From: a virus | Virus record (IMG/VR): IMGVR_UViG_3300028654_000024 | Location: 1-49,553 of that record | Direction: 5' to 3' (one strand) | DNA: 49,553 nt | In this document: positions 1-49,553 of the stretch, piece by piece | Numbering within the stretch: the stretch's first letter is position 1 | Layout of the letters: each line of letters opens with the position of its first letter | Made by a program: the position numbers and the translations under genes | Notes under the pieces: generated by a model | The model's input: only the letters and a program-made list of their open reading frames with translations | Database searches by the model: none | What the model was told of the DNA's origin: nothing

Positions 1-2688
1 GCACAGAACAGAGATGAATATGCTGCGGCACTCTCTGAACGTTCTAGTATCTCTCAAAGATTCTATGAAGAGAAACAAGTTGCTATCCACAGAGCTGGAC
101 AGTCTTTCCAAAGTCAGATCAACCAGTTTACTGGTTCACGTCAACAAGCATCTCGTATCAATGAAGCATATAGTTCAACATCATCTTTAGATGCTGCTGC
201 TCGTCAGATGAACTCCACTGGATACAGTGGGTTTGAATCTATGGTTCAAGGTGGAACAGGAAGAGCTAGAGAGGTTGCTGCACAACTTAGAGAAGCTGCT
301 GTCAACGGAGCTCCCGAAGCTAAGATTCGAGAACTCGGTGGACAGTTGTCTGGAGCTGAGTCTCAGATTGGTATCGGCCGTAGAGGTATGCAACTTACTA
401 GACAAGCAGGACAGGATCCTCAAAGTCAGTTCAATCGTATCAACGATGTTTCAGCAAGAGCCGCAGATCGTTTAGGTGGAGAAGCGCTTAAAGAGAAAGC
501 AGCCGCTGGCGAACTACCTAGTTTAAAAGAACTCAATGAACAAATCAAAGAAGCGGCTCAAGAACTCGGTGCGTTAAAAGAAAGTTTTGCAGAGGGTAAG
601 AAACCGCTTGATGATTTTAATAAAGAAGCTGGCGCAGTTGCTGATAAACTCACAAAGCTGGAAGCACAGGAAAAAGCCGTTCAAGGTGCTGGCGGTGGAC
701 GTGGTCCATATGATGAGATGCGCGGTAACATGGGCGTTGCTCGTGCTGGTATCGATGCTCTAAGAGCAACCACAATCAATCAGCCTATTCAAGCTCTGAA
801 CGTTAAAGCTCAGATGGCTCAGGCTCAGAACGAGCAGTTCCATACAATCGATGCAGCGTTACATGGAGACATGTCGGCATTGGGTATGTTGGGTTCTGGT
901 GCGTTTGGAAACGCTGCTGGATTTGCCAGACAGCAACAACTTAGCCAAAAGATCCTACAAACTGGTGAAGCAGGTGCTGACATCCTAGATGCAGGAGCTG
1001 AAGCTGGTCTTATTGGAGCTAAGGGTTTTTCATTAGGTAATCTTGGTGGTGGAACTGTAGAAGGTGCTGGTCGAGCTGCTCAAGCGCTTGCCCACGGTGC
1101 TATAAACGCGGGAGTGAGAGTATCAGATGTGGCACAGGGTGTTACGGCTGGTGAAACCTCAGTGCAAGCATATCAAGCTGCTATGAATGCCCAGCGCACC
1201 ATTATGGAAGTCCCCAGTGAACTGAGACAGAGTTATTTCGATTATGGGAAGAACGTCACGGCTGCCACTAGAAGTGCTGGTGGTGGACGCGAGAAGATGA
1301 TGGGTGACCTGATGGATATGAAGCCAGGTGGTTTCATGTCTAACATGGCTGACATGGGAGTTGATCCTAATAGAGCAGCTGGGATGATAGCTCAAGGAAG
1401 TGCAGAACAAGGTAGTGCCTTTAGCACTAAGCAGATTGGTACTGCTCGTAACCTAGAACGCGGTGGCTACGGCAACATGGAAGAGAGTATGAGACGTATG
1501 TCTACTCTCGCTAATACCGGTGGAGCTAACAACGCCAACGATTCTATGGGCAAAATCATGGAAGAAGCGGTGTCGAAAGGTATGGATAGCAGTAAGGCTA
1601 TCTCTTTGATGACCGACGGTATCTCACATCTAGCTCAGAGCGGTGGAACCGCTGCTTCAGGCGTTGATGGTACTGCTGGAATTACTCAATTGTTAGGAAG
1701 AGCACTTGGACAAGCAGATGGTAGATCTGATGTCAACAGAAGCACTGCTGCGGTTGGAGCTATCAATACGGCCACTGAAGCACTGGGTGATACCTCTGTT
1801 TCTTACACCAACATGGTTCGTAATACTAGATTCCGTCAGATGGGTATGGGTGGTATAGAAGCTGGTGCGGCTATGAAGCTGTCAGCTCCTGAACTTGCTG
1901 TGCTTCAAAAAGGTGGAAAGGCTGCTGAACAACTTGCTACTGAAAGAGGTCTAAGCACTTTCTTCGACGCCAACGGTAAATATGACAAACGCCAAGCCAA
2001 CAAAGTCGCTGCTGAACAAGGAAAGTTCCTTGAACAGGGTGGTGCTAGTGGTCTTGGAATGATTCAGACTCCAGAAGATGCTGCCGCTTCGCATGCAGCT
2101 AAAATTAAGTTTGCTAAAGGTGAGACTCTAACTGCAGCAGAACGTAAAGCTCTTATGCATGGAAATGCTATCGCTAACGTTGCGATGGGTGCTAAAGCTG
2201 CCAATGAGCTCGGCAATGTTGAAATGAGTTTAGAAGGCATTGGTACAAGTACTAGTGCAGGTTCTAAAGCGAGAGCTGCTGGTATAGGTAAAAATGTAGC
2301 TGGAGAAGCTGGAGCTGGAGAAAATATCCAAGCTATCGGCACTAGACAGGACGCAGCTAAGATTAGAGCTGGCGGAAAAGATATGGATAGTCTAGGCAAA
2401 GTGTCTGAAGTCTTAGGAGCTATAAGTAAAGCTATGACTCCTGAGATGATGGCTAAACTTGCATCTGCAGCTGGAGAGGCTTCTGGTAACATGAAGATTG
2501 GTGCAGAGAACATGGGAACCTTAAACGCGGCTACTGGAAAGCTGTCGACTTCTTTTGATTCTTTGAAGGGCAACATAGACAAGCTCAACACTAGCATCAT
2601 TAACATTGGTGGATTTAAAACCTCCGATAAAGCCAATAAACCTTTGATGGGATCTTCTGGTAAATCGCGTGCGGATAGAAGACACTAA
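1..2688 (+). CDS. Tail tape measure protein (5' end outside window)
   Basis: The reading frame is open from the first base, so this is the C-terminal 895 residues of a longer protein. An internal ATG at 208 is not the start, because the frame continues upstream with similar composition. The sequence is rich in Ala, Gly, Gln and Glu with long helical stretches and few aromatic residues, and it lies directly before the hub and spike genes. That composition and position are typical of tape measure proteins, which set tail length and pass through the tube at infection. No lytic domain (SLT or peptidase) is visible in this part. It ends in TAA, 2 bases before the hub gene. The assignment rests on composition and gene order. 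Confidence 0.72.
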   Translation, partial: AQNRDEYAAALSERSSISQRFYEEKQVAIHRAGQSFQSQINQFTGSRQQASRINEAYSSTSSLDAAARQMNSTGYSGFESMVQGGTGRAREVAAQLREAAVNGAPEAKIRELGGQLSGAESQIGIGRRGMQLTRQAGQDPQSQFNRINDVSARAADRLGGEALKEKAAAGELPSLKELNEQIKEAAQELGALKESFAEGKKPLDDFNKEAGAVADKLTKLEAQEKAVQGAGGGRGPYDEMRGNMGVARAGIDALRATTINQPIQALNVKAQMAQAQNEQFHTIDAALHGDMSALGMLGSGAFGNAAGFARQQQLSQKILQTGEAGADILDAGAEAGLIGAKGFSLGNLGGGTVEGAGRAAQALAHGAINAGVRVSDVAQGVTAGETSVQAYQAAMNAQRTIMEVPSELRQSYFDYGKNVTAATRSAGGGREKMMGDLMDMKPGGFMSNMADMGVDPNRAAGMIAQGSAEQGSAFSTKQIGTARNLERGGYGNMEESMRRMSTLANTGGANNANDSMGKIMEEAVSKGMDSSKAISLMTDGISHLAQSGGTAASGVDGTAGITQLLGRALGQADGRSDVNRSTAAVGAINTATEALGDTSVSYTNMVRNTRFRQMGMGGIEAGAAMKLSAPELAVLQKGGKAAEQLATERGLSTFFDANGKYDKRQANKVAAEQGKFLEQGGASGLGMIQTPEDAAASHAAKIKFAKGETLTAAERKALMHGNAIANVAMGAKAANELGNVEMSLEGIGTSTSAGSKARAAGIGKNVAGEAGAGENIQAIGTRQDAAKIRAGGKDMDSLGKVSEVLGAISKAMTPEMMAKLASAAGEASGNMKIGAENMGTLNAATGKLSTSFDSLKGNIDKLNTSIINIGGFKTSDKANKPLMGSSGKSRADRRH

Positions 2689-2690
2689 TT

Positions 2691-4499
2691 ATGACCACTA
2701 TTAACCCAGTAATTACGCGTACACCTCATGCTGCGGTTCTTATATGGAACTACGATGATAGGCTTGGAGTAGAGGATACTCCAGTTGAAGAGGTTAATAG
2801 CGTTGATGAGCTTCTCATCAGCACGGTTTCCCTTATATCTATCAGTACAAAGAAAAGCAAGGGTGAACCCGTAGGTCGCTTTGAACTTAATCTAGCTCCC
2901 ACTAGAAACTGGGTAAGCGAGATAACCTCTGGAAGCTGGATGGTCATCTTGATGTCTCAGACTCCTATCAGCAGAGCAGATCTTGCTAACGCAAACCCTA
3001 CTCAGGTTAAATTCTTCGGTAAGATCGAATCCGTAAGATTCAATACATCCATTCTTGATCCTGAAAGTGGGGCAAGATCTAGCGGATATACGGTATCAGG
3101 AGTTGATTGGGCTCATATCTTTGAGAACAATGTCTACATCGATCCGTTCATTGAGAAATCAGACAACACCTTTGGTTCTGCTACATACATCGACCTGTTT
3201 GAGAAGGTCATCAATGTAGATAACAGATCTAGCATTGTTTCTGTTAGAGATAACATTAATAACCTTATTCAAGTACTCGGTCAACCTTTCAGTGAAGGTG
3301 TTATCAATCAAAGTAGCACAGTGAACCGAGTTGCTAAGGCAGATTACTCTTTCGCTGTACCTACAGAGGTTCAAAACTACTTCAGTTTCAGCGGTGGCGA
3401 CAACATTGTTAATGCTCTAGAAATAGTAAGCGGAAACCTTACTGACGTAGATATATACAATCCAAACCTACAGGAAGCCTTCGGGTGGATTGATCCTGCC
3501 TCTTTAAGAGGTATCAATACGCTGTGGCAACTTATAGTTGACAACAGCTGTCCTGTACTCAATGAGACCTTCACTGATCTACGTTGGGAACCAGATAATG
3601 ATACTCCAGTACTAGCTCTATATAATCGCATCAAGCCGTTTGTTTACAGACCTCAGAGCGAGACCCAAAAGAGAATTCAGGAAGCTTTAAAGACTGAAAC
3701 GTTTGGGGCAACTCAAGCATCTAAGGTTAATCAACAGAACGAGGCAGATACCGTATTGGCCCAGGTAAAAAATCTCATGTCTCCATATCAACTTTTGAAG
3801 ACATATGATATTCCACTGGGAGAGATCATTGCATTTGACGCTGGTACAAACTGGCGCGATAAGTTTAACTTCGCTGAGATCAAACCGGGTTGGCAGAACG
3901 CAGATCTGTTAGCTAACTGGATTAAGACTATCGCTCAGACTGCAGATGTTAAAGCCTTTCAACGTGAAGGGTTTAGACCTCTCATTATGTCTAGCAAGCA
4001 ATTTCCTACCTTCACCGGTAAGCAAGGTTTTGAACCACAAAACGACCTTGGTATCAACATAAATGTGTTGGCAGGATGGAAACAGCTGTTAAGAGAGTGG
4101 TATTTCGATACCCACAGACTTCTAAACGGGACTATGACCATCATAGGTCAGAATCAGTATATAGATGTTGGATCTAATGTCAGAGTGCCTGCTGATATCT
4201 TAGGTAGAACACCCAACTTCAACTCTGGCGCTCAAGCGAGTGGAACATTTCTTTTATTGCATGTTGAATCAGTGAACCATAGTTTTAGAGTTGATCAAAA
4301 TGGAGCTAGAAATTTCGTTACGACTATTTCTTTTGTAAGGGGCATTGCTGTTACCGCAAACGGTTCTCTTGTTGGAGGAGTTGGTAAGACTGATGATGAA
4401 GCTTCAGATCAAACTAACGCTCAATACAAGAACACCAACAATGTTATCTCAACCTCATCTGCTCTGGATCCTAATCCAGATAAAGCGAACGGTACCTAA
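2691..4499 (+). CDS. Baseplate hub protein (gp27/gpD-like)
   Basis: A 602-residue protein between the tape measure and the spike, where contractile phages carry the hub (T4 gp27, P2 gpD, PBSX XkdQ). The N-terminal third looks like a tail-tube-type beta barrel: a segment near residues 60-100 (GRFELNLAP, WMVILMS) is followed by VKFFGKIESVRFN and YTVSGVDWAHIFENN at about residues 105-145, a pattern typical of hub proteins. The C-terminal part (about 480-560) is also beta-rich. The hub trimer links tail tube to spike. Its TAA overlaps the ATG of the spike gene by one base (TAATG), suggesting translational coupling. I cannot name a specific family. Confidence 0.7.
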   Translation: MTTINPVITRTPHAAVLIWNYDDRLGVEDTPVEEVNSVDELLISTVSLISISTKKSKGEPVGRFELNLAPTRNWVSEITSGSWMVILMSQTPISRADLANANPTQVKFFGKIESVRFNTSILDPESGARSSGYTVSGVDWAHIFENNVYIDPFIEKSDNTFGSATYIDLFEKVINVDNRSSIVSVRDNINNLIQVLGQPFSEGVINQSSTVNRVAKADYSFAVPTEVQNYFSFSGGDNIVNALEIVSGNLTDVDIYNPNLQEAFGWIDPASLRGINTLWQLIVDNSCPVLNETFTDLRWEPDNDTPVLALYNRIKPFVYRPQSETQKRIQEALKTETFGATQASKVNQQNEADTVLAQVKNLMSPYQLLKTYDIPLGEIIAFDAGTNWRDKFNFAEIKPGWQNADLLANWIKTIAQTADVKAFQREGFRPLIMSSKQFPTFTGKQGFEPQNDLGININVLAGWKQLLREWYFDTHRLLNGTMTIIGQNQYIDVGSNVRVPADILGRTPNFNSGAQASGTFLLLHVESVNHSFRVDQNGARNFVTTISFVRGIAVTANGSLVGGVGKTDDEASDQTNAQYKNTNNVISTSSALDPNPDKANGT

Positions 4500-5509
4500 T
4501 GGATGACATGGACGATAACATAGTAAAGGATAGCTCTATATGGAGAGATACATTCAGCTTTCAAAAACATGCTGAAGTAGATACCCGCATTAAGATCGGT
4601 CTGGTTCGCGCTGCGAAGTTCAACGACATCCGTGGTGAGATTACCTACATTGTAGAGGTTCAAGACCAGGGCGACAAGCTATTTATTCCGTGCCGTCAGT
4701 TGAGACGCTTTGGTGGGGTTTTTAACTATGAAGATTACACTCTCCAAACCTACAGCTATCAAGCTTCTAAAGATGCTGTGCCGGCTTTTAATACTAAAGC
4801 TGGTGATTTTGTACTCGTGTGCTACCTAAATGGGGACGCTAGAGAAGGTCTGATCCTTGGTGGACTAGTTCATCCTGCTAGAGAAAGCACCCTGATGCCA
4901 GATGATGGACCTCAGTATCTCTCTGAGTTCAACGGTATTGTTAACAGTATCAACAGCGATGGTGAACTCACTGTAACGTTCCGTGGTCAGCCTACTAACT
5001 TAAGTGTACTAGATGCTGCTCCAACTGATAAGTTGCCAGCGCCTACATTTGATGATAGTGTAGGAACTAGTTTCTATAAGTTCGATAAGACAGGCAGCTA
5101 TACTGTATCTGACAACGCAGAAAGTGATCCACAAAGCATCAAGATCGATAAGACTGCTGGGACTACAACTATTACTTCTGGCCAGATTACTTTGACCATG
5201 ACAAAGGGTAGTCAGGATACAACTCTGAAGACCAAGACCATGGTTATCAACGCTGATACATCCATGACAACCAATACAACAGACTGGTCTACGATTGCGA
5301 GTAGCACCGCTAAGATTAAGTCTCCCAAGATAGCCTTTGGAACAGATGGAACTGAGCTGTTAGATCAGATCACGAAGCTTATAGACGCTATAGGCAAGCT
5401 TACAGCTATTTCCCCAGTTGGACCATGTTCTGCTTTGATCTCAGCCCCTCAGTGGTCTGGTGTAGATGCAGTAAAGAGTGCGATTACTGGCATCAAAGGC
5501 TCACTGTAA
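4499..5509 (+). CDS. Baseplate spike protein (gpV/gp5-like)
   Basis: A 336-residue protein with the layout of phage spikes. Residues about 25-120 resemble the OB-fold of gpV/gp5 proteins (IKIGLVRAAKFNDIRGEITY; then DFVLVCYLNGDAREGLILGG, the usual end of this domain). From about residue 210 short beta repeats (KTAGTTTITSGQITLTMTK, then TLKTKTMVINADTSM) form a probable trimeric beta-helix. A final helical segment (ELLDQITKLIDAIGKL) precedes a short cap. The spike sits at the tip of the tail and is driven through the host envelope. It overlaps the hub stop by one base. There is no lysozyme domain, unlike T4 gp5. Confidence 0.8.
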   Translation: MDDMDDNIVKDSSIWRDTFSFQKHAEVDTRIKIGLVRAAKFNDIRGEITYIVEVQDQGDKLFIPCRQLRRFGGVFNYEDYTLQTYSYQASKDAVPAFNTKAGDFVLVCYLNGDAREGLILGGLVHPARESTLMPDDGPQYLSEFNGIVNSINSDGELTVTFRGQPTNLSVLDAAPTDKLPAPTFDDSVGTSFYKFDKTGSYTVSDNAESDPQSIKIDKTAGTTTITSGQITLTMTKGSQDTTLKTKTMVINADTSMTTNTTDWSTIASSTAKIKSPKIAFGTDGTELLDQITKLIDAIGKLTAISPVGPCSALISAPQWSGVDAVKSAITGIKGSL

Positions 5510-5536
5510 GTGAGATATAATGTTTAAGAGGATCCG

Positions 5537-6547
5537 ATGAGCATTGATAGTTTTAAACAAGCCCTAGATAACCTGATCTCCCCGCCCGCTAAGAATGCGA
5601 CGGCTTCGGGTCTTCCTAAGACGTCTGTAATCAATGACGACTTGGATAATAACTTCTATATTACCAACTTAAACAACTGGTACAAGGCACCGCCTTATGG
5701 TTTCAGATGGAGACGTAGAGATGGCAGAGAAGTTATCATCATGCTTCCTATCTCTCCAAGTAACTTAAACATTACTACCCACTACGCTACCAACGTTATT
5801 ACAACCCTGTATGGAACCGTAGAGGAACACTCCGAACAGAGGTACTTCGATATCGTTATTGAAGGCACAACTGGTATGTCTCCTAAGTACACTAAAGCCT
5901 TTGATACAGATCAGCTAGATAAACTGAGTGCTAACGTAAGTAACGGAAGACTCTCATATGGCGACGCCACTGACGGACGCCTAGGGGTGAGCTCTGATGT
6001 TGCTGGTGGGTTCTTTGCTAAGACCATCGGTACCATCAATGCTGCTTTGAACAAAGCGCAAGACATCATCAGCGGTCGTGAGGATCAAAACAGATCCGGT
6101 GTATTCACTGACCAAACAGGTTATCTTGCCTTCCATCGTCTCTACAAGTTCTTTTTGAACTACAAGGCTGATATGGTGGGATTAAACCCCTCAGATCTAT
6201 CAGCTGACATTGACTCTACTCCTCGTACTGAAGATGTGAATGGTAACTCTAGTCCTCTGTTATTCTTGAACTATAAAGATAACTGCAGATACACAGTAGC
6301 TATTCAACGCTTCACATTACGTAAATCTGCTGAGAATCCTATGCTGTATTATTACAACATACAACTCAGAGCCTACAACATTGAACCGCTCGATGCATTA
6401 AGCACAGATATCGGAAGCAGACTTACATCTCTAGGATTAGATGGAGTAAAGTCTTCTACATTGTTAAGTGAAACTAAAGATCTCTCTAATGGAGCTAAAC
6501 AAATTTTTGGTGCTGGACTAGGTGGAGTCAGCATCTTAGGTAAATAA
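5537..6547 (+). CDS. Baseplate/tail structural protein, family unassigned
   Basis: A 336-residue protein located between the spike and the gp25-containing gene, so a baseplate role is inferred. The visible core at about residues 55-115 (PYGFRWRRRDGREVIIMLP, then NVITTLYGTVEEHSEQRYFD, then IVIEGTTGMSPKY) resembles inner-baseplate or tail-completion proteins of large myophages that bind the tube end, but I cannot match it to a named family. The C-terminal part contains a long predicted beta strand region (CRYTVAIQRFTLRKSAENP, followed by YYNIQLRAYNIEP). The start has a good ribosome binding site (GAGGA) 7 bases upstream. The stop overlaps the next ATG (TAATG). Confidence 0.6.
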   Translation: MSIDSFKQALDNLISPPAKNATASGLPKTSVINDDLDNNFYITNLNNWYKAPPYGFRWRRRDGREVIIMLPISPSNLNITTHYATNVITTLYGTVEEHSEQRYFDIVIEGTTGMSPKYTKAFDTDQLDKLSANVSNGRLSYGDATDGRLGVSSDVAGGFFAKTIGTINAALNKAQDIISGREDQNRSGVFTDQTGYLAFHRLYKFFLNYKADMVGLNPSDLSADIDSTPRTEDVNGNSSPLLFLNYKDNCRYTVAIQRFTLRKSAENPMLYYYNIQLRAYNIEPLDALSTDIGSRLTSLGLDGVKSSTLLSETKDLSNGAKQIFGAGLGGVSILGK

Positions 6548-8148
6548 TGGTAACGCCAGCAAACTACGCATCCATGGCTGATATCACCCTGTTTCTGAAG
6601 TACAGAAACGGGACCACTCTCATGCTTTCAGATTTGCCTAAGATCATTCCGCTTCGCTGGCCTTACTTCAGAGACAATTGGGATTTCATTAAACCCACTC
6701 TGTTGAATAAAGTTGCATCTTACAATGAACCTGACTACTTGAAGAGTCAAATTGCTGCTCTAGATAATTACATTAATATTCAAAGAACGTCGAGAAGCAA
6801 TCTCAACCCGTTCTCTGACCAGAGCACGTTCTTTAAGTTCTATGGCGTCTTTGATGCTATTGAAGTTAACAGTATCGATCTTACCAACCAGGAAATCATC
6901 ATAGTAAGAACTGCCATAGATAGAGTATCTCAGTTCAATAAGAATGATTTTTTAAAGATCAGAAACGACATCACCGCAGCTAGAGATACTATTGCAGATC
7001 AAGTTGGACTCAGCGATCCTACATACAATGCTGCAGTTGGACGTAGCAGTGTCCCTCAACAGACAACTGCTCAGATCGAAGATATTGCAAGAATGCAGTA
7101 CCTACAAGATGTCATCTTCTCGGTAGACTTCATCGTCGCTAACATCTCTAGCTTAAGTACTTCCTTTGTGGATCCGTTTGCGTTGGCTCGTGTCAATGCC
7201 AACAACTCAGAGTTTAACATTGACTCCTATAAGTCAGGACAACTGGTGAGATTGAACTACGGTGAGGATCTAACCTTGCTGGCAGCTAGATACCTAGGTG
7301 ATGCTGATAAGTGGATTGATATTGCTATTGCTAACGGTCTTAAACCTCCGTATATCGATGAGGTTGGGCAAGCTCTTCCCTTGATCGCCAACGGTAGCAG
7401 CAACGAGATCAACATCGCAGCCTTGGATGCCTTTGGTAATCCAAACATCGATAAGGTCTACATCAATCAAGTTGTGTTGCTACAGTCCAACGCTCAGAAC
7501 TTCCCTGAGCAAAGAACTATCACTAACATTGTTCAGATTCCCATCAGTGGCGATCTGGTTATCGGAGTTAGTGGTGCAACTAACATGGATCTGTACAAAA
7601 CTACAGATAGCGCATATTTGCGTGTTTTTGCGCCAAATACTATCAATAGCCGCTTCTTCATCTTGATCCCTTCTAAGCAACCGCTGCCTGACAGTAGACC
7701 CTCTGAAACTCCATACTTCCTAGCTGCTGCTACGGATGCCGAGAAGAGAGCTAAGGTCGATTTGACCCTAGATGATAACGGGGAGCTGCTTTTAAATTCA
7801 ACTGGCGATGTTCAACTTAGTTATGGACTAGCTAACGCCCTTCAGGCTATTAAGTTAAAGATGGTCACTGAAGCTGGCACGCTGATGAGACATCCTGAGT
7901 TTGGCTTAGTTAACGTTGTGGGTACAACCAACCAGAACGTTCAACTCGTAAAAGATACTTTAACGAAGTCAATCGACGAACAGATCAGGCTTGATCCTAG
8001 ATTTGAGCGCTTAGAGAGTTTGGATGTTCAGTACCTTGTTAACAATACAGGAAGTAAGAGTGCGACAGGTTTTATAGTTAGAATGCAAGTTAGGTTAGCA
8101 GGATCTGCTAGCACTGTAATCCCTATAAGTTTTACAGTGACTACGTAA
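6547..8148 (+). CDS. Baseplate wedge fusion: LysM/gp53-like plus gp25-like
   Basis: 533 residues with two recognisable parts. At about 228-270 is a LysM/gp53-like segment (VRLNYGEDLTLLAARYLGD, then DKWIDIAIANGLKPPYI), as in T4 gp53 and XkdP-type proteins. From about 404 to the end is a gp25/GPW-type wedge domain (ALQAIKLKMVTEAGTLMRHP followed by EFGLVN, then DPRFERLESLDVQY). In T4 and P2 these are separate proteins (gp53 and gp25/gpW) that sit together in the wedge core and hold sheath to baseplate. The fusion is therefore plausible. The N-terminal 220 residues are unassigned. The gene overlaps its upstream neighbour by one base and lies 32 bases before the J-like gene. Confidence 0.75.
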   Translation: MVTPANYASMADITLFLKYRNGTTLMLSDLPKIIPLRWPYFRDNWDFIKPTLLNKVASYNEPDYLKSQIAALDNYINIQRTSRSNLNPFSDQSTFFKFYGVFDAIEVNSIDLTNQEIIIVRTAIDRVSQFNKNDFLKIRNDITAARDTIADQVGLSDPTYNAAVGRSSVPQQTTAQIEDIARMQYLQDVIFSVDFIVANISSLSTSFVDPFALARVNANNSEFNIDSYKSGQLVRLNYGEDLTLLAARYLGDADKWIDIAIANGLKPPYIDEVGQALPLIANGSSNEINIAALDAFGNPNIDKVYINQVVLLQSNAQNFPEQRTITNIVQIPISGDLVIGVSGATNMDLYKTTDSAYLRVFAPNTINSRFFILIPSKQPLPDSRPSETPYFLAAATDAEKRAKVDLTLDDNGELLLNSTGDVQLSYGLANALQAIKLKMVTEAGTLMRHPEFGLVNVVGTTNQNVQLVKDTLTKSIDEQIRLDPRFERLESLDVQYLVNNTGSKSATGFIVRMQVRLAGSASTVIPISFTVTT

Positions 8149-8180
8149 TGAGAGTAAGGTATAGTACAATAGGTATATAA

Positions 8181-11100
8181 ATGGCAGTAACACTTAAGAC
8201 TTTTGAGCAATTTGTAGGGGGCATGATCCGCACGATAGTTGCGGAGACTCCTCTTAATGACGTTAACACAGGTTCTGTGCTGTTTACTCTTATCGAGGCC
8301 GTTGCTAGCAACGACTTTGAGAATGCTGCAGCCATCCTTAACGTATTAGAGCTGCTCAACATCGATGTTCTGAGAAACGCGGATCTGGATAACAGAGCTG
8401 CTGACTATGGTCTTACTCGTCTCGTTGCTGTGCAAGCCTCTGGCTTAGTCAACATCATAGATTCGACCATCACCAAGATTAGCACTAGCTTATATCCTAT
8501 TAAGCCAGCACCTATCTCTGGGGACTTAGTCATCAATGTTAACGATGCTAGTCAATGGGCACAAACTGGTCAACTGTATATCGGAAGAGGAACCAACTCA
8601 TTTGAAGGTCCTATTCCTTACACTAGTGTAACTAACAATGTTACATTCTGGACTATCACACTTGGTTCCGCTCTACAAAACAACCACCTCATCTCAGATC
8701 AAGTTATTGATGGTCAAGGTACTAGCGATCGTTTGATTGCAGCTGGTACGGTTGTTCTCATCCCTGCCAACAACATCAACCCTGCAGTTCAGTACTCAGT
8801 ATTGAGAGATGCAGTTATTCCCGCTGGTGAAAGCGAAGTTGATGGTATTGAAGTTCTTGCACTGGTTGCAGGAAGCATCGGTAATGCTTCTATTAACACG
8901 ATTACGTCTTTTGCTAGCTTGCCGTTCACTGGTGCTACTGTAACAAACACATCATCGTTCACCAACGGTTCTGACATTGAGACAGACGATGAGCTGAGAA
9001 ACCGTATCAAGGCTTATCCTTCTACGTTGGCTCGTGGTACTGAAGCTGCTATTCTTGCCGCTATCGATAATTTGTCAGACCCTGTTCAAAACGATCAGAT
9101 TGAATCTGCTGTAGTTACAGAGCCTATTGCTATCGGTCAACCTGCTATCATCTACATCGATGACGGTAGTGGATTTCAACCTACATATGAAGGTCAGTCA
9201 GTAGATAACATCCTCATCAATGCTAACGGTGATGAAGAGTTCTTACAACTTGCTAACTTCCCGCTCCCACGCCCTCAAGTCGTTAACGTTGCGACAGGAC
9301 CATTTTCGATGGTTGATGGCATGGTATTGCGAGTAACGGTCGACGATACTCAAGAGACTATCACGTTCCACACAAGCGATTTCTTAAACATCTCGTCTGC
9401 GACTCTGCCTGAGATTGTTACTGCCATCAACGATCAGTCAACGATCTTTAAAGCTCGTCTTACAAATGAATCAGCTAATCTGTTGATCTACACGACAGCG
9501 TTCGACGCTGAGATCATCCAGGTTTCTAGCATCACAGCAAATGATATTCCGTCTTTGTGGGCAAACACCATCCTTGAGTTCCCTACAAATCAATTCTCTT
9601 CTATTAAGCTGTATCAAAACAACGTACTGCTGAAAGAGAGAGAGAAGTCTGCTACATTAGTAACTGCTCCGTTTAATACATGGAACGTACTGGTAGCAAG
9701 TGACCTTATCCTTAGCGTGGATGGAACACCAGCTCAGGATCAAACATTCAACATCTCTGACTTTGGTGGCAGCAGCTTCTCAGCTCTCTCACTAGATCAG
9801 TGGGTTGCAGTCTTCAACACTAAGTTTGCTGGAGTGAGAGCAACTGCCCTATCTAATGGTGCAATGAGCATCTCATCCAATGGGACTGGTTCTAACTCTG
9901 CTTTGAACGCATTAGGCGGAACGCTGTTGTCTAAATGGTTCCCAGCCGGTGATACGTCATCTGTTGGTCAGAACTCAGACTTCGAGCTGAACAGAGAAAA
10001 TGGTAACCTAAGAATTCTTACTACAATTGTTCGCGGTGATGATATCACTGCTGGAGCAGCTGATACGAAAGGTGCTGTCTACTCTGAAGCTACTCTTTCT
10101 GGTACTTACAATCTATCTATCGATACAGCTAATCGCCCAGCTGTGCTAGTCGTTGTTGCTGACGCCACAAACGTTACAATTAGACCAGTTAATTTGCCAC
10201 TTGCAGGGACGATCACAATTTCTTCGCCTTCTGCCAATGTGATGAGAATCATGTCCAGCTCTGTAAATACATTCCTGGGTGTATTTGCTACGACATATGA
10301 TTATGTGTATATCAGTAACCGTGGTGATGTTGATGGTACTGGATCTGGTACTTGGTTAGACGTTAAAAACTGCGGTCTGTTTAAAGTTATTGCTAAAGGT
10401 AGTCACACCAACCCTGGTGTTGATACGTATGTTGACGTTTTGAATCCCCAAACTGTTGTGGGATCATATACAGTTCAGGATGGAGCGGATATACAAGCGT
10501 TCTACTCTGATAAGTACCCACAAATTTGGAATGGTGCTTCTACGAGCAATCCACCCGCCGCGACTATTCAAAATATCGTTGATAGCATCAACGCTGACAT
10601 CATCAACGTAGATACAAGCATCTTTAAGACCAACTCTATTAAGCTAACGTCTTCTACGGAGTCTGGTGGAAGCATTGCTATCCCTGTGGCTGTAGGAAAC
10701 ATGATTGGTCTGTTTGCTACTGGTCAATCAGAGCTTACTGGCAACCCTTCACATGTTGCTAATAGAACACAATCTCAAGATGACTTCACTTGGTTCAGAT
10801 CTACTCCTCCAGTTGGTGGAACTTTAAACCCAACTGCTGTTTGGTTGGGTCGTTACACTTATACTGATGAAAGAGGTCAGCTAACCGCTGATGCTATCCC
10901 TGGTATCGAAGGTGTTGCTCCTTACAGTGAGATCCTCACTTCTGCTGGTCTGCTGAATACTTCTAAGTTGGTATACGACGATATCATCAATTTCACCAAG
11001 GGTAACAACAAGGGATTGTATCGTTCTATCCGTCAGATCTTGGCTGGAGATCGCGTAGGAACGCAATTTGACTTGCCTACAACGTCTTTAAATCACATCC

Positions 11101-14100
11101 AATCATATGACGAGATCGAGATTGTGGAATCGTTACAATTCAGTGCTAATGACAGCCTGGTTGTAATCGTTGATAATAATCCTGTTGATAATACTATCGA
11201 CATTGCAATGGCTCGTACCGGACAAGTTAACTCTGGTAACCAAGCCCCAGATCCAGGTGCAGGATCGTTCGTTCCTACTGCTAATGCTTTCTCTGCTAAC
11301 GACGCTGACAATGAACCAGGTATCGATTTTGGTAGCCCACAAGTTTGGGGAACTACTCTTAATGGAACTAACTTCAATGATTATAGAGCGTGGTTCAGAG
11401 CTAGAAACTGGTATGTAACTGGTGGAGTTGGAAACTTCAACACTGGTGGAGCTCTCTTGCTCCGTGCTACACAATATGGACCTATCGGCGACAACTTAAG
11501 ATTCGCCATTGACTATCCAACATTGCCGAACACAGCTCCTACATCTGTATATGAAAATGATCCGTTCTGGACACAAGTAACTTACTTGTTTGGTTCTGGA
11601 ACTGCTAGAAACGTGCCGATTACCCCTGGAACTACGTTCCTGGTTACCAATGTTAGTGGCGACGTTTATAGACTTGGATCGTTCACACCAGCTATCAGCC
11701 TTGCAACAGTTCAACCTGGTGATGTTATCAGTATATTGCCGAATGCTGGCGTATCTGCTAATAACTCTGGTCAGTTCAGCATTCTAGCCGTTAATTCTGG
11801 TGCTGGAACCCTTGATATCTATAATCCTAATGCCACACCTACTGCCGTTGCTCAACCTGAGATCGTAACTATCACTACTGGCCCTGATGTAGTTGGAACC
11901 AACTCTTCATTTGCAGTTAACGTAGTTGCCGATATCGCTGGATCGTTAAACGGCACATACTTCTTGTTGGCAGATCAAAATGGAAGCGTTGCCTTCTGGT
12001 TTGATGAAACTGGAACTACTCCTGAACCATCAGGAGCCATAGCAGCAAACAGATCTATCAGAATCCTTAGTGTACAGTCTGGCGACGTTGCCTCTGTCGT
12101 AGCAAGCAAAGTTGCTACTGCAATAGCTAATGATTCAGCATTCAGTGCTGGTATTGCGGGTACTGTAGTTAGTGTTAACATAATTCAAAATGGACCTTAT
12201 GTCATGCCGGGTGTGGTAAATCCACCTGTTGGCGGTCCACAACTTAATACCGCTGCAACTTATGGTATCTTAGCTAATTCAGCTATTACAAACTCTGTTG
12301 GAACTAGCGTAGTTAACGGAAACTTAGGATTGTATCCTGGCACTTCTGTTACCGGTGCTTTCACCGTACATGGTGCTACCAATGTTGCCAATGCTGCAGC
12401 TAACCAAGCTCAACTTGACGCTCTCGCGGCGTATACTGCAGCTAATTCTCATAGCTCTACGAACCTTGGTTACAATGCCCTTGACGGTCACACTGTAACT
12501 GCTGGTTATTACACATTCCCTGCTGGTGATGTTCACTTGGCTCAATCAGGTGCTGGAAACTTCACTATTAGTGGTTCTGCCACTGACGTGTTCGTATTCC
12601 AAGTACCAAGCACCCTTACAACTGGCGCTGGTGGAGTTCCAACCATTACGCTTACTGGTGGAGCTCTTTCTTCTAACGTATATTGGATCGTTGGTTCTTC
12701 TGCAACCATTAACTCAGCAAATGCTGGAATATTCAGAGGAACGATCATTGCAAATGCTAGCATCACAGATACACTTGGTGGAACTGTTGATGGTAGACTG
12801 ATCGCCCTTGGAGCCGCTATTACTTTAAGTCAAGCGACTACTGTAACTGTTCCTGGTGGTTTAACACAAACCAACGGCACAGCTGGTTTCACTGAAGTTC
12901 AAAACTCTATCGGTACTAGTGGTACATCTTTAGATGGTAAGTACTTCACCCTTGAAGATGCTGCAGGAAGCGTTACATTCTGGTTCCAGATCGGCAACGA
13001 TGGAACAGAACGTCCTCTTGATGGTGCTGATAGAGCAGTACCGATCATCACAGTTAACGCTGGGGATAATGCAAACACAGTAGCTATCAGAATTCAACAA
13101 GCTATCACTACAGATGGTAATTTCACTGCATCAGCAACCGGTGACGTTGTTACTGTTACTGATCTAGCTAATGCTGCTAGACCTCTACCTAGTGCTGGAA
13201 CCTCTGGTTTCGCTCTCGCTGTTACACAAGTAGGCAGCAATGGAAACCCTGAGGCAATTGTCATCTCTACATCAGTTACTATCTTCCCGCTGACAGGAAC
13301 CGCTACAAGTGGCATCGCTACTGTTGTAAATGGTAACCAAGCAATGGAAGGACTGGTTGCAATCGGCACTGGAACAGACATTAAGCTTGCAACTCGTGAA
13401 GAACAAGTATCTGTAGCTTTTGGACATGATCCGAACCCGCTGAATAGCTTGAATGCATTTGTTAAGTTCTATGACGGTACTGCATGGGTAATGCAGTTCA
13501 GCAACAACAATCCTAACTTCACATTGAAGTCACCTTTGCAACTTGTTGGTGTAGCTCCCACTGTTTATCAGATGGATACAGCGCCCAACTACGACAGTGC
13601 ATCAGTTGGTGAGATGTTCAAGTTGATTCCTACTACTGTAGCGAACCTAGAACATCAACTCACTCAGAAAGCATTGTCTCAATTGCCTATCGTTGCATCC
13701 GTACAGATTGCTGATAACTTCAGAGAAGTACAGATCAAGTCGTTGCAGGTTGGTTCTGCAGGAGCTGTTGAGGTCGTTGGTGGACGCGCTAATAGTGCAT
13801 CGTTCCCAATCATCAATAGTGCTCAAGTAGATACTGCATTAGGTGAGAACTTCCTTGATGTTAGAGTAGCTGCGTTCCCGGATGCTTTGAGCACTGGCGA
13901 TACAGTTATGCTCAAGAACAACACTGGGGTAGCCCGCCTATCTAGACTTTCAGATACAGACTCTGTAGATGTAGTTGCAGTAAGCGGATCTGTGTTTGAA
14001 TACAGATTCAACCCTAAGCAACTGTTCTTGTCTCAATATGTTAAGTTTGGAATCACCGATGTATCTTCTACATATAGTAGACCCGCTGGAACTGTATGGA

Positions 14101-16373
14101 GATGGACGCATGATGATAGTGGTTCGTTGTATACAGCTACTGATCTAACTTCAGGAGTAGTGAGTCCATTGGTTACTGCTTACACAGCCAACGGTCTTGG
14201 AACACCCGCTAACTTAGTAGACGTATCTTTGAGCAATGGTTCTGTTACTCCACAGAAATTTGAACTCACTGTTATTGGAACACCTTCTCAAGCTGACTAT
14301 TACACATTCCAAAGTGCTTCTGGTGCTACATTTGCTGTGTGGTTCTCTGTTGATGCCAACCTTACTGTTCCCACTGGTTCGACATATCTTGCTGCAACAA
14401 ACAAGATCATGGTCTCAGTATTAAGCAGCTTCACAGAGAATCAAATTGTTGGTGCTTTGGCATCTACATTGAATGGTAATGCTCCATTCACCGCGCAATT
14501 TAGTGGAGCTCAATCATCAGGAGTTACTCTAGCTGATGTCGTTCCTGGTGATATAGTTTATGCATTCGGAACACTCCCTGGATGGGCACAAGGTAATAAG
14601 GTTACCTCAACTGGTGACGGCAATATGTCTGGTTTCCCAGTAATTGCGGTTAACGATGGTTCTATGTACTTTGACGTAGTGAATCCCAATGGTGTTGCTA
14701 TGTCATCTACTGTTATCGGTTCTGGTGGAACAGTACAAGTTACCCCGCCCGCTATCATTAAGTGGACTCTCAGCCATGCTTCTAAAATCAGTGTTGCTCA
14801 AATCGTTGTATCTGGTGGCGTAGCTACCATTACTACAACTGGTGAACATCGTTTGAACGTGGGCGCTACGTTTGATCTCTTCGATAGTGCAGTTGTCCCG
14901 ACTGTCCCAGGAAGCGGTGTCGGAACTGTAGCTACGGTTATAAGCATTAACCAGTTCACATTTGCTACATCTACTGCCAATGGTACTTACTTCGGTGGAG
15001 CTATCTTAGATACAACGAAACAAGTAACTAGATACAGAATTGAATCCCTTGGCTTCAACAGTCTATATAGATTGGTGTATGTCGATGGTGCAGCTCCTCG
15101 CTTCGCTGATAACGGTGTAGCGGTTGACGACATCTTGTTGTTGAACGGCAATACGTTTGACAGTAGAGATACTGGGTCTTTCAGAATCCGCGCCGTAGAC
15201 AATACGACGTTGATCTATCAAGATACTGGTGCTACAGAGCAGATCAATACTAATAACGTTCCATTTAACAATACCAATACCTCTGTAACTTGGACATCAA
15301 GTATCAACACGGTTACTGGTGTTGCAGGAAGTTTTGAGAACTTAGTCTTAGGTGATTCTGTTAAGAAAGCGGAAGACAGCGATAGCTTGTATCTACAGGT
15401 TACAGGATTCTTCGTTGGATTGACTCCTTCTACTGCTGCTGCGGCTACATCTATCACACTTGATGCTGTATATGGTGGCGTGTCTGGTTTGTCACTTGGT
15501 AGCAGCTTTAACATGCACGATGATGTTAACAAGGGTGTTTACTTGCAAGCAGCAAGTGATATTACTATCATCGAAGGTGATTCGATGAGAGATAACGACT
15601 CATTGTTCATCGCTTCGATCTCTGATCCTAACTGGTTCACTATCAACAACACTGGAACCTTTGTAATCCAGAGCGTTGGAACAAGTGCAGACTACAGACC
15701 GTATATCAGAGTGAACAACACAGCGGGTACTGCTAACTCAGATCGTCTAATGGAAGTTGACGTAGCTGGTCTTGTTGTAACTGAAGGTTTGGGTAACGAG
15801 TTTAGTTCTGTTCGTCAGATCAACCACATCGCTATCGATGCTTTCAACAGCAAACAACGCGTAGTGTACTTGACTCCTGCTGATAGAGCATACAAGTTCT
15901 CTCAATCTAATAATTCTCTGCTCAATGCGATGGGTAAGTTGAACTACTCAACAGACGTAGTCAGCGGTATCGATGGATACTTGTACTACACAGGATTGTT
16001 GAAGCGCACTCAGAACACGATTGACGGATTCGAGCCTGATTCTGATACATTCCCTGGATACAGAGCTATCGGAGCTCCGATTGAACTTCTTCCTCCGCTT
16101 ATCAGAAATATCGTTATTTCTATCAGCGTAGTGACGAACAACGGGGTGAATTTAAGTGATATTACTAATGAAATTCAGTCTGCTATTATTAATTACGTTA
16201 ATGGTCTTGGGGTTGGAAATGATGTGATCCTATCTGCGATCATTGCTGCTGTAATGGGAATCAAGGGTGTTCAGTCATGTACTTTCACTACTCCGACTCC
16301 TAGCACGGTCTTCATCCCGATCGCTGACATTGAAAGAGCTTACATACAAGTAAGCGATATCAGCATATCATAA
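8181..16373 (+). CDS. Giant baseplate J-like protein with adhesin insertions and an ice-binding-like domain
   Basis: 2730 residues. The first about 300 residues resemble baseplate J/gp6 proteins (NDVNTGSVLFTLIEAVASND; AVIPAGESEVDGIEVLALVA; IETDDELRNRIKAYPSTLAR). The last about 130 residues (PIELLPPLIRNIVISISVV, then NYVNGLGVGNDVILSAIIAA) look like the J C-terminal domain. P2 gpJ is about 300 residues, so some 2000 residues are inserted. The insert holds a repeated module at about 1250-1345, 1565-1660 and 2028-2110 (for example YFLLADQNGSVAFWF and YFTLEDAAGSVTFWF). Between the first two copies, at residues about 1354-1557, is a DUF3494 ice-binding-like domain. No strong Shine-Dalgarno precedes the ATG; AT-rich -10-like boxes lie at 8160-8170. 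Confidence 0.8.
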   Translation: MAVTLKTFEQFVGGMIRTIVAETPLNDVNTGSVLFTLIEAVASNDFENAAAILNVLELLNIDVLRNADLDNRAADYGLTRLVAVQASGLVNIIDSTITKISTSLYPIKPAPISGDLVINVNDASQWAQTGQLYIGRGTNSFEGPIPYTSVTNNVTFWTITLGSALQNNHLISDQVIDGQGTSDRLIAAGTVVLIPANNINPAVQYSVLRDAVIPAGESEVDGIEVLALVAGSIGNASINTITSFASLPFTGATVTNTSSFTNGSDIETDDELRNRIKAYPSTLARGTEAAILAAIDNLSDPVQNDQIESAVVTEPIAIGQPAIIYIDDGSGFQPTYEGQSVDNILINANGDEEFLQLANFPLPRPQVVNVATGPFSMVDGMVLRVTVDDTQETITFHTSDFLNISSATLPEIVTAINDQSTIFKARLTNESANLLIYTTAFDAEIIQVSSITANDIPSLWANTILEFPTNQFSSIKLYQNNVLLKEREKSATLVTAPFNTWNVLVASDLILSVDGTPAQDQTFNISDFGGSSFSALSLDQWVAVFNTKFAGVRATALSNGAMSISSNGTGSNSALNALGGTLLSKWFPAGDTSSVGQNSDFELNRENGNLRILTTIVRGDDITAGAADTKGAVYSEATLSGTYNLSIDTANRPAVLVVVADATNVTIRPVNLPLAGTITISSPSANVMRIMSSSVNTFLGVFATTYDYVYISNRGDVDGTGSGTWLDVKNCGLFKVIAKGSHTNPGVDTYVDVLNPQTVVGSYTVQDGADIQAFYSDKYPQIWNGASTSNPPAATIQNIVDSINADIINVDTSIFKTNSIKLTSSTESGGSIAIPVAVGNMIGLFATGQSELTGNPSHVANRTQSQDDFTWFRSTPPVGGTLNPTAVWLGRYTYTDERGQLTADAIPGIEGVAPYSEILTSAGLLNTSKLVYDDIINFTKGNNKGLYRSIRQILAGDRVGTQFDLPTTSLNHIQSYDEIEIVESLQFSANDSLVVIVDNNPVDNTIDIAMARTGQVNSGNQAPDPGAGSFVPTANAFSANDADNEPGIDFGSPQVWGTTLNGTNFNDYRAWFRARNWYVTGGVGNFNTGGALLLRATQYGPIGDNLRFAIDYPTLPNTAPTSVYENDPFWTQVTYLFGSGTARNVPITPGTTFLVTNVSGDVYRLGSFTPAISLATVQPGDVISILPNAGVSANNSGQFSILAVNSGAGTLDIYNPNATPTAVAQPEIVTITTGPDVVGTNSSFAVNVVADIAGSLNGTYFLLADQNGSVAFWFDETGTTPEPSGAIAANRSIRILSVQSGDVASVVASKVATAIANDSAFSAGIAGTVVSVNIIQNGPYVMPGVVNPPVGGPQLNTAATYGILANSAITNSVGTSVVNGNLGLYPGTSVTGAFTVHGATNVANAAANQAQLDALAAYTAANSHSSTNLGYNALDGHTVTAGYYTFPAGDVHLAQSGAGNFTISGSATDVFVFQVPSTLTTGAGGVPTITLTGGALSSNVYWIVGSSATINSANAGIFRGTIIANASITDTLGGTVDGRLIALGAAITLSQATTVTVPGGLTQTNGTAGFTEVQNSIGTSGTSLDGKYFTLEDAAGSVTFWFQIGNDGTERPLDGADRAVPIITVNAGDNANTVAIRIQQAITTDGNFTASATGDVVTVTDLANAARPLPSAGTSGFALAVTQVGSNGNPEAIVISTSVTIFPLTGTATSGIATVVNGNQAMEGLVAIGTGTDIKLATREEQVSVAFGHDPNPLNSLNAFVKFYDGTAWVMQFSNNNPNFTLKSPLQLVGVAPTVYQMDTAPNYDSASVGEMFKLIPTTVANLEHQLTQKALSQLPIVASVQIADNFREVQIKSLQVGSAGAVEVVGGRANSASFPIINSAQVDTALGENFLDVRVAAFPDALSTGDTVMLKNNTGVARLSRLSDTDSVDVVAVSGSVFEYRFNPKQLFLSQYVKFGITDVSSTYSRPAGTVWRWTHDDSGSLYTATDLTSGVVSPLVTAYTANGLGTPANLVDVSLSNGSVTPQKFELTVIGTPSQADYYTFQSASGATFAVWFSVDANLTVPTGSTYLAATNKIMVSVLSSFTENQIVGALASTLNGNAPFTAQFSGAQSSGVTLADVVPGDIVYAFGTLPGWAQGNKVTSTGDGNMSGFPVIAVNDGSMYFDVVNPNGVAMSSTVIGSGGTVQVTPPAIIKWTLSHASKISVAQIVVSGGVATITTTGEHRLNVGATFDLFDSAVVPTVPGSGVGTVATVISINQFTFATSTANGTYFGGAILDTTKQVTRYRIESLGFNSLYRLVYVDGAAPRFADNGVAVDDILLLNGNTFDSRDTGSFRIRAVDNTTLIYQDTGATEQINTNNVPFNNTNTSVTWTSSINTVTGVAGSFENLVLGDSVKKAEDSDSLYLQVTGFFVGLTPSTAAAATSITLDAVYGGVSGLSLGSSFNMHDDVNKGVYLQAASDITIIEGDSMRDNDSLFIASISDPNWFTINNTGTFVIQSVGTSADYRPYIRVNNTAGTANSDRLMEVDVAGLVVTEGLGNEFSSVRQINHIAIDAFNSKQRVVYLTPADRAYKFSQSNNSLLNAMGKLNYSTDVVSGIDGYLYYTGLLKRTQNTIDGFEPDSDTFPGYRAIGAPIELLPPLIRNIVISISVVTNNGVNLSDITNEIQSAIINYVNGLGVGNDVILSAIIAAVMGIKGVQSCTFTTPTPSTVFIPIADIERAYIQVSDISIS
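12240..12855 (+). other. DUF3494 (ice-binding-like) domain within the J-like protein
   Basis: Residues about 1354-1557 of the J-like protein carry the order of features typical of DUF3494/Ice_binding (PF11999): the opening AATYGILANSAITNS, then GNLGLYPGTSVTGAF, a helix rich in Ala and Gln (NAAANQAQLDALAAY), TVTAGYYTFPAG, FVFQVPSTLTTGAGG, VYWIVGSSATINS, FRGTIIANASI and GRLIALGAAITLS. Known members form an irregular beta-solenoid capped by a helix; several bind ice, others act as adhesins. The domain is complete here. Ice binding itself is not shown by the sequence. Confidence 0.85.
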
Positions 16374-16381
16374 GGTGATAG

Positions 16382-18283
16382 ATGGCAGCCAACAAGACAA
16401 AAACTGATAGACTACACGATCAGCTGAATCCTTTCTTCAATACAAGAAACAACCCAAATTGGGCTGGTCTTATTGATGCTATTGGTACTCAGGATCAGTT
16501 TGTGGCAGATCTTATTGTCAGCGTTGCTGAGCAGTTTTTCATTAAGACGGCTAATAGACCGTATCTTGATAGATTGGGTGCCAACGTATTCGTTAACCGC
16601 CCAAAGTTCATTGGGATGGACGATACGACGTTCAGACAGTATATCCCTGTTCTTGCGTATCAACCGAAACAGGTAAAACACATCATCGATGTTCTTCTCG
16701 ACATCTTCTTCTTTAAGCAATCAACTACGGCCCACGTACAGAGTGCTCAAGCTGAGCCTTTCAATCTAGTTGACGGTTGGGAACTGCAGTACACAGTAGA
16801 CGGGTTCAAACAAGATACCGTTATCTTCACTGCTGGTGATTTTGCTGACATTACTCAAGCCACTGCTCAAGAAGTAGCTGCCGTTATCAACAGACAGACA
16901 ACTAACAGCTTCGCTATTGCCCAAAACAACCCTGTTACCAAACAAACTGTGATTCAGTTGTTTACCGATACCATCGGAGCAAAGGGATCTGTCACTGTTA
17001 CTGGCGGGCGTGCTAACATAGCCTTCCAGTTTGATGGCTTTATCAATGCCGCAGCCAACAGCAATGATGTTCAATGGACCGCAACTAAAGTTGGGGACGT
17101 GATGACCTTCCAGTGGACTGGCGGCAATACGCCTAACCTATTCGCTGTGCAAGTTGGAGACACTTTCATAAGTGATATTCCTGGGTCTTCTGGAAACCTG
17201 AACAACAAGGGCTCTTTTGTTATTACGAGCGTTAACTTAAGCAATAACTCCTTTACCTTTAAGAACTTGTTTGGTCTACCAGGAACATTCACACAAACTA
17301 GCTCTCTGCAGTCTAAATTCATCTCTGATTATCGTGCTGTTGTGTGGACTAATAACCCCAACAGAGCCGTAGCATGGGAAGTTACACCTGGACAGTTCAC
17401 GGTTGAGATGCCTACGTCTCCCCCAGTTGTTCGTCGTGCTCTCGGTGGATCTGCACACATCAATGGTGTGGAAAATGTGATGATGAATAGGGTCAGCGAT
17501 ACTCAGCTTACTCTAGATAGTGTTAACAACTGGCCCGCTAGTGGAACGTTCTTACTACAAGAACAAAATACGATCATTGCTTCAAACGCGACTACATTAC
17601 AGAACACACAGTTTATCAGTGTTGAGACAAGATATACATACACAAGCATCTCTGGGAATGACCTGGTAGGAATTAGCCCAAATCTTCCGCCAGCAGCTGT
17701 TTTGAATGGACCTCCGGGACTTGCTAACTCCGGTTCGCTAGTCTTACTTGAAGACGCTGTTCCGGCTAGCATCTCTGGCATCAAGGGACCTTATGTGTGG
17801 GATCTGAACGCTGCTTTTGTGTTGTCATCGCTTACAGGCAACCTCACTCAGATCATAAACGCAGGACAAAGCTTGAAAATTATCAACATTGGCCCCAATA
17901 ACCTGGATGCAGGTGGTGGTCAACTGATATTCGACTTCGGTACAGCTTTTCAAGAAGGTCCAGTGAGATACTTATTTAAACCTTCTGCGAACACCATAGC
18001 TATTGATCCAGCTTACATCTTCCTAAACGATCACACCGTTGGGTCTGCTGTAACTGCTATAAGAAGCAAGGGGCCACATGCTATGAGCGGCCTTGGAACT
18101 GAGTTTGCTCCATATATCACAGATCCGACAGTGGCCCGTGACATATTAGAGGCCTTGATAGAAGAAGTGAAGAGTGTGGGGATTTTTGTAGAGTTCTTGA
18201 TAAGATATCCAGAGCAACTCTACGGCACCTTGGATGTATATGATCAACAAGGGCTTGGAGCAGGAGCTCCCTTTAATAGTTAA
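16382..18283 (+). CDS. Baseplate/tail protein following the J-like protein (gpI position)
   Basis: 633 residues, 8 bases after the J-like gene, the position held by gpI-type or wedge proteins. The N-terminal about 120 residues are helical and polar (NPFFNTRNNPNWAGLIDAIG, then RPYLDRLGANVFVNRPKF), a pattern seen in baseplate proteins that bracket the wedge. Residues about 140-230 contain a beta module (VIFTAGDFADITQATAQEVA) that resembles one in the J-like protein (TFHTSDFLNISSATLPEIV), suggesting shared origin. The C-terminus is again helical (DPTVARDILEALIEEVKSVG) and resembles the ends of baseplate attachment proteins. The exact family is not identified. Confidence 0.6.
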   Translation: MAANKTKTDRLHDQLNPFFNTRNNPNWAGLIDAIGTQDQFVADLIVSVAEQFFIKTANRPYLDRLGANVFVNRPKFIGMDDTTFRQYIPVLAYQPKQVKHIIDVLLDIFFFKQSTTAHVQSAQAEPFNLVDGWELQYTVDGFKQDTVIFTAGDFADITQATAQEVAAVINRQTTNSFAIAQNNPVTKQTVIQLFTDTIGAKGSVTVTGGRANIAFQFDGFINAAANSNDVQWTATKVGDVMTFQWTGGNTPNLFAVQVGDTFISDIPGSSGNLNNKGSFVITSVNLSNNSFTFKNLFGLPGTFTQTSSLQSKFISDYRAVVWTNNPNRAVAWEVTPGQFTVEMPTSPPVVRRALGGSAHINGVENVMMNRVSDTQLTLDSVNNWPASGTFLLQEQNTIIASNATTLQNTQFISVETRYTYTSISGNDLVGISPNLPPAAVLNGPPGLANSGSLVLLEDAVPASISGIKGPYVWDLNAAFVLSSLTGNLTQIINAGQSLKIINIGPNNLDAGGGQLIFDFGTAFQEGPVRYLFKPSANTIAIDPAYIFLNDHTVGSAVTAIRSKGPHAMSGLGTEFAPYITDPTVARDILEALIEEVKSVGIFVEFLIRYPEQLYGTLDVYDQQGLGAGAPFNS

Positions 18284-18302
18284 TAGAACATGAGTTCTAT
18301 TA
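18281..18302. promoter_or_regulatory. Perfect 9-bp inverted repeat in the gap before the giant fibre gene
   Basis: TAATAGAAC (18281-18289) and GTTCTATTA (18294-18302) are perfect reverse complements around a 4-base loop. The repeat overlaps the stop codon of the upstream gene and is followed at once by TATAAT (18306-18311). No U-tract follows, so a simple intrinsic terminator is unlikely. An operator, an RNA-processing hairpin or a weak terminator remain possible. Confidence 0.45.
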
Positions 18303-18305
18303 AGG

Positions 18306-18311
18306 TATAAT
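18306..18311 (+). promoter_or_regulatory. Candidate -10 box (TATAAT) before the giant fibre gene
   Basis: TATAAT lies 21 bases before the ATG at 18333, which also has a clear AGGAG ribosome binding site. No good -35 hexamer is seen at normal spacing. Similar TATAAT boxes lie before other plus-strand genes (5516-5521, 27007-27012, 41399-41404). Confidence 0.35.
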
Positions 18312-18332
18312 TTAGGTATTAGGAGATAGTTA

Positions 18333-21300
18333 ATGGCAGTTCTTGGTCGCCTACTTTTAGCCAGCGGAGAAAGATTAGACTTAGCAGATATATTGAGTAT
18401 CGACTCATATACTGCTGGTGACTTTAAGTACTTACTTCAAGGCCTTATCGGTAACTCGAACCCCCTTATTCTTAAGGGCTTCGAGGTCATCAATCCTGGC
18501 GCGGCTCTTGGTACGCAAAACATCTCTATCAGCATTGCTGATGCCGTTGTTCTTTACCCTACTTCTGATGCTGGTCCGTTCTATGTTGGTTTGCCACAAG
18601 GTAACATCAACGCTCAACCTCTCATCCCTGAGCTTGTTCAGAACGCCACTAACTACGTTTACTTAACTCTAACTACCTTTGATACATCGCAGGACTCTAG
18701 ATCATTCTGGGATCCCGACCTTAACGGTGGTAGTGGTGGTGAGTTTACTCAAGATGTAAATACTGAGTCCGCACTTGCTGTACAAGTAGGTGTATCTACT
18801 GCATCGTTCCCTACCAACACGATCCCGATCTGTAAAGTTGTCATGGGTACGACGATTACGTCTATCCAAGATGCTAGAGAGATGATGTTCCGCCTTGGAA
18901 CTGGTGGACTGTCTCCGAATCCGTTTAATCGTTTTTCATGGCCTAGTCTTCCGACTTCTTCGTATCAAAGAACTGAAGCTCCAGGAACTATCACTTCTGG
19001 TGCTCAACCTAATCCCTTTGAAGGTGCTGACAAAAACATCAGTAATCTGAAAGCATGGATGGACGCTGTTATGTCCAAACTTGCAGAATTAGGTGGAACT
19101 ACTTATTGGTATGATGACGTCTCGACTTTCAACCTAGTTAACTTGTTCATGGATACTGAAGGTTCAGTTATCTCCTCAACAGGAATCTGGACACATTCAG
19201 CTACTATCCCTGGACATTTGTCTTGGTCAGCACCCATCTTCATCAATGTTCTGTTCGATCCACGTACATATGAGATCGATGGACCTGGAAGCGTACAACT
19301 TGCCGATGGACAAGTAGCATATATAAGTCTGAACCGTCATCAACCTGTCAATGGTTCTGATTTACCTCTTTCATTTGTTAATGATGCATCTTACGTAAAT
19401 GGTGCCGTTGGGTATTTCGCCAATCTGAATATTGGCGACTGGGTTGGCAACATCGTTGATCCTACGCAGAACATGGCACAGGTTGTGCAGTTCTTTGACA
19501 GCTTGAACGGAACTGGTTCTGTAACCTCTCCTGCACTTGCTGTTTCTATTAGTATTGCTAGCCCTTATCTTGGACCTACAGCTTCAAATTTAGCTGTCTT
19601 CGATCAAGGTGTTTACACAACAAGCGATGTTGTAGTCTCTTACACAAATACAGCAGCTTTAACAGCGGCTGGTGGAAACTTCTTCTGGCTGGCATACCGC
19701 GATGACAACGTTGAATCTATCAATGGTGCTTATGCGTTCTTCAGCGGAACAATCCCAGGAACATCTACGGCGGTATTGATTACTGCCAACAATCCTGGTG
19801 TAGCTGGTAACGCTATTTCGTTGGTGTTCAATGGATCTAACACAATCACAGCTGCTATTGCAACTTGGAATGCTGCTCATCCTACTAACCTAGTAACATT
19901 GACTAGTGGTAACGGTACACAAGTACCTTCCGCTGGAACAACACTAGTTTCTGGTGGTATTGATGGAAGTATCGTAGCAACAACGCTTGCTATCAATATC
20001 ACTACGAACGATGGATCTAGAGCTTTAGTTACGAGCAATCCGCCCAACAATCTTGCGGCTGGTCAACGTATCACTATCTCTGGAACAACGCACTACAACG
20101 GCGTTCAACAGGTCATTCAGATTGTTTCGCCTACGCAGTTCTATATTTCTCAAACGGCAGTGCAAGCTGTCCCTGAATCTGGTTCTGCTTCTTATGCGAC
20201 AGTTACCACTACGACTGCTAATGGTTTCCCAACGGATGCTACTATCAACATCTCAGGAACTAATAATTACGGTGGTAACCCTCTAACTTCTGGAACACTA
20301 ACTAAAACTAGTGGAACAGGTGACGCGACTATATCATTTAGCTCATGGCACGATGGTGGTTCACAGTACACATTCACTGTAGTTAGTGCTAACGCTACTA
20401 TCGGTGCGACGTACACTAACAATGGACAAACGTTCACTGTAATGGATACCATTACGGCTGGAACTACATTAGTTACTGCTAACCTTGGTAACCCTTATCA
20501 GATTGCTGTAATTGATGCTACACACTTTAATATTCCGATCCCTGCTGGAAGCATTGTTCCGCCTCCGTCTGGAAGTCCTCCGTTGGGCACTGCAGCAACA
20601 TATGGTTTGTTAGCTGCTTCTACTATTACGAACTCTGGTTCTTCGATTGATAATGGTGATCTAGGACTTTATCCTGGAACTTCTGTAACAGGATTTCCTC
20701 CTGGTGTTGTTGCAGGTGTTACTAATGTCAACAATGCAGCTGCAATTCAGGCTCAAACAGATGCTCTTGCTGCATACACATTTGGTAATGCTCAAACTGC
20801 CACTCCAATCTCATCTACTCTTGATGGGCAAACGCTTACTCCTGGTGTTTACAGTGAATCTTCTGGTACATTCCATTTAGCCTCATCTGGAACTGGAACC
20901 CTTACCTTGAATGGTGCTGGGGTTTACATCTTTAAGTGCGCAAGCACTCTTACGACTGGTGCCGGTGGTATTCCGATCATCAACCTTACCAACGGAGCCC
21001 TTGCTAAAGACGTCTACTGGATAGTTGGTTCTTCGGCTACAATTAACTCTGGCAGCCCTGGTACGTTCCAAGGAACTATCATTGCAGATGCTAGCATCAC
21101 CAACACATCTGGTGGTGTTGTTAACGGTCGTTTGATAGCCCTTACTGGCGCAGTTACATTAAGTGCTGCTGCAACTATTAATGTTCCCGCTTCTGTTGTT
21201 AATACACCTACAGAGATCTCCGGAACTATTACCCTTGCTGCTATTATCGTGCGTACACAACAAGGTGCTTTCACTCTTTATCAAGATCAAAGTATTCCTA

Positions 21301-24300
21301 TCAACGGTACGTTCAACCAGATTGTTGCGCCTCCGTTTATCAGTGGAACGCCCGATTATGCACTTCCTCCTGGATATAACACCCTATTCGGAACTGCTAA
21401 CTACAACAGCTTGCCATCAGACAGCGTTGTAACTCGTTTAAGTGAACTCACTGGAATGATGGCCGATAAGGCCCAAGATAAGACTGTTAAGTATTTGCCT
21501 ACTGGTTTACAGGCTATTACAAACGTTCCAGGGGCAAGTTCTGCTCGCACTGATCTAACAGGTCAGAATTTGGGTACCGTTGGGACTCTGTCTCCTGGCG
21601 TATACTTCTTTACTTCTTCTGCTGCATTGACAGGAACACTCACACTTGATGCGGGCGGTGATCCTAACGCACAGTGGGTTTTCCAAATTGGAAGTACACT
21701 TACCACTGCATCTAACGCTGTTGTCGCCGTAATCAACGGTGGACAAGCTGGTAACATCTTCTGGCAAGTTGGAAGTAGTGCAACGATCGGCACGAACACT
21801 ATCTTCAAAGGTAACATCTATGCTCAAGCGAGTGTTACAGTTACTACCGGTGCTAGCATAAATGGTAGAGTTAGAGCACTTACCGGTGCAGTAACATTAA
21901 ATAATAATGCTATTGCTATCGCACCTGTATCACCTGGCGTTATAGCAACTACGATGGGAACTGCCATCAATTATGGTGTTATTGCCAACTCGACAATAAC
22001 AAATACTGGTGGAACTGTCATCACTGGAAGTCTGGCATTAAGTCCTGGTACTTCAGTAACAGGATTTCCTCCTGGGACTGTTTCTGGAACACAAGATATT
22101 GCCAACGGTGCAGCAGCACAAGCTCTAACTGATGCCACTGCTACATATACATACTTGGCGGCACTGACTGGTTCTGTTAGTGAATTCCAAGATATTACGT
22201 TCACTCCAGGATCTACACTTACTATCTTGCAACCTGGCAGCCCTGGTAACGCGGTAGTAACTCTACCTAGTTCAGGAACTGGTATTCAACTTGGTATCAA
22301 TCAGTCTGCTTATGTAACTATCGACAGAAACAATCCTTCTACTCCGTCAATCGTAGTGGCAGCTACTAGTTTAGTCCCTGTCGCAGAGAACGTATTTGTT
22401 ATTGCTGCACGTTTGACAAGCACCACTGTTTATATGTGGGACGGCTTCCAAGTCGTGTCTGGTGGAGCTGTACCTGTTCCTGTTTATGACGCCATCGTAG
22501 AAAGCCAAGACCGCAACATGAAACTTGTTGCTGGTGGTGATTGGAGTTGGTCAAGTGGTGGCAGCAGCCCAATAAATTTTGCATCATATGCAAACGCTGG
22601 AGCTGGTGAAGGCGACAGCACAAGTAACACAACTTGGACTGGTGAAGTTTTCACTGCTGCTAGCTCAGGAAGTATCTCTTCTGTTACGCTTTATATGAAC
22701 GGTATTAGTGCGAGTGGAAACCTCACTGCACAAATTTACGCAGCAAGCGGTGGCGTGCCTACTGGCCCATCACTTGGAACAAGTAACGTTGTTAACGCAT
22801 CGGGAGTATATAGCGGTGGACTGCTTCCATTCCCAGCACAGGTGTTCACATTCGGAACTCCTGTAACAGGTATCATAAGCGGCCAACAATATGCTCTGGT
22901 TATAAATAGCTCTGGATTGTCTGGCACTATCTTATATGAACACGCTAGTGCTGTAGTATCTGGTCAGAACGAAATCAAGAGTTCAAACAGTGGAGTTAGC
23001 TGGACAAACACATCTCCATTCAACATGGTCTTCTCTGTTGATGGAGTAATCTCAACTGGTGCTACTCTAGCATGGTCGGCAAACGCCTACCTACAAATTC
23101 CTAGCCTTGCAGAAACAGCAAACACTATCTTGGCTGGAAACGTTGTATTGCCAACAGATCAAAACGTCGCATACGTAGAAGTTAATCGTTCAGGCGCTGG
23201 TGGTAACTTATCAATTACGGTTGCTGATATTGCTGCTGTACCATTGGACTACAATACGGTCATTATTGCTCGAAGAGTTGGAGCTAACGTCATCGTTGGT
23301 AACAACTCAATGCTGTTGATCCCTGGTGAGAGCAAAGCATTGTTCTCTGGCGTTTCAGATCAGAACCTAGCTTTGATCGGAAGCGGTGTCACGGAAGCGA
23401 CTTCTAACCCTGGATATGCAGCTCGCGGATCTGTCAACAGAATTGAGCTAGATACTGAAGGTGCATTAGACGCTATTGCTCGTCACGACAAAGAATTTGA
23501 TAAGTACTTTGGTATGTTCCGCATGATTGCTAAGACTGCAGGAACACAAACAAGAGTTCGTATCACTGGTTCTGATCGTGTAGTATTTACTGGTGAGACA
23601 CTCACTCAGTCAATGAGCTCTTTGAGAGTTTCATTTACTGGCGCTGAAATAGATTTCCACACTGGACAAATCTTCGGTGGGGATGCTACTCTTCCATTGA
23701 GCACAGATTTCTCTACAGCTTTAGGCGTTAACTTCAGTCCTACGACGATCTCAGCAAACCAATACTTGTGGTATTCTATTGCTGCAATTCCTTCTAGCAC
23801 TAACGCAGACAACACTATCAATGTTCAGTTTAACGTGGTTGCTGGTGCTTCTAGTGGTTCAACGACCATTCTTGCAGCTAAACCGCCTCTTGCTGGTGTA
23901 ACACCACTTGGGTATGTTGCTGTTCAAGATAACGGAACTGGTGGATCGGGAACAATCCTTAATCTTGCACAGGTTAACATCGCTCAACTTGGAGTTGGTG
24001 CGGGATCTGGTAGCGGTTCAGGATTACAACAAGTTAGATTGTTTGATCCAGTTTCTACTACATTATCTACGGGAAATCCTGTTACAATCGACGGCGTTTC
24101 AGTTAATGCTGGTGACCTAGTTCTGTTTAACAACTTGGCTTCTGGAAATCATGAGATTTACAAAGCTATTGGGGTTGGAACTAATATCACTAGTTGGCAG
24201 GCACAATTCTTGTTCAATGGTTCTGTTACTCCATCAGGTGGCAACACAGTTGTCATTACTGCTGGTACCAGCTTCGCTGATACTATCGGCGTTTACTCTG

Positions 24301-25199
24301 GAACTACATGGAACTTTAACAACAAAGTTAGATACTTCAATGGTGCTGACTATTGGGAAGTTTCAAGTCTCAACTCTGCAGCATTAGCTAACAATCAAGT
24401 TGCTCAAGCTACCTGGGCGTCGTTTGCATGGCTGGGTTCTGAGAACATGATTGTTGATTACTCTATCCTAAGAGGAACAGCTAAAGAAACTGGAACGATC
24501 ATAATCACTACTGACGGAACTAACGTTGGTCTGGCAACTGCAAACGTTAACACGAACGCTGTTAATGCTGGTATCACGTTCTTTGGGGTTATCTCTGGAT
24601 CTAACATCAACCTGAACTACACGTCAACCAATACTGGTTCTGCTGGTCAGATCAAGTTTGTGTTGAGACGCTGGTCAGATGGTGCTGGTGGTCCTGGTGG
24701 AATTCCTAGCTACAGTGGTGGCGGTGGTGGAGCAGTAACTGGTGCTGGAAGCTCTGGTCAACTTGCTATCTTCACGACAGGAACAAACATCGTTGGAAAC
24801 GTTAACTTGAACTATGACACAACCAACAATCTGTTGGAGTTAGGTTCAGGTGCTAACATAGTACAAACAAGTACACTTCAGAGTGTAGCTATACCGTCTG
24901 GTATCGAGACCAACCAATCGTTGTTCTCATACAGCGATACGTTCACTTTCGCAGTAATTGAATACTCTGTAGTAGAAGGAAGCAATTTCAGAATTGGGAC
25001 CCTACTTATCACTCAAGACGGTGTTTCTACGGTGAACGTAGTAGATACCTTCTCAGAGGTTGGAACTGGAACGGGCTTGACTTTTGCATCTCCTGCTGTT
25101 ACTCATACAATCACCGGTGGCCTTGTAAACATTAAGTTTAATGCCACGAGCTCTAATATCGGCGGTACTTTCAAGTACTCGATGCGCCGTTGGAGTTAA
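18333..25199 (+). CDS. Giant tail fibre/adhesin with ice-binding-like domains
   Basis: 2288 residues, rich in Thr, Ser, Gly, Ala and Asn, with almost no Cys, as expected of a fibre. The N-terminal about 230 residues probably anchor to the baseplate. Later modules include a widespread fibre repeat (AVLITANNPGVAGNAISLVF, about 483-550), a complete DUF3494 domain (about 751-954), a DUF3494 C-terminal half (about 1073-1200) followed by an N-terminal half (about 1208-1280), and a beta-sandwich typical of surface proteins (about 1415-1575). Two copies of a C-terminal fibre module end in RRWS-type motifs (about 2030-2120 and 2190-2288). The protein probably contacts the host surface or another matrix. 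It ends in TAA and has an AGGAG ribosome binding site. Confidence 0.8.
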   Translation: MAVLGRLLLASGERLDLADILSIDSYTAGDFKYLLQGLIGNSNPLILKGFEVINPGAALGTQNISISIADAVVLYPTSDAGPFYVGLPQGNINAQPLIPELVQNATNYVYLTLTTFDTSQDSRSFWDPDLNGGSGGEFTQDVNTESALAVQVGVSTASFPTNTIPICKVVMGTTITSIQDAREMMFRLGTGGLSPNPFNRFSWPSLPTSSYQRTEAPGTITSGAQPNPFEGADKNISNLKAWMDAVMSKLAELGGTTYWYDDVSTFNLVNLFMDTEGSVISSTGIWTHSATIPGHLSWSAPIFINVLFDPRTYEIDGPGSVQLADGQVAYISLNRHQPVNGSDLPLSFVNDASYVNGAVGYFANLNIGDWVGNIVDPTQNMAQVVQFFDSLNGTGSVTSPALAVSISIASPYLGPTASNLAVFDQGVYTTSDVVVSYTNTAALTAAGGNFFWLAYRDDNVESINGAYAFFSGTIPGTSTAVLITANNPGVAGNAISLVFNGSNTITAAIATWNAAHPTNLVTLTSGNGTQVPSAGTTLVSGGIDGSIVATTLAINITTNDGSRALVTSNPPNNLAAGQRITISGTTHYNGVQQVIQIVSPTQFYISQTAVQAVPESGSASYATVTTTTANGFPTDATINISGTNNYGGNPLTSGTLTKTSGTGDATISFSSWHDGGSQYTFTVVSANATIGATYTNNGQTFTVMDTITAGTTLVTANLGNPYQIAVIDATHFNIPIPAGSIVPPPSGSPPLGTAATYGLLAASTITNSGSSIDNGDLGLYPGTSVTGFPPGVVAGVTNVNNAAAIQAQTDALAAYTFGNAQTATPISSTLDGQTLTPGVYSESSGTFHLASSGTGTLTLNGAGVYIFKCASTLTTGAGGIPIINLTNGALAKDVYWIVGSSATINSGSPGTFQGTIIADASITNTSGGVVNGRLIALTGAVTLSAAATINVPASVVNTPTEISGTITLAAIIVRTQQGAFTLYQDQSIPINGTFNQIVAPPFISGTPDYALPPGYNTLFGTANYNSLPSDSVVTRLSELTGMMADKAQDKTVKYLPTGLQAITNVPGASSARTDLTGQNLGTVGTLSPGVYFFTSSAALTGTLTLDAGGDPNAQWVFQIGSTLTTASNAVVAVINGGQAGNIFWQVGSSATIGTNTIFKGNIYAQASVTVTTGASINGRVRALTGAVTLNNNAIAIAPVSPGVIATTMGTAINYGVIANSTITNTGGTVITGSLALSPGTSVTGFPPGTVSGTQDIANGAAAQALTDATATYTYLAALTGSVSEFQDITFTPGSTLTILQPGSPGNAVVTLPSSGTGIQLGINQSAYVTIDRNNPSTPSIVVAATSLVPVAENVFVIAARLTSTTVYMWDGFQVVSGGAVPVPVYDAIVESQDRNMKLVAGGDWSWSSGGSSPINFASYANAGAGEGDSTSNTTWTGEVFTAASSGSISSVTLYMNGISASGNLTAQIYAASGGVPTGPSLGTSNVVNASGVYSGGLLPFPAQVFTFGTPVTGIISGQQYALVINSSGLSGTILYEHASAVVSGQNEIKSSNSGVSWTNTSPFNMVFSVDGVISTGATLAWSANAYLQIPSLAETANTILAGNVVLPTDQNVAYVEVNRSGAGGNLSITVADIAAVPLDYNTVIIARRVGANVIVGNNSMLLIPGESKALFSGVSDQNLALIGSGVTEATSNPGYAARGSVNRIELDTEGALDAIARHDKEFDKYFGMFRMIAKTAGTQTRVRITGSDRVVFTGETLTQSMSSLRVSFTGAEIDFHTGQIFGGDATLPLSTDFSTALGVNFSPTTISANQYLWYSIAAIPSSTNADNTINVQFNVVAGASSGSTTILAAKPPLAGVTPLGYVAVQDNGTGGSGTILNLAQVNIAQLGVGAGSGSGSGLQQVRLFDPVSTTLSTGNPVTIDGVSVNAGDLVLFNNLASGNHEIYKAIGVGTNITSWQAQFLFNGSVTPSGGNTVVITAGTSFADTIGVYSGTTWNFNNKVRYFNGADYWEVSSLNSAALANNQVAQATWASFAWLGSENMIVDYSILRGTAKETGTIIITTDGTNVGLATANVNTNAVNAGITFFGVISGSNINLNYTSTNTGSAGQIKFVLRRWSDGAGGPGGIPSYSGGGGGAVTGAGSSGQLAIFTTGTNIVGNVNLNYDTTNNLLELGSGANIVQTSTLQSVAIPSGIETNQSLFSYSDTFTFAVIEYSVVEGSNFRIGTLLITQDGVSTVNVVDTFSEVGTGTGLTFASPAVTHTITGGLVNIKFNATSSNIGGTFKYSMRRWS
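20584..21195 (+). other. DUF3494 (ice-binding-like) domain in the giant fibre, complete copy
   Basis: Residues about 751-954 show the full DUF3494 order: AATYGLLAASTITNSG, GDLGLYPGTSVTGFPPG, a helix (AAAIQAQTDALAAY), LTPGVYSESSGTFHLA, YIFKCASTLTTGAGGIP, VYWIVGSSATINSGSPG, FQGTIIADASITNTSGG and NGRLIALTGAVTLS. It is much closer to the copy in the J-like protein than to the split copy that follows, suggesting a recent exchange or duplication between the two genes. Confidence 0.85.
21550..22170 (+). other. Split or permuted DUF3494 copy in the giant fibre
   Basis: At 21550-21935 is a classic DUF3494 C-terminal half (LTGQNLGTVGTLSPGVYFF; DPNAQWVFQIGSTLTTASN; NIFWQVGSSATIGTNTIF; NGRVRALTGAVTLNNNAI). 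At 21955-22170 follows an N-terminal half (INYGVIANSTITNTGG; ALSPGTSVTGFPPGTVSG; helix AAAQALTDATATYTY). The order is C-half then N-half, the reverse of the normal domain. The segment before the C-half is an ordinary fibre motif (SELTGMMADKAQDKT). Either a circular permutation or two truncated copies would explain this. Confidence 0.75.
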
Positions 25200-25247
25200 C
25201 TTTAAGTCGTGTTAAAATTAGGTAGACACGGCGTTTAAGGAGTTTTT

Positions 25248-26987
25248 GTGGCTAATGAGTTAAAGTTTGGTAATAAGGTAGTCTTTTCAAATGGTAACCC
25301 CATTACACTATCTAGTGCGAGTTCAGATCCGGGTTCTGCTGCGGCAGGTGATCTCTACTATAACTCTACGTCTGGAGTACTGAGATACTACAACGGCTCT
25401 GTCTGGGGCAACGTAGGTGTAGGAACTGTTACAAGCGTCAACGTAGTTGAGAACGATTCTGGCAACAACATCTTCAACTCAACTGGTGGTCCAGTAACAT
25501 CTAGCGGTACAATCAACCTTTCGTTGATCTCGCAGAATGCTAACTTAGTCTTTGCAGGTCCTAGTTCTGGTGCAGCTACTCCTACTTTCAGATCGCTTGT
25601 AGCTGCTGATATTCCTAGCTTGTCTGGCACCTACTTGTCATTGTCTGGTGGGGTAATGGCTGGTAACATTGACATGGACAATACGTTCAATGTCATCAAT
25701 ATGGCTGCTCCAGTTAACCCTGGTGATGCCGTTAACAAATCATACGTTGACAACTTCATCAATGCCACATCTTGGAAAGTAGCTGTTCTTGCAGCTACCA
25801 CTGCAAACATCACCCTATCAGGTGAACAAACGATTGATGGTGTTGCAACTAGCTCTTCTCGCGTTCTTGTTAAGAATCAATCTACTGCTTCTCAAAACGG
25901 TATCTACATCTCTAACAGTGGTGCATGGACACGTTCTTCAGATATGAACTCTTGGGTTCAAGTACCTGCGGCTGCTGTATTTGTTGAAGAAGGAACGGTA
26001 AATGGAGACATTGGTTGGGTATGTACTGCTCAACCTGGTGGAACTCTTGGTACTACCGCTATTAACTTCGTTCAGTTCTCTACCGCTGGTGCTTATAGCG
26101 CTGACGGAACAACACTCCAACTTGTAAGTGGTGTGTTCTCTATTAAGAACGGTGGTGTTGGAGCAATCCAATTAGGATCCGTTACAGATGGCGTTACCCT
26201 TGACCAATCAGGTTCAGGAAGCACGCTGGAGGTTAAAGCCGGTGGTATCAGTGATACTCAAATTAATAGTGCTGCTGCTATTGCTTTTAGTAAGTTAGCA
26301 GCGTTAACAAGTGCGCACATCCTTGTTGGTAACGGATCTAACGTTGCCGCAAACGTAGCGGTGTCTGGGGATTTGACCCTTGCAAACACTGGTGCTTTCA
26401 CAGTAGCTAAGATACAAGGAACAACCGTTTCTGGTATCACTGGTACTGGTAACCTTGTCTTCTCGGCATCGCCTACCTTCACTGGTACGATCATTGCTGC
26501 TGCTTTGACTCTTTCTAGCGCTTTCACTGTTAACACTATCAGCTCAACTGGCACGTTCCTGTTGAATGCAAACAGTGGCGGTTCGGCTGTCAATATCGAG
26601 GCTTCTTCAGTAAATAGAAGCACTGACGGTTCTAACTTCATCTCAGAGACCTACAATAACTCTATTACTATCATTGACAACTCTGGACCTACTGCAGTTA
26701 CTGCATTCACTTTCGCTGTTGCTAGCTTCGCAGGTGAGGAAATCACTTACGTTATTGAGAGTGGCAATACTGCTAAAGATTGCCGCATTGGTACACTTAG
26801 AATTACAGCCAACAATGCTGGAACTATCGTTCCTTCATTTTCGGACATGTTCTCAGAGAGTGCAGATTGTGGAGTCACTTGGTCAGTGAGTAACAATGGC
26901 CTTGGGGTTATATCGGTTGCGTATACTGCAGCTAACCAAGGTTCAAATAGAACAATGAGGGCTGACATTAAGCAGTTTATTCGCTAA
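25248..26987 (+). CDS. Tail fibre protein
   Basis: 579 residues starting at GTG (25248), chosen because AAGGAG lies 6 bases upstream. Fibre signatures are clear: an N-terminal GDLYYNSTSGVLRYYNGSVW segment, a middle DMDNTFNVINMAAPVNPGD then AVNKSYVDNFI motif (about 145-170) found in many fibres before a shaft, and VLVKNQSTASQNGIYI with a following GAWTRSSDMNS. The last about 85 residues (RIGTLRITANNAGTIVPSF, then GVTWSVSNNG) share the terminal module of the giant fibre. A receptor-binding or shaft role in the tail is likely. A weak hairpin (CGTGT/ACACG) lies in the gap before the gene. Confidence 0.75.
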   Translation: MANELKFGNKVVFSNGNPITLSSASSDPGSAAAGDLYYNSTSGVLRYYNGSVWGNVGVGTVTSVNVVENDSGNNIFNSTGGPVTSSGTINLSLISQNANLVFAGPSSGAATPTFRSLVAADIPSLSGTYLSLSGGVMAGNIDMDNTFNVINMAAPVNPGDAVNKSYVDNFINATSWKVAVLAATTANITLSGEQTIDGVATSSSRVLVKNQSTASQNGIYISNSGAWTRSSDMNSWVQVPAAAVFVEEGTVNGDIGWVCTAQPGGTLGTTAINFVQFSTAGAYSADGTTLQLVSGVFSIKNGGVGAIQLGSVTDGVTLDQSGSGSTLEVKAGGISDTQINSAAAIAFSKLAALTSAHILVGNGSNVAANVAVSGDLTLANTGAFTVAKIQGTTVSGITGTGNLVFSASPTFTGTIIAAALTLSSAFTVNTISSTGTFLLNANSGGSAVNIEASSVNRSTDGSNFISETYNNSITIIDNSGPTAVTAFTFAVASFAGEEITYVIESGNTAKDCRIGTLRITANNAGTIVPSFSDMFSESADCGVTWSVSNNGLGVISVAYTAANQGSNRTMRADIKQFIR

Positions 26988-27006
26988 AACTGTGATATAG
27001 TTAAGC

Positions 27007-27012
27007 TATAAT
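27007..27012 (+). promoter_or_regulatory. Candidate -10 box (TATAAT) with small inverted repeat
   Basis: The 62-base gap before the gene at 27050 holds TATAAT at 27007-27012. It overlaps a 5-bp inverted repeat, TATAG (26996-27000) and CTATA (27006-27010). No clear -35 box is seen. This may be a late promoter. Confidence 0.3.
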
Positions 27013-27049
27013 TATAAGCCTCTTGGGGATTGGGAACTAAGGTGCAACG

Positions 27050-30000
27050 ATGGGTATAAATTTTCTTTCAATTAGAAATGGTGTCACGTTTGGCAATCAG
27101 GCCAGTGTACCTAGCAATCCTGTAAACGGCGATTTATACTACGATTCGACCCGCAACACGTTTGTTCACTACAACAACGGTGGGTGGAAAGATCTTCAAT
27201 CTAGATCTGATGTTGCAACTGCAGGTTCTCTTACCAGTGCAAACTTCCCAACAACTATTGTTCAGTCCAGTTTAGTTAGACTGACAGGAAGTACCTCTGG
27301 CACAATCTCTGGCTTCGCAGCTATGCCAGATGCTAAGACGTTCGTTCTCTACAACGAATCGACTGCTGCCGTAACACTATCATATAATTCTCTTTCTGAG
27401 GCTACTGCAGCAAACCGTATTATCACTCCTACCCAGGGTGATCTGGTTGTCTTGTCTGGCCATTCTGTTACCTTGGCTTACGACAGTTCTCAAGCCCGTT
27501 GGGTTGTAATCAACACACAATCTAGCAGCTCTGGTTTTGGCATCAGCAACGATCTGGACAGTTTGACCTTCCGTGCTGAATTCATTGAAACATTCACAGA
27601 AAATGATACTAGTTCTCAAAGCGCAGTAAACGGCGGCGCCGGCTTTACTAACGCAGTTTATAACTCATCTAAGCAAATGTACACGATGCTCTATGATGCA
27701 TCTAAGACGATGAACGCGTCTGGTACTGCTGCCACGCTTTCAGGAACACCATCATTCACGGTAGCAGCCGGTGACGTTGTCATCAATCTGGCTACTGGTG
27801 AAGTTAAAAGAATTACAGCTCTATCTTCTCAAACGGCCTATACCCTTGAATCTGCATTTGGTTCTAGCCTTGTTGCACAAGCTGTTTGCGTGTCTCAGGC
27901 TGTACATACGGTAGATATCTATAACTATGTTGATGCTGGTGTATCTATTGCCACTGCGTTTCCTGGAAGTACATTCTCAGAGATCATGGTGGATTACGAG
28001 GATAATGCCACGTCAGGCAGCAACCTCTGGACCCCTGATACTGCTCCTTTTGTTGCCTTTACAGCATCTACCGACAATACGAACTGGACACTGCTACAAG
28101 TTAGAGCAACCAACGAAACAGATATCATGCAAAGCGATATCTGTCCGACAGCTGGTACAAGTTTATATCTGCGTTTCTTCTCTGATAAGACGTCTGGTTC
28201 AGGATTTGTTAACTTAATTAGTTACAACGCCTTCATGCAGAAGCTCATTGGAAACCAAGTGGGTGCGGGTCAAACCGGTATCACTTGGTCTGCATATGCT
28301 CTTTCAAACAGCTCTACAACCCCGATCAATTGCACGTTGAGCGTTATCGGCGGGAAAACCACGATCACATTCACTAACAGTCTTCAATATGCTGTTGGGG
28401 TTAATCCTGGTCAATCTTATGGTGTGCTGGACGTTTATCTGAACGGTCAGATGCTGCCACGTTTTGTTGCTGGATCTGTTCCTACTACAGATGGTTACTA
28501 CACTGAACTGAGCGGAAGTGTTATCCAATTGGATCGTGACTACAGCTCTGTTGCTCTTGAAATTCAAGTTCTATTGCGTACACAGATCGTAGATACATCT
28601 GGCGTGAATGCTACAAATGTTAATGAAATACAGAACTTCATTGACGATGGATTTCAACCTTTCATAGCCTTAACTGATTTCACACTTGCCGCTACCTCCA
28701 CTACAGGCACTCCTGCTGTTGGGACCTTCTACTCATCTATTCAAAATAGAGCCAGTATGACAGATCTCTCTCAGGATTTGAAGCCGCGTATGGGTGTTGA
28801 AAGAAAACCAATTCAAAACTTGTATTCAATTACAACGGAATATGGACCCAACAACGAAACTATTTGGGGTGTTTTTAATGATACCCTGGGTCAGGTCAGA
28901 TTGGGCGGTTCAGCATGGACACCATTTACTAACGTAAATGGTAACATAGGCGCGAGCGCGAATGGTGTTGGTGTATTTAGTAGCAACATTGGGGACTTCA
29001 TTGAGATTACCTTCTATGGAACTGGTCTCAATTTTCTTTTATATCTCACTAACTCAGCAAGAAGTTTTACTGTTTCAGTAGATGGTGGTGCAACAACCAC
29101 AGTGAGTCCTTCTACAACAAGCACCAGCACATTGTTAGGCGGTCGTAACTACAATCAAAACGTAGTTACTAACATGGTTAGAAACTTAACTTTGGGTGTG
29201 CACACAGTCAAGGTTGCATTGTCCGTTGGAACTGATATTGACATCACGGGATATGAAATCCTAAATGAATCTGCTAACGTTATTACTCCTTCAGGCATTG
29301 GTTATAGTAGCGGACAGCAACTAGTTGCTGGTGCTAAGTCTACGCTGGCCTACAATTCCGTTGTAACTGGCACTCGTGGCGGTCGTGTGCTGATTTATCA
29401 GAATGCAGCTGGTGCTGTATCTCAAGCATTTACGCCAACCAATGGTTCTCAGCTTAACTACCCGTCTGTAACACACATTAACGAAGAAGTCGTTCGTGTT
29501 TATGCATTTAGAGAATTCGGTGCAGGAAGAGCGGATGATTTTAGTAGAACAAATGGATCAACTCAGAATGCCACCTTCACACTTGAAGATGGAACTACAA
29601 CTGTAGTCGGACAAAATAACTTCTTTAACTTCAACGGCATAAATGGTCAGGAAGGATTAGTTCAGAACGCATCAGGTGATTTCACTACGATCACATTTGT
29701 TGGTACTGGCTTAGATATTATAACCGCCGGTAATAGCGTTGGTACTGTTACTGAAGTATATTCAATTTTGGTTGATGGTACAACTATTGCGAGCGGTTTG
29801 ACTGGTGCAGTCTTAACTGCCAACTCTATAACACCTATTGTGTCTGGATTGCCATACGGCACTCACACTGTAAAGATCTTAGTTACTGCAACTAATTCTA
29901 ATGCTTGGCATATGAAAGGATTTCAGGTTTATCAACCTAAAACTCCGACATTGCCAACTAACTGCGTAGCATTAGGGACATACAATGTAATGGCAAATTA

Positions 30001-30991
30001 CGTTGCAAATTCAACTCAAAGTTCAGTCAATATTGCGACAGGAGTTTTACGTAAGGTCTCCATGAGAGAATGCAATCTCACTGGTACTTGGGTATTTTCT
30101 GGCGGTGCTGCGGTTATTCCGCTCAGCATTATGGGTTGGGAACTATCAAGTCCAGCAAGTGCAAGCACTATAACCTTCCAATTCTTTGGAACTGGTTTTG
30201 AATATCGTGCCTACAACAATACCGCTGCAACTACTTACACTATGAGCGTTGATGGTCAAGTTAACACTCAAGTTGCGAACGGTTCTCCTACTGGTGGAGC
30301 TGGTTGGACATCAGCACTTACTACTAGTTTCTATGGAACCTCTTTTACTTATGCAAATACAACAGGTGTAGTTACTTTAGCTGCAGCCGCTGGTAACTCT
30401 GGTTGTGGTATTTCAATCAATGGTCTTACTCTAGGTATGCATACGATAACAATTAGTTGGACTAGTGGTACTGGTTCAATTAATCCTGAAGCATTTGACA
30501 TCATCACTCCAATTCATTCTTATAAATCAAATCTTTATGCAGATTTGCAAAATGCTCTACCTGTTGGCTCTAACTCAATCAGTGATGATAGAGTTTTCAC
30601 ACCCATTGCTAATCTCCCAGCTACTAAAGCTTGGGCTCAAGCGATAGGTATTACTGGTGGTCCTACTACGACCTCAACAACATTGACTCCAATGCCTGAC
30701 ATGAGTGTTTCTATAAAAACTTCAGGCGGAGCTCTTGATATTAGTTATTGTGCAACCACCAGCGCATCTGGTGGAGCTGGTGACGCTGTTCAAACTCAAA
30801 TCTTTGTGGATGGTGTTGGTCAAGGAAGTGTTAAGAGCAACTCTGTCGGTACTGCTACATCTACGAATACAGATCGTTTGTTTGTAGATGTGAGTCCCGG
30901 ATATCATAAGGTAGATGTTTACTGGTCAGTAGGTTCTGGTACTGCCACAGCCGGTGCTTCTCAACGAAACCTTACGGTTAAGGAAACTTAA
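27050..30991 (+). CDS. Large tail fibre/adhesin, first of a tandem paralogous pair
   Basis: 1313 residues. The N-terminus (NPVNGDLYYDSTRNTFVHYN) matches the fibre N-terminus of the upstream gene. From about residue 525 onward the protein is a paralogue of the 898-residue product at 32125-34821: both carry FYSSI-RAS-DLSQ-LK, TRGGRV, VPREFG-type segments (AFREFGAGRADDFSR here) and the same C-terminus (SNLYADLQNALPVGSNSISD). Three copies of a beta module with motif F-GTG--- then VDG and GL--G-HTV (about 648-735, 878-967, 1040-1157) resemble carbohydrate-binding folds. Host-surface recognition is the likely role. I see no enzymatic motif. Confidence 0.7.
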   Translation: MGINFLSIRNGVTFGNQASVPSNPVNGDLYYDSTRNTFVHYNNGGWKDLQSRSDVATAGSLTSANFPTTIVQSSLVRLTGSTSGTISGFAAMPDAKTFVLYNESTAAVTLSYNSLSEATAANRIITPTQGDLVVLSGHSVTLAYDSSQARWVVINTQSSSSGFGISNDLDSLTFRAEFIETFTENDTSSQSAVNGGAGFTNAVYNSSKQMYTMLYDASKTMNASGTAATLSGTPSFTVAAGDVVINLATGEVKRITALSSQTAYTLESAFGSSLVAQAVCVSQAVHTVDIYNYVDAGVSIATAFPGSTFSEIMVDYEDNATSGSNLWTPDTAPFVAFTASTDNTNWTLLQVRATNETDIMQSDICPTAGTSLYLRFFSDKTSGSGFVNLISYNAFMQKLIGNQVGAGQTGITWSAYALSNSSTTPINCTLSVIGGKTTITFTNSLQYAVGVNPGQSYGVLDVYLNGQMLPRFVAGSVPTTDGYYTELSGSVIQLDRDYSSVALEIQVLLRTQIVDTSGVNATNVNEIQNFIDDGFQPFIALTDFTLAATSTTGTPAVGTFYSSIQNRASMTDLSQDLKPRMGVERKPIQNLYSITTEYGPNNETIWGVFNDTLGQVRLGGSAWTPFTNVNGNIGASANGVGVFSSNIGDFIEITFYGTGLNFLLYLTNSARSFTVSVDGGATTTVSPSTTSTSTLLGGRNYNQNVVTNMVRNLTLGVHTVKVALSVGTDIDITGYEILNESANVITPSGIGYSSGQQLVAGAKSTLAYNSVVTGTRGGRVLIYQNAAGAVSQAFTPTNGSQLNYPSVTHINEEVVRVYAFREFGAGRADDFSRTNGSTQNATFTLEDGTTTVVGQNNFFNFNGINGQEGLVQNASGDFTTITFVGTGLDIITAGNSVGTVTEVYSILVDGTTIASGLTGAVLTANSITPIVSGLPYGTHTVKILVTATNSNAWHMKGFQVYQPKTPTLPTNCVALGTYNVMANYVANSTQSSVNIATGVLRKVSMRECNLTGTWVFSGGAAVIPLSIMGWELSSPASASTITFQFFGTGFEYRAYNNTAATTYTMSVDGQVNTQVANGSPTGGAGWTSALTTSFYGTSFTYANTTGVVTLAAAAGNSGCGISINGLTLGMHTITISWTSGTGSINPEAFDIITPIHSYKSNLYADLQNALPVGSNSISDDRVFTPIANLPATKAWAQAIGITGGPTTTSTTLTPMPDMSVSIKTSGGALDISYCATTSASGGAGDAVQTQIFVDGVGQGSVKSNSVGTATSTNTDRLFVDVSPGYHKVDVYWSVGSGTATAGASQRNLTVKET

Positions 30992-30999
30992 GGATAATT

Positions 31000-32115
31000 A
31001 TGTCGAAGATTTCAGGTATACACACTCCAGCAGAACTCAAGAACCTAGCGATTAATGGCGCTTTTGACTTCTTTCAACTTGTTGAAGGTACAGTAGTCAC
31101 TACTAATAGTGCTACCCCTGTGGGTACTACTTACTCGGCTGATATGTTTCCATATCAATCGACTGGCCCAACAATTAAAAACTTTTCAGTTGGAAGAGAT
31201 ACTACCAATCTTCCTACACAAGCTCAGTCTGGATTTCAAAGTACATACTCATACCTATTCACTTATATTGGTGGTACTTCCTTTGCATCTCCTGCAGCTG
31301 GTGATTATGTTGTTCCAATAAGTTACCGCATGGAAGGTTTGGATTACGAAAAAATTCACGCAAAATCCATGACAGTTGGATTTTGGGTAAACGCTTCCGT
31401 TCCTGGAACATATAGCATTGCTATTGGCAATGCTGCTGGAAACAGATCATATACAACTACTTTTACGGTTAGCGGCGCCAACAGTTGGCAGTTCATTTCG
31501 GTAACTATTCCTCTGGATAGTGCCGGAACATGGACATTTGACAACTCCCTTGGAATGGTAATGTTCATCGGCACAGTAGCTGGAACTACTTTTCAAACAT
31601 CAACACTTAATGCTTGGCAAAGTGGTAACTTTATTATGGCCAGCACAGCAACCAATTGGATGGCTACTGCTGGAGCAACACTTCGTATTGCTCAGTTGAG
31701 TATTGTAGAAGGTCCTCTTGGATTTTCTGCTACCGGGTTTGCTCGTCAAGGTAGAGGAATTCAACAAGAGCTCGCTTTATGTCAACGTTATATTGAAGTA
31801 TTCGATCAAAACAATGGTGGTTCTACTACTAGACCTATCGGCATGGGATTATGTACAGCAACAAATGCTGCATCATTTTTGATTGCACTTGCGGTTAAAA
31901 AGAGAGCAAATCCGACGGTAACGGTTACCGCTGCATCGCATCTACAGGTATCTAATGCATCTATCAACAATGCCGCAACTGGCTTTGCGGATCAGGGCTG
32001 TGGAGTTGATACTGGGTTTTTTCAAATTACAGGCACCATCAGCCCAACTAATGCTGCATGCGCTTTAACTTGGAATACCGCAGCCGGTCGCATGTACTTT
32101 ACGTGCACTCTATAA
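31000..32115 (+). CDS. Tail appendage or receptor-binding structural protein
   Basis: 371 residues lying between the two paralogous fibre genes, 8 bases after the first and 9 before the second. The N-terminus (ELKNLAINGAFDFFQLVEGT) and a later LALCQRYIEVFDQ segment are hallmarks of a widespread phage tail protein type, in which an N-terminal N-ING-FD-WQ motif precedes a jelly-roll domain. Residues about 120-235 (SMTVGFWVNASVPGTYSIAI, then WQFISVTIPLDSAGTWTF) look like a carbohydrate-binding-type jelly roll. A glycan-binding role is inferred, not shown. AAGGA ribosome binding site. Confidence 0.65.
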   Translation: MSKISGIHTPAELKNLAINGAFDFFQLVEGTVVTTNSATPVGTTYSADMFPYQSTGPTIKNFSVGRDTTNLPTQAQSGFQSTYSYLFTYIGGTSFASPAAGDYVVPISYRMEGLDYEKIHAKSMTVGFWVNASVPGTYSIAIGNAAGNRSYTTTFTVSGANSWQFISVTIPLDSAGTWTFDNSLGMVMFIGTVAGTTFQTSTLNAWQSGNFIMASTATNWMATAGATLRIAQLSIVEGPLGFSATGFARQGRGIQQELALCQRYIEVFDQNNGGSTTRPIGMGLCTATNAASFLIALAVKKRANPTVTVTAASHLQVSNASINNAATGFADQGCGVDTGFFQITGTISPTNAACALTWNTAAGRMYFTCTL

Positions 32116-32124
32116 GGAACAAAT

Positions 32125-34821
32125 ATGGGCGTTACACAGGTATTAAATTCTAAAGCGGTCATTAAGAAGCTAACAACTGAAGACCTTCCTTTTTCAACTG
32201 GTCAATCGGTCATTAGCAGTTATTATGCTCAATCTACGGTTGGTCAAACTGTTATCAATCTTGGTTTTAGTGTACAAGCAACCGGTGCTAGTGCAAATAC
32301 TGATGCCTTTTGGTTGTTTGTTGACGGTAAGAAACTTGATCTAGGTTCTTCAAATGACTATGTATTTACTGCTATTGGATCTGATGGGACCTCCTCACAA
32401 GTTACATTAAATGCTCCTCTGCCTGCTATCTACAATATCCAAGCTTTTAAGCTTGGTCTAAAGCCTGAAGTTGAGTTCCAGACGGATAACCGTTTCGTAC
32501 AACTATATAATTATGAGAACGCTGGATTTCAAGGATTCATAGACTCTACAACTTATACCTTGACTCCTACTACCACGACAGGAAGTCCTGCTGCCGGTAC
32601 GTTCTATTCGTCTATTACTGGTCGCGCATCTCTAGTTGATTTGAGCCAAAACTTGAAAGCTGTTATGGGTATTAATCGTATCAGTACCCAACAAATCTAT
32701 CAGCTCCAAAATGAATCTGGGCCCAACCAAGAACCTGTTTTTGCTGTACTTAATGATACATTTGGACAGATTCGTCTTGTTGGTACCAACTGGGTAAATA
32801 CCAACAGCAACCAAGGGGCATTCCCTACCAATCAAAGCACTGTTAACGGTGCAGAATATGCCGAGATCACGTTCTATGGGACTGGTCTCAACATGTTAAC
32901 TCTTTCTAACAGTACTGCTGGCAATTACACTGCGTCAGTGGATGGCGGAGCACAAGGATCGAATCTTTGGCTTTCACTTACTACATCCAACGTTTTGCAG
33001 TTGAGAAACTATGCACAGAATCAAGTTTTGCCTGTGGTTAGTGGATTGGCTCTTGGTATTCATACCGTTAGAATTTTCAACCAAAACACCACAAACTTGA
33101 ACATTAACCTACATGGTTTTGAGATTCTGAACGATTCTTCGCTTAGAGTAAATTCTGGTATTGGTTATATCCAAAACAAGCAGTACATTGCCTCTTCACA
33201 AAACATTTCATCATACAGCTCTGCTGTTACAGGAACTCGCGGTGGCCGCGTTGTTGCATATCTGAATGGTGATGGATCTGTTGGTAAAGCTTGGACACCC
33301 GTCAATACGTCATCTGCATTACTTACAGCTGCAGACCATACCAATGAGGAAGTTTCAAGAGTTTACACTCCAAGAGAATTTGGTCAAGGTCGTACTGATG
33401 ATTTTAGCCGTTTTGTAACTACTGCAACTACTGCGGCTTTTACTTTAGATGATGACACCACTTCACTTCAAACTACAAGTGGAGTTTTTCAGCTCCTTAA
33501 CGGTGTGGAAGGATTAGCATTCGGATCAACAGGACAGCAAATGATGTTCACTTTTGTGGGCACTGGTTTGGATGTTCAAATGTCTGCTACCACTCTAAGC
33601 GGTGTTACTGTTACATATCAAATTGATGGAAGCTCTGCAGCAGCATTCGCAATCACCAGCAACGTAATACAGAACGTTAAGGTCGTATCAGGATTGCCAT
33701 ACGGTACTCATACATTTAAACTGAATTTGACAGCTAGTACTAGCGGTCAATTCAACGTTAATAGATTTGTTGTTTATCATCCTAAAAAACCTACAGTTCC
33801 ATCTGGTTCAATAGAAATTGCTGATTACAATGTCTTGGGAAACTTTGTTGCCAATACATCTGCAGTTGCTGAAACTATTTCTACAGGTGTTATTAGAAAA
33901 GCCGCAATGCGCGAGATGATCTATACAGGAACTTCGTGGACAATTGCTTTGGCAACTGGTGCAGGTACAACTGGAGCTGTTGCTGGTATCCGTACTCTGG
34001 GAGCTGCTGCTACTCAACAAGTAAGATATACGTTCTTTGGAACTGGACTTGATCTTCGTATGTCTACTCCTGTGGCCACTAATACATTTACTATGTCTAT
34101 CGACGGAACTAATCCAACTGCTGCTGGAGCAACATCTACTGGTTTCTACGGTAACTTCAGCTCATTTGTTGCAAGCACTGGTGTTGCTACTTCTAACGGT
34201 ACTGGCTCATTCGGAAACGGTTTGTGGGTAAGCGGACTTCCTCTTGGATACCACACCGTGGTGTTTACGCAGAATGCTGCCACATCTTATGGATTTGAAA
34301 GTATGGATATCATTACGCCTGTCTACGTTAGTAAGTCGAATTTGTATGCTAATTTCGAAAACGAATTACTCGTTGGATCAAATAGCATCAGTGACAGCCG
34401 TAGTTTTACTGCTGTTAAGGATGCATTACCAGCTACAAAAGTATGGTCAATGGCTTCTGGAGTCTTTAGTACTCCAACGACAGCATCTACAACGCTTGTT
34501 CCGGTTCCAGATATGTCATGTACTGTTCGTAGTGGATTAGATGGTAAACCATCTGTATTAAGAATAACGTATTCCGTTGAGGTGTTTCATAGCGTCAACC
34601 AAGGACAAATGAATACTCAAATCTTTTTGGACGGGGTCGCAGTAGGAACAATCAAGCAATCTAATGCCCCAGGTGTTAACGGTGGTGTGGTGAACTCTGA
34701 TATATATATAGCTCCTGTTGCACCAGGAGCACATAAGATCGATGTATATTGGTCTACTGGCACAGGTGCCACGATGAGTTCGGCGGGCACAGAACGAACT
34801 TTAGTAGTAGAAGAAAAATAA
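32125..34821 (+). CDS. Large tail fibre/adhesin, second of the tandem paralogous pair
   Basis: 898 residues, paralogous to the C-terminal part of the protein at 27050-30991 but with a different N-terminus of about 130 residues (TQVLNSKAVIKKLTTEDLPF), which may fix it to another attachment site. Three copies of the F-GTG--- / VDG / GL-LG-HTV beta module lie at about residues 246-339, 473-557 and 633-734. The C-terminus repeats SNLYANFENELLVGSNSISD and ends in a beta-rich domain with AHKIDVYWSTGTGA. A paired or alternative receptor-binding role is inferred. AAGGAAC ribosome binding site. Confidence 0.7.
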   Translation: MGVTQVLNSKAVIKKLTTEDLPFSTGQSVISSYYAQSTVGQTVINLGFSVQATGASANTDAFWLFVDGKKLDLGSSNDYVFTAIGSDGTSSQVTLNAPLPAIYNIQAFKLGLKPEVEFQTDNRFVQLYNYENAGFQGFIDSTTYTLTPTTTTGSPAAGTFYSSITGRASLVDLSQNLKAVMGINRISTQQIYQLQNESGPNQEPVFAVLNDTFGQIRLVGTNWVNTNSNQGAFPTNQSTVNGAEYAEITFYGTGLNMLTLSNSTAGNYTASVDGGAQGSNLWLSLTTSNVLQLRNYAQNQVLPVVSGLALGIHTVRIFNQNTTNLNINLHGFEILNDSSLRVNSGIGYIQNKQYIASSQNISSYSSAVTGTRGGRVVAYLNGDGSVGKAWTPVNTSSALLTAADHTNEEVSRVYTPREFGQGRTDDFSRFVTTATTAAFTLDDDTTSLQTTSGVFQLLNGVEGLAFGSTGQQMMFTFVGTGLDVQMSATTLSGVTVTYQIDGSSAAAFAITSNVIQNVKVVSGLPYGTHTFKLNLTASTSGQFNVNRFVVYHPKKPTVPSGSIEIADYNVLGNFVANTSAVAETISTGVIRKAAMREMIYTGTSWTIALATGAGTTGAVAGIRTLGAAATQQVRYTFFGTGLDLRMSTPVATNTFTMSIDGTNPTAAGATSTGFYGNFSSFVASTGVATSNGTGSFGNGLWVSGLPLGYHTVVFTQNAATSYGFESMDIITPVYVSKSNLYANFENELLVGSNSISDSRSFTAVKDALPATKVWSMASGVFSTPTTASTTLVPVPDMSCTVRSGLDGKPSVLRITYSVEVFHSVNQGQMNTQIFLDGVAVGTIKQSNAPGVNGGVVNSDIYIAPVAPGAHKIDVYWSTGTGATMSSAGTERTLVVEEK

Positions 34822-34837
34822 GGAATTAGGAGAATTT

Positions 34838-35182
34838 ATGACACAAGATATTAACTTACAATGGCAATCGTTCAACGTAGATCTGAACACGGTCGATGCT
34901 TGGATGAAGGCAAACGCTGGAGCACAATATTGCGGACTTTCCGCAAATAGTCAACTTCAGATCCATTTCAATATGGATCCTGGTAGTACTATTGCTTCTG
35001 ATATTGCTGCTTATTGGGCTGGACTGAACAGTGGTTCGCCAGAGGCCACTAACTACGAATCTCAATCTGCTCGCGCATCAGCGGCTGCATCAGCTAGAGC
35101 ATCTGCTCTTGCATCTGCAACTTCTAAGCTGGAAGCATTAGGTTTGAGCGCAAACGAGATTAAAGCACTCATAGGATCGTAA
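34838..35182 (+). CDS. Small tail-region protein with Ala/Ser-rich helix
   Basis: 114 residues. The first half contains QLQIHFNMDPGSTIASDIAA followed by YWAGL, a pattern seen in small proteins near phage fibre genes. Residues about 75-105 are a low-complexity Ala/Ser/Arg helix (SARASAAASARASALASAT) that could be a coiled coil. The C-terminus (SKLEALGLSANEIKALIGS) reads like a small helical hairpin. It lies between fibre genes, with an AGGAG ribosome binding site. A structural or fibre-assembly role is inferred. I do not recognise a named family. Confidence 0.55.
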   Translation: MTQDINLQWQSFNVDLNTVDAWMKANAGAQYCGLSANSQLQIHFNMDPGSTIASDIAAYWAGLNSGSPEATNYESQSARASAAASARASALASATSKLEALGLSANEIKALIGS

Positions 35183-35183
35183 C

Positions 35184-35927
35184 ATGGGATTAACTAGCGA
35201 ACTATTTGTACAGAATAAAGATTGGACTCTTATTGGGTCTATGTCAGTGACTTCATCATCGGCATATACCTTTACTATTCCTAGTTCGACGATCACTGAA
35301 GGCACACAATATACTAATAATGGTAACACCTATACTGCTACTGCCGGTATTGCTCCAGGCACTTCTTTAGTTATGGCTGGTACTGGCGCTCCTGTTCCTA
35401 CAACTGGACTCTTGAGTTTGGTAGTTGGTTCTGGAACTGGTCCGTCTAGTATAACCTATACTGCATTAACTTCTGCTGCTCCTGTATTTGGAACTGGTGG
35501 TGTAAATAACGTATGGTTCCGCAGAAATGGCGGTAATGCTGAATTTAGATGGGAATACAATCACACTGTGGCTGGAACTTCCGGTAGCGGTCAATATCTC
35601 TTCTTCTTAGCAAACGGCATATTTCCCCACACCATTGATACTAGCAAGTTAACTCAACCAACTGTATTTAACTCTGCCAATGGTCTTACATATCCAGTAT
35701 CTAACGTTGGGTATTTACAAGGCATGATGAATACCTCAAGTAGCGTGGAAAGTGCGTCTGTTTCTGTTTTCAGCAACTTCTTACTAGCATCTGGTACAGC
35801 TGGTTCATCTGGTGCTGGTGGTCCTGGAAATATCGGCTCCGGCTATATAGGATTTGGTCAAGGTGCGACGGAAAGTCTTAACATGTATGTTTCCGTTCCT
35901 ATTGTTGGCTGGTCTGCCTACGACTAA
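35184..35927 (+). CDS. Tail fibre-associated protein
   Basis: 247 residues, one base after the preceding gene. The module at about residues 28-90 (ITEGTQYTNNGNTYTATAG, then IAPGTSLVMAGTG) is shared with the giant fibre (IGATYTNNGQTFTVMDT) and is common in phage fibres. The C-terminus ends in Gly/Ser-rich loops and a final VSVPIVGWSAYD. This fits a fibre tip or accessory adhesin. The start is ATG at 35184 with only a weak AGGA upstream. It ends in TAA and overlaps the next ATG by one base. Confidence 0.55.
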   Translation: MGLTSELFVQNKDWTLIGSMSVTSSSAYTFTIPSSTITEGTQYTNNGNTYTATAGIAPGTSLVMAGTGAPVPTTGLLSLVVGSGTGPSSITYTALTSAAPVFGTGGVNNVWFRRNGGNAEFRWEYNHTVAGTSGSGQYLFFLANGIFPHTIDTSKLTQPTVFNSANGLTYPVSNVGYLQGMMNTSSSVESASVSVFSNFLLASGTAGSSGAGGPGNIGSGYIGFGQGATESLNMYVSVPIVGWSAYD

Positions 35928-36703
35928 TGAAGTACTTTGATCTTCTCAAACCAAACATAGATAAGTTTGGTGTGATCACTCAGAGTGCGGCAGATTCGTG
36001 GGATGGTGGAGACACTATCCAACGAGAAGGTATGTATCTTTGTGCGATGTGGTATCACCTACAAGCTGGTAGAGTATCTCAACAAGATTGGCTAGACGCA
36101 GTTAACCGCTATGACTACATCATCAAACAACTGAACGTTTCTAACGGCTGGTCTCTAAGACGTCACCCCGATTCTTCAATGTGGTATTACGAGCCTAATT
36201 GTATGAGTCGAGATCAACTCACATCTAATCTTGCAGCCCTAGGGTATGGTAATCAGGATGTGTTGTTGCAACTGCTTCTGAAGCACATGATTAGAGTAAT
36301 GCTCTTCACGACGAATACCCGTAACAACGGAGCCTATCCAGGAACGCCAGCATACGCTTGGAAACTACCAGATATCACCTTTTCTTCTATCTGGGGAGCG
36401 TATATTCGCGGTCTAAACTGGAAACTGTTGTGGCCCTTGCTACCTCTGTTCGATTTAGAACTAGTAGTCGACAGCTGTATCATCTTGTATAAAGTGAAAC
36501 AAGATCCTACATTCTGTGACCATCTCAGTCAACAAATGCTTCTATTACAATCACAAGAGCGCATGCCTACTTGGATATCTCGTCTAGCTATGTGGATATA
36601 CAAGAAGGCTGGTCCGCAACAAGCACTAGATCAGTACTTCACTGTTGCGAAATGTGCGCCTGCTATGAACGAAGTTTATAGAGAAATCTGGGCTTCTAAA
36701 TAG
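35927..36703 (+). CDS. Conserved-looking helical protein at the end of the tail module
   Basis: 258 residues, translationally coupled (TAATG) to the fibre protein before it. The sequence is helical and unusually rich in Trp and aromatic residues. Striking segments are DGGDTIQREGMYLCAMWYHL (about 27-46) and MWYYEPNCMSRDQLTSNLAA (about 85-105). They recall helical-barrel (six-hairpin-type) hydrolases or lyases, but no catalytic residues can be assigned with confidence. Its place after the fibres suggests a tail or adsorption-linked function. It ends in TAG, and its 3' end overlaps by 8 bases the end of a convergent gene. Confidence 0.55.
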   Translation: MKYFDLLKPNIDKFGVITQSAADSWDGGDTIQREGMYLCAMWYHLQAGRVSQQDWLDAVNRYDYIIKQLNVSNGWSLRRHPDSSMWYYEPNCMSRDQLTSNLAALGYGNQDVLLQLLLKHMIRVMLFTTNTRNNGAYPGTPAYAWKLPDITFSSIWGAYIRGLNWKLLWPLLPLFDLELVVDSCIILYKVKQDPTFCDHLSQQMLLLQSQERMPTWISRLAMWIYKKAGPQQALDQYFTVAKCAPAMNEVYREIWASK

Positions 36704-37100
36704 TATCTGGGTCTTGCAGTAGGAACTGCATGACATCAATGTATTCTTCTTGCTGTAGTTCTGGGTTTCTCGCGATGTGTCCGTTGGACCATCGAATCTT
36801 AACACCCGTGCAGCGCAAGGTTCGCCAGTCTTCTTCTCCACCATGCCATATGATTTCCATATGAACTTGGGGGTCTCTGGCCTTCATGTTAGCGTCTAGA
36901 TGCTTACATAGTTCGTTTAACATAACGCGAAATTCTATAGGATCACCAGCAACTACATAGATCTTCTCTATATCCTTAAGAAAGTTATAGATGATCTTAG
37001 TATGTGAGACAACCTTATTAGAGTTCTCACGCAGCGTTTTGTAACGCTTAGCGCGCTTCCCGATACGATCTAACATTTTTGCGCGCTCTGTTTTGCTCAT
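36696..37100 (-). CDS. Hypothetical protein, last gene of the replication operon
   Basis: 134 residues. The N-terminus is basic and helical (SKTERAKMLDRIGKRAKRY), followed by a mixed region (IYVVAGDPIEFRVMLNELC) and an acidic C-terminus. I do not recognise a family. Its ATG overlaps the primase stop (ATGA), so it is probably co-translated with the primase. It ends in TAG and overlaps the convergent plus-strand gene by 8 bases. A role in DNA metabolism is inferred only from position. Confidence 0.5.
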   Translation of the reverse strand: MSKTERAKMLDRIGKRAKRYKTLRENSNKVVSHTKIIYNFLKDIEKIYVVAGDPIEFRVMLNELCKHLDANMKARDPQVHMEIIWHGGEEDWRTLRCTGVKIRWSNGHIARNPELQQEEYIDVMQFLLQDPDTI

Positions 37101-37969
37101 ATAGGTTTAACTGACGCTAAGAACCATTTAGCAAATTTCTCATGCCCCATAGTCTTAATGAAGTCATTCCAATCCCTAGCGGTGTCCATAGTTAACGCGT
37201 AATGCGTAATTGACTCAGCTTCTTTGAACTTCGCAAGCATAGCTAGACCTGCTTCGTCTGAGTCTGGGGCTGCGATGATTTTGACGCCTTGTTCTTTAAG
37301 TTCTCGGAGCGTGTCTTTTTGATGTCGCGTAGCACCAGAGCCACTGCAAGCAATGACCCTCCAGGGACTACGAGAAACACCACCAAATATTTGATTAAGG
37401 CTTTGTTGGATGGCCAGTGCATTGAATGCGCCTTCTGTTACGATAACACCTTTGATATCGGTTACGAACTGATCTTGATTCCAGTTATAAAACACAAGCC
37501 CAAGTCTAGTTCCAGGAATAGTATCGATCTTACGTTCAGTACCATCTTTATCTACCCAGGTTTTAATGTAACGAATCTGTGCACCGACGAAGACATTGTT
37601 GACATAGTATGGAAATACAATGCCATCATGTTCCATGTCGAAGTACATGTCACCCTCTATCTTTAAACCTCTGCTCTTGATATACTCTACACCCTTTGCA
37701 GCTCTCGGGTCAGATAAAGTTATGTACCAGCTGGGCCATTCCATCTTAGTGACTTCATTGGGTTTCGATTCAACGAAATCAAAGTCACCCTTCAGGAACT
37801 CATTTAAGCTGATTCCTGCCTGATGGCAATAGGCATAGATGGAATACCCGCGTTGGCATTTACCTTGGCACCATACCCAGATATCTCCGGTCTCAGCGTC
37901 AATGTGCCAGTGCAAGCAATCGTTCTTGCGGCCTTCTTTACATATCAAGCACTTCTTAGTGTTTATCAT
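37097..37969 (-). CDS. DNA primase with zinc-binding and TOPRIM domains
   Basis: 290 residues. The N-terminus has a zinc-ribbon-like Cys pattern (C7-C10, C18/H20/H22, C34-C38), as in CHC2 and T7 gp4-type primases that read the priming site. The catalytic TOPRIM fold follows: the Glu motif IVTEGAFNALAIQ at about residues 175-188 and the Asp motif IIAAPDSDEAGLAML at about 232-246. It makes RNA primers at the fork. Its ATG overlaps the stop of the helicase gene (ATGA), matching the usual primase-helicase pairing; in T7 both activities lie in one polypeptide. Confidence 0.85.
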   Translation of the reverse strand: MINTKKCLICKEGRKNDCLHWHIDAETGDIWVWCQGKCQRGYSIYAYCHQAGISLNEFLKGDFDFVESKPNEVTKMEWPSWYITLSDPRAAKGVEYIKSRGLKIEGDMYFDMEHDGIVFPYYVNNVFVGAQIRYIKTWVDKDGTERKIDTIPGTRLGLVFYNWNQDQFVTDIKGVIVTEGAFNALAIQQSLNQIFGGVSRSPWRVIACSGSGATRHQKDTLRELKEQGVKIIAAPDSDEAGLAMLAKFKEAESITHYALTMDTARDWNDFIKTMGHEKFAKWFLASVKPI

Positions 37970-38982
37970 GGATCTGTCACCACAACAGGGTCTGGTGGAG
38001 CTAATGCATCCAGCTTCTTCTCCAGAACCCCTCGTTTAAACTCATCAGTAAAGTTTACGTAACGCCCCTTATCAAACCCGCATTTGATTCTCAGTCCAGC
38101 AAACCCGAAGCGGTCTTTGTGGATGATGAACTCGGACGTCTGTTCCTCAAAGTTAGGAACAACCTCAATAACCACTGTTGCTGGTTCTTGCACGCTCGGA
38201 CATTCTTTAATCCGACTGTCAAGATCCTTGTTCTGACGCTTCCCAATAGAGTGAAGCTGAGCAAAAACTACGATAGGTATGTTCGAGCCCTTGATGTACT
38301 GACCCATCCAGATCCGTAAGTCATTCAATACATCGTATCGTCCCCTAGAAGGGTCCGCAACGGAGTACTGGATAAGCTGATAGTAATCGATCATCACACA
38401 TGAATAGTCGGCGTTCTTAACCGTTAGAAGGGCGTTCTTAACACCTTCCATCTTAGTTGTCAGACCATCTTTATAGTTGACGTCCAAGACCTTAACACAT
38501 TTGGCGATATCAGGAAAGCGTTTGGCAATCTCGCTCTGTGTAGATACATCCATAATGCCCTTTTTATAGTCATTAAAGTTGTATCCTAATTCTAAACACG
38601 CGACCCTAAATAAGACGTCTTGTTTAGATTCCTCGTTAGATATAACTAAGACCTTCTTACCCTGCTTGAATAGTGGGAACGAGATGTTAGCTGCAATGGT
38701 ACTTTTACCACTACCAGTATATGCACAGATGAGATATAGGTTCTCTCGGGTGAAAGGTATGGCCATCGTCAACGAATCGTTAACGAAAGTGATCTTCTGC
38801 GAGAGCATCTTGTTGTATTTAGAGATGTCAGTGAACATCTCACGGAGAGACTCTTTGTTACCAAACGCCTCAACCTCATCTAGAGATACGTCTAGGTGAG
38901 AAGTATCATGAGCTATAAGCCCCTTTTTCTTGGGAGCATTCAGCAACATGTCTTTAACTTTATCCTCCGGAATCAGCGCCAT
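37966..38982 (-). CDS. Replicative DNA helicase (DnaB/SF4 type)
   Basis: 338 residues of RecA-like helicase core. Walker A is AYTGSGKSTIAANI (about 81-94), the next motif is VLVISNEESKQDV, Walker B is CVMIDYYQLIQYS (about 195-207), and IPIVVFAQLHSIGKRQN matches the H3 region with its Gln and His. DnaB itself is about 470 residues, and the N-terminal domain is missing here, as in many phage helicases. It should form a hexamer that unwinds DNA 5' to 3' with the primase. Strong GGAGG ribosome binding site on the minus strand. The gene overlaps both neighbours. Confidence 0.87.
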   Translation of the reverse strand: MALIPEDKVKDMLLNAPKKKGLIAHDTSHLDVSLDEVEAFGNKESLREMFTDISKYNKMLSQKITFVNDSLTMAIPFTRENLYLICAYTGSGKSTIAANISFPLFKQGKKVLVISNEESKQDVLFRVACLELGYNFNDYKKGIMDVSTQSEIAKRFPDIAKCVKVLDVNYKDGLTTKMEGVKNALLTVKNADYSCVMIDYYQLIQYSVADPSRGRYDVLNDLRIWMGQYIKGSNIPIVVFAQLHSIGKRQNKDLDSRIKECPSVQEPATVVIEVVPNFEEQTSEFIIHKDRFGFAGLRIKCGFDKGRYVNFTDEFKRGVLEKKLDALAPPDPVVVTDP

Positions 38983-39484
38983 CGTCGTCCTCCGGTAGTT
39001 CTAAGCTCTTTGTTAAGTCAATCTCTATCTTTTTCATTCGCTCTTGTAATGCCTCAAACGTTATCTCAGGAAATGACTCTGCATATTTTCTTTGTAAACG
39101 GTATTCTTTCGCAGACATGTTCCCGTATTTCTTCTCTTCAGATGTTTGTACATCGTTGCTGAAGAACGCATAGAAAGATTCAAACGCTTTGTCTTTGATT
39201 TCTTTGCACCAGTTATCAACGAACTCTCTATATGTGAGATGACCCTGTTTACGTTCCAGGTCGTCATAGGTCTTACGTGCTATCCTATCAGGTGGATAGT
39301 GGCGTTTTGCCACGATTTCCACCATAGGATGAACAACTTCAAACTCTATATCAGCTTCAAAAAGCTGATTGAATAATTCGTCGAAATTTCTGCTGACGTT
39401 GGCCATACTGCGATCTTTGTTTCTAAGATCGATAGTCCACTTCTCAAATATGAGATCGGCCTTCTTCTCTGAAGTTGCACTCAT
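38960..39484 (-). CDS. Hypothetical helical protein upstream of the helicase
   Basis: 174 residues, strongly charged and helical (SEKKADLIFEKWTIDLRNKD; SAKEYRLQRKYAESFPEIT) with an acidic tail (PEDDDGADSGG). It overlaps the helicase start by 23 bases, and its own ATG overlaps the stop before it. The position directly before a DnaB-type helicase would suit a helicase loader or replication accessory factor, but no ATPase or other known motif is visible, so this is only a positional guess. Confidence 0.55.
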   Translation of the reverse strand: MSATSEKKADLIFEKWTIDLRNKDRSMANVSRNFDELFNQLFEADIEFEVVHPMVEIVAKRHYPPDRIARKTYDDLERKQGHLTYREFVDNWCKEIKDKAFESFYAFFSNDVQTSEEKKYGNMSAKEYRLQRKYAESFPEITFEALQERMKKIEIDLTKSLELPEDDDGADSGG

Positions 39485-39678
39485 GTCTTCTCCACTGTAA
39501 CAGGGAGTTCGGCTGAGACTTCAGTTTGATTCTTTAAGTTAGTGATTCTTATCTTCGCAGAGTTGTTGATCTTGTCGATGACAAGCAGCTCGAGCTTATA
39601 CTCATCATTGATGATGAATGGCTTGCGTCTGCCTAACCACCAATAGAGTGAATCTTTGAGCTTGTGAGCGTAGTCCAT
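39481..39678 (-). CDS. Small hypothetical protein, first gene of the replication operon
   Basis: 65 residues: MDYAHKLKDSLYWWLGRRK at the start, then a beta-rich stretch (YKLELLVIDKINNSAKIRIT) that could form a small OB- or SH3-like barrel. The ATG at 39678 has a perfect GGAGG ribosome binding site. It opens the minus-strand operon from the divergent promoter region 39679-39776, and its stop overlaps the next ATG. No family recognised. Confidence 0.55.
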   Translation of the reverse strand: MDYAHKLKDSLYWWLGRRKPFIINDEYKLELLVIDKINNSAKIRITNLKNQTEVSAELPVTVEKT

Positions 39679-39720
39679 AAACCTCCAAACGTATACAATA
39701 AAATCTTCTCAGGGTCTTTA

Positions 39721-39751
39721 TACCGATCCATTATTCGACGAGCAATCGGTA
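39721..39751. promoter_or_regulatory. Divergent promoter region with 7-bp inverted repeat
   Basis: The 98-base gap between the minus-strand replication operon and the plus-strand helicase must hold promoters in both directions. TACCGAT (39721-39727) and ATCGGTA (39745-39751) form a perfect inverted repeat with a 17-base spacer, about two DNA turns centre to centre, as expected of an operator for a dimeric repressor. AT-rich -10-like stretches flank it (GTATACAATAAA at 39693-39704, TAGAATACAT at 39750-39759). Confidence 0.4.
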
Positions 39752-39776
39752 GAATACATTTTACAAGGATTAATCT

Positions 39777-41162
39777 GTGCGAGCCATAATAACAAATAAA
39801 CTCACCGTAATAGAAAACCCAACACCACAGTTGGAGAGTCTTCTATCTGGATTGCTATCCTATACTGATAAGTCTAAGCAGTTCCAACTCAGTAGAATGA
39901 AAAAGAATCCGTTTCTACGTAAGTCTGCTGCATATCAGAAACTCCTAAATGAGAGTGAAGGTTGCCTACTTAAGAAGCATCCTGCTGGCCATCTATTAAT
40001 CCCATCTGGAACGTCCTTTCTATTAGACGGTGTTCAGGGTATACAGATAGAAGATAAGCGTACCACTACAGGAATCACAGTTCCACTTCCATGGGCTAAT
40101 AAACCCTACGATCTACGGGATTACCAGGAAGAGGCAGTATCGCTGATGGAGAATAACTACAGGGGTATCATCAACTTCGCCACCGGACTGGGCAAGACAC
40201 TCCTTGCTATTCATGCTATCAAGCGGATGAGAGTTCGCACTCTAGTGGTTTGTCCTACAGATAACGTAGCTAAGATGTTCTATGATGATCTTGTCAAGGC
40301 CTTTGGGCCTACGAAGGTTGGATTCTACGGGGATGGCAAAAAGAAGATCAATGACATAACCGTAGGGATTGCTGCATCCGTTACTAAAGATACTCAAGCA
40401 TTTGCAAAACACGGACTCGGTCTAATCATCTTTGACGAAGTCCACCATATAGCGGCGAACACTTTCTATAGCATCATGAGTGACCTGAGCGATACCGGAA
40501 AGGTATTTGGATTGACAGCAACAGATTATAGATCTGATGGCAAAGACATCATGATAAATGCTGGCTGTGGACAAGTCCTACTCAGACGTGATATCAAGTG
40601 GGGTATTGCTAACAAATGGCTTGCTGAACCTATCTTCATCATCAGGAAAGTGAAGACCGGTGGTCGAGATATTAAGGGTGATAAGCTGAAGAATTACAGG
40701 GAACACATCCTCAATTCTAAGATTATGAAAGACCAGATCAAAAATGACCTTATATCTGCGATCGGAAACAACAAATTTGTTCTATGCCTAGTGGATGAAG
40801 TAGCCCATGGTTTAGAACTCGCCGGTGAATTGGGAGTTCCATTTGCCACTGGTACGGATAAGAAGTCCAATGACTACGTAGATGCACTCAATGCAGGTAA
40901 GATCCCTGGTCTCGTAGGTACTGATGGCAAGATCGGCGAAGGAACAGATACACGGAATGTGGATCTAGTTAGCCTTGCTAACTTCGTTGTAAGCGAAGGT
41001 CCACTTACACAATGTATAGGTCGTGGACTTAGAAAACAGGGTACTAAGACGGTCTGCATATTCTTGGACTATATCCCAGTCGACTCCAAGATGCTTACTC
41101 GTCATGCTATGGGTCGTATAAAGATCTACAAGAAGATTACTGACAAGGTGAAGATCATATGA
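39777..41162 (+). CDS. DNA helicase, superfamily 2 (UvsW-like)
   Basis: 461 residues starting at GTG (39777) with AAGGA upstream. Helicase motifs are complete: a Q-like motif (LRDYQEEAVSLM), Walker A FATGLGKTLLAIHAIKRM (about 134-151), Walker B IIFDEVHHI (DEVH box), motif III FGLTATDYRSDG, motif V region GTDGKIGEGTDTRNVDLVSL and motif VI QCIGRGLRKQG. T4 UvsW (503 residues) has the same layout and remodels branched recombination and replication structures, helping the switch to recombination-driven replication. The N-terminal about 110 residues may be its DNA-binding domain. The TGA overlaps the ATG of the next gene. Confidence 0.83.
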   Translation: MRAIITNKLTVIENPTPQLESLLSGLLSYTDKSKQFQLSRMKKNPFLRKSAAYQKLLNESEGCLLKKHPAGHLLIPSGTSFLLDGVQGIQIEDKRTTTGITVPLPWANKPYDLRDYQEEAVSLMENNYRGIINFATGLGKTLLAIHAIKRMRVRTLVVCPTDNVAKMFYDDLVKAFGPTKVGFYGDGKKKINDITVGIAASVTKDTQAFAKHGLGLIIFDEVHHIAANTFYSIMSDLSDTGKVFGLTATDYRSDGKDIMINAGCGQVLLRRDIKWGIANKWLAEPIFIIRKVKTGGRDIKGDKLKNYREHILNSKIMKDQIKNDLISAIGNNKFVLCLVDEVAHGLELAGELGVPFATGTDKKSNDYVDALNAGKIPGLVGTDGKIGEGTDTRNVDLVSLANFVVSEGPLTQCIGRGLRKQGTKTVCIFLDYIPVDSKMLTRHAMGRIKIYKKITDKVKII

Positions 41163-41395
41163 TGAAGAGCAGAAAACAAGACATTATGAGCAAGATTCAA
41201 AGTCTTCCTCTACCTAGTATTCCAACACCCCAATGGGCAGGAAATAACTCACCAGACTCTGTGTTCTCTACTTTTAAGAACGCCATAGAATGGGCCATGA
41301 AAGAACACGCTGAAAAAGTAGCTGCAGTTATCTTAAATGACCTCTATACTACTGAAGAATTTGAAGATGATCTGGGTCTCAATAAGCCTAGATAG
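41159..41395 (+). CDS. Small protein in the same frame as the endolysin, ending in a double amber
   Basis: 78 residues, overlapping the helicase stop (ATGA), with AAGGTGA 8 bases upstream as ribosome binding site. The sequence is soluble and helical (FSTFKNAIEWAMKEHAEKVA, then an acidic end EEFEDDLGLNKPR). There is no membrane segment, so it is not an obvious holin or spanin. The gene ends TAG TAG (41393-41398), and the frame then continues TAT AAT GGT CGT into the ATG of the endolysin. Read-through would therefore fuse it to the endolysin N-terminus. Function unknown. Confidence 0.6.
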   Translation: MMKSRKQDIMSKIQSLPLPSIPTPQWAGNNSPDSVFSTFKNAIEWAMKEHAEKVAAVILNDLYTTEEFEDDLGLNKPR

Positions 41396-41398
41396 TAG

Positions 41399-41404
41399 TA
41401 TAAT
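41399..41404 (+). promoter_or_regulatory. Candidate -10 box (TATAAT) 6 bases before the endolysin ATG
   Basis: TATAAT ends at 41404 and the endolysin ATG begins at 41411, so a transcript started here would begin at or next to the A of the ATG, giving a leaderless message. This matters because the ATG has no Shine-Dalgarno sequence. No clear -35 element is visible. Confidence 0.35.
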
Positions 41405-41410
41405 GGTCGT

Positions 41411-41944
41411 ATGAAACTAAATGCGGCTGGCGAAGCACTAATCAAATCAAAAGAAGGTCTTAGACTCACAGCATACCTAGATATGGTTGGAGTTCCCACT
41501 ATCGGTTGGGGTTGTACCAAAGGTGTGACACATGACGATGTTACCAATAAACGGACCATCACACAGGATGAAGCACAAGCCATGTTAGATAGTGAACTCG
41601 CTGAGTTCATAAACGGTATCCCTCATTATGTAACGGTTCCTCTTAACGAGAACCAGTTCGCGGCATTAGTTTCTTTCACATATAATCTCGGGCTTGGTAG
41701 TTTACATAACACGACAATCCAACAGAAGCTAAATGCCAACGATATGGCAGGAGCTTCAGATGAATTTCCTAAGTGGGATCATGCTGGTGGACACGAAGTT
41801 GCTGCACTTACAGAACGTCGCTTAGCAGAACAAGCTCTCTTTAATACTCCAGTTGATGGATCAAATCCTCCTCCCGATGGTCCTTCTGATGCTGATATCA
41901 ATGTTAGCCTCGAAGATATCGAGAACGAAGTACTAAAGAAATAG
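41411..41944 (+). CDS. Endolysin, phage lysozyme (GH24)
   Basis: 177 residues. The muramidase core is clear: the catalytic Glu in KSKEGLRLTAYLD (E15), then D24 and T30 at the spacing of the T4 E lysozyme triad (E-8-D-5-T), followed by PTIGWGCTKG. The conserved NENQFAALVSFTYNLG lies at about residues 75-90, and ERRLAEQALF near the end is the usual GH24 helix. It cleaves peptidoglycan at lysis. A Pro-rich linker and acidic tail (DGSNPPPDGPSDADINVSLE) extend the C-terminus. No signal peptide or SAR segment, so it needs a holin, which is not seen here. The ATG lacks a ribosome binding site. It ends in TAG. Confidence 0.9.
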   Translation: MKLNAAGEALIKSKEGLRLTAYLDMVGVPTIGWGCTKGVTHDDVTNKRTITQDEAQAMLDSELAEFINGIPHYVTVPLNENQFAALVSFTYNLGLGSLHNTTIQQKLNANDMAGASDEFPKWDHAGGHEVAALTERRLAEQALFNTPVDGSNPPPDGPSDADINVSLEDIENEVLKK

Positions 41945-41947
41945 ATT

Positions 41948-42133
41948 ATGTGGCCAGAAGATGACGGATCAGATTTCGATATGGAAGCTGAAGCACGGGA
42001 AGAAGCCCGTTTAGAAGAACGTGAACGAAACGTTCAAGCTGTCATGGATCTATTCTTTGCTCTTAAAGAAATTGGTGGACAACCCACTCTCAGAGATCTA
42101 GTTAAGCTTGCTAAACGAATTCGGAAGCCATAA
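41948..42133 (+). CDS. Small charged coiled-coil protein following the endolysin
   Basis: 61 residues, highly charged, with a continuous helix (EAEAREEARLEERERNVQAV) and a basic end. The ATG follows the endolysin stop as TAG ATT ATG, in the same frame, with no good ribosome binding site. Expression must come from reinitiation, coupling or amber read-through as an endolysin extension. The TAA overlaps the next ATG (TAATG). Function unknown; no membrane segment that would suggest a spanin. Confidence 0.5.
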   Translation: MWPEDDGSDFDMEAEAREEARLEERERNVQAVMDLFFALKEIGGQPTLRDLVKLAKRIRKP

Positions 42134-42711
42134 TGGTTGTCACTTATAATACCTCAGCAGGACAAGTAGCAATCGTGAACGTCATAGAGTTCGCTGAGAT
42201 CCTATACAAACTTAACGAGCATAAGATAAGCGACATTATCGCAACTAATGCTATCGACGTAGCGGTGTTGGGCGTTCAAAAAAAGAAGATCAAAAGAGAA
42301 GAAGACCCAGTTATAGAATTTGTGGTCCTAGAAGACGACATGGTTTTTGGCGGAAGTTCTTTCCAGATCGGCCATGATAGTTCTTATAAGAGAGTTAAAA
42401 TACCTTTAAAAGAAGTAATCCATGACGACATAGTGGCAGCAATTGCTGCACAGATGGTAGAGAAAACTGTTCCATATCAGATGTATAGCGTTCCTCAAGA
42501 TAATCAGGAAGCGTACGAGATCATAGCTATAAACGCTATGGAGAACTTTGTCAACCCTACTCATGTTATCCACATAAAGCCCAACTTAGTTATAGCCGTA
42601 GACATAGATAATTTAAAGTTGAAAGTAATCGACGATAGTGGTACAATAAGGATGGCAGTATATTCAGACAAGGTGTCTGATTGGAAAGCCTTGGAGATTC
42701 CTGTGCGTTAG
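42133..42711 (+). CDS. Hypothetical protein
   Basis: 192 residues, mixed alpha/beta, no family recognised. Visible segments: VIEFAEILYKLNEHKISDII near the N-terminus, VIEFVVLEDDMVFGGSSFQI, and a C-terminal strand set (LVIAVDIDNLKLKVIDDSGT). The start overlaps the previous stop by one base. It ends in TAG and is followed by a 73-base gap with inverted repeats. No signal peptide or membrane helix. Confidence 0.5.
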   Translation: MVVTYNTSAGQVAIVNVIEFAEILYKLNEHKISDIIATNAIDVAVLGVQKKKIKREEDPVIEFVVLEDDMVFGGSSFQIGHDSSYKRVKIPLKEVIHDDIVAAIAAQMVEKTVPYQMYSVPQDNQEAYEIIAINAMENFVNPTHVIHIKPNLVIAVDIDNLKLKVIDDSGTIRMAVYSDKVSDWKALEIPVR

Positions 42712-42734
42712 ATAAGAAAGCCCCCGTAAGTAAA

Positions 42735-42776
42735 CCTAGTTACGTCCGTAAGTGTTCAATAACTTAACTAACTAGG
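42735..42776 (+). promoter_or_regulatory. Leader hairpin able to hide the next ribosome binding site
   Basis: CCTAGTTA (42735-42742) is the exact reverse complement of TAACTAGG (42769-42776), and the latter includes the first bases of the TAGGAG ribosome binding site of the gene at 42785. An inner pair, TAAGT (42749-42753) and ACTTA (42762-42766), would stack inside. A direct repeat CCGTAAGT lies at 42724-42731 and 42746-42753. The fold would block translation initiation until opened. Confidence 0.45.
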
Positions 42777-42784
42777 AGAAATAT

Positions 42785-43390
42785 ATGATCGCTCAGATCA
42801 AAGAAATGTTAACGAAATTCCCCGAACCTACTAAAGAAGAAAAGGCTTTCCGGGAAAAGATGAAGAAGTTTAAGAATATCCTGAAGCAACTCGCTTCCGA
42901 TATTAAGTACCAAAAATCTATACGCAAGCTATCTCATAAGAAGCATGCTCTCTACACAGGGCACATGATTTTGTCTATTAAATACAGACACTTACATGTA
43001 GCCTACTGTCTGCTAAGAGGTCGCACTCTAGAGCAGATTGATAGTGGCAGAGAGCTGAATATGGACTACGTCAACTGGATCGTCCAGATCACCAAGGATG
43101 ACACAAAGGCGAAGCTCTATGTTTGCATCGATGAGAAGCTCTCTGATGCCCAGAAAGCCGTCCAGGGAGCTCACGCGGTCGCTCAGTTTGTCAAGCAGGA
43201 GAAGTACACTCTGTGGGACAACGGGACGCTCGTATTCATCAAAGCTCCAGGTGCTCGCTGTAGCTATAGTGGATGGGCTCTAAGTGAAACTGCTTCCTGG
43301 CGTGAACCCGATATGAACAACGCTAATACTGCTTGTGCATCGTTCGGGCCAACCGCTGAAGGTTACTTCAAGGGGTTCAAATTGGTATAA
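42785..43390 (+). CDS. Possible peptidyl-tRNA hydrolase 2-like protein
   Basis: 201 residues. The first about 95 are basic and helical (a Lys-rich region with REKMKKFKNILKQLA). The C-terminal half resembles Pth2-type proteins: a first strand (KLYVCIDEKLSD) is followed by AQKAVQGAHAVAQFVKQ at about 120-136, where Pth2 carries the K--AQ--HA catalytic helix, then NGTLVFIKAPG. Pth2 releases peptidyl-tRNA. The match is partial and the end departs from the family, so activity is uncertain. TAGGAG ribosome binding site, possibly sequestered by a leader hairpin. The gene is followed directly by the structured RNA region. Confidence 0.5.
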   Translation: MIAQIKEMLTKFPEPTKEEKAFREKMKKFKNILKQLASDIKYQKSIRKLSHKKHALYTGHMILSIKYRHLHVAYCLLRGRTLEQIDSGRELNMDYVNWIVQITKDDTKAKLYVCIDEKLSDAQKAVQGAHAVAQFVKQEKYTLWDNGTLVFIKAPGARCSYSGWALSETASWREPDMNNANTACASFGPTAEGYFKGFKLV

Positions 43391-43396
43391 CAATCA

Positions 43397-43574
43397 TGTG
43401 CAGAAGGTGGATAGATGGCGGAGTTTAATGGCCGAGCCTGGAAGCCACACCGCGGCGTATGTGGATAAAAACTGGACGATGCAACCCACAGCGCATCTCG
43501 AGAAAGCTGACCCTTGTTTGGTCAGTGCGGAGGCCCCTGAGCTGGGAGTAGCGTCCCAGCCTGCACACCTTTTT
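43397..43574 (+). ncRNA. Candidate structured RNA (about 175 nt), sRNA or riboregulator
   Basis: The gap 43391-43576 has no convincing gene, is visibly GC-richer than its surroundings and is full of nested inverted repeats. A closing stem pairs TGTGCAG (43397-43403) with CTGCACA (43561-43567). Inside are GCGG with CCGC, TGGC with GCCA, TGTGG with CCACA, CTGACC with GGTCAG (about 43507-43523), and GCTGGGA with TCCCAGC (43541-43560). An alternative pairing AAGGTG with CACCTT competes with the closing stem. Five T residues follow, so the 3' end could be an intrinsic terminator. It sits directly before a membrane protein gene without a ribosome binding site, so a riboswitch-like leader is also possible. 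No known riboswitch core was recognised. Confidence 0.6.
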
Positions 43575-43576
43575 AT

Positions 43577-43894
43577 ATGTGGTCACTATTTGCTGCTGCC
43601 TCATTATTCTATCTATTCGGGGCGTATATCGCCTACGACGTTGCTATTAAAGCTAGTCCTTGGTTTCTACCTATCGGTATTGTAGTTGGTATAGTTTCAA
43701 ACCTTATTTGGCTCTATGTTACTAAGATAACGACGGACAACAAGGATTTGTTTGTCTATGGTTTAATCTGGGATGTAATGATGATGGCTGCTTACATACT
43801 AGTGCCGTTATTACTTTTTCATGTTAAACTCGATTGGAAACAAACTGTAGGTACAATACTTGTTGTACTCGGATTGATTTTAACGAAACTCTAG
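43577..43894 (+). CDS. Small four-helix membrane protein, SMR/DMT-like
   Basis: 105 residues, almost entirely hydrophobic, with four predicted membrane helices: about 2-22, 28-50, 60-82 and 87-105. Length, helix number and the last helix (LDWKQTVGTILVVLGLILTK) fit small multidrug-resistance-type (DMT) transporters, though the conserved membrane Glu of SMR helix 1 is not seen, so transport is uncertain. A holin-like role is an alternative. An in-frame TGA at 43538 rules out a longer N-terminus. No Shine-Dalgarno lies before the ATG; the candidate structured RNA ends 3 bases upstream. Ends in TAG. Confidence 0.55.
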   Translation: MWSLFAAASLFYLFGAYIAYDVAIKASPWFLPIGIVVGIVSNLIWLYVTKITTDNKDLFVYGLIWDVMMMAAYILVPLLLFHVKLDWKQTVGTILVVLGLILTKL

Positions 43895-43904
43895 GAGAGT
43901 TTAT

Positions 43905-44156
43905 ATGATGTGTGAAGTAGTGTTGGCCCTTCTTGTTACTTATTCTGATGGTCATGTTGAGAAGGTTCAGCGTCAAGGTGCTCGACTAGAGAATGTTAAG
44001 CAAGCTCAAGATGCAGTTGCTCAGCTCAAAGCTAACCCTGATTTTCAAGCTGAGATGATCAAAGAAGGTATCGCTAACGTCGAACTCGAAGTTAAGAAGA
44101 TGCCGAAGCCGTTTGATTGCTCGCAAGATCCTGAGAAAGCACCAGAAGGTAAATAA
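43905..44156 (+). CDS. Small hypothetical protein
   Basis: 83 residues with GGAGAG ribosome binding site. The N-terminus (MMCEVVLALLVTYSDGHVEK) forms a beta hairpin; the rest is a helix (NVKQAQDAVAQLKANPDFQA) and a Pro/Lys-rich tail. No family recognised. The TAA is followed directly by the ATG of the endonuclease gene, so the pair is probably co-translated. Confidence 0.5.
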   Translation: MMCEVVLALLVTYSDGHVEKVQRQGARLENVKQAQDAVAQLKANPDFQAEMIKEGIANVELEVKKMPKPFDCSQDPEKAPEGK

Positions 44157-44573
44157 ATGATTTGCAAGTCTTGCAAGTTAGATTTACCTGTAGATCAGTT
44201 TGGAACTTACTTAGTTAAGGGAAGAATTAAAAGATCTCGCCGTAAATCCTGCAAGACCTGTCGAGTCAAAGAAGAAAAAGTTAGATATGCTAACGACCCT
44301 GAGTTAGTTAAAAGAAAGAAACTTGCAGTTAGAAAAAGCGTATTTAAGAACCAGTATGGAATAACGCCAGAACAATACGATCAGATGTTTCTTTCCCAGA
44401 ACGGTAAATGTAGAATCTGTAAAAGAGTTTCTGATAAGCGGCTTAACGTAGATCACTGCCACAATACCGGCAAAATTAGAGGTCTACTCTGTTGGAATTG
44501 TAATATAGGTATTGGTTATATGAAACACAATATTGAGATACTGAAGACTGCGGTCGAATATCTCGGAGGGTAA
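44157..44573 (+). CDS. Endonuclease VII-like HNH nuclease
   Basis: 138 residues. An N-terminal zinc motif (CKSCKLDLPVDQFG; later CKTC) precedes the endonuclease VII core: YGITPEQYDQMFLSQNGKC, then CRICKR, LNVDHCHNTGKIRGLLC, WNCNIGIGYMKHN. The DHCHNTGKIRGLLC segment with flanking Cys pairs is the His-Me finger with its zinc site. T4 gp49 (157 residues) resolves four-way junctions before packaging; the same core also occurs in free-standing homing nucleases, so a mobile HNH gene cannot be excluded. The ATG directly follows the previous TAA. Confidence 0.85.
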   Translation: MICKSCKLDLPVDQFGTYLVKGRIKRSRRKSCKTCRVKEEKVRYANDPELVKRKKLAVRKSVFKNQYGITPEQYDQMFLSQNGKCRICKRVSDKRLNVDHCHNTGKIRGLLCWNCNIGIGYMKHNIEILKTAVEYLGG

Positions 44574-44577
44574 ATCT

Positions 44578-44952
44578 ATCACTTCCCGCGACTTTTGTTA
44601 TTGGCTTCAAGGTTTTATTGAAGTCGGACAACCTCATATTGTCACTATGGAACAGCTCGCAACGATAAGAAACCATTTGAACATGGTCTTCAGACACGAG
44701 ATCGATCCATCACACGGAAATCCAGAATACGTAGAAATCTTACGTAAGATCCATGAGGGCGAACTACCTAAGCCAGAACTCTTCTGCGCTGATAAGTCCG
44801 CTGACACACTCGAGAAACGTTCTCCTGAACAATATCCAGATGGAGCTCCGGTAGAACTGCCTGCAGCTCTCGCTGGAATCCTTCCCGCCGACTGGCTTGC
44901 CAAACTACCTAAGGGTGGTGGTGACGGTTTCGGCGGAGCTATGAACTGCTAA
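44578..44952 (+). CDS. Conserved phage protein (SRDFCYWLQGF family) with apparent ATC start
   Basis: 124 residues if begun at ATC 44578. The first conserved motif, TSRDFCYWLQGFIEV, lies before the first ATG (44647) and is followed by HLNMVFRHEIDP; in related phage proteins as I recall them the motif starts right after the initiator Met. No ATG, GTG or TTG exists between the in-frame TGA at 44542 and 44647; the only alternatives are CTG at 44548 (no ribosome binding site) and ATC at 44560. ATC at 44578 has GGAGG 8 bases upstream and sits where the family Met would be. The C-terminus ends in a Gly-rich tail (PKGGGDGFGGAMNC). Function unknown. A sequencing error at the start cannot be excluded. 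Confidence 0.7.
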   Translation: MTSRDFCYWLQGFIEVGQPHIVTMEQLATIRNHLNMVFRHEIDPSHGNPEYVEILRKIHEGELPKPELFCADKSADTLEKRSPEQYPDGAPVELPAALAGILPADWLAKLPKGGGDGFGGAMNC

Positions 44953-44962
44953 TTCTTTCAAT

Positions 44963-45039
44963 GCGTCTATAACTCAGCGGCAGAGTGGTCCGCCTCTAAA
45001 ACGGTACCGACGGGGGTTCGAGTCCCTCTAGACGCTCCA
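44963..45039 (+). tRNA. tRNA, candidate amber suppressor (anticodon CTA)
   Basis: Acceptor stem GCGTCTA (44963-44969) pairs perfectly with TAGACGC (45029-45035), followed by T and an encoded CCA (45037-45039). D arm ACTC-AGCGGCA-GAGT and T arm GGGGG-TTCGAGT-CCCTC are good. The anticodon arm is poor: TCCGC and ACGGT pair in the middle but mismatch at both ends (or pair with one bulge). The only loop with T33 is CTCTAAA (44994-45000), giving anticodon CTA, the same loop as supF. A strict count instead gives TCT (Arg) with C33 and no stem. Two extra bases relative to a standard tRNA are present. The amino acid cannot be deduced. Confidence 0.75.
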
Positions 45040-45091
45040 TATCCAACCTTACTCAATTAAAGTTATATAAGAAAAGCCTTATCCAACCTTA
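45040..45091 (+). repeat. Direct repeat TATCCAACCTTA
   Basis: TATCCAACCTTA occurs at 45040-45051 and again at 45080-45091, 40 bases apart, directly after the tRNA. The first copy touches the CCA end. They may be remnants of a deleted tRNA or duplicated tRNA-processing sequences, or sites for a regulator. The surrounding bases show no gene. Confidence 0.5.
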
Positions 45092-45150
45092 GCCTTTTGG
45101 AGATGGCCCTATTTATTCCTGAGCCCTATAATCTCTGCCCGCACCCTACC

Positions 45151-45190
45151 CGCGCGTGAAACGCGCGCAATGTACGCGTACTCGCGTACA
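45151..45190. promoter_or_regulatory. Two adjacent perfect hairpins in the 370-base non-coding gap
   Basis: CGCGCGT and ACGCGCG (45151-45167) pair with a 3-base loop. TGTACGCG and CGCGTACA (45171-45190) pair with a 4-base loop. Only 3 bases separate them. They are far richer in CpG than the rest of the region, with a TATAAT at 45127-45132 just upstream. The gap 44953-45322 otherwise holds the tRNA and AT-rich sequence without a gene. A terminator, transcript-stabilising element or protein-binding site is possible; no U-tract follows. Confidence 0.5.
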
Positions 45191-45322
45191 GAGCTTAGTA
45201 GTAGAGATAGTTAGGTTTGGGTGGATAAAAGATCTTATACACAAGAGACATGAAAAACTTACACGGTTTTGAAAATAAATATCACGCCACTCTACTAGGA
45301 TCTATCTCAGTATAACCAACGA

Positions 45323-45910
45323 ATGGAAAAATATATAGCTTTCGATTGCGAGACGGGGGGTCTTGAAACAGGGATTAGTTCTCTACTGTCTGTTTACTTT
45401 GTGGTATTCGATAGAGATTTCAAAGTGCTTGGCGAACTTGATCTGAAGATCAAACCAGATAAGGGAATGCACTACCAAGTCACTGCTGAAGCGTTGGGCA
45501 TCAACAAGATTGATCTTGTAAAGCACGATGCCGACCCAACAACACTCACTCTTACACAAGCTAAGAGTGCACTTTACTCGTTCTTGCAATCTCACAACCC
45601 TGAAGGAACAACAAAACTAATCCCTGTCGGACATAATATCTATTTTGATCAAGGCGTTGTGTTGGCACACTTGATCAGCCGTGGAACATGGCATAAGTTT
45701 TGTAGTTATCGCTTACTTGATACTGGAGTTATTTTACAGTTCTTGAAACTTACAGGACATGTACCTCATACGATTTCAGGTTCTTTGGGTTCTATCATGG
45801 AACATTTCGGTATCAAAGCTACTGGCGAGATGCACGAAGCTAAGACAGATACAGTTGCAACTGTAAAAGCATTACGAGCGCTGCTCAAAGCAGCTTCTAG
45901 AAAGGGTTAA
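45323..45910 (+). CDS. DnaQ-like 3'-5' exonuclease (DEDDh)
   Basis: 195 residues with the exonuclease motifs: Exo I YIAFDCETGG (D8, E10), Exo II PVGHNIYFDQG (about 103-113) and Exo III MHEAKTDTVATV (His and Asp about 5 apart, the DEDDh pattern). It probably acts as a proofreading or DNA/RNA-trimming nuclease; no polymerase gene is in the window. The start has no close Shine-Dalgarno, and the leader contains the hairpin region. The stop is followed at once by the dUTPase ATG. Confidence 0.85.
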   Translation: MEKYIAFDCETGGLETGISSLLSVYFVVFDRDFKVLGELDLKIKPDKGMHYQVTAEALGINKIDLVKHDADPTTLTLTQAKSALYSFLQSHNPEGTTKLIPVGHNIYFDQGVVLAHLISRGTWHKFCSYRLLDTGVILQFLKLTGHVPHTISGSLGSIMEHFGIKATGEMHEAKTDTVATVKALRALLKAASRKG

Positions 45911-46402
45911 ATGAAACGCGTTAGTCCATATACTATTTTAGTTCAAGTGTTGGAGGGTGGAAAGCTACCTTCCAAAGCCAATTTCAACGACGCAGGTTTT
46001 GATGTCTACGCAACGGATGACATTGTTCTGTATCCTGGGCAAGTATTAAAACACCCTCTCAACATTCGACTTGACCTTCCTCCCGGAGCTTGGGCTCGTA
46101 TCGAGACTAAGTCTGGACTAGGTTCAAAGGGTATGCATGTTTGGGCTGGAGTCATCGACGAAGGCTATCGCGGGATTCCGCACGTCATCATGAGCAATAT
46201 CAAGATGAAACTCGATGAATGTAATGATCTTACCGGTGAACCATATGAGAACACCGAACCCCTCATGATTAAGAAGGGCGATAAGGTTGCTCAGATCACC
46301 ATGAACCCGCACAGCAATGACTTTCACATGATTCAAGTGGACGAAGTCAGCTTAGATACGAACAGAGGAACTGGTGGATTCGGATCCAGCGGAACACGTT
46401 AG
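45911..46402 (+). CDS. dut: dUTPase (dUTP diphosphatase)
   Basis: 163 residues with all five trimeric dUTPase motifs: I AGFDVYATDD (about 27), II RIETKSGLGSKGM (Ser/Gly uracil-pocket loop), III GVIDEGYRG with the conserved Asp and Tyr, IV KKGDKVAQI and V RGTGGFGSSGTR, the flexible C-terminal arm that closes over the substrate. It hydrolyses dUTP to dUMP, keeping uracil out of DNA and feeding dTMP synthesis. Motif II has ETKSG where many members have PRSG, a known variant position. Ends in TAG; the next gene overlaps it by 29 bases. Confidence 0.92.
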   Translation: MKRVSPYTILVQVLEGGKLPSKANFNDAGFDVYATDDIVLYPGQVLKHPLNIRLDLPPGAWARIETKSGLGSKGMHVWAGVIDEGYRGIPHVIMSNIKMKLDECNDLTGEPYENTEPLMIKKGDKVAQITMNPHSNDFHMIQVDEVSLDTNRGTGGFGSSGTR

Positions 46403-46790
46403 TATCAAGCAGATAGTTATCCTTCTGGGTAATATCCAAGGCATTCTCCCTAAGAGTGCCAACTTTCGATACAGCGTTATTAACAATCTATCTAGATATG
46501 CAGGAATGAACGGGATTGTGGTGGAACAAACTACTAATCCCAGTATCAGTTTCTCAGTAGATGGAGAGTCTATAGAGCTGTTTGAGAAGATTGAAGCACA
46601 GTTCGCTTTCGCTATCAAGCGTATCAAACTAGTTACAGCTACAGGTCCACAATACAAGATATCTGCGGACTATGTAGTTGGAAGTAAGTCTGAATTCGTA
46701 AACGCTTACAATAAATGCTTTTTGTATTCAAAATACGCAAAAGATTTTGACGAGCTCATGGAAGCAGAACTAGAGGTTAAAGATGAGTGA
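46374..46790 (+). CDS. Hypothetical protein, paralogue of the next gene
   Basis: 138 residues starting at GTG (46374) within the dUTPase end, with AGAGGA 4 bases upstream. No family recognised. It resembles the following protein in layout: an N-terminal strand, ELFEKIEAQFAFAIKRI, a conserved LK/YKIS strand, and a C-terminus of the same form (SEFVNAYNKCFLYSKYAKD, FDELMEAELE). The two probably arose by tandem duplication. It ends in TGA and overlaps the next gene by 8 bases. Confidence 0.55.
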   Translation: MDSDPAEHVSIKQIVILLGNIQGILPKSANFRYSVINNLSRYAGMNGIVVEQTTNPSISFSVDGESIELFEKIEAQFAFAIKRIKLVTATGPQYKISADYVVGSKSEFVNAYNKCFLYSKYAKDFDELMEAELEVKDE

Positions 46791-47154
46791 CACAAGTAAA
46801 CTTTTCATTAAGTCCATCAATACCCTTTTTCCAGGTGCAACTCTAGTTATGGAATCTAGAAACGACACTATGAACGGCCAACACATCCACAGTTTGATCG
46901 TGGAAGCAAAAATCCCTGTAAAGTTATATGATCGCTTAGATGCCTTTGAGAAAGCAATGACTAACGGTATCACCACCGGTCATCTCAGTGGTAAGCACCT
47001 AAAGATAAGTCGCTCTGACGTAGAGCTGCGATATGAAATCTATATCCATCCTGATGTTGACTCTTTCATGAATGAGTTCAACAATAAAGTCTCATGGCAT
47101 GTCTTCTCTGAAGAGTTTGACGCCGCAGTTGAGGAAGAATTAGTTAGAAAATAA
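46783..47154 (+). CDS. Hypothetical protein, paralogue of the preceding gene
   Basis: 123 residues, start 8 bases inside the previous gene. It shares the C-terminal pattern with that protein (DSFMNEFNNKVSWHVFSEE, FDAAVEEELV) and a central KLYDRLDAFEKAMTNG helix. The family is unknown. A tandem duplicate with a shared or paired role is likely. The gene is followed by a short gap holding a TATAAA box. Confidence 0.5.
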   Translation: MSDTSKLFIKSINTLFPGATLVMESRNDTMNGQHIHSLIVEAKIPVKLYDRLDAFEKAMTNGITTGHLSGKHLKISRSDVELRYEIYIHPDVDSFMNEFNNKVSWHVFSEEFDAAVEEELVRK

Positions 47155-47165
47155 GATGTCTTAGG

Positions 47166-47171
47166 TATAAA
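47166..47171 (+). promoter_or_regulatory. Candidate -10 box (TATAAA) 7 bases before an ATG
   Basis: TATAAA ends at 47171 and the methyltransferase-like ATG is at 47179. A start site at the normal distance would place the first RNA base on or next to the ATG. No Shine-Dalgarno is present in the 24-base gap. This repeats the arrangement before the endolysin. Confidence 0.3.
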
Positions 47172-47178
47172 GAGTAGT

Positions 47179-47886
47179 ATGTCTAGTAATATCATGCGAC
47201 TCTTTGATACATCACTCCGCGTTTCCAACATGAACCCACTCGATCCGCATGCAGTGTGGCCTCAGAATATTGAAGTCTGTATCACTCGTATCCCAATTCG
47301 TAAGCGTGACGGCTATGATGCCGACATGATTAAGAAGCTCATCACCAAGTTGAAAACCCATATGGTTCCAAATGGTATAGTCTTTTTAATATGTTATGCA
47401 CCAACTGAAGCTAAATTCAGACCCTTTGAAGTAGCCAACATGATGGTGAACGAGGGATTTACCCACATAGATAATATAGTTATTGAGAAGACTTGGTTCC
47501 CGGGTAAACGCTCTGAAACCAACCTTGTTAACTCTCATGAGTATGTTCTTCACTTCTGCAATGGTCTAGTCTGGAAACTAGATAGACTCCCGGTACGACA
47601 GTATCTCAAAACATCTGAAACGATATCTTGTCCAGGAAACACTTGGAAGGTTGAGACAGGTTCACTTGATGAGTCATATCCACTAGATTTAGCAGAGCTC
47701 CTTATTCGCATGACAGATAGTCTTCCTGGTTCCGTTATCTTTGATCCCTTCATGGGAACACAATCTTCGTTCAGAGCTGCAATTAAGCTTGGTCACTCGT
47801 TCTACGGGTTTGAGCAGGATGCTCGCAAGATGAAGAAATACGACAAGATAGCAAAGGAACTTAAAGATGAGCGTAACACCAAGTAA
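47179..47886 (+). CDS. DNA methyltransferase-like protein lacking the catalytic motif
   Basis: 235 residues with the order of a beta-class N4/N6 amino-methyltransferase: motif IV position near the N-terminus, motif I near the C-terminus. Motif I is good (VIFDPFMGTQSS, about 190-201, then GHSFYGFEQDARK). At the motif IV position, where (D/N/S)PP(Y/W) is required, the protein reads VCITRIPIRKRDGYD, so the catalytic PP is lost. It may bind DNA or AdoMet without methylating, act as decoy, or be degenerate. No Shine-Dalgarno precedes the ATG. It overlaps the next gene by 20 bases. Confidence 0.7.
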   Translation: MSSNIMRLFDTSLRVSNMNPLDPHAVWPQNIEVCITRIPIRKRDGYDADMIKKLITKLKTHMVPNGIVFLICYAPTEAKFRPFEVANMMVNEGFTHIDNIVIEKTWFPGKRSETNLVNSHEYVLHFCNGLVWKLDRLPVRQYLKTSETISCPGNTWKVETGSLDESYPLDLAELLIRMTDSLPGSVIFDPFMGTQSSFRAAIKLGHSFYGFEQDARKMKKYDKIAKELKDERNTK

Positions 47887-48394
47887 AGAAATTGAATATT
47901 TCGATGTTGTTCCATATTGTTATGATATGTTTACCGATAAGGCTATAGCAGCAGTATCTACTAAAGCGCTCTCACAAATATATCAGTATGCTGTTCAAAC
48001 GCCAACTGGATATGTAAATCATATATGTCCAGTTATGTTTCTTGGCTACATGTGCATAAGAGATGACGTACCAGATGTCATGGAGATACTGGCATCTAAG
48101 ATAAATGAACTTGCAGAGCGAGACTTTATATTGGCTTCTTTGACTTCGATGGCAATAGTCCCATTTGTTGATCCTAGTGATCCGATAACGAATGGTATGC
48201 CAACTTGTTCTATTAATGGCAAGCGAATGTACGCAGTTGTCTCTTACCTCGCTATCCACAAAGAGGGAGAAGAGTATATTAAGGAGTATATGCCTTACTT
48301 GGTAATGCAAGAAGGTGGAGTACCGAAGATTTGTACTAATGAACCGTTAGATCGTTGGGAGAATTGTAATACTTATGATGTATCAGAAGAGTAG
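47867..48394 (+). CDS. Hypothetical protein
   Basis: 175 residues, start inside the methyltransferase-like gene with AAAGGA upstream. Largely helical, with ICPVMFLGYMCIRDDVPDVM and a long central helix (ILASKINELAERDFILASLT), and an acidic C-terminus. No family recognised. It ends in TAG and overlaps the groEL start by about 20 bases. Confidence 0.5.
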   Translation: MSVTPSKEIEYFDVVPYCYDMFTDKAIAAVSTKALSQIYQYAVQTPTGYVNHICPVMFLGYMCIRDDVPDVMEILASKINELAERDFILASLTSMAIVPFVDPSDPITNGMPTCSINGKRMYAVVSYLAIHKEGEEYIKEYMPYLVMQEGGVPKICTNEPLDRWENCNTYDVSEE

Positions 48395-49553
48395 AGCCAA
48401 GAACATAATTTCAGATAAGCAGCAGCTTAAGAGCGTTGTCCTTGATTCTATTGGACGTATGTCCGCTGTAGTTGGACGTACACTAGGTCCTGGTGGAAAT
48501 CCGGTTATCATCGAACGAGACGGACTATCTCCACTTATCACTAAGGACGGAGTTACAGTAGCTCGCAGTCTTGGTATGGATAGATCTGAGGCCAATATCA
48601 TCATTGAAGCCGCTAAAGAGATCTGTGTTAATACAGCTAAACAAGCTGGTGACGGAACTACTACCGCTATCGTTCTCGCTAACTGGTTAGTTAAGTACGG
48701 CCAAGAGTTCATGGAAAAGAACCCCAAATACAATCCACAAAGACTTGTGTTTGATCTACAGGAAGCCTACGAAAGAGTTATTGTTCCTTATCTTAAAGAG
48801 TATTCAGTTAAAGTTGCATCCCCTGAGCAACTCAAGAACGTTGCAACTATCTCTGCTAACGGTGACCTTAAAGTTGCTGAAGCGGTTGTTCAAGCCGTAA
48901 TGAACGCTGGTGACGACGGAACTGTCTTGATCGAAGAAGGTCAAGGTAACATCATGAAGGTTGAAACAGCAGAAGGATACGTAATTACTACTGGTTTGAA
49001 AGACTTGGGAAGTATCGGTCCCATCTTCATCAACGACAAAGCTGGACAGCAATGCAAGATGGACAATGGTGTTGTATTCCTGTATGATGGAACTGTAAAC
49101 GACATTAAAGTCCCTATGGCTATCCAAACAGCTTATGAAGGCACAGAGTTCTATGGAAGTCCAATCATGGTATTGGCTCACGGATTCTCTGATACGGTTC
49201 TGGATGCATTCGCAAAGCAAACTAAATCGGGCGTTTCAGTAGTACCGGTAAAAACCCCCATGTCGGGCTTACCCAACTCACGTTCGCTGTTCTTGTTGGA
49301 TATGTCTGCCTATACTGGTGGAACCGTGTATGATCCTGGAACTGTTGACAAGTTCATGACTGAGGATCGTTCGACTGGTTTTGGTCTTTTCAAGACCGCT
49401 AAAGTTAACATGTATGAAACAGTGATCAACTGTGAAGTTAATATAGACGCCATCAACGAACGTATCGTCGAGCTCAAAGCTATCGGCGAGGCTGCATTCT
49501 CCGAGATGGACAGGATGTTTGTCCGTGCTGCTATTGGTAAACTTACTGGTGGA
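48375..49553 (+). CDS. groEL: Phage GroEL-like chaperonin (3' end outside window)
   Basis: 393 residues visible, open to the last base. Hallmarks of group I chaperonins: GRTLGPGGNPVIIERDGLSP, LITKDGVTVARSL and the ATP-site motif AGDGTTTAIVLA (Asp of GDGTTTA), then DDGTVLIEEGQG. The apical domain (EGYVITTGLKDLGSIGPIF through TGGTVYDPGTVDKF) is diverged. A late FVRAAIGKLTGG matches the start of the second equatorial part. The start is ATG 48375 (or 48378): an in-frame TAG at 48348 limits the start and GGGAG lies upstream. Phage GroEL-like proteins fold late virion proteins and some work without GroES. No groES gene is seen in the window. Confidence 0.92.
   Translation, partial: MMYQKSRAKNIISDKQQLKSVVLDSIGRMSAVVGRTLGPGGNPVIIERDGLSPLITKDGVTVARSLGMDRSEANIIIEAAKEICVNTAKQAGDGTTTAIVLANWLVKYGQEFMEKNPKYNPQRLVFDLQEAYERVIVPYLKEYSVKVASPEQLKNVATISANGDLKVAEAVVQAVMNAGDDGTVLIEEGQGNIMKVETAEGYVITTGLKDLGSIGPIFINDKAGQQCKMDNGVVFLYDGTVNDIKVPMAIQTAYEGTEFYGSPIMVLAHGFSDTVLDAFAKQTKSGVSVVPVKTPMSGLPNSRSLFLLDMSAYTGGTVYDPGTVDKFMTEDRSTGFGLFKTAKVNMYETVINCEVNIDAINERIVELKAIGEAAFSEMDRMFVRAAIGKLTGG

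Follow-up and report, generated by a model that had tools for sequence, protein, structure and literature searches.

DUF3494 domains of the ice-binding family in the baseplate, fibre and sheath proteins of contractile-tailed phages

Results

The tail genes of the window and their DUF3494 domains

The window, by which we mean the whole 49,553-nt stretch analysed here (IMG/VR virus record IMGVR_UViG_3300028654_000024, positions 1 to 49,553), encodes a very long J-like protein, a second virion protein and a tail-fibre-like protein in succession (Table 1). The first of these is identified as a baseplate wedge protein by its PF04865 and PHROG 6 matches and by its position within the baseplate gene block. 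A Pfam search returned no match for the intervening virion protein, and in relatives the orthologs of the fibre gene likewise come after J. Myxococcus phage Mx1 (OR576727) has homologous J-like and sheath proteins at 30-32% identity, a range that holds for its J-like protein against that of the window; unlike the window phage, Mx1 has no PF11999 match anywhere.

Table 1. Positions of the tail genes, DUF3494 domains and other features in the window
Feature	Position (nt)	Strand	Details
Baseplate J-like (wedge) protein, domain carrier	8181..16373	+	2730 aa; PF04865 Baseplate_J 3.1e-13; PHROG 6 'baseplate wedge subunit' 1.1e-37
Beta module 1, upstream flank	11922..12215	+	J aa 1248-1345
Complete DUF3494/PF11999 domain, standard order	12243..12848	+	J aa 1355-1556
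PF11999 Pfam bounds in J	12267-12839	+	J aa 1363-1553
Beta module 2, downstream flank	12909..13220	+	J aa 1577-1680
Virion gene between J and fibre	16382..18283	+	633 aa; without DUF3494; syntenic in relatives
Tail-fibre-like protein, second carrier, next-but-one gene after J	18333..25199	+	2288 aa; PF11999 E 6e-83 over three stretches
Complete DUF3494 domain, standard order	20583..21182	+	fibre aa 751-950
Circularly permuted DUF3494 domain	21393..22214	+	fibre aa 1021-1294
Permuted domain, C-terminal part, first	21513-21914	+	Pfam profile 73-207
Permuted domain, N-terminal part, second	21978-22184	+	Pfam profile 1-87
Phage lysozyme gene	41411-41944		PF00959 2.5e-40; stops at TAG
tRNA, anticodon CTA	44963-45039		tRNA-Pyl per ARAGORN; Rfam tRNA 46 bits
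GroEL/Cpn60-type chaperonin gene	48375-49553		PF00118 8e-22; runs off contig end

A sequence-only reading of this DNA had proposed a complete DUF3494 domain in the middle of the J-like protein, flanked on either side by a copy of a repeated beta module, and both parts of that proposal hold. The domain matches PF11999 over positions 1-206 of the 208-position profile (E 7.5e-33; 114.4 bits against a curated cut-off of 28.7 bits), the stretch originally proposed (12240-12855) matches when searched alone (E 3.1e-35), and the two flanking modules are 38% identical (E 2e-17). A chance match is ruled out by the E-value together with the occurrence of the domain at the same site in four related contigs (L177, L186, L179 and L182). 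Among solved structures, antifreeze proteins come closest by sequence (6eio, 1e-24; 7bwx, 5e-18). The J domain belongs to PF11999/DUF3494, the family of many ice-binding proteins, and homology predicts a helix-braced, discontinuous left-handed beta-solenoid fold and surface exposure.

Elsewhere in the window, the tRNA with anticodon CTA is a possible amber suppressor, and TAG is the stop codon in 6 of the 29 plus-strand genes checked. Readthrough of the lysozyme TAG would add a charged 62-aa tail, while the other TAG-ending genes would gain 5-9 aa; a long form of lysozyme may depend on suppression.

A standard and a circularly permuted copy in the fibre gene

The placement of the domain in a baseplate protein was correct, although the picture was too narrow, since the fibre gene, and in relatives the sheath gene, also carry it. 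Three further PF11999 stretches that the earlier reading did not include lie in the fibre gene. One is a standard-order domain that shares 62-63% amino acid identity with the J domain and 72% nucleotide identity over 247 nt. About 200 nt past its end begins a second domain, in which the C-terminal part of the family profile precedes the N-terminal part. The sequences flanking this permuted domain are 272 aa apart in the window versus 60 aa in the related contig L013, and it is therefore an insertion as well.

We considered whether the two parts might be broken half-domains and rejected this. A short linker connects them, another 15 or more phage domains (mostly in sheaths) have this permuted order, and, when the parts are combined, those binding-face residues that are present are of the standard kind, with the bottom coil unaligned. 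The total of 16 permuted domains is an undercount, because in the sheaths of L022, L032, L168 and L169 a weak extension of the profile match into conserved sheath sequence led to a score of standard order. Permuted order was seen in none of 80 cellular domains, a sample picked by similarity rather than a survey.

In the published AnpIBP fold the solenoid coils stack in the order b1-b6-b5-b4-b3-b2, with the C-terminal coil adjoining the N-terminal one (PMC7277481). A short linker from C to N terminus would therefore give a continuous coil order, and, judged from this fold and the order of the sequence, the permutation would place the new termini where the long helix begins. Our literature search on ice binding with circular permutation returned, by title and abstract, nothing on DUF3494.

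Carriers in related phages

A profile built from the window's domains matched at least 80 viral loci, with the domain present in 93 open reading frames. In contractile-tail phages the carriers are tail sheath (PHROG 279), J-like proteins, fibres and shorter proteins, and the sheath copies are almost always in permuted order. Domain-bearing sheaths of L028, L063 and L005 match PHROG 279 at 1.4e-21 to 1.7e-25, and in sheath carriers this profile matches both before and after the inserted domain; the sheaths of L167-L169 are 70-74% identical among themselves over their full length. Whole-contig searches found sheath, J and fibre copies within one phage in G001, G002 and G003, and also in the 171-kb G004. 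A search of 50,697 phage records gave no match to the domain, and neither a publication nor a sequenced isolate phage with this tail arrangement was found; the earlier reading knew of no described DUF3494 domain in a baseplate wedge protein, and this stands for the literature searched.

Other occurrences were observed alongside these. A different sheath-type protein of 1083 aa (L048 8951-12202; PHROG 2839) has DUF3494 in standard order, which suggests a separate capture. Five contigs (L034, L040, L027, L069 and L083) have the domain in 520-613-aa proteins of unknown function with apparent chitobiase-type C-terminal repeats, recognized by eye; the L034 and L040 copies are permuted. The Mx1 sheath (L173 1555-4413, 953 aa) includes about 300 aa that look beta-rich and have no Pfam match. 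Because this stretch lies roughly where relatives have DUF3494, the sheath site may serve more generally for display.

In the domain tree, copies from J, fibre, sheath and small proteins interleave, and the tree does not follow that of the carriers. The window's standard-order fibre domain clusters with a J-type domain from L007; the permuted copy of the window clusters with the L063 sheath and with L053, outside the main phage clade. This interleaving of carriers indicates that the module moves between virion genes. The main phage clade comprises 48 domains (SH-aLRT 83; 94 for 47 of them). A single donor was considered and not retained: the clade has no close cellular donor among those sampled, and the best cellular identity is about 50%. 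Among cellular organisms, relatives of the domain are found in soil and plant-associated bacteria, for example Curtobacterium and Streptomyces.

Accessory insertion and all-or-none occurrence

Orthologs of the tail proteins are known both with and without the domain. In domain-less J orthologs, recovered by searching with J itself, modules 1 and 2 are directly joined, and most of these proteins share 47-52% identity with the window over the flanking segments. The J domain is thus a clean accessory insertion, and the existence of orthologs without it indicates that it is dispensable for baseplate assembly. Sheaths give the same picture, with lengths of 938-961 aa for domain-bearing versus about 715-742 aa for domain-less proteins, and the pair L204/L168 shares 73-78% identity in the flanks.

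The closest relatives either carry the domain in all of sheath, J and fibre or lack it over the whole contig. Where both J and fibre can be read across the regions that matter, five of these phages (the window included) have it in both and five in neither, a count inflated by shared ancestry. PF11999 is absent throughout two contigs of 176,504 and 176,837 bp. The one exception, L033, is an outlying contig that has the domain in J and a fibre homologue without it. In a quick J tree, domain-less lineages separate the window J from the L177/L186/L179/L182 group, which implies same-site gains or several losses, and at least three changes of domain presence are needed in J. The domain-less orthologs L189-L192 are from Lake Tanganyika, at 24-28 C (IMG 3300021424, 3300020221, 3300020603 and 3300020200; PMC8245535), although L191 is a fragment that stops short of the insertion site. 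Their origin fits an ice role, as a comparison that covers one habitat and these four domain-less contigs only.

The binding face and its conservation

Face columns were transferred to the J domain by alignment from the ice-binding segments of AnpIBP (PMC7277481). Column 4 reads T-T-T-T-T-T-H (T1391, T1370, T1548, T1529, T1509 and T1480, then H1452) and column 2 reads S-A-A-S-S-T-D. The B-face is therefore one of stacked small, hydroxylated, uncharged residues except for one D and one H, poor ice-binding residues that both lie in its bottom row. Polar marine and glacier members typically have a column 2 trough made up of Ala alone, which the J domain lacks. Not every ice binder needs such a column, as EfcIBP has S/T/A there, and Ser/Ala/Thr at column 2 is tied to less icy habitats and possibly to weaker ice binding (PMC12337378).

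Across 77 non-redundant phage domains, conservation is higher in the face columns than elsewhere in the domain (0.63 versus 0.43), and none of 20,000 random column sets reaches the higher value. In nine pairs dN is about 0.13-0.31 versus dS above 1.3, with dS near saturation, and purifying selection acts on the phage domain. An equally intact face is found in cellular relatives from soil actinobacteria that are mesophilic, and for this reason the face does not discriminate ice from another ligand. DUF3494 is found in ice-free habitats as well (PMC12337378).

Discussion

The explanation we favour, with a probability of roughly 0.55, is that these phages display DUF3494 as an exchangeable surface adhesion cassette that binds ice or a hydroxylated polymer. 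The beta-solenoid would be shown on the virion as an accessory module, and a contractile tail would in this way present one flat, hydroxyl-rich binding face many times over. Free virions could then bind weakly and multivalently to an extended surface, which may be ice or else a hydroxylated polymer from host cells, soil or peat. Such binding may keep virions near hosts or protect them in freeze-thaw. Ice binding by the J domain is possible; as a tentative choice, ice is the single most likely ligand, narrowly ahead of polysaccharide.

A serious competitor, which we nevertheless rate below an even chance, holds that the domain adheres to host cells, to exopolysaccharide or to polymers in soil instead of ice, its face being a general binder of hydroxylated surfaces, much like the Ig-like and other modules on many phage tails. 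Consistent with this, the same face occurs in the soil and plant-associated bacterial relatives, and column 2 is not of the all-Ala polar type. To our knowledge, however, ice binding is the only biochemical activity tested in the DUF3494 family. The stacked-Thr face also resembles that of EfcIBP, a measured ice binder (PMC7277481, PMC12337378).

A purely structural role, in which the solenoid acts as a spacer or stabilizer in J, fibre and sheath and has no ligand, is improbable. The domain does lie between beta modules of a very long, repeat-rich protein, and the beta-rich stretch of the Mx1 sheath occupies roughly the same place without being DUF3494. However, J, sheath and fibre orthologs exist without the domain, its face columns are more conserved than its remaining positions, and a spacer should not be needed in three different proteins at once. 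Slightly less probable still is a neutral or selfish module that recombination spreads among virion genes with no benefit to the phage. Although the discordance between domain and carrier trees and the repeated presence changes in J are what such a module would produce, purifying selection, the conserved face and the coordinated presence in three genes argue against it.

An auxiliary role in guarding the infected host from freezing, the reading given to three PF11999 viral genes listed as cryoprotection AMGs in Arctic marine vOTUs (PMC11515562), can be dismissed on architecture, because the domains here form internal parts of sheath, baseplate and fibre proteins and are not free secreted proteins. 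Both sets of viral contigs carry PF11999, which in the phages studied here belongs to structural parts of the virion. S-SKS1, named in the same work, was tried as a relative and has no PF11999 match.

The adhesion cassette that we favour can be set beside several known systems. The ice-binding proteins EfcIBP (6eio), AnpIBP1a (7bwx), FfIBP (4nu2) and TisIBP6 (3vn3) share with the phage domain the full-length profile match and conserved face positions, among them S153-S-A-T156 of AnpIBP. The AnpIBP mutants S153Y and T156Y lost activity, and the counterparts of these two residues in J are S1506 and T1509. Those proteins are secreted, whereas the phage copy is an internal domain of a virion protein, one fibre copy and most sheath copies are circularly permuted, and ice binding by the phage domain is only putative. 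SfIBP of Shewanella is an ice adhesin that holds bacteria to ice, and MpIBP of Marinomonas works in the same way with another fold. As in the phage J protein, the binding domain of these adhesins sits on a long beta-rich extender; they are found on bacteria, in contrast to the phage domain, which is on a virus tail and, through the sheath of relatives, in many copies. Ig-like and other accessory domains are reportedly carried on phage virion proteins. Like DUF3494 here, these accessory domains are optional, occur as insertions in several structural proteins, are moved by recombination and are thought to be weak surface binders. The phage DUF3494 domain differs from them in its solenoid rather than Ig fold, its permuted copies and its coordinated presence in sheath, baseplate and fibre. 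Accessory adhesion domains on phage tails and the DUF3494 domain itself were thus already known; within the searches made, what is new is that DUF3494 serves in baseplate, fibre and sheath proteins, occurs in a permuted form and is present in these proteins in a coordinated way.

A more ambitious account is that a lineage of large phages with contractile tails coats sheath, baseplate and fibres with DUF3494 to stick to ice or survive freezing, that the permuted form, with its coils then in continuous order, evolved for display within sheath and fibre, and that the coat is gained and lost as a set; taken whole, we consider this rather unlikely. Relatives with versus without the domain on three tail parts allow a direct test of the coat, through attachment to ice, cells and soil and through survival of freezing. 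Work on ice-binding proteins would also gain new material from natural circular permutants of DUF3494. Here a domain family of the ice-binding type is used as a part of the virion and not as a host gene, and PF11999 matches in viromes should therefore not be called cryoprotection AMGs before the carrier gene has been checked.

Follow-up and report, generated by a model that had tools for sequence, protein, structure and literature searches.

Phage T4 carries two small late RNAs, RNAC and RNAD (139 and 119 nt), that adjoin its tRNAs and whose function is left unassigned in the parts of PMC3014915 and PMC9697503 that treat them. Structured RNAs also stand beside the suppressor tRNAs of recoded phages, namely the theta ribozymes, and PMC10879173 calls the trigger of the stop-codon recoding switch poorly understood.

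Here we analyze a 49.5-kb virus fragment (IMG/VR record IMGVR_UViG_3300028654_000024, whose full 49,553 nucleotides we call the window) in which a folded element lies between a PTH2-like gene (peptidyl-tRNA hydrolase II fold) and a tRNA of amber suppressor type. The product of this stretch is most likely a small folded RNA that belongs to a fast-changing and previously uncatalogued kind, and relatives in other phages establish such RNAs as real. We found no published report of this RNA family in the literature searched, which omits most subscription journals.

The element and its neighbors

The features of the locus are as follows.

42785..43390, plus strand: PTH2-like gene with an extra helical N-terminal part (family profile and predicted fold)
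43386..43391, plus strand: promoter-like box TATAAC, which overlaps the stop codon of PTH2 and lies 6 nt upstream of G43398
43398..43569, plus strand: candidate structured RNA (5' end placed by the promoter box, 3' end approximate)
43397..43403, plus strand: 5' strand of the closing stem P1, pairing with 43561-43567 (pair probability 0.73-1.0)
43561..43567, plus strand: 3' strand of P1 (same basis; P1 covaries in relatives)
43406..43451, plus strand: possible first arm, GGUG (43406-43409) with CACC (43448-43451), from a constrained fold
43409..43417, plus strand: GGAUAGAUG, counterpart of the relatives' hairpin-loop motif GGAUAGACG, offset 5 nt past P1 versus 6 nt
43506..43526, plus strand: internal hairpin GCUGACC-CUUGUUU-GGUCAGU (pair probability 0.91-1.0)
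43541..43560, plus strand: P6 hairpin GCUGGGA-GUAGCG-UCCCAGC, abutting P1 with zero spacer (probability 0.80-0.83) and aligned to the model P6
43570..43574, plus strand: T5 run after the RNA (from the sequence), unconserved in relatives
43577..43894, plus strand: gene for a 105-aa membrane protein, right after the RNA, with no Shine-Dalgarno
44963..45039, plus strand: tRNA with a CUA anticodon (amber suppressor type), from a tRNA search

The upstream gene is PTH2-like, as judged from its family profile and predicted fold. Profile PF01981 matches 16 of the 32 aligned members (best E 3.8e-6) and does not match the window's own copy, and a sequence profile of the protein found no match in the PDB. 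The predicted fold has a mean pLDDT of 90.6, and its best solved matches are 1q7s, 1rlk and 2zv3, which we take to be PTH2 enzymes; only 1q7s falls below E 0.001. In two related loci, the helical N-terminal part appears as a separate overlapping ORF (L004 4343-4958 and L005 6468-7044; L numbers denote the loci collected below).

Downstream, the interval between the membrane protein gene and the tRNA holds an 83-aa ORF, an endonuclease VII gene and a 101-aa ORF. The search program labels the tRNA tRNA-Pyl, presumably because of the CUA anticodon alone. In 52 of the 57 loci examined, a set picked from a larger one and made up mostly of closer relatives, a CUA tRNA lies within 2.5 kb after PTH2, and the RNA of the window sits in the same interval (42785-43390, 43398-43569 and 44963-45039 for gene, RNA and tRNA). 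Between the CUA tRNA and the next gene, the window also has tandem GC-rich hairpins (45145-45195) followed by a partly conserved GTGGATA; comparable tandem hairpins of varying sequence occur in L004, L020, L024, L034 and L192. Separately, four of five TAG-ended ORFs of the window (those ending at 36703, 42711, 46402 and 48394) have a further stop 5-9 codons on, and these second stops look like a guard against amber read-through.

The preliminary description of this stretch proposed a GC-rich, closed multi-branch structure with a 7-bp closing stem, at least four internal stems and a terminal T5 run, ahead of a gene with no ribosome binding site. On re-examination, the closing stem and the T5 run are present, GC content is 52-58% per 50-base block versus 43.7% window-wide, the ATG at 43577 has no Shine-Dalgarno, and the internal stems comprise two robust hairpins (43506-43526 and 43541-43560) along with weaker ones. 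A first arm is also possible, for which the constrained fold gives -57.4 versus -62.2 kcal/mol and the minimum free energy (MFE) fold favors a shifted GUGG/CCAC pairing. Folding energy is unexceptional (-62.3 kcal/mol versus -58.3 ± 4.0 in 200 shuffles, z -1.0; 34 shuffles equal it); because the fold is no stabler than its shuffles, energy is no proof of function.

The search against Rfam at gathering and lenient thresholds yielded tRNA only, plus a chance ToxI match at E 4.1; no riboswitch family model matched, in agreement with the earlier remark that no known riboswitch core could be recognized. No model match was obtained for a theta ribozyme, a T-box or a group I/II intron. A tRNA or intron-bearing tRNA within the element was likewise rejected, with no ARAGORN or Rfam tRNA match, and lowered tRNA thresholds on the plus strand gave no ordinary tRNA, only metazoan-mitochondrial-type and intron-type noise. 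By nucleotide similarity, the element had no match in phage and plasmid collections, and its relative in L021 had none in phages. A 15-base match between the RNA of the window and the tRNA-Glu of phage LR756511 was non-significant (E 0.12) and was dropped.

A covarying RNA family in related phages

Relatives were collected through helicase and PTH2 searches of viral contigs, which gave overlapping sets of 12, 80 and 74 loci; a scan of genome contigs turned up two distant PTH2 relatives. In close relatives, RNA-like sequence occupies the spot after PTH2 and before the CUA tRNA. Seven independent copies (L017, L018, L019, L021, L024, L030 and L033), which we call class A, have a common sequence and a seven-helix structure. 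In their alignment (A5), 95.6% of 252 cells are paired, versus 82.6 when shuffled, and 21 of the 36 pairs have changed on both sides, versus 8.4 ± 2.0 in shuffled alignments, none of 500 being as high. When partners were slid by 1-3 columns, at most four pairs changed on both sides. The structure had been hand-drawn from a single member of the alignment, which gives it an advantage in this sliding control; for P1, P3, P5 and P6, the changes on both sides are independent of that drawing. The early hairpin P2 is invariant in class A and therefore uninformative on covariation. In all, 63 positions are invariant, and long unpaired stretches are kept.

The preliminary description had made its proposal depend on covariation in homologues, on the lack of an Rfam match and on the region not being translated. 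For the family, covariation is strong in the seven copies, and none of the class-A RNAs matched Rfam, tRNA being the only family that matched in those searches. Translation is disfavored by the relatives: the window element has one open reading frame (4, 0 and 2 stops per frame), and five of the nine relatives counted lack any fully open frame.

A covariance model of class A (R1) finds exactly one copy in each of 7 records out of 18. Run unfiltered, it detects two more RNAs, in L029 (22.0 bits, E 2.6e-4) and in L034 (14.8 bits, E 0.02); both match through the closing stem, the 3' hairpin and an early hairpin whose loop is of the GGANAGACG type. In a motif scan of viral contigs (best 80 of 95 stretches), those with an extra mark of the family were phages already known, so class A seems limited to this phage group.

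The preliminary description had left two readings standing: a phage RNA that stands on its own, or a leader acting as a switch for the following gene. The former is supported by the related RNAs at the same spot, their strong covariation and the absence of an Rfam match. The latter, a cis-acting leader (riboswitch or translational switch) of the membrane protein gene, we judge unlikely. It draws on the T5 run of the window and on start codons at most about 15 nt past the stem without a Shine-Dalgarno in the window, L017, L019, L021, L022, L027 and L032. However, ORFs right behind plain tRNAs in these phages also have no Shine-Dalgarno, so its absence is no mark of a switch, and a U-run of at least five directly after the RNA occurs only in the window and L004. 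In addition, Rfam holds no known riboswitch family model for the element, and the RNA is independent of any single downstream gene. The following feature varies between a tiny membrane protein of about 45 aa (L017, L019, L021, L022, L024, L027, L028 and L032), the CUA tRNA (L018, L020, L030, L192, L084 and L004), other sequence (L029, L033 and L034) and, in some phages, another RNA. Class-A RNAs directly precede the tRNA in L018 and L030, and the L024 RNA precedes a gene with its own Shine-Dalgarno-like AAAGGA. When used as a query, the window's membrane protein matched no viral contig and a single phage record, LR756511, where its homologue sits behind a plain tRNA-Glu rather than such an RNA. 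Because the RNA follows a TATAA box while the features after it differ, we favor a free-standing RNA over a leader switch.

A wider family with the spacing of a tRNA

A second model (R2), built from nine RNAs (class A plus L029 and L034), finds a further RNA on the opposite strand in L028 (18.1 bits, E 0.0047) and, weakly, one in L022 (11.8 bits, E 0.23). Both are again preceded by a TATAA box, and the gene that follows them is a different one.

L028 363-547 and L022 525-672, minus strand (opposite to PTH2): second-locus RNAs with the same frame, with matches also in L020 and L052 (R2 and frame scan)

The second-locus RNA of L028 adjoins the start of a UvsW-like helicase gene and is itself followed by CAATTTTATG and an ORF.

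Across the related loci, the TATAA box lies 10-12 nt ahead of the RNA, counted from its first T to the first base of the stem. We scanned for this frame as TATAA, 9-14 nt, a closing stem of at least 6 bp and a hairpin abutting the 3' strand of the stem, excluding L001, L012, L023, L025, L026, L031 and L244-L247 as duplicates, leaving out L096-L190 and counting identical matches once. The frame was found at 23 of 5,453 boxes in the loci scanned versus 3 of 4,996 in shuffled sequence, and at 11 versus 0 when the early hairpin was required; one of these 11, L027, seems to be a false match, and among the 12 that lack the early hairpin, several fall within what appears to be coding sequence. In the remaining 10 copies with all three helices, the closing stem and early hairpin are 2 nt apart in nine, and the 3' hairpin abuts the closing stem (0 nt) in nine. 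These gaps are the spacing of the acceptor stem, D arm and T arm in tRNA, and R1 weakly matches plain tRNAs through the same closing-stem and hairpin frame. No canonical UUCRA T-loop was found in the 3' hairpin, and CCA directly follows the stem in only a few copies (GCCA in L004, ACCA in L032).

RNA-like closed elements of 51-220 nt also follow PTH2 in L020, L022, L027, L028, L032, L192, L084 and L004. These eight, known by inspection and folds and lying outside the covariation test, are not linked to class A by R1 or R2, with the sole exception of a weak R2 match in L032 (4179-4401, E 0.37). An element of about 220 nt may be common to L028 (about 155-374 past the PTH2 stop) and L032 (about 4179-4401), with common stretches including GCGGCGUGGA and GAGACACG and no Rfam match at the gathering threshold. 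In L016 and L036, the tRNA comes directly after PTH2 with no RNA between them; the RNA is thus dispensable for some phages of the group, and the spot behaves like a site of exchangeable RNAs.

The RNA could also be read as capping or spacing the 5' end of the suppressor-tRNA transcript: any stable closed structure that begins with the first transcribed base would protect and space the precursor and have no function in trans. The highly varied size and interior of the elements ahead of tRNAs (51-220 nt), the fixed distance from promoter box to stem and the absence of the RNA from some phages are all compatible with such a spacer. However, the 63 invariant positions and long unpaired sequence of class A are more than a spacer requires, and same-frame RNAs stand at a second locus (L022, L028, L020 and L052); we therefore regard this account as possible but doubtful.

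Upstream of the PTH2 leader described below, L017-L022, L024, L027, L028, L032 and L034 carry tRNA-like genes (for example, L032 2806-2898) whose acceptor, D and T arms look normal and which have CCA. Their anticodon arm is enlarged or capped by a tetraloop (GCAA in L024, GAAA in L032), so they are probably non-decoding. None was seen in the window.

The copy in the window

The RNA of the window has the outer parts of the frame, with a TATAA box 10-12 nt ahead of the closing stem and a 3'-abutting hairpin. Its box at 43386 is the only one of 96 TATAA boxes on both strands to have a closing stem and abutting 3' hairpin at the right distance; in shuffled windows, 12 of 2,582 boxes pass the same test. 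The P1 sequence, UGUGCAG/CUGCACA, is identical to the closing stems of L033 and L029, and the motif GGAUAGAYG, in the form GGAUAGAUG, is common to the window and its relatives. The early 5-bp hairpin with a GAUAGA-type loop is unformed in the window, although GGAUAGAUG sits at 43409.

Model scores are weak. R1 with default filters did not match; unfiltered, its best match in 43300-43700 (401 bases) is 43396-43568 (6.6 bits, E 0.019), and the best unfiltered R2 match in 42600-45300 (2,701 bases) is the same stretch (9.2 bits, E 0.065). Both alignments involve the closing stem and 3' hairpin only. Because a whole-length match to the family model was not obtained, we term the RNA frame-sharing rather than a class-A member: it has the box, closing stem, 3' hairpin and GGAUAGAYG in common with the family and an interior unlike that of any relative. 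From these sequence features, it is probably a diverged copy.

We consider it distinctly unlikely that the window element is instead unrelated to the family and its fold a chance product of a GC-rich spacer. Its ordinary folding energy (MFE z -1.0), low model scores and unfamiliar interior would all be expected of such a fold, but the spacing of box and stem is exact at the expected spot, which singles out one of the 96 boxes, and the sequence of the closing stem and the GGAUAGAYG motif recur in relatives.

A probable amber-gated leader before PTH2

The PTH2-like gene is itself preceded by a short reading frame and a pairing element.

42703..42729, plus strand: PTH2 leader GTG CGT TAG ATA AGA AAG CCC CCG TAA (amber codon, three codons, Pro-Pro-stop)
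42735..42742, plus strand: CCTAGTTA, pairing with TAACTAGG at 42769-42776 and masking part of the PTH2 Shine-Dalgarno AGGAG (42774-42778)

The same pattern (amber codon, then 2-5 further codons and Pro-Pro-stop, close to the PTH2 start) occurs in 45 of 96 loci examined, with the window as an extra case; the search covered the 450 nt upstream and the 250 nt downstream of the point where the match begins. Its carriers include L016-L022, L024, L027-L030, L032, L034, L036, L052, L084 and L192, and the unit is doubled in L050, L056 and L059. Most of the 51 loci that lack it are distant relatives. Elsewhere, the pattern appears 21 times over 1.78 million bases from other loci, some of them belonging to the same phages. 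Pooled over 19 leaders, the stems between leader end and Shine-Dalgarno are longer than in shuffled sequence (chi-square 69.3, 38 degrees of freedom, the phages being related and so non-independent); singly, most are non-significant, including that of the window (p 0.10).

The passages of PMC3834316 that bear on this point report that Pro-Pro before a stop interferes with termination in E. coli. Amber suppression would let ribosomes reach the Pro-Pro stall and thereby free PTH2 translation, and from its sequence the leader is probably an attenuator or switch of PTH2 gated by amber suppression. We found no published phage leader of this amber/Pro-Pro type in the literature searched.

A proposed role in trans

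On balance, we lean slightly toward the reading that the element is a free-standing, diverged RNA of this family, made from its own promoter, framed like a tRNA and acting in trans. The small structured RNA would be driven by a TATAA-type promoter located where the PTH2-like gene ends, and would be the first product of a transcription unit also bearing the amber suppressor tRNA. The family conserves a frame (closing stem, early hairpin and a 3' hairpin stacked on the closing stem) around a fast-changing interior, with the spacing of a tRNA cloverleaf and a domain of about 100 nt in place of the anticodon arm. The tRNA-like frame, the PTH2 and tRNA neighbors and the variable interior lead us to suggest that such a tRNA-shaped RNA may act on the translation or tRNA-handling machinery. 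It might, for example, serve as a decoy that draws off host enzymes involved in attacking or processing tRNAs; taken alone, this role is rather doubtful, and it would account for a constant frame with a variable interior.

We also raise, speculatively, a broader picture that we think doubtful as it stands, in which large phages that have amber suppressor tRNAs would carry a translation-control module that combines an amber-gated PTH2 hydrolase with own-promoter, tRNA-framed RNAs of exchangeable interior. These RNAs would engage host tRNA-handling or tRNA-attacking enzymes at the time when the suppressor tRNA alters the code, the RNA of the window being exchangeable cargo. Together, the RNA family and the probable amber-gated leader offer a testable picture of how such phages might detect and handle the conversion of a stop codon into a sense codon.

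Comparison with known systems

The position of the RNA beside a suppressor tRNA recalls the theta ribozymes, and a self-cleaving, HDV-like ribozyme that matures the tRNA would be one explanation of the element. Theta ribozymes, as described in the part of PMC10879173 concerned with them, also adjoin phage suppressor tRNAs, but they lie at the tRNA 3' end, cleave themselves and have another topology, whereas the RNA here is upstream. Rfam searches that allowed E values up to 10 gave no match to an HDV family. The seven bases at the start of the RNA pair with the seven at its end, unlike the double-pseudoknot order of HDV ribozymes, and we consider this explanation highly improbable.

T4 RNAC and RNAD are the nearest known kind. 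In RNAC, a hairpin abuts a strand of the outer stem, as P6 does on P1 here, but that hairpin has a canonical T-loop, UUCGAAU, which is absent from the RNAs described here. The T4 region (L191) matches neither R1 nor R2, and the T4 stretch examined has no PTH2 gene or CUA tRNA.

The likeness to tRNA lies in the order of closing stem, 2 nt, hairpin, a variable stretch, 5-bp hairpin, 0 nt and closing stem; the RNAs differ from tRNA in having no ordinary anticodon arm or canonical T-loop and an unconserved CCA, and they are not detected as tRNA. What emerges is a family of structured RNAs that shows strong covariation, matches nothing in Rfam and is tied to phages carrying amber suppressor tRNAs. 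Its tRNA-like frame, variable interior, promoter box and defined genomic partners provide a comparative handle on the old, unexplained small RNAs of phages such as RNAC and RNAD. Judged by sequence and predicted structure, it is a new RNA family of the RNAC/RNAD kind, of which the copy in the window is probably a diverged relative.
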